From an uncultured Bacteroidales bacterium (GTDB lineage Bacteria > Bacteroidota > Bacteroidia > Bacteroidales > Bacteroidaceae), in assembly GCA_902791295.1 (NCBI GenBank), contig CADAVI010000005.1, positions 1 to 43,776 on the forward strand: a stretch of DNA of 43,776 nucleotides, in the 5' to 3' direction. Within the stretch, counting starts at the first letter, position 1. Every line of letters begins with the position of its first letter. The notes beneath the pieces are model-generated. The model ran no database searches. It was given only the letters and a program-made list of their open reading frames with translations, and was not told the DNA's origin. This document shows, in pieces, positions 1 through 43,776 of the stretch. A program made the position numbers and the translations under genes.

Positions 1-710
1 AGGATGAGATGCAGGCGGGGCCAGCGCTCCTGAAGGCCGCGCAGGATGCGGATGAGACGCTCCGTGTCGTAGCCCTCGCGCGTCATGAGATGACCGCCGC
101 CGAGGTTGAGCCACTTCAGGCGCGGGAACCAGCGGGAGAAGCGTTCCTCGATGTAGCTGAGGTTGTCCTCCAGATCCTCCGCCGACGACTCGCAGTGGCA
201 ATGGCAATGGAAGCCGTCGACGAGCGCCACATCGTCGTCCGTGAGGTCCGACGAGAGCACGCCGAAGCGCGAACCGGGCGCGCAGGGGTCGTAGAGCGCC
301 GTCTCGATATGAGAGTGCTCGGGATTGATGCGCAGACCCACGGAGACAGGCTCGCACAGGTGCGACATATTATAAGAGGACACGAGCGGGCGCAGGCGAT
401 GCAGCTGCGAGAGGGAGTTGAAGGTGATGTGCGACGAGCAGCGCAGGAGCTCCGGGAAGTCGGTCTCGGTGTAGGCCGGAGAGAAGGTGTGGGCGCGGGC
501 GCCGAACTCCTCCAGAGCCAGACGTGCCTCCCAGGGACTGGACGCCGTCGTGGACGAGATGTATTCGCGCAGGATGGGGAACGTGCGCCACAGGGCATAA
601 GCCTTGAAGGCCAAAATGATTTCCGCGCCGGAGGCGTCGGCCACACGGCGGATGAGTTCGAGATTGCGGCGCAGGAGGCGCTCCTCGATGAGGTAGTAAG
701 GCGTGTTCAT
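1..710 (-). CDS. nspC: Carboxynorspermidine decarboxylase, N-terminal part (runs off the window)
   Basis: PLP-dependent decarboxylase of the alanine-racemase fold that makes norspermidine or spermidine from the carboxy-precursor in the cytoplasm. Reading down from ATG at 710, 236 codons are visible before the window edge. Support: a lysine in FKAYALWRTFP near residue 40, where NspC has its PLP lysine; SSPWEARLALEEFG; a FNSLSQLHRL stretch; an HCHCE motif near residue 165; and LNLGGGHLMTREGYD. These match NspC better than LysA or SpeA. Start: ATG at 710, eleven bases after the stop of the PCMD-like gene, so probably co-transcribed with it. The region is GC-rich. The C-terminal half, including the second catalytic cysteine region, lies outside the window. 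Confidence 0.88.
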   Translation of the reverse strand, partial: MNTPYYLIEERLLRRNLELIRRVADASGAEIILAFKAYALWRTFPILREYISSTTASSPWEARLALEEFGARAHTFSPAYTETDFPELLRCSSHITFNSLSQLHRLRPLVSSYNMSHLCEPVSVGLRINPEHSHIETALYDPCAPGSRFGVLSSDLTDDDVALVDGFHCHCHCESSAEDLEDNLSYIEERFSRWFPRLKWLNLGGGHLMTREGYDTERLIRILRGLQERWPRLHLI

Positions 711-721
711 CGCTCAGAGTA

Positions 722-1672
722 TCAATAGACCCAACGGACATTGTCCACCCAGAAGGTGTTGCCCACACTGCCGATGTAGGCGCCGCCGTGGGAGGAATCG
801 AACTTGACGATGGCGTGCGTGGGCAGAGCGTCGGCCGGAGCCCATCCCTCCTCGGGACAGGGCACGAGTTTGCCCTTGCTGTTGTAGGCATAGAAGGTGC
901 GTTCGCCGCTGATGAGACCCATCCAGTCGCGATAGTCTTTCTCGCGGGAGATGTCGCCGTAGCGGACGGGGAACTCGCGGTCGTTGACCCACGAGCCGGT
1001 GGAGCGGTCGAAGCGTGCAATCATCGTGCCCACACGGCGGGCGGAGAGATTGCCCTTGGCGTCCTCCGTGCGCTGCTGCAGGATGACGACGACCTCGCAG
1101 AGATCGCGCCCGCTGACCTTGGTGACACGCGAGAAGCCCGTCTGGATGCGGTCGGGCGAGTCGGAAAGCGTCACCTTGTAGTCGAACTTCACGGCGCGCG
1201 GACGGCGCGTGAAAGGAATGCCGATGTTCATGTTGGACATGGGATTCTTAGACGACTTGATGGGCTCCTTCATCTCGCCCGTGAAGAGCGAACCGGCCGC
1301 CAGCACGCGGATGTTGATGATGCCGATGACCTTGACCGCCTCCTCGTGGGTGACGAGCTTGACGCAATAGCCGCGACCATCGTGCGTGTCGCGATAGACG
1401 CTGGCGTTGGTCTTCACCACGCCGCTCACCTTGGCGTAGACATTGCTCGTGGCCCAGGGGCTGCCGCCCTTGTTGAAGTAAGGCTCACCCTCCGGCCAGG
1501 TGGACGTGGGGCCGACCTCGAGGATGGTCTTGCGCTTGCCGCCGATGACGGCACTCTCCTTGTAGTGACGCGTAATCCACTGCTCAAAGTCGCCAAACTT
1601 AAGAAACTCATCTTCAGCAAACAACGGGAGCGAAACGATGAGCAGCACAAACAAACGTAGAAATCTTTTCAT
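722..1672 (-). CDS. Secreted PCMD-like (putative carbohydrate metabolism domain) protein
   Basis: 316-residue exported protein of unknown biochemical function. Residues 1-19 (MKRFLRLFVLLIVSLPLFA) form a signal peptide. There is no lipobox cysteine, so it is likely periplasmic or outside the cell. The C-terminal part ends in GGAYIGSVGNTFWVDNV, the pattern with which PCMD-family (Pfam PCMD) beta-sandwich domains of Bacteroidota end. I recognise no catalytic motif. The ATG at 1672 is chosen over an in-frame GTG one codon upstream because it starts the signal peptide directly. It sits 18 bases after the Omp85-type gene and 11 before nspC, in the same direction, so the three probably form one transcript. 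The family name is my reading of the C-terminus and a profile search should confirm it. Confidence 0.7.
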   Translation of the reverse strand: MKRFLRLFVLLIVSLPLFAEDEFLKFGDFEQWITRHYKESAVIGGKRKTILEVGPTSTWPEGEPYFNKGGSPWATSNVYAKVSGVVKTNASVYRDTHDGRGYCVKLVTHEEAVKVIGIINIRVLAAGSLFTGEMKEPIKSSKNPMSNMNIGIPFTRRPRAVKFDYKVTLSDSPDRIQTGFSRVTKVSGRDLCEVVVILQQRTEDAKGNLSARRVGTMIARFDRSTGSWVNDREFPVRYGDISREKDYRDWMGLISGERTFYAYNSKGKLVPCPEEGWAPADALPTHAIVKFDSSHGGAYIGSVGNTFWVDNVRWVY

Positions 1673-1690
1673 CACAGAAATAAAAGAGAA

Positions 1691-3025
1691 TCAAAATGCT
1701 TCGTTGAGGTTGAACACCACACTGCCGGAGTCGCGCGTGAAGCCGTAGTCGATGCGCACATTGACACGCGGCTTGAACTCCCAGCGGATGCCCAGGCCGT
1801 AGCTGGGCAGCGTGTGGCTCCAACGGAAACCGTTGAAATTGGGAAACACATTACCGAAGCCGCCCCAAAGCACGGCGCCCCAACGGTGCCAGATGCGCTG
1901 ACGGAACTCCAGCTGGGTCTCGATGATGTTGTTGTCGCGATAGCGGCCGCGATAGTAGCCACGCATACGGCCGTCCACACCGGCCTCTGCCATATTCGTC
2001 CAAGGCACCTCGCCGCCGTAGTTGAAGAGGCCGTGAAACTCGAAGGCCAGCACGCACTTGGTCCACACGGGTGTATAGGTGCGGTAGGTGAAATCGGTGG
2101 ACCAGAAGTCGTAGGTATTGAGACCGGGCGCGTAGTAGAGCTGCTGGAGGCATACATAATGGCCGCGATAGGCATTGAGGCCGTAGTCGCGCGAATCGTA
2201 GAGGATGGTGGCGCCCAGACCGGTACTGAAGATGTTGTGGTCCTGACCCTCAATGAGGTCGACGATCTGACCGTGGCGCACGGGGTAGGTGAAGTCGCGC
2301 GTGTTGACCATCGCGAGCTTCATGCGGGCACCCATGTATAAATTGTTGGCCAGGCGGAAGAGATAGTCGGGACTGAAAATCAGCTGATACTGCTTATATT
2401 TGCCCTTGTTGGCGTCGTCCTTGCCCATGTCGAAGCCGATGCCCCACATGTCGTTGGGCACATTCTTGAACGAAAGTTCGTAGAACCAGCGGTGGCGGTC
2501 CTTGGGCATATAGTTGTGCCCTTGGAATCCCACTTCAATCATGCCCGTGACGCCAAGGTTGAAGAAGATGCTGCAGTCGGACTTCTGAAGCGAGACATCC
2601 TTCCGGTCCCAACGGTAGAGGATGCTGGCCGCGCCGCCGATGGCAAACGAGGTGTTGGGGTTGTAGCCCGGACCGGCAATGAAACTCCAGTCCACCTTCT
2701 TGTTGCTCTCCTTGTTGGTGTTGGAGAGGTAGTCCATCAGCCAATAATAAGCACGCGTGATGCCCTTCTTGTCGTGGTAGTCGTAGCGGTTGTTGCGCAC
2801 GGTGTCCCCCACCACAATGTGGGTGGAGTCGATGGCCGCCGTGTCGGTAAGAAGACTGTCGGCAGAAAGGCTGTCGGCAGGAAGTGCACGGACCCCAGCA
2901 AGCGTGTCGGCCGGCGCAGCAGACAGAGAATCAGAAGAAATGACGGGCAACGCTCTCCCCTCCTCTGCCTGCAGCGAAGAGAAAAGGAGCATGAGGCTCG
3001 AAAGAAGGGCGAAACAGCGCTTCAT
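1691..3025 (-). CDS. Omp85/BamA-type outer-membrane barrel protein (surface antigen domain)
   Basis: 444-residue outer-membrane protein. Residues 1-19 are a signal peptide. Residues 20-75 are low-complexity and rich in D-S-L and A-D-T repeats. The rest has the alternating aromatic pattern of a 16-strand barrel. VDGRMRGYYRGRYRDNN near residue 345 matches the conserved RGY substrate-loop motif of the Omp85 superfamily, and the end (LGIRWEF, VNVRIDYGF) matches the bacterial surface antigen domain. No POTRA domains are visible, so this is a short Omp85 relative, not BamA itself. An open frame extends upstream to 3151, but the signal peptide begins at ATG 3025, only six bases from a TACCTTTG promoter box, so the transcript is nearly leaderless. 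First gene of the unit leading to nspC; the client is unknown. Confidence 0.82.
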   Translation of the reverse strand: MKRCFALLSSLMLLFSSLQAEEGRALPVISSDSLSAAPADTLAGVRALPADSLSADSLLTDTAAIDSTHIVVGDTVRNNRYDYHDKKGITRAYYWLMDYLSNTNKESNKKVDWSFIAGPGYNPNTSFAIGGAASILYRWDRKDVSLQKSDCSIFFNLGVTGMIEVGFQGHNYMPKDRHRWFYELSFKNVPNDMWGIGFDMGKDDANKGKYKQYQLIFSPDYLFRLANNLYMGARMKLAMVNTRDFTYPVRHGQIVDLIEGQDHNIFSTGLGATILYDSRDYGLNAYRGHYVCLQQLYYAPGLNTYDFWSTDFTYRTYTPVWTKCVLAFEFHGLFNYGGEVPWTNMAEAGVDGRMRGYYRGRYRDNNIIETQLEFRQRIWHRWGAVLWGGFGNVFPNFNGFRWSHTLPSYGLGIRWEFKPRVNVRIDYGFTRDSGSVVFNLNEAF

Positions 3026-3031
3026 ACGGGA

Positions 3032-3039
3032 CAAAGGTA
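3032..3039 (-). promoter_or_regulatory. -7 promoter box (TACCTTTG) of the Omp85-PCMD-nspC unit
   Basis: Matches the Bacteroidota -7 consensus TAnnTTTG on the minus strand. Only six bases separate it from the ATG at 3025. No good TTTG -33 element is visible at the usual 19-21 base spacing. Confidence 0.6.
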
Positions 3040-3146
3040 TGAAAAAAATGCGGGGGAAGCGACGGGCCGTCGGAAGAATATTAAGCAAATCGCACGTTTT
3101 TTTACTTTTTACGGTGTAAGGCCTTCGAAGTGTGGCAACTTTTTCG

Positions 3147-3154
3147 TACATTTG
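3147..3154 (+). promoter_or_regulatory. -7 promoter box (TACATTTG) of fbp-rluA
   Basis: Matches TAnnTTTG on the plus strand, 20 bases before the ATG at 3175. It lies inside the apparent extended frame that starts at 3130, which argues that translation starts at 3175. It is divergent from the promoter at 3032-3039. Confidence 0.6.
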
Positions 3155-3174
3155 CAGTCGAAAGGAAAAAGAAA

Positions 3175-5169
3175 ATGAGCGCAGACAATCAATCCATGAC
3201 CCGGCAGGTGGAACAGGACCGACGCATCCTCGAACTGCTCTCGCAGAGCTTCCCCAACGCCGCTACAGCCAGCACGGAAATCATCAACCTGGAAGCCATC
3301 CTCAACCTGCCCAAAGGCACGGAGCACTTCGTGGCCGACATACACGGAGAGCACGAAGCCTTCCAGCACATCCTCAAGAACGCCTCCGGCACCATCAAGC
3401 GTAAGATTAAGGAGCGCTACGCCGAGACCCTCTCGAAGGAGGAAATCAGGGAACTGTGCACGCTCATCTACTACCCCGAAGAGAAGCTGGAACTGGTGAC
3501 GGCCGCAGAAAACAATCTGACGCCGTGGTACGAAACAACGCTCTTCAGACTCATCGAAGTGTGTCGCATCATCTCCTCGAAATACACCCGCAGCAAAGTG
3601 CGCAAAGCGCTGCCTCAGGAGTTCGCCTACATCCTGGAAGAGTTGCTCCACGAAAACGCCGAGGACAAAGACAAAGGCGACTACATCCACCGCATCATTG
3701 AGACCGTCATCTCGACGGAGCAGGCCGGCAACATCATCAAAGCCCTCTGTCACGTGATACAGCATCTGGCCATTGACCAACTGCACATCCTGGGCGATGT
3801 ATTCGACCGGGGACCGGGCGCACACCTCATCATGGATATGCTGCTGAAATACAAAAACTTCGACATACAATGGGGCAACCACGACGCTCTGTGGATGGGC
3901 GCTGCAGCAGGTAACGACTGCTGCATCATGAACGTGCTGCGCCTCTCGCTGCGCTTCGGCAACATGGCCACGCTGGAAGACGGATACGGCATCAACCTCG
4001 TGCCGTTGGCCACCTTCGCCATGGAGCACTACGGCGATGACCCATGCACCGAATTCATGCCCAAGCTGGCAGAAAACCAGCACGCCATGGACGAGAAAGA
4101 ACAACTGCTGCTGGCCCGTATGCACAAGGCCGTGAGCATCCTGCAGTTCAAGCTGGAAGAGCAGATGACCGAGGCCCATCCCGACTGGGTGATGGAGCGC
4201 ATCGGCACGCTCCACCACATTCGCCCCGAAGAAGGCGTCTATGAGCTCGACGGCAAGACATACGCCATGAACTCTTGCCACTTCCCCACGGTGGACTGGA
4301 AACAGCCTTACGCTCTGACCGAGGCGGAGGAAGATCTCAGACGACAACTGCACCACAGTTTCCGAGTGAGCGAAAAACTGCAGCGTCACGTCAAATGTCT
4401 CTTCGATCACGGATGCATGTACGCCATCGTCAACTCGAATCTGCTCTTTCACGCCTCCGTGCCAATGAATGATGACGGCACGCTCAAGGAAATCACCCTC
4501 AAAGGCGAGCGCTATAAGGGACTGCAGCTCATGAAGCGCATCGGCATGATCATGCGCTCGGCCTTCACCACAGATACCCCCGAAGCCGATAAGAAATGGG
4601 CTAAAGACTACTTTTGGTATCTCTGGTGCGGACCGGAGAGCCCGCTCTTCGACAAAAGCCGCATGACCACCTTCGAGCGCTACTTCCTCACCGACAAGAC
4701 GCTGCACGAGGAAATAAAAGGTGCCTACTACCGGTTGCGCAACAATGCCGAAGTGTGCGACCGCATCATGGACACTTTCGGCGTGAAGGGCGAACACCGG
4801 CACATCATCAACGGACACGTGCCCGTGCACGTCGCTGCAGGCGAGACACCCATCAAAGCCGAAGGACGCCTGATGGTGATTGACGGCGGATTTGCTGAAC
4901 CCTATCACAAGACCACCGGCATCGCCGGATACACACTGGTCTATCACTCCAGAGGATTCCAGCTGATACAGCACGAGCCGTTCAGAAGCACGCGGGAGGC
5001 CATCGTCAACGGCACGGACATCAAGAGCGAAGTGCAAATCGTGGAGATGACGGGCCAGCGCATGAAGGTGAGAGACACCGACCGTGGACGCTATATCATG
5101 CAGCAAATCTCGGAGTTGCGCGAACTGCTCTACGCCTATCGTCACGGACTGCTGAAATCACGGGGATAA
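3175..5169 (+). CDS. fbp: Fructose-1,6-bisphosphatase, class III
   Basis: Cytoplasmic gluconeogenic phosphatase (fructose 1,6-bisphosphate to fructose 6-phosphate) of the calcineurin-like metallophosphatase fold, 664 residues, the usual length for class III. Metal-binding motifs in order: DIHGE near residue 55, GDVFDRGPGAH near 206, WGNHDALW near 233 and INGHVPVH near 545, followed by VIDGGFAEPYHKTTGIAGYT, a class III signature. Start: ATG at 3175, because the promoter box at 3147-3154 overlaps the longer reading frame from 3130. The next gene (RluA family) begins 12 bases after the stop. Confident. Confidence 0.95.
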   Translation: MSADNQSMTRQVEQDRRILELLSQSFPNAATASTEIINLEAILNLPKGTEHFVADIHGEHEAFQHILKNASGTIKRKIKERYAETLSKEEIRELCTLIYYPEEKLELVTAAENNLTPWYETTLFRLIEVCRIISSKYTRSKVRKALPQEFAYILEELLHENAEDKDKGDYIHRIIETVISTEQAGNIIKALCHVIQHLAIDQLHILGDVFDRGPGAHLIMDMLLKYKNFDIQWGNHDALWMGAAAGNDCCIMNVLRLSLRFGNMATLEDGYGINLVPLATFAMEHYGDDPCTEFMPKLAENQHAMDEKEQLLLARMHKAVSILQFKLEEQMTEAHPDWVMERIGTLHHIRPEEGVYELDGKTYAMNSCHFPTVDWKQPYALTEAEEDLRRQLHHSFRVSEKLQRHVKCLFDHGCMYAIVNSNLLFHASVPMNDDGTLKEITLKGERYKGLQLMKRIGMIMRSAFTTDTPEADKKWAKDYFWYLWCGPESPLFDKSRMTTFERYFLTDKTLHEEIKGAYYRLRNNAEVCDRIMDTFGVKGEHRHIINGHVPVHVAAGETPIKAEGRLMVIDGGFAEPYHKTTGIAGYTLVYHSRGFQLIQHEPFRSTREAIVNGTDIKSEVQIVEMTGQRMKVRDTDRGRYIMQQISELRELLYAYRHGLLKSRG

Positions 5170-5181
5170 ACGACAAAAGCA

Positions 5182-6069
5182 ATGATGAACGAATACGCTT
5201 CGAAGAAATACATCGAGATACCGGTCAGGGAAGACTGTCTGCTCATAGACTTCCTGCTCAAACAGATGGGACTCACCCACACGCGGGTGAAGAATCTGCT
5301 CTCGGGGGGCGCCGTCACCGTCGACCGCAAAGCCGTGAGCCGTCACGACACCCCGCTCCACAGGGGCCAAACCGTGCACGTGATGCGTCACAAGAGGGGT
5401 GTCAGCCTGGAAAACCGCTACGTGAAAATCATCTACGAAGACAAAAATCTGGTCGTCATAGAGAAACAGGAAGGCATACTCTCAATGGCCGCCACAACCA
5501 AACAGTATTGCGTGAAAACGGTGCTGGACGAATACTTCGAGAAGCGTCACTTCAAATGTCGCGCCCATGTGGTGCACCGCCTTGACCGCGACACCTCCGG
5601 ACTGATTATCTACGCCAAAGACATCGAGACGGCCCAGACGCTGGAGCGTGCCTGGCACGAACTCGTCTACGACCGGCGCTACGTGGCGCTGCTCTCCGGA
5701 CATATGGAGCAGGAAGGCGGCACGGTGCACAACTGGCTGAAAGACAACAAAGCCTATATCACCTATTCCTCGCCCACCGACAACGGCGGCAAGGAAGCCG
5801 TGACGCACTACAGACGCCTCAAAGCGAAAGACAATTTGACACTGTGCGAAATGAAGTTGGAGACAGGACGCAAGAACCAAATCCGAGTGCATATGGCCGA
5901 TTTGGGTTATCCTGTCTGCGGTGATGAAAAATACGGCGACGGGCGCAATCCGGCACACAGACTCGCGCTGCATGCCTACAGGTTATTTTTTACACATCCG
6001 GTGACAGGGGAAGATATGCGCTTCGAGACGCCCTTTCCCAAAGCTTTCACACAGTTTTTTGAGGACTAA
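5182..6069 (+). CDS. RluA-family RNA pseudouridine synthase
   Basis: Converts specific uridines of rRNA or tRNA to pseudouridine. It is 295 residues. An N-terminal S4-like RNA-binding segment (about 13-75) contains HTRVKNLLSGGAVTVD. The catalytic domain contains VVHRLDRDTSGLIIYAK near residues 130-146, with the catalytic aspartate of HRLDRDTSG, and TGRKNQIRVHMADLGYPVCGD near 225, both typical of the family. It has two ATGs (5182 and 5185) and follows fbp by 12 bases, so probably shares its promoter. The 3' end overlaps the convergent PAP2 gene by four bases. The RNA target (RluA, RluC or RluD type) cannot be assigned from the sequence. Confidence 0.92.
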   Translation: MMNEYASKKYIEIPVREDCLLIDFLLKQMGLTHTRVKNLLSGGAVTVDRKAVSRHDTPLHRGQTVHVMRHKRGVSLENRYVKIIYEDKNLVVIEKQEGILSMAATTKQYCVKTVLDEYFEKRHFKCRAHVVHRLDRDTSGLIIYAKDIETAQTLERAWHELVYDRRYVALLSGHMEQEGGTVHNWLKDNKAYITYSSPTDNGGKEAVTHYRRLKAKDNLTLCEMKLETGRKNQIRVHMADLGYPVCGDEKYGDGRNPAHRLALHAYRLFFTHPVTGEDMRFETPFPKAFTQFFED

Positions 6070-6719
6070 AACAGCATCACGACCAAAGTGGCAAGGAATG
6101 CCACCGAGACCACATCGAGATCATCCACGGAATAGCCGCTTGAGGTGAAAGTCATAGAGTGGTAATAGTGCCCCCGTAACTGCATCCGACGGGCCGTGTA
6201 CCGGTAGAGACGGTAGCAGCCGAAGCCGATTATAGCACCGATGCAGGCCCCGCAAAAAATGTCAGACGGGTAGTGTACGCCCAGATACATGCGGCTGTAG
6301 CAAGACAGCGAAGCCCAAGAGAAACACGTCAGCGACATGCGCCAATGGCGCACCAAAAGGCTGAAGAACGTGGCAACAGCAAACGTGTTGGAGGCATGAT
6401 TGCTCGGAAAACTGTAGAGACCGCCGACATAATCGTTGACCGTCTGAATGCGACTCATAATCGAGGGATCGTGTGTGGGACGCAGACGTGCCACCCACGG
6501 TTTGATAAGAGAGGCGCACAACTGATCGGCCAGCAGAACCGTCAGAGCCACACAAAAGAAAACCAGCAACGCCTCCTTCCTCCGGTTATTCTTGAGCACC
6601 AGCCAAAGCAACGAAAGAAAGAAACATACCCAAGGCAGTGTGCCTGTGACGGACCACATGAACTCGTTGAGCCATACATTGTGGTGGCCGTTGATGAGCA
6701 AAAGGATAAATTCATCCAT
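6066..6719 (-). CDS. PAP2-family membrane phosphatase
   Basis: Integral membrane phosphatase of 217 residues with several hydrophobic helices. The three PAP2 signatures are present: KPWVARLRP (KxxxxxxRP), YSFPSNHASN (PSGH variant PSNH) and SRMYLGVHYPSD (SRxxxxxHxxxD). Likely substrates are undecaprenyl pyrophosphate, phosphatidate or a lipid A phosphate; the sequence does not say which. Start: ATG at 6719 (MDEFILLLINGHHN), chosen over an upstream in-frame extension that would run into batE. It follows batE by 17 bases in the same direction, so it is probably the last gene of the Bat operon. Its stop overlaps the convergent pseudouridine synthase gene. Confidence 0.9.
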   Translation of the reverse strand: MDEFILLLINGHHNVWLNEFMWSVTGTLPWVCFFLSLLWLVLKNNRRKEALLVFFCVALTVLLADQLCASLIKPWVARLRPTHDPSIMSRIQTVNDYVGGLYSFPSNHASNTFAVATFFSLLVRHWRMSLTCFSWASLSCYSRMYLGVHYPSDIFCGACIGAIIGFGCYRLYRYTARRMQLRGHYYHSMTFTSSGYSVDDLDVVSVAFLATLVVMLF

Positions 6720-6736
6720 GACACATCTCCAGCTGA

Positions 6737-7492
6737 TTAAATCTCTTCCATCTGACGGCGCTCCATCCAGCCCTTCTTGCCGTCCGCAATCTGCACTTCG
6801 ACCCACTCCTTCATGGAGTTGTCAAGAATATCCACTCGCGTCCCCTCATGCAGGATGAAGAGATCCGTGCCGCTCTTGGAGGGCGTGCTCTTAACCGTGA
6901 TGGCCGGATGCATGATGATGGCTCCCGTACGGTAGAGCTGCAACTCGCGCTGGCTGGCAGCCAAAGCATTGGTTAACACCACAAAAAGCAGACACACCAA
7001 AGCGCCGAAAAAGCCAATCTTGCGCACAACAACAGCCGACGAAAAGAAATAGACCAGCAACAGCGCGAGCGTCAAGGCAAAAAAGCCGACACCCCAAAAG
7101 GCCCACTCGTCGGCACTGAGCCATGAAGTCATCGAATGCCAGGCCGCTGTGAAGAACATCTCATGGCGGGGCGTGATGCGGTCTATGGTCTTTGAACGCG
7201 CCATCTCCAAATTGAAGCGGATATCCTCATCGGAGGGGTCGAGCAGCACGGCCCGCTCGAACCACAGCACGCTGCGGGCCATGTCGTCCAGACGGTAGTA
7301 GCAACAACCGAGATTGTAACAAATCACTGCACTCTCCCCGCCTTCGAGTGCGGTGCGATAGAGCTTCACGGCAGACTTGTAGTCTTCTTTGGCAAAAGCG
7401 CTGTCGGCTGCCACCTTGAGGGAATCGGCATCGAATGCCGACACCACAGCTGAGAACATCAGCATCAAACATATAGCGAACTTCTTCATCAT
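6737..7492 (-). CDS. batE: BatE: TPR and SH3-like membrane protein of the Bat operon
   Basis: 251-residue envelope protein. Signal peptide at residues 1-20 (MMKKFAICLMLMFSAVVSAF). TPR-like repeats at about 25-95 contain YNLGCCYYRLDDMARSVLWF. Two hydrophobic helices lie at about 130-180, and a bacterial SH3-like domain closes the protein (KSTPSKSGTDLFILHEGTRV to KKGWMERRQMEEI). This TPR-TM-TM-SH3 order is that of BatE in Bacteroides. The start ATG at 7492 overlaps the batD stop region (batD ends at 7494), which implies translational coupling. The Bat complex is linked to oxidative stress and aerotolerance in Bacteroides fragilis; the biochemical role is unknown. Confidence 0.85.
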   Translation of the reverse strand: MMKKFAICLMLMFSAVVSAFDADSLKVAADSAFAKEDYKSAVKLYRTALEGGESAVICYNLGCCYYRLDDMARSVLWFERAVLLDPSDEDIRFNLEMARSKTIDRITPRHEMFFTAAWHSMTSWLSADEWAFWGVGFFALTLALLLVYFFSSAVVVRKIGFFGALVCLLFVVLTNALAASQRELQLYRTGAIIMHPAITVKSTPSKSGTDLFILHEGTRVDILDNSMKEWVEVQIADGKKGWMERRQMEEI

Positions 7493-7493
7493 G

Positions 7494-9305
7494 CTACTCC
7501 ATTTCGTTGATAACATCCGTGGCTTCTGCAAAAAGTTTGTCCATTGTCTCCTCCGGATTACCAGGAGCGAAACGGGCGAACTCGCAGTCGTCCATCACTC
7601 TGATATAGCGCGCCACAAGGGCCTCGTCCACACCCCTTGAGAGCATCTCTTCAGAAATGCGCTCCTTGGAAAGCTCGGCCGTAGGCAAAGAGAGCTTGTC
7701 GCCGGCATAGCCGATAAGCGCACGAAGCGTCTCATCGTAGAAGGCGCCGGCATCACGAGCCTTAAGCAATTTGGCTGCCACCTTGAGACGCTTGGCAGCT
7801 GCTTTTCCGGCACGTTTGCGTCGCATGCCGGCAATATTGGCGTTCTCTTTGGCCCTGCGGAAGAAGATTGCCAAAAGTGTGAAAAAAGCAAACAGGCAAC
7901 CGGCGTAAGTGCCCCAAAAGGTCTGCGTCATAAAGAAAGTCACAGACTGGCTTTTGAGCTTCGCTGCACCACCCTTGATATAGTGAATGTCGCTGGAAAG
8001 CACCTTGAGTTCCTCCTGATTATGCACCTGCACGGAATGAGACTCCTTGCCTCTGGCCACAGCGATGTGGAAAGAATCCGTACGAAGGGTCTTGTAGCGG
8101 GCTTCATCGGGATCGAAATATACAAACTCCACGGGAGGCACGCTGTAGCGACCGCCGTGACGGGGTACCACAACATAATCGAACACCACATTGCCCTTGG
8201 AGCCGGAGGCTGACATCACCGTCTTGTTGTCCTCCTTGGGATCGTATATCTCAAAATCCTTAGGGAAGGACACCTTCGGCGCTTTCATTAACTTCATATT
8301 GCCCTGACCGCTCACCACCAGACGCAATGTGGCGGCATCGTTGGCATTCACCTGATCGGGCGCCAGAGTGCCCGTCATCGTATAGTGACCGACGGCGCCG
8401 GTAAAAGCTGCAGGACGCGGTGTCGGCAAGGCGGCCACCTCTATCTCCAATGCCGGAGCTGCCACGGTTTTCTTCACCATTTGGGTCAGAGCACCGCCAC
8501 CGAAGAAGATGTCAAAGGGATCGGCCGACGGGTTGGTGAGTTCCACCTCGGCGTCAAAACTGACGGAGGGGATGCTGATCTTGCCCGTTTTTTGAGGGAA
8601 GAGAACGTATTGACGCCATACGGCGGTGCCGTAGTTGCGACCGTTGTGACGCTCGTATTTCAACGACATCTGAGCCTTGGTGTCCAACTCCTGCACATGA
8701 CAGTCATCCAACTCCGGCATCTCACCCGAGAGCTGGCGAATGTTTACCAAAGTGTATAGTTTATAGGTAACAACAACAGCTTCCTGTTCAAAGACTTTCT
8801 TCTTGTTAGCCGTAACGGCAATAAAGAGATCCTCCTTGCCTACACCCTGCTGTCCGCCCTGACGGCGAGGCTCCGAAGCACGGGGAGAGCCTCCGCCCTG
8901 AGCGTGCACACTGCCGCCACCTCCTGAAGAGGGCAAAATCTCGATGGAAGCTCCGGCGCTCTTATAAATCCTGCCGCCGCTTTTGACAGAGGCGGCAGGC
9001 ACTTTGAAATGTCCCTCTTTGGACGCCAAGAGCGTATAGGAGAAGGTCATCGAACTGCTGCTCGATGACTTGCCGTTAACTATACTGTAACTGCTTTGCG
9101 TGCTTGTGGACGGGCCGTAAAGCAAATCGAATCCGGGGAACTCACCTACCTGAATGTCTTCCACCTCCTGGGTGTTGACCACATAACTGATGCGAATCCT
9201 TTGACCGACCTCACACTGAGTGGGAGACTGAAGTTTGACCGTCACCTGTGCATAGCCCGCAAAGCATAACGTTGCGAGCAAGAGTAAAACAATATATTTT
9301 TTCAT
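7494..9305 (-). CDS. batD: BatD oxygen-tolerance family protein
   Basis: 603-residue membrane protein: signal peptide (MKKYIVLLLLATLCFAGYAQ), a long beta-rich periplasmic region with repeated Ig-like units (SPTQCEVGQRIRISYVVN; LAPDQVNANDAATLRLVVSG; VVPRHGGRYSVPPVEFVYFD), one transmembrane segment near residue 450 (FWGTYAGCLFAFFTLLAIFF) and a charged C-terminal cytoplasmic helical part. This is the layout of BatD (Pfam BatD). A glycine/serine-rich linker sits near residues 128-160. ATG at 9305 overlaps the upstream stop in a TGATG arrangement; a second ATG two codons upstream (9311) is equally possible. Confidence 0.9.
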   Translation of the reverse strand: MKKYIVLLLLATLCFAGYAQVTVKLQSPTQCEVGQRIRISYVVNTQEVEDIQVGEFPGFDLLYGPSTSTQSSYSIVNGKSSSSSSMTFSYTLLASKEGHFKVPAASVKSGGRIYKSAGASIEILPSSGGGGSVHAQGGGSPRASEPRRQGGQQGVGKEDLFIAVTANKKKVFEQEAVVVTYKLYTLVNIRQLSGEMPELDDCHVQELDTKAQMSLKYERHNGRNYGTAVWRQYVLFPQKTGKISIPSVSFDAEVELTNPSADPFDIFFGGGALTQMVKKTVAAPALEIEVAALPTPRPAAFTGAVGHYTMTGTLAPDQVNANDAATLRLVVSGQGNMKLMKAPKVSFPKDFEIYDPKEDNKTVMSASGSKGNVVFDYVVVPRHGGRYSVPPVEFVYFDPDEARYKTLRTDSFHIAVARGKESHSVQVHNQEELKVLSSDIHYIKGGAAKLKSQSVTFFMTQTFWGTYAGCLFAFFTLLAIFFRRAKENANIAGMRRKRAGKAAAKRLKVAAKLLKARDAGAFYDETLRALIGYAGDKLSLPTAELSKERISEEMLSRGVDEALVARYIRVMDDCEFARFAPGNPEETMDKLFAEATDVINEME

Positions 9306-11011
9306 CACCATTGCTTCTCCAATCTGCGGCGTTCGCCCTGCTGTTGCTGACGTTGCACCTTTTCCTGTGTATTCTTCTCGTCCTGCATGGCAGCCTTAAG
9401 CATTTGTTCGGCATTCTCTTTCGACATCTCGTTGGGCTTGGGCTTTTCCTGCTCCTGCTCTCCGTCGTCTTTTTGTTTTTGCTGTTGTTGCTGTTGTTGC
9501 TGCTTATCTTGCTGGTTCTGTTGGTTCTGCTGGTTCTGTTGGTTCTGATCCTGTGGTTGGTTCTTCAGCAGACGCTGGCAGAGTACGTAGTTGTAGCGGG
9601 TCTCGTTGTTAGTCGGATCGTTGCGCAGAGACTGCTTATAACAGGCGATGGCCTTATCATACTGCTTGGCAGCCTGCAACACGACACCCATGTTATGCCA
9701 AATGGAAGAAAGTCGCTGCTTATCTTTTTCCACCTTGGAAGCCATCTCGTATTCTTTCATCGCATCCTCAGCCTTGGACTGCAAAATCAGCGAATTGCCC
9801 AAATTGAAACGGGCTATGCCGTTGTTGGGGTTTTGCTCAATGGCTTTCTGATACTGAATCTGCGCCTTTTCTGCCTGCACTTTACCTTCCACAGTATCGC
9901 GCATCAAGCGATTGCCCCGACGAATGAAAGTGCGGTCGTTTTGGGCGGAGAGACCCGTTACCATAAAGATAAGTGCCAATACGGCAGTACTCTTCTTAAA
10001 GAAATTCCAGCGTTGAATTACGTGATTTTCACGCTCCAGAATCACAACATCCAAAAGAAGCAGGAGCAATGCGACAAGCAGGAAGCCCTGGAACTGTTCG
10101 TCGAACTCACTGAACATCTGGCTCTCCATCTTGGATTTGGCCAGACGATCCACATACTTGAAGAGCTGACTCTGAGCCGAACTGCTGTTATCCACATATA
10201 TATAGGCGCCGTTACCGGCTCGGGCAATTTCCTGACACATCTGCTCGTTGAGACGGGAAATAACCGTGTTGCCCTCGTTGTCAATGATATACTGATTGCT
10301 ACCGGGAATGGGAATCGGTGCGCCGTCGGCACTGCCAACGCCCAACACATAGACATGAATGCCGCGCTTGGCAGCCTCCTTGGCAGCAGCCACCGCCCCA
10401 CCCTCATTGTCCTCACCGTCGGTGATGATGAAGATAGCACGCGAAACATCCTCCTGCTGCGTGAAGCTGCGCATAGCCATGTTGATGGCGGAAGCTATAT
10501 CCGTGCCCTGCATCTCTATCATGCTCGGAGAGATGGTACCCAAAAACATTTTGGCACTGACGTAATCGCTGGTGATAGGCAATTGGGTAAACGCTTGACC
10601 GGCATACACAATCAGTCCAATCTTATCGTCATTCATCTCGTCCACCAAGTTGGAAATCAACATCTTCGATTTTTCCAAACGATTGGGACGCACATCCTCT
10701 GCCAACATCGAATTGGAGACATCCATTGCAATGATGGCCTCAATACCGCTGCGTTCACGTGTCTCCATCTTCGTGCCGAACTGCGGACGGGCTAAAGCCA
10801 GCACGAAGAAAATGTAACTCAACTGAATGAGGATGATTTTCAACTGAGGACGTAAGCGGGAATAGTCTATCATGAGGTTCTTCACCAGCACCGGATCGCC
10901 GAACTCTCTTAGGCGTCTTTTCTGGCGCATCCAGAAGAGAATATGCAACGCCTCAAAGACTACAATGAGAAGAAGCAGGTAAAGATATTGAGGATTTCCG
11001 AATCTGAACAT
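9305..11011 (-). CDS. BatB-BatC fusion: VWA protein fused to periplasmic TPR protein
   Basis: 568 residues. Residues 1-325 are BatB: two N-terminal membrane helices, a VWA domain with MIDAS motif DVSNS (97-101) and a C-terminal helix at 308-324. Residues 341-357 (STAVLALIFMVTGLSAQ) look like the signal peptide of a separate BatC and are followed by TPR repeats (about 362-482) beginning NDRTFIRRGNRLM, a Q/N-rich stretch (485-513) and a charged tail, as in BatC. In Bacteroides fragilis batB and batC are separate genes. Here there is no stop codon and no obvious in-frame start at the junction (about 9943-10025). Topology fits: the BatC signal-like helix would carry the TPR part to the periplasm. 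Confidence 0.85.
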   Translation of the reverse strand: MFRFGNPQYLYLLLLIVVFEALHILFWMRQKRRLREFGDPVLVKNLMIDYSRLRPQLKIILIQLSYIFFVLALARPQFGTKMETRERSGIEAIIAMDVSNSMLAEDVRPNRLEKSKMLISNLVDEMNDDKIGLIVYAGQAFTQLPITSDYVSAKMFLGTISPSMIEMQGTDIASAINMAMRSFTQQEDVSRAIFIITDGEDNEGGAVAAAKEAAKRGIHVYVLGVGSADGAPIPIPGSNQYIIDNEGNTVISRLNEQMCQEIARAGNGAYIYVDNSSSAQSQLFKYVDRLAKSKMESQMFSEFDEQFQGFLLVALLLLLLDVVILERENHVIQRWNFFKKSTAVLALIFMVTGLSAQNDRTFIRRGNRLMRDTVEGKVQAEKAQIQYQKAIEQNPNNGIARFNLGNSLILQSKAEDAMKEYEMASKVEKDKQRLSSIWHNMGVVLQAAKQYDKAIACYKQSLRNDPTNNETRYNYVLCQRLLKNQPQDQNQQNQQNQQNQQDKQQQQQQQQKQKDDGEQEQEKPKPNEMSKENAEQMLKAAMQDEKNTQEKVQRQQQQGERRRLEKQW

Positions 11012-11029
11012 GACAGGATAATTAAATCT

Positions 11030-12028
11030 TTAAGGAATACGTTTCAAAACGGTGGCACGTAGGAGTATTTCAACGATAAGCGCGATGACAGCTATCCAAA
11101 GGAACATGCCAAAAGCCTCATAACGCTTGGAATAACTGCTGACCTTCATCTTGGTCTTCTCCAATTTGTCAATTTCGCGATACACCTCGCGGAGTTTCTC
11201 CGTATTAGTGGCACGATAGAATTCGCCGTCCGTCTTACCGGCAATCGAAGCTAACGTCTTGGTGTCGATCTCCACGGGAACATTGATGTACTCCGTGCGA
11301 CCGCCTACCCTCATGGGATAAGGTGCAGTACCGTTGGTGCCCACGCCGATGGTGTAAACACGGATACCGAAACTGTGCGCTATGTCGGCGGCTGTATTGG
11401 GAGAAATGTCGCCGCGATTGTTCGAGCCGTCGGTAAGTAGAATGATGACCTTCGACTTTGCCTTTGAATCCTTCAGTCGCGTCACGGCGTTGGCAATACC
11501 CATACCGATAGCAGTGCCGTCCTCCAAAAGACCGCGCTCCACCATATCACAACTCATACCGTTGAGCATGTTCAGCAGGACGGCATGATCCACCGTCATC
11601 GGACATTGCGTATAAGCCTCGCCGGCAAAAACCGTGAGGCCGATGTTATCACTCGGACGGCCGCTGATAAACTCCACGGCAACATTACGTGCAGCCTGCA
11701 CACGATTCGGCTTCAGGTCCTCAGCCAACATAGACGTGGAGACATCCATACAAAGCATGATATCAATACCTTCCACGCTTTTACTCGACCAAGAATTCGA
11801 TGTTTGTGGACGGGCCAGGGCTAAACAGGAAGCAGCCCAAATGATACAATTCAGAAGAAAGAGGAGGTGGATGAGATACGACTTCCAACTCGGCCTCATA
11901 CCCCGAAAAGCGGACATGCTGCTGACCTTGAGCGCAGGAGTCGCCGACTTATACTTCAACACATACCATACGATGTATGGAATCAGCAGAAGAAGCAAAA
12001 ATAAATATCCAAAATCGTGAAACTCCAT
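11030..12028 (-). CDS. batA: BatA: VWA-domain membrane protein
   Basis: 332 residues. Two N-terminal transmembrane helices (about 6-24 and 52-72) flank a short loop. They are followed by a VWA domain with MIDAS motif DVSTS (95-99), LLTDGSNNRG and GVGTNGTAPYP, and a C-terminal helix near 305-325. It carries the conserved ALARPQ segment shared with BatB just before the VWA domain. It follows the DUF58 gene and the BatD-like gene and precedes batB-C by 18 bases. VWA pairs of this kind bind protein partners in a metal-dependent way; the MoxR ATPase of the same operon is the usual partner. Confidence 0.92.
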   Translation of the reverse strand: MEFHDFGYLFLLLLLIPYIVWYVLKYKSATPALKVSSMSAFRGMRPSWKSYLIHLLFLLNCIIWAASCLALARPQTSNSWSSKSVEGIDIMLCMDVSTSMLAEDLKPNRVQAARNVAVEFISGRPSDNIGLTVFAGEAYTQCPMTVDHAVLLNMLNGMSCDMVERGLLEDGTAIGMGIANAVTRLKDSKAKSKVIILLTDGSNNRGDISPNTAADIAHSFGIRVYTIGVGTNGTAPYPMRVGGRTEYINVPVEIDTKTLASIAGKTDGEFYRATNTEKLREVYREIDKLEKTKMKVSSYSKRYEAFGMFLWIAVIALIVEILLRATVLKRIP

Positions 12029-12032
12029 AACA

Positions 12033-13118
12033 TTAACTCAACAAATCCCACATTCTGTAAATAATGAATGCCAGGAGGCCGACGCACGAAATCGAGGCAA
12101 GAATAATGATTACCCGGAAAGCAATCACCTGATTAAGACGTTCCTTATCCGTTTCTTTTATTACCTCCGGCTCCGGCTTGGCATTTTCGTCCGGCTCCTG
12201 CTTGGTTTCCTCAACATAGGCAATGGCTGCCACAAGATTGGCGTCGTTCTCACCCAGGAGCGTTGTCCACTTGGCAAACTTGACGAGGTCCGCCGTACGG
12301 AATATCTCACGCAACTCATCCAGTTTCTTTTGATCGCCTTCCTCAGTAAGACGTTCAATAATCTCTTCCGAGGTCATTTCCATTGCAGAAAAGCCGTAAC
12401 GATCCTGTATGTATGTACGCAGAGTATCTGTCAACTGCGTATAATACTCCTTACTGTCTTCTTCCGCCCACTTGCGTTCTTCCTTAATCTTCAGAATGCT
12501 CGTCATGGCAACCTGATGAGGAGGCAGTTTCACTTTACGGCGTATCAAGCGGAAAATCGGACGCCCGGACTTTATGTGCCACCACAACCATCCGATCAAA
12601 GCCGAGAGCAAAAGAATGGACAAAAGGCTCCAAAGCACACCCGTCCAATCGTCCCAAGAGAAAGGATTGTCCATGATTTCACGCGGAGGATAAAACTGAT
12701 CTGCATGCAATGTATCCACATCAAGTGTGTACACCTTCACGGCCAACTGCTTGGACAAATGCTCTTTGCCATTGACCTTAACCGGCAATGGGGGCAAATA
12801 ATAAAAGCTGCTGTCCCAAGCCGTCACAATATAGCGTTGGTGAATCTGCATGCGTTTGCCGTCATCCAACATTGACGTATCAGGACGCAACACCTCCACC
12901 ACCTCAAAGTTGGGCAGCAATTCGTCACCGGCTTTGATTGGCGGCAGTTCCAACTTATCATTTTTTGAAAGAGAAACCGTCAGATCAAGTCCATCCTGCT
13001 GCCCCACCCAAAACTGCACACTGTCCAAACGCACCTCCACAACGACCTGCGACGTTGCGGTAAAGCACGAGACGAACAGAGCGATAAACAACAATGTTTT
13101 CTTCATACTTCTACTCAT
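12033..13118 (-). CDS. Bat-operon membrane protein of unknown function (BatD-like N-terminus)
   Basis: 361 residues. Signal peptide in the first 25 residues (MKKTLLFIALFVSCFTATSQ follows a short MSRS extension), a beta-rich periplasmic part containing VRLDSVQFWVGQQDGLDLTV, a transmembrane segment near 165-185, a soluble helical region with DRYGFSAMEMTSEEIIERL, and a final transmembrane helix at the C-terminus. The gene lies between DUF58 and batA, where Bacteroidota Bat operons usually have a protein of this shape. ATG at 13118 overlaps the DUF58 stop as ATGA, which favours it over ATG 13106. Not assigned a named family with confidence. Confidence 0.75.
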   Translation of the reverse strand: MSRSMKKTLLFIALFVSCFTATSQVVVEVRLDSVQFWVGQQDGLDLTVSLSKNDKLELPPIKAGDELLPNFEVVEVLRPDTSMLDDGKRMQIHQRYIVTAWDSSFYYLPPLPVKVNGKEHLSKQLAVKVYTLDVDTLHADQFYPPREIMDNPFSWDDWTGVLWSLLSILLLSALIGWLWWHIKSGRPIFRLIRRKVKLPPHQVAMTSILKIKEERKWAEEDSKEYYTQLTDTLRTYIQDRYGFSAMEMTSEEIIERLTEEGDQKKLDELREIFRTADLVKFAKWTTLLGENDANLVAAIAYVEETKQEPDENAKPEPEVIKETDKERLNQVIAFRVIIILASISCVGLLAFIIYRMWDLLS

Positions 13119-13984
13119 GTGCGTTTTGCAAACAGAGCCATCAGAGCAGATACGTAATCCTGATCTGTGCGGACACTCACATTGTCTACTTTACTGTGTG
13201 CGAAAGTTTCATTAAGACGTCCGCACTGCTGTTTCCACCATTTAGCCTGAGTGGCACGTACTTTTGCACTGGACGTATCGATAATAGCCTCATGCCCGGA
13301 CTCCAAATCATGCATTTTTATAAGGCCGACATTCGGTAGATCGGCAATACGACGATCATACACCTGAACAGCTACGACATCATGTTTACGATTGGCAATA
13401 GTCAGAGGTTGACGGAAATCTTTGTCATCTATAAAATCACTGATCATAAAACAAGTGCAACGACGCTTGATTGCCTCTGTAAAATACTCCAATGCCGCAG
13501 AAATGTCCGTCTTACGACTTACCGGCTGAAACTCCAACAATTCTCTGATTATATACAAGATATGCTTACGACCCTTTTTCGGAGGAATGAACTTCTCCAC
13601 ATGGTCTGAAAAGAATATCACGCCTATCTTATCATTATTCTGAATAGCAGAAAAAGCCAGTGTAGCAGCAATCTCGGTCTGCATTTCCCGTTTCGTCTGA
13701 CAAAGAGTGCCAAACTCCAGAGAACCGCTGACATCAACCAACAGCATCACCGTCAACTCACGCTCTTCCTCAAAAACTTTGATAAACGGGCGTCCGAAAC
13801 GTGCGGTCACATTCCACTCGATGTCACGGATGTCGTCTCCGTACTGATACTCACGCACCTCGGCAAAGGCCATTCCCCTACCCTTAAAAGCGGAATGGTA
13901 TTCACCGGCAAAGATGTTGGCAGAAAGACCGCGGGTCTTAATCTCTATCTTGCGAACCTTCTTTAAGATATCGTTTGTTTCCAT
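13115..13984 (-). CDS. DUF58-domain protein of the MoxR/Bat operon
   Basis: 289-residue soluble protein. It has the DUF58 signature EYQYGDDIRDIEWNVTAR near residue 47 and a VWA-like fold with LLVDVSGSLEFG (DxSGS, MIDAS-like) near 82. DUF58 proteins are co-encoded with MoxR ATPases and thought to act with them as a chaperone or assembly system. The ATG at 13984 overlaps the moxR stop by one base (TGATG), so it is preferred over an in-frame TTG one codon earlier. The downstream gene overlaps by four bases. Confidence 0.9.
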   Translation of the reverse strand: METNDILKKVRKIEIKTRGLSANIFAGEYHSAFKGRGMAFAEVREYQYGDDIRDIEWNVTARFGRPFIKVFEEERELTVMLLVDVSGSLEFGTLCQTKREMQTEIAATLAFSAIQNNDKIGVIFFSDHVEKFIPPKKGRKHILYIIRELLEFQPVSRKTDISAALEYFTEAIKRRCTCFMISDFIDDKDFRQPLTIANRKHDVVAVQVYDRRIADLPNVGLIKMHDLESGHEAIIDTSSAKVRATQAKWWKQQCGRLNETFAHSKVDNVSVRTDQDYVSALMALFAKRT

Positions 13985-14979
13985 CAAGGAACCTCAACCT
14001 TATTGATAATTTTAGAGATTATTTCCTCTGCAGTCATATTGTTGGCCTCGGCCTCATAAGTCAAGCCGATACGATGACGCATCACATCATGAGCAACAGC
14101 ACGAACATCCTCAGGAATCACATACCCGCGATGCTTGATGAAAGCATATGCACGTGAAGCAACAGCCAAATTAATGGAGGCACGGGGGCTGCCGCCGAAC
14201 TCTATGTAATCCTTCAATTCTGACAGATTATATTTCTCCGGGAATCGGGTTGCAAATACGATGTCTGTGATATACTGCTCAATCTTTTCGTCCAAATAAA
14301 CCTGACGTACGACATCCCGGGCCTCAAATATTTCTTTTGTGGAAATAATCGGCTTAACTTCCTGTTTTTGTCCGTTTATGTTCATTCTGATAATGTTCTT
14401 TTCCTCATCCTGCTTGGGATAATCAATTATCACCTTGAGCATGAAACGGTCCACCTGGGCTTCGGGCAGAGGATACGTGCCCTCCTGCTCAATGGGGTTC
14501 TGAGTAGCCAGTACAAGAAACGGAGAAGGCAATTTGAAAGTCTGCTTGCCGATGGTCACTTGTCGCTCTTGCATAGCTTCCAATAATGCAGACTGGACCT
14601 TTGCCGGAGCACGGTTTATCTCATCTGCCAAAACAAAATTGGCAAACACGGGGCCCTGCTCTACATGAAACTGCTCATCCTTCTGAGAGTAAATCATGGT
14701 TCCGATAACATCAGCGGGCAATAAGTCCGGGGTAAACTGAATTCTGGAGAACTTGGAGTCTACCAATTGGGAAAGAGTCTTTATGGCCTGCGTTTTAGCC
14801 AAACCGGGCACGCCCTCAAGAAGCACATGACCGTCGGAAAGCAGTCCGATTAACAAAGACTCCACCAAATGTTTTTGACCCACAATAACCTGCGACATGC
14901 CTGTCTGCAAGTTTGTAACAAACGAACTCTGACGTTCTATGAGTTCATTAAGCGCACGAATATCAACAGATTCTGCCAT
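13984..14979 (-). CDS. MoxR-family AAA+ ATPase
   Basis: 331-residue AAA+ ATPase of the MoxR group. Walker A GVPGLAKT (56-63), Walker B VLADEINRAP (117-126), sensor region LATQNPIEQEGTYPLPEAQ, and an arginine-finger region FGGSPRASINLAVASRAYAF. MoxR proteins work with VWA/DUF58 partners, all encoded directly downstream here. First gene of the operon that reads through DUF58, batA, batB-C, batD, batE and PAP2. The promoter box at 15010-15017 precedes it by about 30 bases. Confidence 0.95.
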   Translation of the reverse strand: MAESVDIRALNELIERQSSFVTNLQTGMSQVIVGQKHLVESLLIGLLSDGHVLLEGVPGLAKTQAIKTLSQLVDSKFSRIQFTPDLLPADVIGTMIYSQKDEQFHVEQGPVFANFVLADEINRAPAKVQSALLEAMQERQVTIGKQTFKLPSPFLVLATQNPIEQEGTYPLPEAQVDRFMLKVIIDYPKQDEEKNIIRMNINGQKQEVKPIISTKEIFEARDVVRQVYLDEKIEQYITDIVFATRFPEKYNLSELKDYIEFGGSPRASINLAVASRAYAFIKHRGYVIPEDVRAVAHDVMRHRIGLTYEAEANNMTAEEIISKIINKVEVP

Positions 14980-15009
14980 GTTTTGTTATTTGTTTCGATA
15001 TTTTGGGTG

Positions 15010-15017
15010 CAAAATTA
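15010..15017 (-). promoter_or_regulatory. -7 promoter box (TAATTTTG) of the moxR-bat operon
   Basis: Matches TAnnTTTG on the minus strand, 30 bases before the moxR ATG and downstream of the terminator at 15085-15123, so the bat operon is probably transcribed separately from the HU genes. No clear -33 TTTG. Confidence 0.5.
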
Positions 15018-15084
15018 CGAAAAAAGAGAGAATTCCCGTCTTTATATATTCTTAAAAAAGAATATCCCTCCATTAAAGTTAGTT

Positions 15085-15123
15085 AAAAAAGAAGGTCCTC
15101 AAACCAACGGTTTCAGGACCTTC
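15085..15123 (-). terminator. Rho-independent terminator after the HU-LysM gene
   Basis: On the minus strand the 9-bp stem GAAGGTCCT/AGGACCTTC (15091-15123), with an inner AAACC/GGTTT stem and AAC-type loop, is followed by six T residues (complement of 15085-15090). It lies 23 bases after the stop of the HU-LysM gene and closes the rpmB-to-HU unit. Confidence 0.85.
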
Positions 15124-15145
15124 GTGACAAAGACTGTATACCACA

Positions 15146-16066
15146 CTATTTCTTGCGAACCAACCTCGGTATGCGCAACTTGGCACCGGGAGGTATGACA
15201 TCCGGATTTTCAATACCATTAAATACGACAATATACGGCATCAAATCCGATTTCCCCAACCATTTACGGGAGATTTTCAGGAGTCCGTCCCCGGCCCGCA
15301 TCTCGTGCACGCCGATTTCTCCGACGATCCAATAGTCGCCGCCTTCTACTTGAGGATAATTCTTAGCCAACTCCTCAGGCGTTGGTTCTTTAACAACGGT
15401 CGGCTCCTTAACGACAGTCTGTTCTACACTGTCTGTAGGAGCAGGCTGAGGTTCATTCGCCTCCCTCCCATGGTTTAAACCAAGATAGTAGCACAGTCCC
15501 AGGACAATAAGCAGAAGTACCAACATCATAAAACGTTTAGTCCACGAACTGTCCTTAGAAGGCATCGGCTTTTTTACATCTTGGGTCTCAGGCTTTTCCG
15601 GCTGGACTACAACCGTTTTTTCGACAGAGGGCTTTGCCTCCTTCTCGGCTTCCTGCTTTACCTCCGTTTTTTTTCCTTCTGTTGCCTCTTTAACCGGTTC
15701 GGCTAACGGCTTGTCTATTCTCTCCATCTCCTGTTGGGACGTAGACTCATTCAGGACAACAGTCTCAAATTCTGCAAACGGACGATTTACCTGATCGCGA
15801 AGAGCATTGTCGGGCGTAAAAGAAACCTTCGTATGCCCCTCAATACGAATGCGTTCGCCCGTGTTGACATTAACACTCTCACGATCACTCACTTCAATGA
15901 GTTTAAACGTACCGAGCCCCTTGACTTTAACCAATTTATCCTGGAGCAAACCCTCACGGATTGTTTCAAAAAACATACGGACAAAATTCTCGGAATCCTG
16001 TTTTGTGAAACCGGTCCGTTTCGCCATGCGTGCAGCTAACTCAATCTGCGTTATCTTTTGTTCCAT
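15146..16066 (-). CDS. HU-family DNA-binding domain joined to a membrane helix and a LysM domain
   Basis: 306 residues in three parts. Residues 1-93 are an HU/IHF-type domain (KVKGLGTFKLIE at 47-58, VNVNTGERIRIEG, KVSFTPDNALRDQVN). Residues 100-176 are a charged K/E/P-rich linker. Residues 179-197 form one hydrophobic helix preceded by WTKR (positive-inside, so N-terminus in the cytoplasm). Residues 198-306 are outside the cytoplasm and end in a LysM-like domain (HEMRAGDGLLKISRKWLG, then PYIVVFNGIENPDVIPPGAKL). This suggests DNA binding inside and glycan binding in the periplasm. The gene follows a stand-alone HU gene by 18 bases and is followed by a strong terminator. Domain calls are clear; the tether role is inference. 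Confidence 0.88.
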   Translation of the reverse strand: MEQKITQIELAARMAKRTGFTKQDSENFVRMFFETIREGLLQDKLVKVKGLGTFKLIEVSDRESVNVNTGERIRIEGHTKVSFTPDNALRDQVNRPFAEFETVVLNESTSQQEMERIDKPLAEPVKEATEGKKTEVKQEAEKEAKPSVEKTVVVQPEKPETQDVKKPMPSKDSSWTKRFMMLVLLLIVLGLCYYLGLNHGREANEPQPAPTDSVEQTVVKEPTVVKEPTPEELAKNYPQVEGGDYWIVGEIGVHEMRAGDGLLKISRKWLGKSDLMPYIVVFNGIENPDVIPPGAKLRIPRLVRKK

Positions 16067-16084
16067 GTGTGTCGGATTTTAAAG

Positions 16085-16354
16085 TCAAAACTTTGATTTC
16101 AATCCCTGGCTAGGCTTAAACCCGACCACCAACTTGGGCGGTACCAGCATACGTTGACCGGTGGTTGGGTTCACGATAACCCTTTCCAAACGTTTTTTTA
16201 CCTCGAAACTGCCAAAGGACGAAATGCTGACAGACATCTCATCTTCCAAGGCGGAAGTCATTTCACTAACAAGCGCTGCCGTTTGCTGGTTAACGACTCG
16301 GGACGGAAGCTCTCCTTTGCGCGCAAGCGCAGATAAAAAATCCTTGTTGTTCAT
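16085..16354 (-). CDS. HU-family DNA-binding protein
   Basis: 89-residue nucleoid protein of the HU/IHF family. It shows the usual start MNNKDFLSALARK with an amphipathic helix pair, then SISSFGSFEVKKRLERVIVNPTTGQRMLVPPKLVVGF. The beta-arm segment NPTTGQ carries the conserved NP that kinks DNA. Its ATG (16354) overlaps the rimO stop as ATGA. Together with the next gene it gives a tandem of HU paralogues, the second membrane-anchored. Confidence 0.92.
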   Translation of the reverse strand: MNNKDFLSALARKGELPSRVVNQQTAALVSEMTSALEDEMSVSISSFGSFEVKKRLERVIVNPTTGQRMLVPPKLVVGFKPSQGLKSKF

Positions 16355-17649
16355 AGTGTAGCATATAAATCAAAGTCATCTGCAGAAATAATTTTCACTT
16401 CATAAAAGTCGCCGATTTTTACCTCCGGAGCTGCACTCACAGAAATCAACACCTCCGGATCTACGTCCGGCGAATCAAATTCTGTTCGTCCTATCCAGTA
16501 ATCCCCTTCACGACGGTCAATTATCACACGCATAACCTTTCCTACTTTTTCTTCCTGAATTTCGGAAGAAATACGTTGCTGAATTCTCATCAACTTAGAA
16601 AGGCGTGCCTGCTTTACATCCTCCGGAATGTCGTCTCTATAATGTCGTTCACTCCAAGTCCCGTCCTCCTCGGAATAAGCAAAAGCACCCAATCTCTCAA
16701 ACCTCATCTCACGAACAAAGTCCAACAGAGCGTCAAACGCCTCTTCTGTTTCACCGGGATGTCCGACCATCATTGTGGTCCTTAAATGAATCCCGGGGAC
16801 TTCCTCTCTTATCTTTTTAATCAGGTAACGTGTTTCCTCGCCTGTAATGTGGCGATGCATCATGTCAAGCACTGGGTCAGCAATATGCTGTAGTGCGATA
16901 TCCAGATAACGACAGACCTTCGGATTATTTTTCATTACAGGGAGTAAATCCATTGGAAAATCCGTTGGATAGGCATAGTGCAGACGAATCCACTCTACTC
17001 CGTCAACAGCCGCTATGGATTCTACCAACTGAGCCAAACGGCGCTCGCCATAAAGATCAATACCATAATACGTCAGTTCTTGGGCAATCACCTGAAATTC
17101 TTTAACACCCTGACCGACAAGGTAGCGCACCTCATCAACAACCTCTTCCAAGGGACGAGAAACATACTGCCCAGTGATTATAGGGATGGCACAATAGGAA
17201 CAACGCCGATTGCATCCCTCTGCAATTTTTAAATACGCATAATGTGAAGGAGTCGTCACACGTCGTTGGAACAACAGTTCCCTGTGCAACGGACGTCCCA
17301 AATCTTTAACGATGCCGTCCCAATCAAATTTACCGTAAAAACGATCAACCTCAGGAATCTCTGCCTGCAAATCAGAAAGATAACGCTGTGAAAGACAACC
17401 CATCACATAGAGTTGTTTGAGACTTCCTCTTTTCTTGCGCTCAGCCTGCTCTAATATCACATTAATGCTTTCCTCCTTTGCATCACCAATAAATCCGCAA
17501 GTATTTATAATGGCTATATCACCGGAAGGGGTTTCCGGATCGTGTTGCACCTTATATCCCTCAACTTCCAGCTGACGGATAAGACGCTCAGAATCCACCA
17601 AATTCTTACTGCATCCTAATGTGAGAATATCAATTGAACAATGAGTCAA
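16351..17649 (-). CDS. rimO: Ribosomal protein uS12 methylthiotransferase RimO
   Basis: Radical-SAM enzyme that adds a methylthio group to an aspartate of ribosomal protein S12. It is 432 residues. The N-terminal UPF0004 domain carries LGCSKNLVDSE and cluster cysteines near 13, 51 and 85. The radical-SAM motif is CNRRCSYCAIP (cysteines near 146, 150, 153). A C-terminal TRAM-like domain ends the protein (VGKVMRVIIDRREGDYWIGR). No ATG exists near the conserved N-terminus. TTG at 17649 is chosen because AGAAGGG lies six bases upstream; TTG at 17652 is the alternative. The start overlaps the end of ftsY, so translation is coupled. Confidence 0.94.
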   Translation of the reverse strand: MTHCSIDILTLGCSKNLVDSERLIRQLEVEGYKVQHDPETPSGDIAIINTCGFIGDAKEESINVILEQAERKKRGSLKQLYVMGCLSQRYLSDLQAEIPEVDRFYGKFDWDGIVKDLGRPLHRELLFQRRVTTPSHYAYLKIAEGCNRRCSYCAIPIITGQYVSRPLEEVVDEVRYLVGQGVKEFQVIAQELTYYGIDLYGERRLAQLVESIAAVDGVEWIRLHYAYPTDFPMDLLPVMKNNPKVCRYLDIALQHIADPVLDMMHRHITGEETRYLIKKIREEVPGIHLRTTMMVGHPGETEEAFDALLDFVREMRFERLGAFAYSEEDGTWSERHYRDDIPEDVKQARLSKLMRIQQRISSEIQEEKVGKVMRVIIDRREGDYWIGRTEFDSPDVDPEVLISVSAAPEVKIGDFYEVKIISADDFDLYATL

Positions 17650-18580
17650 CAAATGCCCTTCTGTTAAATGGTTGCAAATCTTTCATTCCTTCACCAAGAC
17701 CTATGTAGCGTACGGGAATTTTAAATTGATCGCTAATACCTATAACAACACCGCCTTTGGCCGTCCCGTCCAATTTGGTAATAGTCATTGACGTGACATC
17801 TGTTGCAGCAGTAAACTGCTTCGCCTGCTCAAATGCATTCTGACCGGTGCTACCATCAAGAACGAGCATAACATCATGGGGTGCATCCGGAATCTGTTTC
17901 TGCATCACACGCTTTATCTTTGTCAACTCGTCCATCAGCCCTTTTTTATTGTGAAGACGTCCGGCGGTATCAATCAATACGACATCAGCGTTCTGGGCCA
18001 TCGCGCTCTGAAGTGTGTCAAAAGCAACAGAAGCCGGATCACTGCCCATCTGCTGACGCACAACAGGAACACCTACACGCTCCCCCCAAATTGCAATCTG
18101 CTCCACTGCTGCTGCCCGGAATGTGTCCGCCGCACCCAGAACAACTTTCAACCCTGCCTCCTTAAACTGATAAGCCAACTTTCCGATTGTTGTCGTCTTA
18201 CCCACCCCGTTCACGCCAACGACCATAATCACATAAGGCTTCTTCCCCTGCGGTATGGCATACCCCTCAGTATCGGAAGAATTATTCTCCTCTAACAATG
18301 AAGCAATCTCATCGCGAAGAATAGACTGCAGTTCACTTGAAGATATGTACTTATCCTTCTTTACTCGGGCCTCAATGCGTCGGATAATCTCCAGCGTAGT
18401 ATCAACTCCGACATCACTGGTAACCAACACCTCTTCCAGATTATCCAACACTTCATCATCTACCGTATCACGCCCGGTGATACTGCGGGCAAGTTTACTC
18501 AGAAAAGACGATTTCGTCTTTTCAAGTCCCTGATCGAGCTTCTCTTTACGCTCTCTGTTGAATAATCCGAATAGTGCCAT
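17630..18580 (-). CDS. ftsY: Signal recognition particle receptor FtsY
   Basis: SRP GTPase that docks ribosome-nascent chain complexes at the inner membrane. It is 316 residues, a short form lacking the long acidic A domain of Escherichia coli FtsY. Residues 1-95 form the helical N domain with basic MALFGLFNRERKEKLDQGLE. The G domain has GVNGVGKTTT (122-131), DTFRAAAVEQ, DTAGR and TKLDGTAKGG. It ends in YIGLGEGMKDLQPF, typical of FtsY. Transcribed with the ribosomal protein genes rpmB and rpmG upstream; a long hairpin separates it from the DUF4295 gene. Confidence 0.96.
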   Translation of the reverse strand: MALFGLFNRERKEKLDQGLEKTKSSFLSKLARSITGRDTVDDEVLDNLEEVLVTSDVGVDTTLEIIRRIEARVKKDKYISSSELQSILRDEIASLLEENNSSDTEGYAIPQGKKPYVIMVVGVNGVGKTTTIGKLAYQFKEAGLKVVLGAADTFRAAAVEQIAIWGERVGVPVVRQQMGSDPASVAFDTLQSAMAQNADVVLIDTAGRLHNKKGLMDELTKIKRVMQKQIPDAPHDVMLVLDGSTGQNAFEQAKQFTAATDVTSMTITKLDGTAKGGVVIGISDQFKIPVRYIGLGEGMKDLQPFNRRAFVDSLFN

Positions 18581-18600
18581 AAAAGTGAAATAAGGGAATG

Positions 18601-18645
18601 AGAACCAAACAGGCTTTCATCCCCTTATACATATAGTTTGGTTCT
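18601..18645. repeat. 10-bp inverted repeat between the DUF4295 gene and ftsY
   Basis: AGAACCAAAC (18601-18610) pairs perfectly with GTTTGGTTCT (18636-18645) across a 25-base loop. On the plus strand the right arm is followed by a T-rich run; on the minus strand, the direction of transcription, no T-run follows. It could be an RNA stabiliser, attenuator or processing site between the ribosomal genes and ftsY. Confidence 0.6.
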
Positions 18646-18650
18646 TCTTT

Positions 18651-18806
18651 TTAGTTCTTGAAGAAATCCTTCACAGCTTCGTTAGGTACCATCTGCTCAT
18701 CAAAACTATAAGTACCAGCTGCGTTCTTTACCATCTTGATTACTTTGGTGTACGAACGGCCATCGGTCTTGCCAGTCTGAAGAGTGGCCACTGTTTTCTT
18801 TGCCAT
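18651..18806 (-). CDS. DUF4295 family small protein
   Basis: 51-residue basic protein beginning MAKKTVATLQTGKTDGRSYT and ending VPNEAVKDFFKN. It is a Bacteroidota-specific family that sits beside rpmG and ftsY, as here. The lysine-rich start resembles a ribosomal protein, and the family may be a ribosome component; I recall but cannot confirm such an assignment. ATG at 18806 follows the rpmG stop by 29 bases and the stop is TAA at 18651. Confidence 0.85.
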   Translation of the reverse strand: MAKKTVATLQTGKTDGRSYTKVIKMVKNAAGTYSFDEQMVPNEAVKDFFKN

Positions 18807-18835
18807 AGTAGTTTACTTAATATTCCGGTGTGTTA

Positions 18836-19024
18836 TTACTTAATCTCCTTGTGAATCGTCATCTTCTTGAGAATCGGATTATACTTCTTCAACTCCAGAC
18901 GATCAGGAGTGTTCTTGCGGTTTTTCGTCGTGATATAACGAGACGTGCCGGGCAGACCGCTCTCTTTCATCTCCGTGCACTCCAGGATAACCTGTACTCT
19001 GTTACCTTTAGCCTTCTTTGCCAT
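18836..19024 (-). CDS. rpmG: 50S ribosomal protein bL33
   Basis: 62-residue large-subunit protein: [19 protein letters not shown], then [20 protein letters not shown] and [15 protein letters not shown], the bL33 pattern. It has one cysteine only, so it is the zinc-free (C-minus) form. It follows rpmB by 50 bases in the same transcript. Confidence 0.96.
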
Positions 19025-19074
19025 AGTTTTCTTGTTCTGTGTTCCTTTGCCTCAACGGTGAAGGATTTCACGCT

Positions 19075-19335
19075 TTAGCCAATTACACGAATGTTTTTCC
19101 AATCACAATAGCCCTTAGCGACTGCATTTTTGAGGGCTGCATCCAAACCGACCTTGTTAATGTAACGCAGACCGTTGGCACAAATGTTTAAGCTAATCCA
19201 GCAATCTTCCTCTACATAGTAGAATTTCTTGGTAAAGAGATTAACATCGAAAGTACGCTTTGTGCGACGCTTCGAGTGCGATACATTATTACCAACCATC
19301 GCTGTCTTGCCTGTAATCTGACAAATCCTTGACAT
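19075..19335 (-). CDS. rpmB: 50S ribosomal protein bL28
   Basis: 86-residue large-subunit protein beginning [20 protein letters not shown] and containing [13 protein letters not shown], the bL28 signature. It lacks the second cysteine pair and is the zinc-free form. First gene of the operon. The promoter at 19386-19417 gives a leader of roughly 45 bases. Confidence 0.96.
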
Positions 19336-19385
19336 ACCTATATGTTTATTGTTTTATTTACTATGAACTGCTTCCAAACAGGGCA

Positions 19386-19417
19386 CAAAGGTATCATGTT
19401 TTTCCGACACCACCAAA
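19386..19417 (-). promoter_or_regulatory. Promoter of the rpmB-rpmG-ftsY operon
   Basis: On the minus strand a -33 TTTG (19414-19417) is followed after 20 bases by the -7 box TACCTTTG (19386-19393). Both elements and the spacing fit the Bacteroidota housekeeping promoter consensus. Confidence 0.8.
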
Positions 19418-19437
19418 CATTTACAGAAAAAATCTCC

Positions 19438-19854
19438 TTAAAAACCCATTTTTTTCTTCCAGTCAGCAAAAAAGAACGGTTCTTCCAACATTTGTTCACC
19501 TTTTTGGTCAATGAAAAGTTGAATAGTGGAACCCTCCAAACAGAGAGCGCCGTCCCGTTCTCTGAAAATCTGATAACGGTAATCCAAACGGGCACCACGT
19601 CTCGGCACATAAGTCGTATGAATAACAGCAACATCATTCATCTCCAATGGGGCCAGACAACGATACTTCACCTCATAAACCGGTGCAGTAATTCCTGTTT
19701 CCATCATCACAGTATAGTCACATCCCGGATAATGACGGCCAAAACTCTCTCTACCGTCTTCCATATACTTGACATAATTACCATGCCAAACCCGGCACAT
19801 TGGGTCCAGTTCTGAGAATTTTACCGGGATGCGACAAATATCAACTATTTCCAC
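19438..19854 (-). CDS. Hotdog-fold acyl thioesterase (4-hydroxybenzoyl-CoA thioesterase/YbgC type)
   Basis: 138-residue hotdog enzyme predicted to hydrolyse an acyl-CoA or acyl-ACP thioester. SELDPMCRVWHGNYVKYMED near residue 14 holds the family aspartate followed by the HGNYVKYME helix. Last gene of the polyene-like cluster, where a thioesterase of this kind is expected. No ATG fits; translation probably starts at GTG 19854, which overlaps the LolA-like stop at 19845 by ten bases. Confidence 0.85.
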   Translation of the reverse strand: MEIVDICRIPVKFSELDPMCRVWHGNYVKYMEDGRESFGRHYPGCDYTVMMETGITAPVYEVKYRCLAPLEMNDVAVIHTTYVPRRGARLDYRYQIFRERDGALCLEGSTIQLFIDQKGEQMLEEPFFFADWKKKMGF

Positions 19855-20420
19855 TGAAAATCAGAGAATGTGTATAACGTATAATTTTGCCCCTTTTCAT
19901 TCATACGCAGTGACTTCACCTCTCCATTCTTTCCATTGATTACCAACATAAAAGAAGAGAACATCATACGTTTGGCAGCCTTACCTTCCACCTTTGGGGT
20001 TATGGTAATAACAATATCTGCTCCATCCTTTTTCATTTCGAGGTCGCTTATCTTAGAAAGGTCGGTGCCACCGTTCAATATACTCTCCCACACTGCCTGA
20101 AACGTCTTAAATTGCGGATTTTTCTTAGAGGATGTCTTGTACGGCTTGCCTTTCATCGTCATAGTAAACGAAGTTCCCTGCATATCCAAGGCATCTTTAC
20201 CGCCATCCATCGTGATATTAACTTTATCAGGACTTACCATTTGAAATGTGCCGTAAAGAATCTCGTCCTGAGCAACAACCGTACGATGACGCACCCGTTG
20301 ACACTTGGCAGTTACAGATTGTACTTTTTTATATTTGGCACAGGCTTTTTGAAACTCAGCCTGTTGTGCGAAAACTCCCAGCACCGAAAAACAGCACAGG
20401 GCAAGCAATAACTTTCTCAT
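19845..20420 (-). CDS. LolA-like periplasmic lipoprotein carrier
   Basis: 191-residue exported protein. Signal peptide MRKLLLALCCFSVLGVFAQ, then a LolA/LppX-like beta-sheet fold (SVTAKCQRVRHRTVVAQDEI, YGTFQMVSPDKVNITMDGGK, SLRMNEKGQNYTLYTFSDFQ). Its position inside a lipid cluster beside an MMPL exporter suggests it carries the cluster product across the periplasm, not general lipoproteins. LolA homologues occur in aryl-polyene and flexirubin clusters in the same role. The stop overlaps the thioesterase start. Confidence 0.82.
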   Translation of the reverse strand: MRKLLLALCCFSVLGVFAQQAEFQKACAKYKKVQSVTAKCQRVRHRTVVAQDEILYGTFQMVSPDKVNITMDGGKDALDMQGTSFTMTMKGKPYKTSSKKNPQFKTFQAVWESILNGGTDLSKISDLEMKKDGADIVITITPKVEGKAAKRMMFSSFMLVINGKNGEVKSLRMNEKGQNYTLYTFSDFQWK

Positions 20421-20432
20421 AATAATTTCATT

Positions 20433-21161
20433 TTAAGTGTACAAACCACCATTTATACTTACAACATTTCCTGTTACATAAGAAGCCCCTTCGGAAGCGA
20501 GGAAAGCAACAACCTCCGCCACTTCTTCCGGACGTCCGAAACGACCTGCAGGAATTGTTTTCTTAAGGGTCGCCTCATCCAAGCCATCCACCATATCCGT
20601 CTTGATAAAACCGGGGGCGATGGCATTTACTGTCACATTCTTCTTTGCAACTTCCTGAGCCAAGGCCTTGGTAGCTGCGATGATTCCGCCTTTTGCCGCA
20701 GAATAATTGGTTTGACCGGGCAAGCCTTTAATACCGCTTACCGATGCCATGTTGATGATTCTTCCAAACTTATGGAACTGCATCGGAGCCAAAAGAGGTT
20801 GTGTTACATTATAAAAGCCATCCAAGGTAATCGTAAGCACACGGTTCCAATCTTCCCGAGGCATTAAAGCCATAACATTGTCACGACGGATACCGGCATT
20901 ATTGAAGAGCACCTCAATGTATTCATCCTCATGTGCAGCCTGCCACTCTTCAATCGCCTTACGCGAAGCCACAGCATCAGAAACGTCAAATTTCATCAAA
21001 GTTCCGTCGCTGCCTGCCTCTCTCACCAGACGAAGAGTCTCTTCAGCCGCTTCGGTGTTGCCGGCATAATTAATCAAAACATGATAGCCTAAAGAAGCCA
21101 TCTTTACGGAAACGGCACGCCCTATACCACGACTGCCACCTGTTATCAATGCATACTTCAT
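20433..21161 (-). CDS. 3-oxoacyl-ACP reductase (FabG-like SDR)
   Basis: 242-residue short-chain dehydrogenase that reduces beta-ketoacyl-ACP with NADPH. Cofactor motif TGGSRGIGRAV near residue 7, NNAGIRRDNVM, catalytic serine in INMASVSGIKGLPGQTNYSA and the YSAAKGG motif (Tyr, Lys), and the end ASYVTGNVVSINGGLYT. Inside the cluster it should supply the ketoreduction step for each elongation cycle. Probably not the housekeeping FabG, given its neighbours. Confidence 0.9.
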   Translation of the reverse strand: MKYALITGGSRGIGRAVSVKMASLGYHVLINYAGNTEAAEETLRLVREAGSDGTLMKFDVSDAVASRKAIEEWQAAHEDEYIEVLFNNAGIRRDNVMALMPREDWNRVLTITLDGFYNVTQPLLAPMQFHKFGRIINMASVSGIKGLPGQTNYSAAKGGIIAATKALAQEVAKKNVTVNAIAPGFIKTDMVDGLDEATLKKTIPAGRFGRPEEVAEVVAFLASEGASYVTGNVVSINGGLYT

Positions 21162-21184
21162 TATTTCTAATTATTAATTAAGTC

Positions 21185-22597
21185 TTATTTAAAATTCAAC
21201 ACTTGTTGACAGGTATATTTCGATGTTTTAGCCACTCCCATCAGACCGTGAAGCACCAGGTTTTGACCTGTTAAGAACAAATTACTGATTGGAGTTGTCG
21301 GCGACAAAATGGTCATCAACGGATTCCGCCAGTCTTTGCGCATTCCATAGGCACTGCCACACGGCGTCTGATTGTAATCACGCCAAGTAAGAGGAGATGA
21401 AGTGTAAATGCATTCTACACACTCTCTCAAATGAGGCAGTTCACATTCTGCCAACAACATACATTCTTCGGCTATCTGTTGCTTTAAAAGCTTATAATCC
21501 TCCCCTCTATGTCCTACAGAGGTCTCTGACCATCGTTGCCACATATCGAAACTTGTAGGAGTCAAAATGTCAATTTGGTCTGCAGCCGGATTCGTTACCA
21601 ATATAGCAGTCACGGGCCGGGAAGGATTTTCATGTTGAGACCACACGTCAGGCAGTGAGTAAATATACTTGTTATGATTGAAGGAAGAAATACTGCCATG
21701 CTTCAAAACCAAAGACGCCGTGAACATACCAAACGAATTCTCCACAGAAAAAATGCGTCTGCGAAATACGTTCTTTATTTTCCGGCTGTTCGTTAACCAC
21801 GAAAGCGTGACAGCAGGATGCGTATCGGAAATAAAACATTTACCCTCGTATAAGCTGCCGGAAACGGTGCGAGCAGCCACTATCCTGTCATCTTTCTCCA
21901 AAAGTTCCGTCACTTCCTCACCACAGAACACCTCACCACCAGCACTCTTGATGTCATGACAAAGTCTGTCAACAATCAACGACCCCGGACCGTCAAGTCT
22001 CCAACTGCTCTCTATAAAGGGGCCTTGATTATGCATAAAAGAAAACTGCGGCAAGGATTCTTTTCTCAATTCCATTTTGAGACAGGTCGCCGAAAGCACG
22101 TCTATGAGTAGCGAATCATTGAACAGCTGATGCAACCAGTCCCACGCAGAAACATCTGTCCCGTCCTTTTCTCCCATATCCCGCAAAGCATGGACATAAG
22201 TCTGTAAAGACTCCCTTTCGGAAGGGAATGATTTAGCCAATTCCTGTGCAAACCTATCATAACCCTCTTTATAGAGAAATGTACGTTCGCCAATGGTCAC
22301 TCTGTCGAAGCCTTCCGGATCCAAACGCTTCCATGGAAGTGACAACAGGTTCAGTTCTGCAAATAATTCATGAAGTGCCTGACCTTCATCCAAACCGCCG
22401 ACGTAATGCATTCCGGTGTCAAAACGGCGTCCTCTCCGTGTGTAGCTTTGCAATGAGCCGCCGGGCTGAATCTGCCGTTCCAGAACGGCAACTTTCAGTC
22501 CACGCTTAGAAAGCATCTGACCACAGGCCAATCCTCCCAATCCACTACCTATGATGATGACGTCGTACACTGTGAAAAATTGCCGGTTGAACCACAT
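21185..22597 (-). CDS. FAD-dependent oxidoreductase, phytoene desaturase (CrtI)-like
   Basis: 470 residues. Dinucleotide-binding motif GSGLGGLACGQMLSKRG from residue 17, then LERQIQPGGSLQSYTRRGRR and FDTGMHYVGG, all typical of the CrtI/CrtISO and retinol-saturase branch of amine-oxidase-like flavoproteins. The C-terminal FAD site reads PISNLFLTGQNLVLHGLMG. It may desaturate, isomerise or saturate double bonds of a polyene chain. ATG 22597 overlaps the MMPL gene by 53 bases; a GTG at residue 10 (22570, VYDVIIIGSG) would reduce this and fits the family start better. The substrate is unknown. Confidence 0.85.
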   Translation of the reverse strand: MWFNRQFFTVYDVIIIGSGLGGLACGQMLSKRGLKVAVLERQIQPGGSLQSYTRRGRRFDTGMHYVGGLDEGQALHELFAELNLLSLPWKRLDPEGFDRVTIGERTFLYKEGYDRFAQELAKSFPSERESLQTYVHALRDMGEKDGTDVSAWDWLHQLFNDSLLIDVLSATCLKMELRKESLPQFSFMHNQGPFIESSWRLDGPGSLIVDRLCHDIKSAGGEVFCGEEVTELLEKDDRIVAARTVSGSLYEGKCFISDTHPAVTLSWLTNSRKIKNVFRRRIFSVENSFGMFTASLVLKHGSISSFNHNKYIYSLPDVWSQHENPSRPVTAILVTNPAADQIDILTPTSFDMWQRWSETSVGHRGEDYKLLKQQIAEECMLLAECELPHLRECVECIYTSSPLTWRDYNQTPCGSAYGMRKDWRNPLMTILSPTTPISNLFLTGQNLVLHGLMGVAKTSKYTCQQVLNFK

Positions 22598-25019
22598 AAC
22601 TCAACACCACTGCACTCACCATACCAACGAGTGTTGCGAAGCCTACACTTTGGATGGCGGGATGTTTGGCAAACAACATGGAGGCTACTGTCACCACCAA
22701 AATGAATGCCGAAAAGATGATGGCCGTTTTATGACGTTCCAAAACTTTCTTGTTTCCTTCGTCCTCATGAATCAAACCGGACATCACAAAAATGCTGTAG
22801 TCAACTCCTATGCCGAAGATGAATGTGGAGATGATGATGTTGATCAGATTAAAACGCACGTCAAAAATGGCCATCGCACCGAGCACGATGAGCCAGGACA
22901 GCAAAATCGGGAAAAAGCCCAACAGGGTGTGCTTCCAATTGAAATGGAAACTCAGCAGCAATACGGCAAATACAAATGCCATACTGATCCACTGCAACAC
23001 ATTGAAATCTTCATTAAGTTGTCTCAACGTATCGCGCGTATAATAATAGGTATCCAGCACCATCAGTTCCGGCTCCTTCGTAACGGCATCACAAATCCTC
23101 AGGAAATTTGCATCCAAACTGTCCGGTTGATAACGCACGCTGGAGAGGACAAGATACTGATGACCGTAAGTTTCCTCTATCAAAGTGGAAAGATATCCAT
23201 AAGGGATAATTCCGGCTTCATATAATGCGTCCGCTTCGTAATCACGTGTCGCAGCATCGAAAAAGGCGTCAAATCCCTCGGGCGAAAGACCGGCCTTAGG
23301 CGCTGTAGATGCAATCAATGATCTGACTTTCTGCAAACGTTCCTGCGTCCAGAAATCCTTCCACGCCTGAATACGCAGTTCCTGCTCCTTGAGGGGGACA
23401 AAAAGGACATTGGTACGCGTATAGTCTTTCACGATCCCCGCCTTCTCCAATGAATCAAGTTTCGCATCCAGCAAAGCAAAGTTCTCTACGGCCTCTTCTG
23501 CAGTCTTTCCTTCTGAAGCAAAATACGTAGACTCGTCACCTGTTGCCGTCTTTTCCCTCAATAAAGCGCTGCTTTCCGATGTCATTGCAGAAACGTAACT
23601 CAAATTGTTCATATCTGCATCGAAAGTCGTCCCCTTGATGAAATAAGCAATCACACAGACCAAAGAAACGGTGGCAATCACTCCCGTCAGCCATTTGCTC
23701 TTCTCAAAAGGATAAGCACTTAACTTATCCATTATGGCAAAAGCTCTCTCCCCTTTACGGCTCTTGCCGATATCCAACATGTGAGGTAAATAAATCAGAG
23801 AAAACACCGTGGTCCCAACAATGGCAAAGGCGGCAAAAAGGCCAAAATCCTGCAACAGATCCGTTTTAACAAAGAGGAGGCCGATAAAACTGCCAATAGT
23901 GGTGACGCAGCCAAGCAAGACGGGCTTCGTTTCTTCTCTGAGCACCATTTCGCTGTTGCCCGTGTACTTATAATGTGTAATGACATGAAGAGCATAACTC
24001 ATGGCGACACCAAGTACAATGGCACCGATACCCAAAGCCATCAACGAGAATTGACCTTTGATAAAATACATCAACGTAAGCCCAAAGAACGTACCGAAAG
24101 CCACAGGCAACACCAACAACGGCAATGAGGACCACGTGCGCAAGCACAAGCCTAAAACAATGAGAACCAAAATTAGCGAACCGAGTATGGTCGTCAGCAA
24201 ATCTTTCTTAATCGTGGAAGAATTATAATATCCGTTTGCGGGTGTTCCATGATAAAGAATTCTCACTTCGGGATGAAGCGTTTTAAACTTTTCGATGTTA
24301 TTGTTAAGAGTCTCAAACAAGGCACTTCCCTGCCCTGTATTGGTAGCGGAGAATTTCGGCGTGATAATGGCCACGCATACGCTGGAATCCGGCACGAACA
24401 AATGACCCTCTATCGTCTTGTACCCCCCTCCGCTCGCACCCATCAAGGGAGCCAATTTTTTCTCCAAGACAGAACGCATGCCTATCGGATCCATTTCCAA
24501 AAGCTGAGGGAAGATGTCTGCTATTTCACTTTGCATATCCTCAGCATTCCGAGCCATTTGCCGCTCCATATGCTCTTGTGTCAACAACGTGTCAAAAGCA
24601 GCATAGTACGAGGTGTCAATGTAAGAAGGCAGATGTTCCGTGAGATAATCAACGGCGTCGTACATCAAATCTTCATCGATTCGATAGAATACATCGCTGA
24701 TGGTTCTTTCTTCTTCGGGCAAATGAGCCTGAGGGGCAATAAGAGTGTCCACGAACTCATCGCAAGCCGCAATCATGTCTTCCACATCATCTCCTTGAAA
24801 GAGAACAAAAGTTTTATCTTTGATACGCAACGATGAGAATGCCAACTTGATACTCCCGTCTTCATTGCGTGACGAGGGCATCAATTTATTCAGGTCTTCT
24901 TCAAGATAAATCTCCGAAGAGAAATAACCTAAAAACAAAAACAAAAAGACCATCGACAGCCACATGAGGGGGCGATGGTTTTTAAAAAACAAATAGAGGT
25001 TGACAAATAACCGTGTCAC
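22545..25019 (-). CDS. MMPL/RND-type lipid exporter
   Basis: 824-residue inner-membrane transporter. One N-terminal helix, a large periplasmic domain (about 40-265), helices 2-6 (about 270-430), a second periplasmic domain (about 460-650) and helices 8-12 to the end. This two-fold RND layout has MMPL features such as FGIGVDYSIFVMSGLIHEDE near 735. It likely flips or exports the lipid made by the surrounding genes to the LolA-like carrier. The start is GTG at 25019, overlapping the upstream dehydratase stop by four bases (GTGA). Confidence 0.88.
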   Translation of the reverse strand: MTRLFVNLYLFFKNHRPLMWLSMVFLFLFLGYFSSEIYLEEDLNKLMPSSRNEDGSIKLAFSSLRIKDKTFVLFQGDDVEDMIAACDEFVDTLIAPQAHLPEEERTISDVFYRIDEDLMYDAVDYLTEHLPSYIDTSYYAAFDTLLTQEHMERQMARNAEDMQSEIADIFPQLLEMDPIGMRSVLEKKLAPLMGASGGGYKTIEGHLFVPDSSVCVAIITPKFSATNTGQGSALFETLNNNIEKFKTLHPEVRILYHGTPANGYYNSSTIKKDLLTTILGSLILVLIVLGLCLRTWSSLPLLVLPVAFGTFFGLTLMYFIKGQFSLMALGIGAIVLGVAMSYALHVITHYKYTGNSEMVLREETKPVLLGCVTTIGSFIGLLFVKTDLLQDFGLFAAFAIVGTTVFSLIYLPHMLDIGKSRKGERAFAIMDKLSAYPFEKSKWLTGVIATVSLVCVIAYFIKGTTFDADMNNLSYVSAMTSESSALLREKTATGDESTYFASEGKTAEEAVENFALLDAKLDSLEKAGIVKDYTRTNVLFVPLKEQELRIQAWKDFWTQERLQKVRSLIASTAPKAGLSPEGFDAFFDAATRDYEADALYEAGIIPYGYLSTLIEETYGHQYLVLSSVRYQPDSLDANFLRICDAVTKEPELMVLDTYYYTRDTLRQLNEDFNVLQWISMAFVFAVLLLSFHFNWKHTLLGFFPILLSWLIVLGAMAIFDVRFNLINIIISTFIFGIGVDYSIFVMSGLIHEDEGNKKVLERHKTAIIFSAFILVVTVASMLFAKHPAIQSVGFATLVGMVSAVVLSYVVQPAIFHSVRRHHHR

Positions 25020-25384
25020 ACTAATACTCCTTTCAATTCCATATAAATTTGAGCCCCGTCACTTATCTGTCCCTGAACTGTGTAACCGCCGTCCTTGGGC
25101 TCTGTCTTAATCTCCACAATGACTTCCGGACAAACTGCCGGTGTAGCCACAGCCGTCAGGCGGCATAATTTGATACTGTCGTATCTTAAATCATCTCTAT
25201 TGAGAATCTTACAGGCACACTCCTTAATGGTCTCCATATTACACACTCCGGGACAGACGGGTTTGCCTGGAAAGTGACCTTCATAAACCCTACAATCAGG
25301 CAAAAGAGCCAAAGAAACAACGCCCTGCCCTTCTTCTGTCTGTTTTACGGAAATAATCCTATAAAAATTATTGTTCAGGAACAT
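25016..25384 (-). CDS. FabZ/FabA-like hotdog 3-hydroxyacyl-ACP dehydratase
   Basis: 122-residue hotdog enzyme that should dehydrate 3-hydroxyacyl-ACP to the trans-2-enoyl form. The motif EGHFPGKPVCPGVCNMETIK (from residue 35) carries the catalytic pair His37 and Glu51. It is shorter than housekeeping FabZ (about 145). It pairs with the other hotdog gene directly upstream, with which it overlaps by 17 bases. Confidence 0.85.
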   Translation of the reverse strand: MFLNNNFYRIISVKQTEEGQGVVSLALLPDCRVYEGHFPGKPVCPGVCNMETIKECACKILNRDDLRYDSIKLCRLTAVATPAVCPEVIVEIKTEPKDGGYTVQGQISDGAQIYMELKGVLV

Positions 25385-25787
25385 AAATCTTCATTTGAGT
25401 GTCTGCAACTACCTCCGCGCCGACTTTCGTCTCGCCCCTCATCAGAGTGACGCCCTGTACCTCAGGGCCCATTGACACCGTAGTCTCTAACATATCCCCA
25501 ACCTTCGGGCGACGATACAAATGGAAATTCTTTACTTCGCCAATATATCCTATAGGGGCTTCTGTCGCACCGGACTCCCGAGACTTCCAACCGGCATGGG
25601 CGGAAGCACTCTGAGCAATATGCTCAATTAACGCTACCTCAGAAAGCCTGCCGTCGGATTCGATGAAGAAGTTGCCTTCCTTGACGGTGTATCGGCAAAC
25701 CGCTTCATCTTCCGAGGCGCTAACCAACGTGTCCACCATTTGAATAGGGGCACGCTGAGGAATCAAGTCTTCAATAGAATAAGACAT
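25368..25787 (-). CDS. Hotdog dehydratase-like protein resembling ApeP of aryl-polyene clusters
   Basis: 139 residues. LIPQRAPIQMVDTLV near residue 8 aligns with the HRxPxLLVD start of FabZ-like proteins, but the usual histidine is glutamine here. The helix region ESDGRLSEVALIEHIAQSAS followed by AHAGWKSRESG matches the pattern I associate with ApeP. It may work as a partner subunit of the smaller FabZ-like protein. Start: ATG 25787, after the ACP stop, in preference to an in-frame TTG at 25811 inside the ACP gene. Confidence 0.78.
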   Translation of the reverse strand: MSYSIEDLIPQRAPIQMVDTLVSASEDEAVCRYTVKEGNFFIESDGRLSEVALIEHIAQSASAHAGWKSRESGATEAPIGYIGEVKNFHLYRRPKVGDMLETTVSMGPEVQGVTLMRGETKVGAEVVADTQMKIYVPEQ

Positions 25788-25794
25788 TCCCTGT

Positions 25795-26034
25795 TTACTG
25801 ATGAGACTCAATATAGTCGTAGAGATCCTTAAAGGTCTTCACTTTGGGAAGGTCTTCTACGGGAATCTTAACCTTAAAGGTGTACTGAATTACAGCGACG
25901 AGGTCAACCAAAGAGAGGCTGTCCAACTGAAGGGTGTCATAAATCACTGCATCATCAGTGATCACGGTTTCTTCAACTTCAAACTCCTCAGCAAGAGTAG
26001 ACTTAACTTTTGCAATGATGTCTTCGCGAGTCAT
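25795..26034 (-). CDS. Acyl carrier protein of the polyene-like cluster
   Basis: 79-residue acidic four-helix carrier protein. The phosphopantetheine site is Ser39 in LQLDSLSLVDLVAVI. It begins MTREDIIAKVKSTLAEEFEV. It lies between the ketosynthase and the dehydratases, so it is dedicated to this cluster and not the housekeeping AcpP. It follows the ketosynthase by 46 bases. Confidence 0.93.
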   Translation of the reverse strand: MTREDIIAKVKSTLAEEFEVEETVITDDAVIYDTLQLDSLSLVDLVAVIQYTFKVKIPVEDLPKVKTFKDLYDYIESHQ

Positions 26035-26080
26035 AATAATTTAAATTTAAGTTGTTTATAATTTTTATTTTTGTATTATT

Positions 26081-27301
26081 TCAAACATTCTTGACAATCA
26101 GAGTCGAATTAGTGCCGCCAAAGCCGAAACTGTTGGAAAGGAACATATCAAAATGCTGCTCTATCGTCTGCGGGATTACATTGACACATGCGGTTTCCTC
26201 ATCAGGCTCCTCAAAATTCAGGTTTCCGGCAATAAATCCGTTCTTCATCATGAGCATAGAATAGATGCACTCTGCAGCACCGGCAGCCCACATTTCATGT
26301 CCGGTCTGCGACTTCGTACTCGTCACGGGCACCTTGTAGTCGCCGAAAGCCTGGGCAATAGCCATAGCCTCACGACCGTCTCCGGCGTGTGTAGAGGTGG
26401 CATGTGCATTCACATAGCCGATTTCACGGGGGGGCACTCCCGAGAGACGCAACGCCATCTCCAAACTCTTTCTGGGACCCTCCACATTGGGGGTGGAGAT
26501 ATGATCACCGTTACCGCTGAATCCCCAACCGACGATTTCTGCCAGGATTTTTGCACCGCGCTTTTTGGCGTGTTCCTCACTCTCAAGAATCAGCGTTGCG
26601 GCACCGCCGCCGGGAACCAGGCCGTTACGATTCTTATCAAAAGGACGGCAGGCTTTCAAAGGATTGTCCTCTGTGGTAGAGAAAGCCTGTATGCCATCAA
26701 AAGAGGCGACACAATACATATTGTTTTCCTGACCGCCGCCACAAATCACACAATCCTGCAAACCGTTTTTAATCAGCAGGTATGCGTTACCAATAGCGAT
26801 GGACGAAGAGGCACAGGCAGCCGATGATGTCAGGTTGATGCCACGCAGCTTGAACAGACAGGCCAGATTCATGGTGATTGTCGAGTTCATCGACTGGAAA
26901 ATAGCACCACTGCCACAGCTGGCCGTATCACCGCATTCACGGAACTTGTCCAAAGCCACCATTGTTGCCTCTGCCACACTGTCATTGCCATAAATGATGC
27001 CGACATCATGCTTATCCAGATAATCCTGATCTATGCCGGCCTGCTCCAAAGCATCCTTTGTTGCCATATAGGCATACTGAGCCTCCTCCGGCATAAACAT
27101 TCGCATGTTGCGGGGAACAAAAGGTTTAAGATCCGGTTTGGGCACATTAGTACAAAGTCCGCTGCGGAAACCCGCAGCTTTTCTCTCCTCCGAAAAGATT
27201 ATTCCGCTCTTGCCGTCATAGAGACTTTTGCACACATCATCCAAAGTCTGGCCCAAACATGACCAGATTCCCATACCTGTGATAACTACTTTATTTTCCA
27301 T
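26081..27301 (-). CDS. Beta-ketoacyl-ACP synthase (FabF-like) of the polyene-like cluster
   Basis: 406-residue condensing enzyme. The catalytic triad is intact: Cys163 in SSAACASSSIAIG, His300 in NAHATST and His335 in TKSQTGHEMWAAG, with Lys330. The end SNSFGFGGTNSTLIVKN is family-typical. Only this one ketosynthase is encoded here; aryl-polyene clusters usually also have a chain-length partner. It is the second gene of the unit, 35 bases after the YghO-like gene, with no clear promoter of its own. Confidence 0.93.
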   Translation of the reverse strand: MENKVVITGMGIWSCLGQTLDDVCKSLYDGKSGIIFSEERKAAGFRSGLCTNVPKPDLKPFVPRNMRMFMPEEAQYAYMATKDALEQAGIDQDYLDKHDVGIIYGNDSVAEATMVALDKFRECGDTASCGSGAIFQSMNSTITMNLACLFKLRGINLTSSAACASSSIAIGNAYLLIKNGLQDCVICGGGQENNMYCVASFDGIQAFSTTEDNPLKACRPFDKNRNGLVPGGGAATLILESEEHAKKRGAKILAEIVGWGFSGNGDHISTPNVEGPRKSLEMALRLSGVPPREIGYVNAHATSTHAGDGREAMAIAQAFGDYKVPVTSTKSQTGHEMWAAGAAECIYSMLMMKNGFIAGNLNFEEPDEETACVNVIPQTIEQHFDMFLSNSFGFGGTNSTLIVKNV

Positions 27302-27336
27302 TTCTCTATTGTTTCAACTTTAAATCGAGTTTCGGT

Positions 27337-28479
27337 TTATTTTCTTGCTTCTATCTTCTTTATCCAACAACGGCGTCTCTTGATAACCTCGGGATTCATA
27401 GGCTTCCATTGGGAAAGCTCTTTGACATTGTCCTCCAATTGGGGGCCTGTCTCTGCAAAGCGGAACCCCTTTCTATTGAGAACTGGAATGAGGTCATTGA
27501 ATATAAGCGCATTCACGCCCATGCCCTGAAGGTCAGGCCTTACAGCAATCAAAAGCAACTGAATCGTCTCCTCATGCTTCCATTTGAGCGCCTGCATGAT
27601 ATGCCACCAGCCTAAAGGCAACAGATGGCCCTGTACCTTCTTCAGCGTCTTCGAGAGCGACGGCACAGTCACTGCAGCTGCCACAATCTCTCCCGTCTCA
27701 TTCACCACACAAGGCACCAGGTCGGTGTCTAAAATGGGGACATATTGCTTCAGGAAATCATTAATCTGATCATCTGTCAAAGCCGAGAAACCGAACAGAG
27801 GTTCATAGCATTTGTTCATGAGACGCAAGGCCTCACGCCCCTTTTCCCCCATCAATTGAGAGCGTCCGAATTTCACCACCTTCAGGCCGAACATTTCTGC
27901 AGAAAGGGCCGATACACGAGCATACTTTGCAGGAACTTCTGCGGGCACCTTTACCCGAATCTGCAACCAGTCTGCCTCTTTTTTGAAACCCAAGGCTTCC
28001 ATATGCTTCGGGTAATAGGGGTAGTTGTAGATTTCTATCATTGAGCCTTCTCTCTCAAAGTCTTCCATCAGCATACCCTCTTTGTCGAAGTCCGTAATCC
28101 CCAGAGGGCCCTGAATTCGCTCCATTCCCTGCTCTGCGCCCCACTCTTCCACAGCCTTGATTAACGCAGCTGACACCTCCGGGTCGTCCACAAAATCAAC
28201 AAAGCCGAAGCGAACATTCCTGGTGTTCCATTTCCGGTTGGCTACAGGATTAACGATGCCGGCTATACGGCCGACTACGTCTTCACCCCTCCAAGCCAAA
28301 AAAGGTTGTACTTTAACAAAACGAAGTGCACTGTTCTTCTTCGAATTAAAAGTGTCGTACACAATACTGTTCAATTCAGGAACGAACTGCTCGCACCCCT
28401 GATAAAGAGCGAACGGGAAACGAACGAAAGCCGTCATCTCCTCATTATTCATCACTTTCTTTACATGTATTGTACCCAT
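27337..28479 (-). CDS. YghO-like GNAT-fold protein
   Basis: 380-residue protein of the YghO family (GNAT-like acyl or acetyltransferase fold, function unknown). Support: FVRFPFALYQGCEQFVPEL near residue 20, FLAWRGEDVVGRIAGIVN, GFVDFVDDPEVSAALIKAVE, a C-terminal GNAT part with LLLIAVRPDLQGMGVNALIF, and FAETGPQLEDNV. Start: ATG 28479, placed 18 bases after the promoter box at 28498-28505; the longer frame to 28530 would run through that box. First gene of the transcript that continues into the ketosynthase. It may transfer an acyl group in the lipid pathway. Confidence 0.8.
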   Translation of the reverse strand: MGTIHVKKVMNNEEMTAFVRFPFALYQGCEQFVPELNSIVYDTFNSKKNSALRFVKVQPFLAWRGEDVVGRIAGIVNPVANRKWNTRNVRFGFVDFVDDPEVSAALIKAVEEWGAEQGMERIQGPLGITDFDKEGMLMEDFEREGSMIEIYNYPYYPKHMEALGFKKEADWLQIRVKVPAEVPAKYARVSALSAEMFGLKVVKFGRSQLMGEKGREALRLMNKCYEPLFGFSALTDDQINDFLKQYVPILDTDLVPCVVNETGEIVAAAVTVPSLSKTLKKVQGHLLPLGWWHIMQALKWKHEETIQLLLIAVRPDLQGMGVNALIFNDLIPVLNRKGFRFAETGPQLEDNVKELSQWKPMNPEVIKRRRCWIKKIEARK

Positions 28480-28497
28480 ACACACACTTTTCGTGCA

Positions 28498-28505
28498 CAA
28501 AGGTA
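28498..28505 (-). promoter_or_regulatory. -7 promoter box (TACCTTTG) of the YghO/polyene-like cluster
   Basis: Matches TAnnTTTG on the minus strand. A TTTG lies 22 bases upstream, slightly longer than the usual 19-21. It sits between the PlsC-type gene stop and ATG 28479 and probably serves the whole cluster to 19438. Confidence 0.65.
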
Positions 28506-28526
28506 TGAAAAAAAAAGGACTTAAAA

Positions 28527-29828
28527 TCAAATTTCGTTAAAAAAAAGCAATTGCGATGCAATTTTGTCCCTCACATCCTTGACTTCAGACATTTCCGATT
28601 TGTGTGCAAGAATGAAATATTGCCCCCTTAACTTTTTCAATCTTTGCCACATCCACCAGGCAAAACGTGCTTGCAATTCCCACAATGCAATCCACACCAA
28701 ACCCAGCCACCAAACGCCCAAAGCCGCCGTCACTCCGACAGAAACAATTGCTGCTATTGGCACTAAGACAAGACTGTTGAGCAACACTCTGTAGGTGTTT
28801 GTATACATCAGATTCTCGCCCAGCAAAAGCGTTGGCATCCAATAGAATAAAGCATGCGGCCATAAACAGAGAATCCACAATGGAAGAAAGAGCAGAAGTA
28901 TCAGGCCGTCGACACACCATTGCCCCCACCCCGTTTTCTCTGCAACCCATTGATCCTTCAGAGAATAAGTTCGCTCCAAATTCCTAAGCCTTAACACATC
29001 TTCATAGAAACCGCCATCTCCGTGTTCCTGAAGCAGACGCACAAACTGTTTGTCTTTTTCCAGGCGCTTGGGCAAAGGCAAACGACCACCGGCAAAACTG
29101 TCGCCGAATGCACCCGTTCTCAAGAAATCAATGGCATCATAATGCTCCCGATCCTCTACATGGAGCATCATGTCGAGCACCTTATTCCGCAGCAGTTCAT
29201 TGATTTCCCTCACCGTTGTTCTGGGTTTACTCCGGTAGCGTTCATAATAAGGCCTCAAAGAAACCGGTTCTCCGACACGTATCATAAATTCCGTCTGCAC
29301 ATCGAAATAATCACTGTAATGATTTGCAGAAGGAATTACCTTGATATCACGCTTCCAGCCTTCCGATTCGGCCGCCTGAAAAGCCAAATGCAGATAATTC
29401 GGAATAAAACGTCCGAGATAGCGCCCGAACTGACCGGTACCCTCCGGATAAATAATCAACGGACATCCCAACAAAAGACGGCGTTCCATCTCCTCCTGAG
29501 AGTTGAGATTCTTAGTGACGTTTTCCAGTCCCTCGTAATCTGCACGATAAGCAGGAAGCATACCTAAACCGTAAAAAAAACTCTTCAACAAAGGCAACTT
29601 CCCCAGAAACACTCCGCTGGTTGATATTGTCGGGAATTGCCGATTCTTGAACATCAAAATCAACCCCAAAGCATCATTGGCATTATTCTGATGATTACTT
29701 ACAATAATCAAAGGGTCATCGCCGTCCGGAATGTTTTCTTTACCAAGAATGTATATATGCCTGTAAAGCAGATGGTTATTCAGCAATTTAAAATATGCCT
29801 TGAAAAGCCTGTATGCCCTGCCGCCCAT
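28527..29828 (-). CDS. PlsC/GPAT-type membrane acyltransferase
   Basis: 433 residues. The N-terminal acyltransferase domain has the catalytic VSNHQNNANDALG motif near residue 44 (His and Asp) and IIYPEGTGQFGRY near 130. The C-terminal third holds about three membrane helices (WCVDGLILLLFLPLWILCLW, YRVLLNSLVLVPIAAIVSVG). It is longer than a simple lysophosphatidate acyltransferase and resembles glycerol-3-phosphate acyltransferase-like LPLATs. It follows the GlsB-like gene by four bases, so it may add the ester-linked acyl chain in glycine or other amino-acid lipid synthesis (the GlsA role), or act in phospholipid synthesis. Confidence 0.82.
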   Translation of the reverse strand: MGGRAYRLFKAYFKLLNNHLLYRHIYILGKENIPDGDDPLIIVSNHQNNANDALGLILMFKNRQFPTISTSGVFLGKLPLLKSFFYGLGMLPAYRADYEGLENVTKNLNSQEEMERRLLLGCPLIIYPEGTGQFGRYLGRFIPNYLHLAFQAAESEGWKRDIKVIPSANHYSDYFDVQTEFMIRVGEPVSLRPYYERYRSKPRTTVREINELLRNKVLDMMLHVEDREHYDAIDFLRTGAFGDSFAGGRLPLPKRLEKDKQFVRLLQEHGDGGFYEDVLRLRNLERTYSLKDQWVAEKTGWGQWCVDGLILLLFLPLWILCLWPHALFYWMPTLLLGENLMYTNTYRVLLNSLVLVPIAAIVSVGVTAALGVWWLGLVWIALWELQARFAWWMWQRLKKLRGQYFILAHKSEMSEVKDVRDKIASQLLFFNEI

Positions 29829-29832
29829 AATA

Positions 29833-30747
29833 TCATACGCTCATATGGCGTGCTTTCTTTTCTTCGCACATCTCATCTACGGCAATCAGGATTGCGCTTT
29901 CCACCGCACCGGCAAAGGTTTCGTCAACCGTACTGCCAAAATATTGCATCGTCGGGGTGAGCATCATGTAAGAATTTATCATTGGAGGAATCCGCTCTCC
30001 CAATTCTTTCATTTCATGCTTTAGAAGCCGATATCCGTTCTCAAAATCCTTATCCCCGAACAAGGCAGCAAACTCATCCTCCGAGAATTGTTTTTCAAGC
30101 GGCTTGTAGGGTGTGATAAGAGGCTTTTTTGCCGGGAAATAATGCTTCATAAAATACAGCATCAGTTCTCTGGCACGACGATTGAAAGAGGCCGGTATTG
30201 TCACCTTGCCGAAAAGATATTTCAGCTCAGGATGCTGCACCAGATACGCGCCGATACCGTCCCACAGATTGTCCATGATGTAGATACTTTTCCCTCTGGG
30301 AGCATTACGCTGATATCCGGTGGTCACGTAACTGCGTCCCACCTCCACGGTGCAGTCTTTGAAATCTTTAAGAAATTCTTCCGAAAAATGAAAAAGATGG
30401 CTCGTTGCCAGGTCCGGCTGTCCATTCTTTGTCATAGGCCAACGACTTCCTTCTATCATGCGATAGCCGCCGGCAATTTCTTCGCTGTCCGGGCTCCACA
30501 CCAACATTTGCAGACAATTCCTATCGAACGGCGTCACGTCGAGCTCCAATCCGGTTCCTGTGCCACCCCGACGGAATGCGTCCTCTCTGACACGACCGAT
30601 TTCCCTCATAAGGTTGGGAGCCTCATCGGCACGAATCAAATACACCTCGTTATCTCCACGATTGGTGCGACGCAAAAGACGCTCCGGCGTAAGCTCCTTT
30701 TTAAGCTCACTTACATCAACAGGCGCTATAATAGGCTTCATAGACAT
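29833..30747 (-). CDS. glsB: OlsB/GlsB-type N-acyltransferase (amino-acid lipid synthesis)
   Basis: 304-residue GNAT-fold enzyme of the OlsB/hemolysin-like group. In Bacteroides thetaiotaomicron the homologue GlsB transfers a 3-hydroxyacyl chain from ACP to glycine. Support: LMREIGRVREDAFRRGGTG near 58, TPFDRNCLQMLVWSPDSEEI, AGGYRMIEGS, VEVGRSYVTTGYQRNAP and YLFGKVTIPASF. Start: ATG 30747 (MSMKPIIAP), 21 bases from the promoter box at 30769; an in-frame extension to 30807 would cross the promoter. The amino-acid acceptor is inferred from the family. Confidence 0.8.
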   Translation of the reverse strand: MSMKPIIAPVDVSELKKELTPERLLRRTNRGDNEVYLIRADEAPNLMREIGRVREDAFRRGGTGTGLELDVTPFDRNCLQMLVWSPDSEEIAGGYRMIEGSRWPMTKNGQPDLATSHLFHFSEEFLKDFKDCTVEVGRSYVTTGYQRNAPRGKSIYIMDNLWDGIGAYLVQHPELKYLFGKVTIPASFNRRARELMLYFMKHYFPAKKPLITPYKPLEKQFSEDEFAALFGDKDFENGYRLLKHEMKELGERIPPMINSYMMLTPTMQYFGSTVDETFAGAVESAILIAVDEMCEEKKARHMSV

Positions 30748-30768
30748 ACCATTGTCGCAAATCGGCGG

Positions 30769-30776
30769 CAAAGTTA
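30769..30776 (-). promoter_or_regulatory. -7 promoter box (TAACTTTG) of the glsB-like/acyltransferase pair
   Basis: Matches TAnnTTTG on the minus strand, 21 bases before ATG 30747, in the short gap after the thiamine pyrophosphokinase gene. Confidence 0.6.
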
Positions 30777-30828
30777 CTACTTTTTCGCGAAATACGACCC
30801 CACACACCCAGAAAAAAATACTCTTATC

Positions 30829-31467
30829 TCATGCTTTGTAAGGAAGGTAGAGTAAAAAAGAGCCGTTTGCCTCTATTGTAAAATGCGTCTCCAATATCCT
30901 GTTTAGTGTGCCTTGCCACCAACTGTGCAGATCGTGTAACGGGTACTGCAGTCCGGAGCTGCGCAGGTTTTTCGCTCCGAAAGAAAAGATGCTGATTGCC
31001 TGCGACTTTTTCACCTCGTCCGGCAGCATATCATCAGTAAACAGGTCTTTTGCCGGCAAAAAAACGCCCTTGTCGGTGTACATTTTCACCCGTAGTCCCT
31101 TGTTCATATAATCCACTAAAAGCGACACATTGCCAATAGTATGATCCTCCCGTCGTCCCGTAGCGCCAAGATAAATAATATCCTTCACACCGTGCTCCAG
31201 CAGATAAAGCGTCGCTTTGGTCTGATCGTTATTCTCCTGCTCACTGAAACAACGAACGATATCCATATAACGCTCCTTAAAGCTTTCGCCGAGAGAGTCT
31301 CCGTCGCCCACAATACGCCACGGAAGTCTCCCCTCCCTCCGAATGTATTCCTCAGCCGCTCCGTCACAACACACCACTCTGCCTGCACCCTGAAGCAAGC
31401 ACCGGGGCACTTCATGTCGGGGATAGTCGCCGGCACCCAACACAATCACTGCATCTTCCTTTTCCAT
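30829..31467 (-). CDS. Thiamine pyrophosphokinase
   Basis: 212-residue cytoplasmic kinase forming thiamine pyrophosphate from thiamine and ATP. Support: VIVLGAGDYPRHEVP near the start, VCCDGAAEEYIRREGRLP, IVGDGDSLGESF (IxGDxDS motif), QENNDQTKATLYLLEHG (DxTD-like motif) and YLGATGRREDHTIGN (GGRxDH-like). Start: ATG 31467 (MEKEDAVIVLG), overlapping the PnuT stop by 22 bases; a longer upstream frame is only the shadow of pnuT. Last gene of the riboswitch-controlled operon, which confirms its role. Confidence 0.9.
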   Translation of the reverse strand: MEKEDAVIVLGAGDYPRHEVPRCLLQGAGRVVCCDGAAEEYIRREGRLPWRIVGDGDSLGESFKERYMDIVRCFSEQENNDQTKATLYLLEHGVKDIIYLGATGRREDHTIGNVSLLVDYMNKGLRVKMYTDKGVFLPAKDLFTDDMLPDEVKKSQAISIFSFGAKNLRSSGLQYPLHDLHSWWQGTLNRILETHFTIEANGSFLLYLPYKA

Positions 31468-32009
31468 GCGAAATAACCCATTATTGCCACAATGGTATAA
31501 ACAGCATAAAGCGCTGCAAAAAAGTATATTCCCTTGTATATGTACAGGCCGGCCGAGACTGTGTCCACAATTATCCAGGGCACCCATTGCTGCACCCACT
31601 TTCGCGCCAGCATCCACAAGCCGACAACGGAAAGCGCTGTGGTGAACGAATCCCACCAGGGCACGGTGCTCGGCGTATAGTTTTTCAAAAGCCATCCTAT
31701 AGCCAAAAAGCATACGACAAACATTGTGCCCATGAGCCAACACATCTTTACCGGCATCGATGTGATGGGTGAGTATCGTTGGCCTCCTTTATCACGTTTC
31801 CATGACCAGAGTCCGTAAAACGCCGCAAAAAGGTAATATACGTTTATACCGAAATCGGCATACAAACCGGCCTGCCAATAGACCCACAGCGAAAGCGCCG
31901 GCATCGCGACACCCGCGTACCAAACGCGATGACTGGCCTTATACTCCCAGTAGAGATAAATCACCCCTACCAGCGTACCCAGGACTTCTACGGCAGTATC
32001 CAGATTCAT
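31446..32009 (-). CDS. pnuT: PnuC-family vitamin transporter, thiamine type (PnuT)
   Basis: 187-residue inner-membrane transporter with about seven helices. Motifs NLDTAVEVLGTLVGVIYLYW, YYLFAAFYGLWSWKRD and WVPWIIVDTVSAGLYIYKGI match the PnuC family (WxxW-type). The PnuC branch linked to TPP riboswitches in Bacteroidota is PnuT, for thiamine. Its neighbours here are a TonB receptor and thiamine pyrophosphokinase. ATG 32009 follows the receptor stop by four bases. Confidence 0.9.
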   Translation of the reverse strand: MNLDTAVEVLGTLVGVIYLYWEYKASHRVWYAGVAMPALSLWVYWQAGLYADFGINVYYLFAAFYGLWSWKRDKGGQRYSPITSMPVKMCWLMGTMFVVCFLAIGWLLKNYTPSTVPWWDSFTTALSVVGLWMLARKWVQQWVPWIIVDTVSAGLYIYKGIYFFAALYAVYTIVAIMGYFAWKRKMQ

Positions 32010-32013
32010 ATCA

Positions 32014-34254
32014 TCAGAACTGCAGACTGACATGCCCCAGCACATTGGTGCCGGCCTGTGCAGCATAACCGGAATAATTCACGCGCCCCATATCCTGACC
32101 GTCAACGTATGCGTGCTCCGAAGAGGCCCATCCGTTGTTGTCGTATTTGGCATTGAACAGGTTGTATACCATACAGCCTACAGTGAGTCCCTTGATTGCA
32201 CGCAGGTTCTTCCATGTGTAGGAAACAGCCAAATTCGTTGTGCAGTATGTATCCAGCGTACAATCCTCCTGATTGGCATTGCTCATATACTGCTTGCTGA
32301 CGAAATTGGTCTGGGCCATAGCCTCAAATCCTCTGATGTTGTAACGGAAGATGTTCACGAACGTATAATCCGGAGAAAAAGCCAAATGGGTATCTCCGTG
32401 ACTGACCACCTCATTTCCTCTGCTTCCAATCCAATTCCAGTCGGCATCGTATTCGTTCACAGGAAGAATTTCCCGAAAATCCTTCACGCGGTTGCGCGAC
32501 AGGGTGGCAGACAAATCCCACGAGAAACCCACACGTGTCTTCAAACCGAAACTCAACTCTGCACCCAAACGATAACTTTCGGGCACATTCTCCGAAAGCG
32601 GCTCGCCGATTTCGTTGAGTTTACCCGTCAGGACAAGCTGGTCTTTGTAGTCCATATAATAAAGGTTGGCACCCGCGTGCAACCACTCGTTGCGGAACTC
32701 GTAGCCGGCCTCATAGTCGAACAGACGCTCGCTGACAGGCTGTACGGAGAGGTCCGTGATGAAGTTGTTGCGCGTCGGCTCCTTATGAGCCACGCTCCAA
32801 GATGCATAGACCCTGTGATGCTTGCGGAACTGATAATTCAAACCGACTTTCGGGTTGAAAAAGTCATAAACACGCGTGATGTTGAGGTCCTGCGGAGCTC
32901 CTACGGCGTAATCCCAACGCTCGTTTTCTCCGCGCAGACGGTAGTCAATGTGGCGCCACTGCAGATCAACGTAGCCGTTCAAGCCCTTACAAAAATTGTA
33001 GTCCGCTTTGGCATAGAGATTTCCGTCCCATTTCTCGCCGCGATAGCGGTAGAACTCATTGTCGGTGTATATGGTAGCCACGCGGTTGTTGTCTATCGTA
33101 GAGAGAGCGTTTCCAAAGTTCCAGCCCGTGTACTTGTTCATACCGCCGCCAAAGGTGGTCTGCAGACGGCTGTTCTTGTAAGTCACATCAAACACACCGC
33201 CTCCGAAACCGTTGTCCATAACCTTTTTGCGCGTAATATCGGAATAGCCTCCCGGCAATTTATATATCGCCAGTTCTGCACCGGGAATATATTCCTGATA
33301 GTAGCCGTCGCCCTTGGTGTAGTGTGCGGCGGCATTCAGGGTCCAGTGGCCGTCGAACTGGTGTGAGAAGAGCAGCTGGTAGTGGTGCTGGAAATAGTTG
33401 TCGGTCTGGTCATCATAGTAGTGCCTGCGCCCGCCGGCGTCCGTGTACATATAGCCGCATGAGTTGTAGCTGCGCCCGTAGAGCGCCGTCTCCTCCCTGG
33501 AGGGATAGTTCCACGCATGATACGTGCGTTCTTTACCGCCGAAGGTCACAAACTTGACACTGGTGCCGCCCGTGTAGTATCCGGCCTGAACATAATAGCT
33601 GAACAGGCGCACGGAGGCGCGGTCAAGAAATCCGTCGCTCCCGATGTGACTGAGTCTGGCATCTACGCTCCAATGGTTGCCAAGCAGACCGCTGCCCACT
33701 TTTATTGTTTGCTTGTTGGTGTTGAACGAACCGTACGAGCCGGCCACTTCTGCATAGGGTTTTTCGCTGAAGTCTGTCGTCACCATATTGACGGAGGCGC
33801 CGAAAGCGCCCGCACCGTTGGTGGAGGTGCCGACGCCGCGCTGTATCTGGATGCTCTTCATGCTGGAGAGCAAATCGGGCATATTCACCCAAAAGACATT
33901 ATGGCTCTCGGCATCGTTGATGGGAATACCGTTGGCCGTCACGTTGATACGGCTGCCGTCGGTGCCTCTCACGCGCATCGTGGTGTAACCGATTCCGGCT
34001 CCGGCATCACTGGTCGTCACCACAGAGGGCGTCATCGACAGCACCTCGGGCAGGTCTTTACCGAGATTGACCTTGCGAATTTCCTCCTTAGTGACATTGG
34101 TAAAAGCTACGGGCGTGGTGTTCGTGGCACGGGTGGCGATCACCTGCACCTCGTCCATCTCTTCATAGTCCAAACTGTCCAAACTCACTGATTGCTGCGC
34201 CCAAGCGCAACATGTTGCGGCCATAGCGGCCACAGCCGAAAACATTTTTTTCAT
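32014..34254 (-). CDS. TonB-dependent outer-membrane receptor, probably for thiamine
   Basis: 746-residue outer-membrane transporter. Signal peptide MKKMFSAVAAMAATCCAWAQ, TonB-box-like MDEVQVIATR near residue 32, a plug domain (about 45-155; VLSMTPSVVTTSDAGAGIGY, RVRGTDGSRINVTANGIPIN, IQIQRGVGTSTNGAGAFGAS) and a 22-strand barrel ending in aromatic VLGHVSLQF. The TPP riboswitch just upstream and pnuT and TPK downstream identify thiamine or a phosphate ester as the likely ligand (the OMR1-type gene of Bacteroidota). Confidence 0.9.
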   Translation of the reverse strand: MKKMFSAVAAMAATCCAWAQQSVSLDSLDYEEMDEVQVIATRATNTTPVAFTNVTKEEIRKVNLGKDLPEVLSMTPSVVTTSDAGAGIGYTTMRVRGTDGSRINVTANGIPINDAESHNVFWVNMPDLLSSMKSIQIQRGVGTSTNGAGAFGASVNMVTTDFSEKPYAEVAGSYGSFNTNKQTIKVGSGLLGNHWSVDARLSHIGSDGFLDRASVRLFSYYVQAGYYTGGTSVKFVTFGGKERTYHAWNYPSREETALYGRSYNSCGYMYTDAGGRRHYYDDQTDNYFQHHYQLLFSHQFDGHWTLNAAAHYTKGDGYYQEYIPGAELAIYKLPGGYSDITRKKVMDNGFGGGVFDVTYKNSRLQTTFGGGMNKYTGWNFGNALSTIDNNRVATIYTDNEFYRYRGEKWDGNLYAKADYNFCKGLNGYVDLQWRHIDYRLRGENERWDYAVGAPQDLNITRVYDFFNPKVGLNYQFRKHHRVYASWSVAHKEPTRNNFITDLSVQPVSERLFDYEAGYEFRNEWLHAGANLYYMDYKDQLVLTGKLNEIGEPLSENVPESYRLGAELSFGLKTRVGFSWDLSATLSRNRVKDFREILPVNEYDADWNWIGSRGNEVVSHGDTHLAFSPDYTFVNIFRYNIRGFEAMAQTNFVSKQYMSNANQEDCTLDTYCTTNLAVSYTWKNLRAIKGLTVGCMVYNLFNAKYDNNGWASSEHAYVDGQDMGRVNYSGYAAQAGTNVLGHVSLQF

Positions 34255-34277
34255 GCTTGTTTTGCATTAAAGGTTCA

Positions 34278-34362
34278 TACTCTCTTGCGCCGGTATTGTC
34301 CGGATCAGATCAGGAAGGGTATATTCTCAGCAAAATCCAACGGATTTGCACCCCTGATGATT
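34278..34362 (-). ncRNA. TPP (THI-box) riboswitch
   Basis: On the minus strand the core reads TCAGGGGTGC, then TTTGCTGAGAATATACCC, then CCTGATCTGATCC and GGACAATACCGGCGCAAG. The CUGAGA pyrimidine-sensor helix and the pyrophosphate-sensor segment are both present. It lies 24 bases before the ATG of the TonB receptor and downstream of the TATCTTTG promoter, so TPP should repress the receptor-pnuT-TPK operon. Boundaries are approximate. Confidence 0.93.
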
Positions 34363-34373
34363 CTTTTGCGGCG

Positions 34374-34381
34374 CAAAGATA
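34374..34381 (-). promoter_or_regulatory. -7 promoter box (TATCTTTG) of the thiamine operon
   Basis: Matches TAnnTTTG on the minus strand, just upstream of the riboswitch aptamer. It forms a mirror pair with the box at 34425-34432. Confidence 0.7.
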
Positions 34382-34395
34382 ACACATTTTTATGA

Positions 34396-34410
34396 AACAG
34401 ACCCTCTGTT
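34396..34410. repeat. Palindrome AACAGA-CCC-TCTGTT centred between two divergent promoters
   Basis: A perfect 6-bp inverted repeat with a CCC spacer. It is exactly 14 bases from each of the two identical TATCTTTG boxes. Possible operator or shared upstream promoter element. Confidence 0.6.
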
Positions 34411-34424
34411 AATAAAAAAAGTTT

Positions 34425-34432
34425 TATCTTTG
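34425..34432 (+). promoter_or_regulatory. -7 promoter box (TATCTTTG) of the 34443 acyltransferase gene
   Basis: Matches TAnnTTTG on the plus strand with only ten bases before the ATG at 34443, so the mRNA leader must be very short. Confidence 0.65.
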
Positions 34433-34442
34433 CATTCAGATT

Positions 34443-35288
34443 ATGGAAAATCAACAGAAAATAGACGTCGACGAACTCCTCCGCACCAAAGTTCCCGACC
34501 ATTACAACAAGATTCCGCGCTGGCTCATCCGCTTTGTCGAATGGCTCATATGCCAAAAGGACATGAACACCATTCTCACGGCTCTGCACGGACGCGAGGG
34601 TGTGGATTTCGCCAAAGGCATGACAGAACAGCTTCAGGTGTCGTTTGACGTAAAGGGACTCGATGACATCGACTTCTCCAAGCGATATCTCTTTGTATCC
34701 AACCACCCTCTCGGCGCTTTTGACGGCATCTGCTACATTCGCGTCCTGGGAGAGAAGTGCAGGAAGCTGAAAGTCATCGTCAACGACATGCTGATGCACA
34801 TACGGCCGCTGCGCCCCGTCTTCCTGCCTGTCAACACCGTCGGACGACAAAAGCGCGAAGATATGGCCGCCGTGCAGGATGCCTATCTTTCCTCCGACAC
34901 TCAGTTGATGACATTTCCTGCCGGTCTGTGCTCCCGCTATATTGACGGACGCGTGCAGGATGTTGAGTGGCACAAGAGTGTCATCACACAAGCCGTCGCC
35001 TCCAAGCGCGACATCGTGCCCATGTATTTTGACGGGCGCAACAGCGTCTTCTTCTACGCCCTGGAAAGGGTGAGACGTTTCATCGGCATCAAGTTCAACA
35101 TCGGACTCGTCCTGCTGCCCCGACAGATGATGCGCACATCGCGCGGCAAGCACTACCACATCATTGTCGGGCGCCCCATCCCCTACTCCGATTTCGACAA
35201 CTCACGTTCGCCGAAGGAGTGGGCTGCATGGCTGCGGGAGCGCTGCTACGCGTTGCCTAAAGAGAGAGAATCTGCAGGGCGTCAATAA
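34443..35288 (+). CDS. PlsC-type acyltransferase (hemolysin/GlsA-like)
   Basis: 281-residue lysophospholipid-acyltransferase-like enzyme. Catalytic motif [14 protein letters not shown] near residue 86 (His and Asp), then [31 protein letters not shown] in place of the usual PEGTRS block, and [12 protein letters not shown]. The NHPLGxxDG form is the one I associate with the PlsC partner of OlsB/GlsB in amino-acid lipid synthesis, so this gene competes with 28527-29828 for the GlsA role. Single gene with its own promoter, divergent from the thiamine operon. Its 3' end overlaps the convergent pfkA gene by 32 bases. Confidence 0.82.
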
Positions 35289-36234
35289 ACCTCTGAGGCA
35301 CAGGCTTGTCACTCTTGACGGCAGAGTCGAAAGGCACATAAACCACCGAACTGTTGTGAATGCCTATCATCACATTGCGCTGTCCTTCCTGAAGCGCTTT
35401 CACCGCACTGACGCCGAGCATCGAAGCCAGAATTCTGTCTCCGGCCACAGGTGATCCGCCGCGCTGCAGATGTCCGAGAATGGACACGCGCACGTCGAAT
35501 TCCGGATGTTCCTTCTTCACTTTATCGGCATAATATATCGCGCCGCACTTCGGGCTCTCGCTCACAATGACGATGCACGACTTCTTTGATTTACGGATAC
35601 CGCGCCCGATAAAAGTGTCAAGTTGGTCGGCACCGGTGGAGTCTTCCGGAATGATCGCAGCCTCGGCTCCGGCAGCAATGGCGCTGTTCTGAGCCAGGAA
35701 GCCGGCGTCGCGCCCCATCACCTCCACGAAGAATATACGCTCGTGCGAATTGGCCGTATCACGTATCTTGTCCACACACTCCGTGATGGTGTTCAGCGTG
35801 GTGTCGTAACCGATAGTCAGGTCCGTCCCGTTGAGGTCGTTATCGATGGTGCCGGGAAGACCGATACAGGGCACATCGTATTCATTGGCAAACTCACGCG
35901 CTCCCGTCAAACTGCCGTTGCCGCCAATTACGACCAGCGCGTCAATGGCAAAACGCTGCATGTTCTCGTAAGCCTTCTGCCGACCTTCGGGGGTCATGAA
36001 TTCCATGGAGCGCGCCGTGCGCAGAATGGTGCCGCCGCGACAGATGATGCCGCTCACATCTTCCGTGTGAAACTGCTTTATCTCGCCCTGGATAAGGCCC
36101 TCGTATCCTCTGTATATTCCATACACGCCGAAACCGGCCGCAATACCCGCTCTGGTGACTGCTCTGATGGCTGCATTCATACCCGGTGCATCTCCGCCGC
36201 TGGTCAAAATGCCTATGTTCTTTATTTTTGGCAT
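35257..36234 (-). CDS. pfkA: ATP-dependent 6-phosphofructokinase
   Basis: 325-residue glycolytic kinase (fructose 6-phosphate to fructose 1,6-bisphosphate). Conserved blocks: [18 protein letters not shown] (8-25), [30 protein letters not shown] with the catalytic [15 protein letters not shown] and [20 protein letters not shown]. The glycine after the Mg site and PGTIDND (not PKTIDND) indicate use of ATP, not pyrophosphate. One oddity: [12 protein letters not shown] has Asn at position 106, where the Escherichia coli enzyme has the Mg-binding Asp103. The promoter at 36278-36308 precedes it. The end overlaps the neighbouring acyltransferase gene. Confidence 0.94.
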
Positions 36235-36277
36235 AGAAATTTATCCTATATATTTATTTAAGTAGTATTTCCAAATG

Positions 36278-36308
36278 CAAATTTACGTTTTTTTACTTTT
36301 CCCACAAA
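36278..36308 (-). promoter_or_regulatory. Promoter of pfkA
   Basis: On the minus strand TTTG (36305-36308) is followed after exactly 19 bases by TAAATTTG (36278-36285), a full match to the Bacteroidota consensus. The leader to ATG 36234 is about 35-40 bases. Confidence 0.85.
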
Positions 36309-36324
36309 AGTTTTCACGTTTTTT

Positions 36325-36355
36325 CTTGCCATTTAGATAAAAAAATGTATTTTTG
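36325..36355 (+). promoter_or_regulatory. Promoter of the BACON lipoprotein gene
   Basis: CTTG (36325-36328) is followed after 19 bases by the -7 box TATTTTTG (36348-36355) on the plus strand; the ATG is at 36394. Divergent from the pfkA promoter. Confidence 0.75.
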
Positions 36356-36393
36356 CATAACGGAATACTAATTTTAAATCAATAAACGACCTA

Positions 36394-37599
36394 ATGAAGC
36401 ATTTATTTCTCTCCGCAATGGTGGTGCTCATGAGCGCCTTTGCGGTAGTATCATGCAAAGATGATGATGCGGTTGCACCTTCCATCTCTTCCGAGACAAA
36501 TGCCGTCACCTATGTGGCGGCACGCTCCGTACAGACGCTTTACGTCACTGCGACGGTAGATTGGGCAGCAGTCACCAACGCATCGTGGATTCACCTGACT
36601 AAAGAATCGTTCGGAGCCAATGAAAACCGCGTGGTCTTCATCGTGGACGAAAATCCAAGCAAGGATGCACGCACCGCCATCATCACGGTGTCCTGCTCCG
36701 GAGGCAGCCACGTGTTCAACATCACGCAGGAAGGCGGCCACGCCGTGGATGTGCCCACCAAGAGTTTCAACGTCATCTCCGACGGCGGCACACTCAAAAT
36801 CACCATGTCTGCCAACACGGCGGTTGAGGTGAAGGTGACAGAAGGTAGCAACTGGCTGGAATTCAAGGATATCAAAGGCATGGGCACTCAGTTCCCCTAC
36901 ATGATTTTTGAGGCTGCCGCCAACGACACAGAAGACGAACGCACCGCCACCGTTTTGGTAAAGGAAGAAGGTACGTCTGACGATAAGGCCATCACCCTCA
37001 CGATGACCCAGAAGGAAAAGGATTTGTTTGTTCCGGAGGGCGACACGGAGTTTTCCGTAGAAGGCTCGGAAGAAAAGGTGATTACCCTCGACTTCACCAC
37101 CAATGTGAGCTATCTGGAGAATATCTCCGCACCCTCTTGGATTACCCCCTATGTAGAGCCGAATCCGGAAGAGGCAACCAAGACAAATTCCGCGGTCAAA
37201 GGCCAGTTGAAGTACACGATTCTGAAGAATGCCGAGTATGAAGAGCGTGTCGGCACCATCACCATCGTTAAATACGGCACCGAGACAGAGATGGTCAAGT
37301 ACACCATCAGGCAGTCGGGCAACCCCATCCTCACTATAGATCCGACGTTCATCAGCAGTATTGCAAACGGAATCACCGCTGAGAACAAGGTGTTTAACAT
37401 AAAAGTGACGCAAAATCTGCCCGAATATCCCACTGCAACATCTTCTGCCGACTGGGCCGTGATTACTGAATCCGTGGACGGCTTCACCCTCACTGTGGAT
37501 CAGAACGACAGCGGTGCAGACCGTACGGCCACACTCACCTTCTCCGATCCGAGCGGGAAAGCAACGCCTGTCGAGCTGTCGCTGAAGCAGAAGAAATAA
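36394..37599 (+). CDS. BACON-domain surface or periplasmic lipoprotein
   Basis: 401-residue lipoprotein. Lipoprotein signal peptide with lipobox VVSC at residues 18-21 followed by KDDD; the acidic residues just after the cysteine resemble the lipoprotein surface-export signal of Bacteroidota. About four tandem Ig-like BACON repeats (roughly 32-113, 120-207, 212-311, 318-401), each with a tryptophan strand (WAAVTNASWIHLT; SNWLEF; APSWITPY; SADWAVI) and an end such as FNITQEGG, LTMTQKEK, YTIRQSG or LSLKQKK. BACON domains are thought to bind glycans or mucin. No enzyme domain is attached. Single gene with its own promoter and terminator. Confidence 0.88.
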   Translation: MKHLFLSAMVVLMSAFAVVSCKDDDAVAPSISSETNAVTYVAARSVQTLYVTATVDWAAVTNASWIHLTKESFGANENRVVFIVDENPSKDARTAIITVSCSGGSHVFNITQEGGHAVDVPTKSFNVISDGGTLKITMSANTAVEVKVTEGSNWLEFKDIKGMGTQFPYMIFEAAANDTEDERTATVLVKEEGTSDDKAITLTMTQKEKDLFVPEGDTEFSVEGSEEKVITLDFTTNVSYLENISAPSWITPYVEPNPEEATKTNSAVKGQLKYTILKNAEYEERVGTITIVKYGTETEMVKYTIRQSGNPILTIDPTFISSIANGITAENKVFNIKVTQNLPEYPTATSSADWAVITESVDGFTLTVDQNDSGADRTATLTFSDPSGKATPVELSLKQKK

Positions 37600-37631
37600 A
37601 CCTTCGCTCACACACATCAGCAATAACGAAC

Positions 37632-37666
37632 GGCTGCTCCGGACACGGGGCAGCCATTCTTCTTTA
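37632..37666 (+). terminator. Terminator after the BACON gene
   Basis: GGCTGCTCC (37632-37640) pairs with GGGGCAGCC (37647-37655) with one T-G wobble and a six-base loop, followed by a T-rich ATTCTTCTTT. Confidence 0.7.
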
Positions 37667-38007
37667 TGCCCCCAAAAGCCCTCTCTTCCCTCTTCCTTAT
37701 TACATCTTACCTCATTTTTGAACCCTCTGACGACAGTCTGAGAAGCCTCTGAGGAGCCTCAACGGACATTGCGGACAAGCGTTTATTTATGTCCGTTCAT
37801 TGATGAATTATGCATTGATTAAGGCTATGCCGAAAAAAAATATTTACAATGCAGTTGAGTCTGAAACGGCCCCTCAAAAACCTGGCCCGACTCAAACGAT
37901 AAAATGGCTCGGCTCAAACGATCGATCGAGTCGGCTCACGCGATTTTGGGAGCTTATTCGCGTAGGGCTCAAGACTATGCTTTTTTCCGGACAACTATCA
38001 AACATAC
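37667..38007. other. Intergenic stretch with repeats and inverted repeats
   Basis: No credible gene. It holds an inverted repeat AACGGACAT/ATGTCCGTT (37761-37769 and 37789-37797, 19-base loop) and a 22-base periodic repeat (listed separately). A plus-strand open frame 37800-38057 ends inside the hairpin, has a low-complexity composition and no promoter box, and I do not accept it. Confidence 0.6.
37891..37956. repeat. Three-unit degenerate tandem repeat with a 22-base period
   Basis: CTCAAACGAT begins at 37891 and again at 37913; the related CTCACGCGAT begins at 37935. The units are preceded by CCCGA, CTCGG and GTCGG. The rest of each unit diverges. Confidence 0.65.
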
Positions 38008-38251
38008 TCAAACTGTCCGCCCTAGTATGCCTGCTGTCTTGCCCTGAAAAACGTTGAATAAAAACCAACGTTTTTCAGGGCAAGACATTCCTCTCAGATA
38101 GTCAATGTATAATTGAACGGAAGATGCCAAGATGTTTTCTTTAAGTGGCAGGTTTGGCAAGAGGACATCTATCCTTGCTTCTTCATTCGTGAACTGGGAC
38201 GAAAAGACAGATAAGTCTCCTTATGAGTTCGTCATTACTTATATCTTTCAT
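38008..38251 (-). pseudogene. Probable frameshifted small gene downstream of the exonuclease
   Basis: ATG 38251 lies ten bases after the exonuclease stop and gives MKDISNDELIRRL before running into a stop at 38183. In another frame, open from 38220, the protein-like sequence SVFSSQFTNEEARIDVLLPN continues as LPLKENILASSVQLYIDYLRG, then enters the 22-bp hairpin and stops at 38008. Removing one base in CTTATCTG near 38208 would join the two. I do not recognise the family. Either a decayed gene, a sequencing error, or a chance run. Confidence 0.45.
38035..38087. repeat. 22-bp perfect hairpin
   Basis: The left arm 38035-38056 (starting TGTCTTGCCCTG) and right arm 38066-38087 are perfectly complementary around the nine-base loop AATAAAAAC. 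No T-run follows on either strand. It could be a strong RNA hairpin, a transcription end for convergent units, or a palindromic repeat element. Confidence 0.85.
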
Positions 38252-38261
38252 ACATTGTGAA

Positions 38262-38753
38262 TTATAGTATCTCTCGTGCAATCCACGCACAGGCTTCAGC
38301 ATCCGCGAGGGCGTGATGGTGGTTCTCCAGCAGATAGCCGCACTCCGCCGCCACAGTATGCAGTTGGTGATTCGGCAGATAAGGGAAGACGCGACGCGAG
38401 ACACAAAGTGTGTCGTAGAACTCATAATCGGGATAATCCATCTGATAGACACGGAATACGGCTTTCAAACAACCTTCATCAAAAGGCTTGTTGTGAGCAA
38501 CAAGTGGTAAACCTTCTATCAAAGGTTCTATTTGCGACCAGACTTTTGGGAATACAGGAGCATCGTCCGTATCATCGCAGCACAGCCCATGCACCTGAGA
38601 GCACCAATAATTATAATAGTTTGGCTCCGGCTGGATGAGTGAGTAGAAATTATCTACTATCTCTCCATTTCGGACAATGACTATTCCAACGGAGCAAACC
38701 GAAGAACGTTCTTTATTAGCCGTTTCGAAATCTATTGCTGCAAAATCTTTCAT
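38262..38753 (-). CDS. DnaQ-like 3'-5' exonuclease (DEDDh family)
   Basis: 163-residue exonuclease. Exo I AAIDFETANKERSSVCSVG (Asp8, Glu10), Exo II LVAHNKPFDEGCL and Exo III HHALADAEACAWIAREIL (His, Asp) complete the DEDDh set. This is the epsilon/PolC-proofreading fold as a stand-alone domain, without the BRCT or GIY-YIG partners seen in some homologues. The substrate is unknown. ATG 38753 overlaps a possible 31-codon ORF as ATGA. Confidence 0.9.
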   Translation of the reverse strand: MKDFAAIDFETANKERSSVCSVGIVIVRNGEIVDNFYSLIQPEPNYYNYWCSQVHGLCCDDTDDAPVFPKVWSQIEPLIEGLPLVAHNKPFDEGCLKAVFRVYQMDYPDYEFYDTLCVSRRVFPYLPNHQLHTVAAECGYLLENHHHALADAEACAWIAREIL

Positions 38754-38845
38754 TTTGGGTCATCTTTGTCTTTGTTCCACATTCTCTTTATCTTACCGGC
38801 AATCTCCTTGCGAAGCCAACAGGGCCACACCTCTGCTGATGTCAT
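38750..38845 (-). CDS. Possible 31-residue small protein overlapping the exonuclease start
   Basis: The frame starts at ATG 38845 (MTSAEVWPCWLRKEIAGKIK then RMWNKDKDDPK) and its TGA overlaps the exonuclease ATG as ATGA, the coupling seen between real genes in this genome. The peptide is basic and amphipathic. No promoter box or homologue is known to me, and it may be the tail of a lost gene. Confidence 0.3.
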   Translation of the reverse strand: MTSAEVWPCWLRKEIAGKIKRMWNKDKDDPK

Positions 38846-39039
38846 CACGAAGCCAGAGTTCGTTCAGTTCTTTGAAGGATATTTTTTACGCGCCAGTTAG
38901 GGAGCAGAAATTTGCGCGTCCACGGGAGAAAATTTGCGGCCCCGTGGGAAAACGGATTTGACGTTGAATTTTCTGCAAGATCTGCAAACAACTCGTGACG
39001 GTTTTCTTTGTTTTTCTTTAGTATCTGCAAACAATGTTC
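38846..39039. other. Intergenic region with short direct and inverted repeats
   Basis: It contains CCACGGG/CCCGTGG (38920-38926 and 38941-38947), two copies of AAATTTGCG (38909-38917 and 38930-38938) and two copies of ATCTGCAAACAA (38980-38991 and 39023-39034). I see no clear terminator for the lptD-like gene here and no convincing gene. Confidence 0.5.
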
Positions 39040-41895
39040 TCAATACCAACTGATGTTGTCGGAGTAGCTGCTCTGCTTCTTCCACTTGAGTGCATCGGCC
39101 AGCATGCTGCTGTTGGCCTGGAACGTGAAATTATAAGAGGTATAGGGATAGAGCACCACAGAGCAACTCATGTTGAAGCAATGGAGGTCGCGGTTGAGCG
39201 AAGCGGTGGTCATGGAGAGCTTGTTCCTGTTGAAGTCGTAACCGGAAGAGAACGTGATGTTCCACCCGGTGGCAATACGCACATTGCCGGAGAAGTTCAG
39301 CGTGTGACTCAGGGCATAAGGATAACGCATCGTCTCCTTGTTGAATGTGCCGCCGGTGTTTTCACGCACAGTGATGCCGTAGCTGACGGAGAGACTCCAG
39401 GGAATGTTGAACTTCAGATAACCGTCGGCATCAATTTGATCTCCTCCCTCCTTGGGCTTGGCTCCGTGCTTGGCCTTCTCGCGCTCGGGATCGACATTGG
39501 GGTTGTTCGGATCGGGCTCCTCCCGCTCCTCTGCCTCCTTCTTGGCAAGTTCGTCCGTGTCAGCCTTCTTTCCCGTAAAGAAAGCTATCAGTTTCTTCAG
39601 CGTCCCGTTGTTGAACGTATAGCTGAGGTTTTGACTCATACCCTGAAAACGTCCGAAGCGCCCCTTACTCCACTCCGTATTGTCACCGACATAGGGATTT
39701 CCGTTCTTGTCCAACTCATAAGCGTATGTGGCAAACACCGCCGTCATGGAGAAGGTGTAGCTCTTGGACAATTTCAGGCGCAGTCGCGTGGAGAGGTCGC
39801 TCCAGGGACGCCGCTCCGCCGCCATATTGTAGGATAACGATGCGCCCAATTCGTCGATGAGCGATATTTTGCGGAAGCCTGTAGAATCCCTGTCCGAACG
39901 GATTTTCATCTCTATATTGTTGGAGACATCCATCGTCACCATGCCCGTCTTGCCCGATGGCGCCGTGCCGTAGATGCCGCCGCTGTAGGGGCTGTAGGTC
40001 ACGGTTTCCACCTCACCGTTGGAATTGGTGCGCGTATAGGTCTCATACATGCCCCAGAAAGGCTTGGAGAAGTCGGGGGCATACGAGAAACTGACCGACG
40101 GCGTAAAGACGTGGCGCACGGCTTCTATCTTCTTGCGCATGAATCCTATTGTCGGGCGGTAGAAGCCGTAGAGCTTCGTGTTCATGGAGAGGTTCACGGA
40201 GAAATTGTAGGCATTGTAGAAGCCGTGCAGCGTGTCGCGCTTGACGGTCTGCTTGTCGGCGTCCCACGACTGCATCACCTTGCTGGTGTACATACGGTCG
40301 GTGAAGTTGAACGTCGGCGTGACGTTGATGTATTTGAACAGCTGGAACGTGGCCTGAATGGGAATCTGGTGCTGGAAGCCGTTGCGCCAGTCCTTGATCA
40401 GGCTGCTGTGGAAGAACTTGTTCTCCTTGGTGGTGATGCTGTTGGACAGCGTTCCCGTGTAGGCGACAGAAATCTTCTCGTACCACTTCTCTGCTCCGAC
40501 CTGCTTCTTGCGTTTGAAAGGATATATGCGGGTGAGAGAAATGTTGAGGGTCGGCAACGTCACCGAGAGCGACGAGTCGCGCATGTTCTGCGACAGGTTG
40601 AACGCCGCCGAAAGCGTCAGGCCGATGTCGGGGAAGGTCTTGGAATAGGAAATGGACGAAGTGCGCGTTGACTGGGTGTAAGCCTCCGGGTTATACATGG
40701 AAACGAGGTTGTTTCTCTCATAATCGACAGAGGCGAAGTTCACGCTGGCAGAGAAACTCTGCGTGGGATTGGCTTTGGCATCCTGGCGGTGCGACCACGT
40801 GAATTTGAGAGAACGTGTCGTGGAGTAGTCCGGCATATTGCGCTCGCCCACGATGGTATTCTGGAAAGAGAACATCACGTTACCCGCATACTTATAGCGC
40901 ACATTATATGTCGAATAGGCCGAAATGCCCCAAGAACCTTTCGTGTAGATTTCGCCCAAAAGCTTGAGGTCGAGATTGTCGTTGAATGCAAAATAATAGC
41001 CGCCGTCGCGCAGATAGAAACCACGCGAACTCTCATCGCCGTAGGTGGGCATGATGAAGCCGCTGTGGTACGACGAGGAGAAGGGGAAGAAACCGTAAGG
41101 AATGGCCAACGGCAGAGGCACATCCTCCACGACAAGATAGGCCGGACCGAACACCACCGTCTTTCCCGGACGCACTTTGGCCTTGGTCAGACGCAGGTAG
41201 AAATGAGGATGCTCGGCGTTACAGGTGGTGTAGCGGGCACGGCGTGCATACATCACGCCGGTGGAGTCGCGCTTGCTCTCCTCGCTCATCATGTAGCCTT
41301 CGCCCTGCTGCGTATAGACGTTGTGGATGAAGCCGCGGCGCGTCTTGAAGTTGTACGACATCTTGTCCGGATCATACTCGTCCTCACCCTGCTTGAAAAC
41401 CGGCTTTCCCTGAACCACACCCGCAGAATCCGGACGTCCGTAAGCATGCACCGTGCTGGAATCCAGCGCCATATTGATTTCCTCCGCCGTCAGCTCCATG
41501 TTCTGATAATTCACCTTGCTGTCGCCATAGAGCCAGGCCCGTGAATTTTTGTAGTCAAAAGTGATGGAGTCCTGAGCGGAATAGACCACCGGCTCGTCCA
41601 GAGCACTTTTGCTCTTCTTCTTCACGGTGTCGGCAGCCACGGTGTCTTCAGCCAAAGTGTCCTGCAAAAGACTGTCTGCAGCAGCGGGGACAACGGAGTC
41701 CAGGGCCTCCCACATCTCCGGGAACATGGGCTTCATGCGATCATCGCCCGTGTCAGTCGGCAACTCCGTCTCGTGCGCCACAGTATCGGCCGCCGACTCC
41801 GTCTTCGGAGCGGATTGGACGTCGGCTGCCGCCATCATAACCATGAGGGCGGAAAACAGCAGGAATATGACGATACAAGCCTGTTTCACGGGCAT
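39040..41895 (-). CDS. lptD: LptD-like LPS-assembly outer-membrane protein
   Basis: 951 residues. Signal-like hydrophobic start (ACIVIFLLFSALMVMMAAAD), an acidic low-complexity part to about residue 90 (repeats of ADTV and DSLLQDTLAEDTVAADT), then an OstA-like jellyroll segment (SITFDYKNSRAWLYGDSKVN, LTAEEINMALDSSTVHAYG), then a large beta-barrel. PLPLAIPYGFFPFSSSYHSG near 265 resembles the LptD lid region. A lysine/glutamate-rich insertion (about 770-810) breaks the late barrel. It inserts lipopolysaccharide into the outer leaflet in the family model. It is the sole gene of its unit and divergent from rho. Confidence 0.85.
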   Translation of the reverse strand: MPVKQACIVIFLLFSALMVMMAAADVQSAPKTESAADTVAHETELPTDTGDDRMKPMFPEMWEALDSVVPAAADSLLQDTLAEDTVAADTVKKKSKSALDEPVVYSAQDSITFDYKNSRAWLYGDSKVNYQNMELTAEEINMALDSSTVHAYGRPDSAGVVQGKPVFKQGEDEYDPDKMSYNFKTRRGFIHNVYTQQGEGYMMSEESKRDSTGVMYARRARYTTCNAEHPHFYLRLTKAKVRPGKTVVFGPAYLVVEDVPLPLAIPYGFFPFSSSYHSGFIMPTYGDESSRGFYLRDGGYYFAFNDNLDLKLLGEIYTKGSWGISAYSTYNVRYKYAGNVMFSFQNTIVGERNMPDYSTTRSLKFTWSHRQDAKANPTQSFSASVNFASVDYERNNLVSMYNPEAYTQSTRTSSISYSKTFPDIGLTLSAAFNLSQNMRDSSLSVTLPTLNISLTRIYPFKRKKQVGAEKWYEKISVAYTGTLSNSITTKENKFFHSSLIKDWRNGFQHQIPIQATFQLFKYINVTPTFNFTDRMYTSKVMQSWDADKQTVKRDTLHGFYNAYNFSVNLSMNTKLYGFYRPTIGFMRKKIEAVRHVFTPSVSFSYAPDFSKPFWGMYETYTRTNSNGEVETVTYSPYSGGIYGTAPSGKTGMVTMDVSNNIEMKIRSDRDSTGFRKISLIDELGASLSYNMAAERRPWSDLSTRLRLKLSKSYTFSMTAVFATYAYELDKNGNPYVGDNTEWSKGRFGRFQGMSQNLSYTFNNGTLKKLIAFFTGKKADTDELAKKEAEEREEPDPNNPNVDPEREKAKHGAKPKEGGDQIDADGYLKFNIPWSLSVSYGITVRENTGGTFNKETMRYPYALSHTLNFSGNVRIATGWNITFSSGYDFNRNKLSMTTASLNRDLHCFNMSCSVVLYPYTSYNFTFQANSSMLADALKWKKQSSYSDNISWY

Positions 41896-41934
41896 GCTGC
41901 ACGTTCATACGCGTGCGCACAATTATTCAAGGTG

Positions 41935-41942
41935 CAAAGTTA
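41935..41942 (-). promoter_or_regulatory. -7 promoter box (TAACTTTG) of the lptD-like gene
   Basis: Matches TAnnTTTG on the minus strand, 39 bases before ATG 41895. The -33 region holds only a weak TTCG. Confidence 0.55.
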
Positions 41943-42048
41943 CGTCTTTTTTCTTCATTTCGAAGTCATAGTGCACTTAAAAAAATAAAAAAAACACACT
42001 TCATTAAGAAAAGTGGTTCGTGATGGAGCTTGTTTCAAAAAAAAAGCG

Positions 42049-42056
42049 TACCTTTG
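42049..42056 (+). promoter_or_regulatory. -7 promoter box (TACCTTTG) of rho
   Basis: Matches TAnnTTTG on the plus strand, 25 bases before ATG 42082. A CTTG lies 16 bases upstream, shorter than usual. Confidence 0.6.
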
Positions 42057-42081
42057 CACCAGTTAAATTCCATTTATCTTT

Positions 42082-43773
42082 ATGCATACAAAAAGCCAAC
42101 TGGAGTCCATGACTATGGACGAACTGCACGCTTTGGCAAGCCAAATCGGTGCGGAATTGAGCAACGATAAGACCACACTCGTCTATAACATCATAGACAA
42201 GGAGAGCGAGCTTCCTCCCGTTCCCGCTGCTGAAGCCCCCAAGAAAAAACGCGGACGCCCCTCGAAGGCCGAGGTGGCTGCACGCGAAAAAGCTGCGGCA
42301 ATGGAAGAAAAGGCAGAGAAAGACCCCGCAGAAAAGCCTGCAGAAAAAAACGAAGAAAAACCTGCCCGCAAGCCGCGCGCCAAGAAGAGTGCGACTACGG
42401 AAGAAAACGCTCCCGCCGAGATTAAGGAGGAGAAGAGCGCCGAAGCCGAGACGCCCAAAAAGAAACGCGCGACAAAAGCGGCCAAAAGCGGCAACGATGC
42501 CGAAGAGACCTTCATCGTGATACACGAAGTGCGTACCACTGAAGATATTCTGGCCGAGATGAGCACCCCCAAAATGCAACTGCAGGACGACACGGAAGAT
42601 CTCACCCGCAACGTGGCGCCCAAAGCCGGAAAAACCCGAGTGGCGGAATACGATTTCGGCGACAGCATCAAGGGAGAGGGCGTGCTGGACATTCAGAATG
42701 ACGGCAGCGCATTCCTGCGCTCCAGCGATTACAACTATATGCCTTCGCCCGACGACATTGCCGTCAACAACCAGCTCATCCGCCTCTATTCGCTCAAGAC
42801 GGGCGACACGGTGAAAGGCACGGTGTTGCCGCCACAAAACGGCAGCCGTTTCTTCCAACTCGCCTCCGTGGACAGCGTCAACGGCTGCGAGCCCCGCAGC
42901 ATCCGCGAGCGCAGCCCCTTCGAACATCTGACGCCGCTCTTCCCCGACGAGAAGTTCCAACTCTGCACCGGTCGGGGCGATAACCTCTCCGTGCGCGTGG
43001 TGGATCTCTTCTCCCCCATCGGCAAGGGACAGCGCGCCCTCATCGTGGCCCAACCCAAAACGGGTAAAACCATTCTGATGAAGGACATCGCCAACGCCAT
43101 TGCCAAGAATCATCCCGAAGCCTATCTCATGATGCTGCTCATCGATGAGCGCCCCGAAGAAGTGACGGATATGGCCCGCACGGTCAATGCCGAAGTGATT
43201 GCCTCCACCTTCGACGAGCCTGCCGACCACCACGTGCGCATCGCCAATCTCGTCCTGGAGAAGGCCAAACGCATGGTAGAGTGCGGCCACGATGTGGTCA
43301 TCTTCCTGGACTCCATCACCCGACTGGCACGCGCCTACAACACCGTGCAGCCTGCCAGCGGCAAGATTCTCACCGGCGGTGTGGACGCCAACGCCATGCA
43401 CAAGCCCAAACGCTTCTTCGGCGCAGCTCGCAACATCGAAAACGGCGGCAGTCTCACCATCATCGCCACAGCCCTGACCGACACCGGAAGCAAGATGGAC
43501 GAAGTCATCTTCGAAGAGTTCAAGGGTACGGGCAACATGGAACTGCAGCTCGACCGCACACTGGCCAACAAACGTATATTCCCCGCAGTCAACATTGTTC
43601 AGTCGAGCACTCGTCGCGACGATCTGCTGCAGGACAAGACGACACTCGACCGCATGTGGATTCTGCGCAAGTTCCTCGCCGACATGAACCCCATCGAGGC
43701 CATGAGCGAGATGAAGTCACGCATCGAGCAGACCCGAAACAACGAGGAGTTCCTGCTCAGTATGAACTCCTGA
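42082..43773 (+). CDS. rho: Transcription termination factor Rho with disordered insertion
   Basis: 563-residue hexameric RNA helicase that ends transcription. N-terminal helical domain (about 1-42: [20 protein letters not shown]). A long charged insertion follows (about 50-170), rich in K, E and A, with an AT-hook-like [11 protein letters not shown]. The RNA-binding cold-shock domain (about 190-265) contains [17 protein letters not shown]. The ATPase core has Walker A AQPKTGKT (near 322), [15 protein letters not shown] and a final LLSMNS. The insertion is a feature of Bacteroidota Rho and has been linked to phase separation in Bacteroides thetaiotaomicron. The gene is complete and ends three bases before the window edge. 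Confidence 0.95.
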
Positions 43774-43776
43774 CAG

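Follow-up and report, generated by a model that had tools for sequence, protein, structure and literature searches.

What lipid could be made by a run of polyene-type genes without those for an aromatic starter is the question raised by a 43,776-nt stretch of DNA (hereafter the window) from an uncultured Bacteroidales bacterium (contig CADAVI010000005.1, assembly GCA_902791295.1). The run comprises twelve tightly packed genes on the minus strand, from 30807 to 19438, with intergenic spacings of −53 to +46 nt, and all the genes assigned to it in the initial annotation are open frames on that strand, close to or overlapping one another. That annotation placed the start of the run at 28505, but the true start lies 2.3 kb further upstream, where two acyltransferase genes, for a GlsB paralogue and a PlsC-family protein, had been missed. 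A TAnnTTTG box, which we take to be the Bacteroides −7 consensus, occurs at the same place in 5/5 loci inspected (the window and L037–L040). The features, in run order, are:

30769..30776, minus strand: TAACTTTG box, likely promoter −7 element of the run
29833..30807 (likely start 30747), minus strand: GlsB paralogue, amino-acid N-acyltransferase type (NF053696, 378.6 bits; cut-off 300)
28527..29828, minus strand: PlsC-family acyltransferase of the cluster type, not GlsA (PF01553)
27337..28530 (likely start Met18 at 28479), minus strand: YghO-like tandem GNAT
26081..27301, minus strand: ApeR/FabB-type ketosynthase, KS (PF00109 and PF02801; ApeR 276.6 bits, ApeO 123.0)
25795..26034, minus strand: dedicated acyl carrier protein, ACP, ApeF-like (PF00550; ApeF 51.0 bits, ApeE 7.6)
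25368..25811, minus strand: hotdog half-dehydratase HD1, ApeP-like, Glu half (ApeP 33.1 bits)
25016..25384, minus strand: hotdog half-dehydratase HD2, ApeI-like, His half (ApeI 26.5 bits)
22545..25019, minus strand: MMPL exporter, ApeM-like (PF03176; ApeM 96.2 bits)
21185..22597, minus strand: CrtI-like flavoprotein (CrtD, CRTISO and CrtI models, all below their cut-offs)
20433..21161, minus strand: FlxB-type ketoreductase (NF053542, 390 bits, cut-off 340; ApeQ 269.4 bits)
19845..20420, minus strand: LolA-like periplasmic carrier (ApeL 35.0 bits; flexirubin LolA2 model 42.1 bits, under the cut-off of 125; no Pfam match)
19438..19854, minus strand: hotdog thioesterase, ApeK-like (PF13279; ApeK 82.4 bits)

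In profile comparison with the aryl polyene cluster of E. coli CFT073 (apeA–R), eight products had ApeR, F, P, I, M, Q, L and K as their best matches, which bears out the aryl-polyene-type elongation and export set recognized in the initial annotation, whereas ApeO, ApeC, ApeH, ApeE, ApeB and ApeJ were the best match of no gene in the run and counterparts of ApeN, ApeG and ApeA are also lacking. Where the E. coli cluster has a KS and chain-length factor pair (ApeO–ApeC), the run has a single KS, with ApeR its best match and no ApeC match. For the aryl acyl-ACP ligase (ApeH), none of the 11 AMP-binding matches in the genome fell on the window's contig, and none of the cluster families was seen on contigs C92, C19 and C40, around AMP-ligases. 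Among the twelve genes, as the initial annotation stated, no ammonia-lyase, ligase, chain-length factor, DarB-like protein or glycosyltransferase is visible, the KS scoring 18.9 bits against the DarB model (cut-off 550). The PlsC protein is weakly like ApeD (10.1 bits), the CrtI-like flavoprotein matched no E. coli Ape protein, and the run adds YghO-like, CrtI-like and GlsB-like genes to the E. coli set. With the flexirubin flx cluster of Chitinophaga pinensis, as given in an excerpt of its description (PMC3992019), the run shares FlxB, over the curated cut-off, and KS, dehydratase, thioesterase, LolA and exporter types, but it has one KS against five and none of the FlxA tyrosine ammonia-lyase, FlxY ligase and methyltransferase; FlxJ was likewise absent among the twelve genes. 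The candidate ladderane clusters of Kuenenia, in the excerpted account of PMC4790861, also group an ACP, FabF-type KS, FabZ-type dehydratase and CrtI-like flavoprotein, and the two CrtI-like proteins assayed in that work made no lycopene; the run differs from them in having MMPL, LolA and thioesterase genes, and none of its twelve genes matched a radical SAM enzyme, a trait of the Kuenenia clusters. A literature search by title or abstract opening retrieved no paper describing the present operon.

The reading that we prefer, and to which we give about an even chance, is that of an aryl-polyene-type cluster reduced to the ApeR-like KS branch, which would build a non-aromatic polyenoyl (or partly reduced) chain on its own ACP for incorporation into a lipid bound for the outer membrane. 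The KS would be primed with a fatty acyl group and extend it with malonyl units, and the FlxB-type reductase with the two-protein dehydratase would leave conjugated double bonds, since the run has no enoyl reductase. The CrtI-like flavoprotein may then isomerise, desaturate or saturate the chain, which PlsC and the YghO-like GNAT may pass to an O- or N-acceptor; one such acceptor, an acyl amino acid, may come from the GlsB paralogue in the window's lineage. MMPL and LolA would take the product through the envelope, the outer membrane being the destination that their likeness, taken by itself, would predict. The cluster would then be a pared-down branch of the aryl-polyene pathway, itself widespread, with an ApeR relative standing alone with its own ACP, two-protein dehydratase, exporter and swapped acyltransferases, and the product of the ApeR branch alone could be tested in anaerobes of the gut and rumen, some of them in culture, such as Segatella baroniae B14, which has the cluster (locus L052).

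The KS is FabB-like, as is ApeR, and not of the ApeO–ApeC type; its triad (C163, H300, H335) is invariant in seven aligned KSs, and the window-type KSs across Bacteroidales form one clade (support 100/99). By alignment, it is without the ApeR-like aromatic clamp, the aryl-stacking Tyr135 of ApeR being Ile134 here (Ile in 8/8 window-type rows aligned) and Phe118 being Leu117. The missing clamp argues weakly for a non-aromatic chain, since aryl chains are substrates of ApeR itself and the clamp Tyr is also absent from the KS of a flexirubin-family locus in the same genome. Excerpts of two earlier studies report, in favour of the preferred reading, that ApeR in vitro gives polyenes with up to four double bonds (PMC8358021) and, against it, that E. 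coli deleted for apeR still makes the aryl-polyene lipid (PMC8253772). HD1 and HD2 look like two complementary halves of one dehydratase site that match the two chains of 6qsr: 6qsr_B was the sole PDB match of HD1 and 6qsr_A was among the 17 of HD2, with the Glu kept in 68/68 HD1 proteins and the His in 58/58 HD2 proteins.

A somewhat unlikely alternative is that the run forms the auxiliary half of a flexirubin-family pathway, in which an aryl polyene begun at a second locus would receive from it a shared ketoreductase, tailoring and export. Further KS matches in the assembly (85% complete, 145 contigs) lie in a flexirubin-family locus on contigs C22 and C116, which share an overlap of 95 bases; its other genes are for a FlxJ-family methyltransferase (on C22; 563.6 bits, cut-off 560), a second, ApeE-like ACP, a thioesterase and an ApeP-like dehydratase. 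No FlxB was seen beside it and the sole FlxB found in the genome is that of the window, as this alternative would have it; on the preferred reading, too, the window's reductase would probably serve that locus as well. The run, however, has its own KS, in a clade separate from that of the second locus, as well as its own ACP, dehydratases, MMPL and LolA, and the relative G135, which has the cluster, gave no second MMPL match at E 1e-20. In all, 88 loci were taken by their MMPL gene, 80 of them named (the best 80 of at least 315) and 8 others. Of these cluster-bearing genomes, 69 (61/80 named, 8/8 others) were searched for FlxB and 68 had it, which favours the preferred reading; the figure covers cluster-bearing genomes only, with the named ones from the best 80 of at least 315. 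Among named genomes from these best 80 of at least 315 whose locus lacks FlxB, the gene lies on another contig in 30/31, the exception being that of L084; we therefore rejected the idea, suggested by loci without it, that the reductase is dispensable. It sits with flexirubin-type genes in 14 of the 30 genomes having it elsewhere, which again favours the auxiliary role, but stands without other cluster families nearby in 13.

A PF00221 ammonia-lyase, FlxA type included, was not found in the 85% complete genome by a search whose control matched in 5/14 genomes, and none occurred among the nine ORFs scanned at three Bacteroidales loci of the classical type, so that its absence is by itself weak evidence. 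The initial annotation had named a second locus with the missing aryl-polyene genes as a refutation of its reading: the flexirubin-family locus on C22/C116 is one in part only, in view of the ammonia-lyase result, the separate KS clades and the cluster of G135. Its overall reading is partly supported: the aryl-polyene-type set lacking starters stands, but it had not seen the upstream genes, the type of the KS (ApeR, FabB-like), the dehydratase halves or the second locus.

The core gene order is the same or nearly so across many Bacteroidales genomes, and since it is conserved, these are not scattered housekeeping genes, a possibility that the initial annotation had left to such a comparison. 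At a 60-bit cut, with profiles built from the same loci, the KS was present in 83/88, the ACP in 84/88 and the CrtI-like gene in 82/88 (the best 80 of at least 315 and 8 others), and the reductase in 49/88 of this same selection, a count that takes in two opposite-strand genes, an unlike one in L114 and a copy in L082; absences are soft because contig ends truncate many of the loci. In some relatives HD1, HD2, the reductase and the thioesterase are missing from the locus, which counts against the preferred reading, since the polyene module need not be encoded together with the other genes. The dehydratases of such relatives were located in part only.

These absent dehydratases would suit a second alternative, which we consider unlikely, in which the acyl chain made by the run is a special one of 3-hydroxy or saturated type instead of a polyene, and goes into an N-acyl amino-acid lipid that the YghO-like GNAT and the GlsB paralogue build. 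A 3-hydroxyacyl chain requires no more than a KS, an ACP and a reductase, and the run begins with a GlsB-type gene, GlsB being described in PMC12746155 as making N-acyl glycine lipids. Against it, the GlsB paralogue occurs in 5/88 loci (again the best 80 of at least 315 plus 8 others), all of the window's lineage, whereas in the same set HD1 occurs in 71/88 and HD2 in 61/88, with catalytic-type residues invariant, and a CrtI-like enzyme would be needless for such chains.

The first gene of the run exceeds the GlsB cut-off, but its neighbour is PlsC and not GlsA, in contrast to the glycine-lipid gls pair. We rejected the identification of the two as glsBA, because the PlsC protein has no significant GlsA match and a true GlsA (34443-35288, plus strand) and a canonical GlsB (contig C16, 497.1 bits) lie elsewhere. 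In 198 genomes, the six best relatives of PlsC score 222–265 bits and the next 125, and four of these six directly precede a cluster KS. Within the preferred reading of a reduced polyene cluster, a narrower and quite doubtful proposal for the window's lineage is a polyene-tailed amino-acid lipid, with a GlsB-made N-acyl glycine-type core esterified by PlsC with the non-aromatic polyenoyl chain, tailored by the CrtI-like protein and delivered by MMPL and LolA to the outer membrane. If true, the chemistries of glycine lipids and aryl polyenes would be fused in an anaerobe. The preferred reading, if right, would likewise join polyene chemistry to a type of N-acyl amino-acid lipid enzyme whose products are reported, in the excerpt of PMC12746155, to be active on immune cells.

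That ordinary fatty-acid synthesis genes came together by accident is very improbable, for although Fab enzymes are relatives of the KS, ACP, reductase and hotdog proteins, a separate FabF lies beside an ACP on contig C69 and the order is kept over many genomes with the exporter, LolA and CrtI-like genes.

A fold search placed the YghO-like protein among tandem GNATs, a fold that does not fix the acceptor, while phmmer against the PDB gave 0 matches for it and, for a DUF5686 protein, matched the N-terminal domain alone. The YghO gene is not unique in the genome, as had been considered: a second copy, next to a presumably ParE-like gene, occurs in G000 and in 5/5 cultured relatives. A possible ceramide-synthase role of YghO was a lead that we dropped; the literature found gave no sequence test. 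Monensin raises a YghO protein in Prevotella bryantii B14, according to an excerpt of PMC8508442; its identification with the cluster copy was set aside, the B14 genome having two copies.

The ten genes that the initial annotation placed at 19438–28505 are all present on the minus strand, but its upstream limit was too short, as two further genes belong to the run:

29828–28527, minus strand, PlsC-family acyltransferase, added to the run
30807–29833, minus strand, GlsB paralogue, added to the run

Adjacent genes within this run overlap or have at most 46 nt between them, and a TAnnTTTG box, which we take to be the Bacteroides consensus, lies directly ahead of the GlsB start in all five loci inspected (the window and loci L037–L040). 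Thiamine pyrophosphokinase and PnuC-type genes flank the run upstream, and the gene for ribosomal protein L28 follows 102 nt downstream. The G+C content of the run (19438–30807) is 46.0%, against 51.6% for the remainder of the window. In one relative (locus L041, 114–7694), the genes flanking the window's run, which encode a TonB receptor, PnuC and thiamine pyrophosphokinase, are found inverted between the MMPL and CrtI-like genes.

The run is genuine and conserved, is related to aryl-polyene clusters and resembles the elongation-and-export set of aryl-polyene and flexirubin clusters. When profiles of its families were searched against the 18 ape products of E. coli CFT073, the ketosynthase (KS) matched ApeR best (276.6 bits; ApeO, 123.0) and the ACP matched ApeF best (51.0 bits; ApeE, 7.6), while the two hotdog half-dehydratases, HD1 and HD2, matched ApeP (33.1 bits) and ApeI (26.5 bits), the MMPL ApeM (96.2 bits), the reductase ApeQ (269.4 bits), LolA ApeL (35.0 bits), the thioesterase ApeK (82.4 bits) and, weakly, PlsC ApeD (10.1 bits). 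The CrtI-like, YghO-like and GlsB families had no match among these 18 products, and the GlsB paralogue of the run is lineage-specific. The reductase also passed the FlxB cut-off (390 against 340), and LolA fell below that for the flexirubin LolA2 (42.1 against 125). Because neither the chain-length-factor feature nor the aryl-starter features tested were found in the run, we do not file it as a member of the aryl-polyene/flexirubin class.

The window KS is FabB-like, with C163, H300 and H335 invariant across seven sequences. PMC8358021 describes ApeR as FabB-like, as yielding shorter polyenes (up to four double bonds) and as stacking the aryl group on Tyr135. Transfer of the ApeR Tyr135 and Phe118 positions via E. 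coli ApeR placed Ile134 and Leu117 of the window KS there, with Ile at the Tyr135 position in 8/8 window-type rows. Since the KS of the flexirubin-family locus in the same genome is likewise aliphatic at this position, the missing Tyr carries little evidential weight. A KS tree with 102 rows united the 81 window-type sequences and one row identical to that of locus L082 in one clade (100/99); the other type is represented by 18 labelled rows, of which 14 formed the sister group of this clade, one was basal on the window-type side and two branched earlier.

Against the PDB, the sole HD1 match was 6qsr_B, and 6qsr_A was one of 17 HD2 matches; we take 6QSR to be the ApeI:ApeP complex. In a FabZ-type site, a His works together with an acidic residue. 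HD1 has the Glu in 68/68 sequences and lacks a conserved His ahead of it; HD2 has the His in 58/58, its Glu position being occupied by Glu (37), Gln (19), Leu (1) or Gly (1). Given that pairing, HD1 and HD2 look, at the sequence level, like the halves of one site.

PF00221 was not found in the window's own genome (assembly 85% complete), with controls positive in 5 of 14. A scan of nine ORFs, taken from three of the order's classical-type loci, turned up ligases (in two) and glycosyltransferases (in two) but likewise no ammonia-lyase, so lacking one does not set the window cluster apart. We infer a fatty acyl starter.

A FlxB search, covering 69 of the 88 cluster-bearing genomes, found it in 68 (one copy in 65, two in three) and none in the other. 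Among the 31 named genomes with a FlxB-less locus, 30 carry FlxB on another contig. Other flexirubin-type genes surrounded it in 7/8 of a first set of these; in the second set of 22, some of them short stretches, seven surroundings were clearly flexirubin-type, three had an adjacent ACP or KS and 12 gave at most weak scores for any cluster family. In the window's own genome, the sole FlxB found is the window's copy, and a flexirubin-family locus is split over contigs C116 and C22 (L006, 1–4331; L007, 3–2569), with a 95-base overlap. It comprises a head KS, with no FlxB adjoining, an FlxJ-family methyltransferase with a fused ACP domain (563.6 bits, barely above the cut-off of 560), a lipid-acyltransferase-like protein, an ApeP-like dehydratase, a thioesterase, a second KS, an ACP and a partial KS. 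The window run and this locus probably share one reductase, a link counted in cluster-bearing genomes only. A second MMPL of this genome is on contig C128, which has no overlap with C116.

Across 198 genomes of the order, the MMPL had a match at E 1e-20 in 51, of which 11 matched at ≥35% identity over nearly the full length. The cluster KS was seen, in the window or a fetched stretch, in 8 of these 11 (own genome counted), standing apart from the MMPL in genome G018; the remaining three (G120, G001, G003) have a lone MMPL. Loci L018, L019, L020 and L116 hold a window-type MMPL with no cluster KS nearby. From the scan of named genomes, the best 80 of 315 loci were retained; going by title, these belong mainly to Prevotellaceae, Bacteroidaceae and unplaced Bacteroidales. 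Rumen or gut samples are the source of many, and some are from strains (Segatella baroniae B14, Bacteroides sp. GM023, Caecibacteroides pullorum, Prevotella sp. AGR2160, Phocaeicola intestinalis). Over these 80 and eight further loci, many ending at contig ends, a 60-bit cut gave KS in 83, ACP in 84, CrtI in 82, LolA in 74, HD1 in 71, HD2 in 61, YghO in 57, thioesterase in 55 and reductase in 49, the last including opposite-strand genes in L114 (an unlike one) and L082.

The true GlsA (308 bits; cut-off, 260) is encoded at 34443–35288 on the plus strand, opposite to the run, and the canonical GlsB, located on contig C16, has no GlsA adjoining; the gls pair is split in this genome. A second YghO-like gene (L130, 9029–10183, minus strand; L129, L131–L134) adjoins a conserved gene of ~640 residues, presumably ParE-like, in 6/6 genomes inspected. 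In Prevotella bryantii B14, PMC8508442 reports a YghO-like protein up more than five-fold with monensin. Judging by the name, this would be the strain of L052, the S. baroniae B14 locus; strain B14 has two YghO copies (that in L052 at 6460–7632, plus strand), either of which may be the protein raised by monensin.

A DUF5686/CarboxypepD_reg protein of ~855 residues, which may be an outer-membrane partner, is absent from the window's run and adjoins the cluster in 32 of the 80 named loci (best 80 of 315; e.g. L046), its gene lying between the CrtI-like and reductase genes in L048, L060 and L083. Genes for a CDP-alcohol phosphatidyltransferase, a class I/II aminotransferase and an LPG_synthase_TM protein, which may hint at a head group, follow it in L046, L047, L049, L053, L057, L058, L059 and L066.
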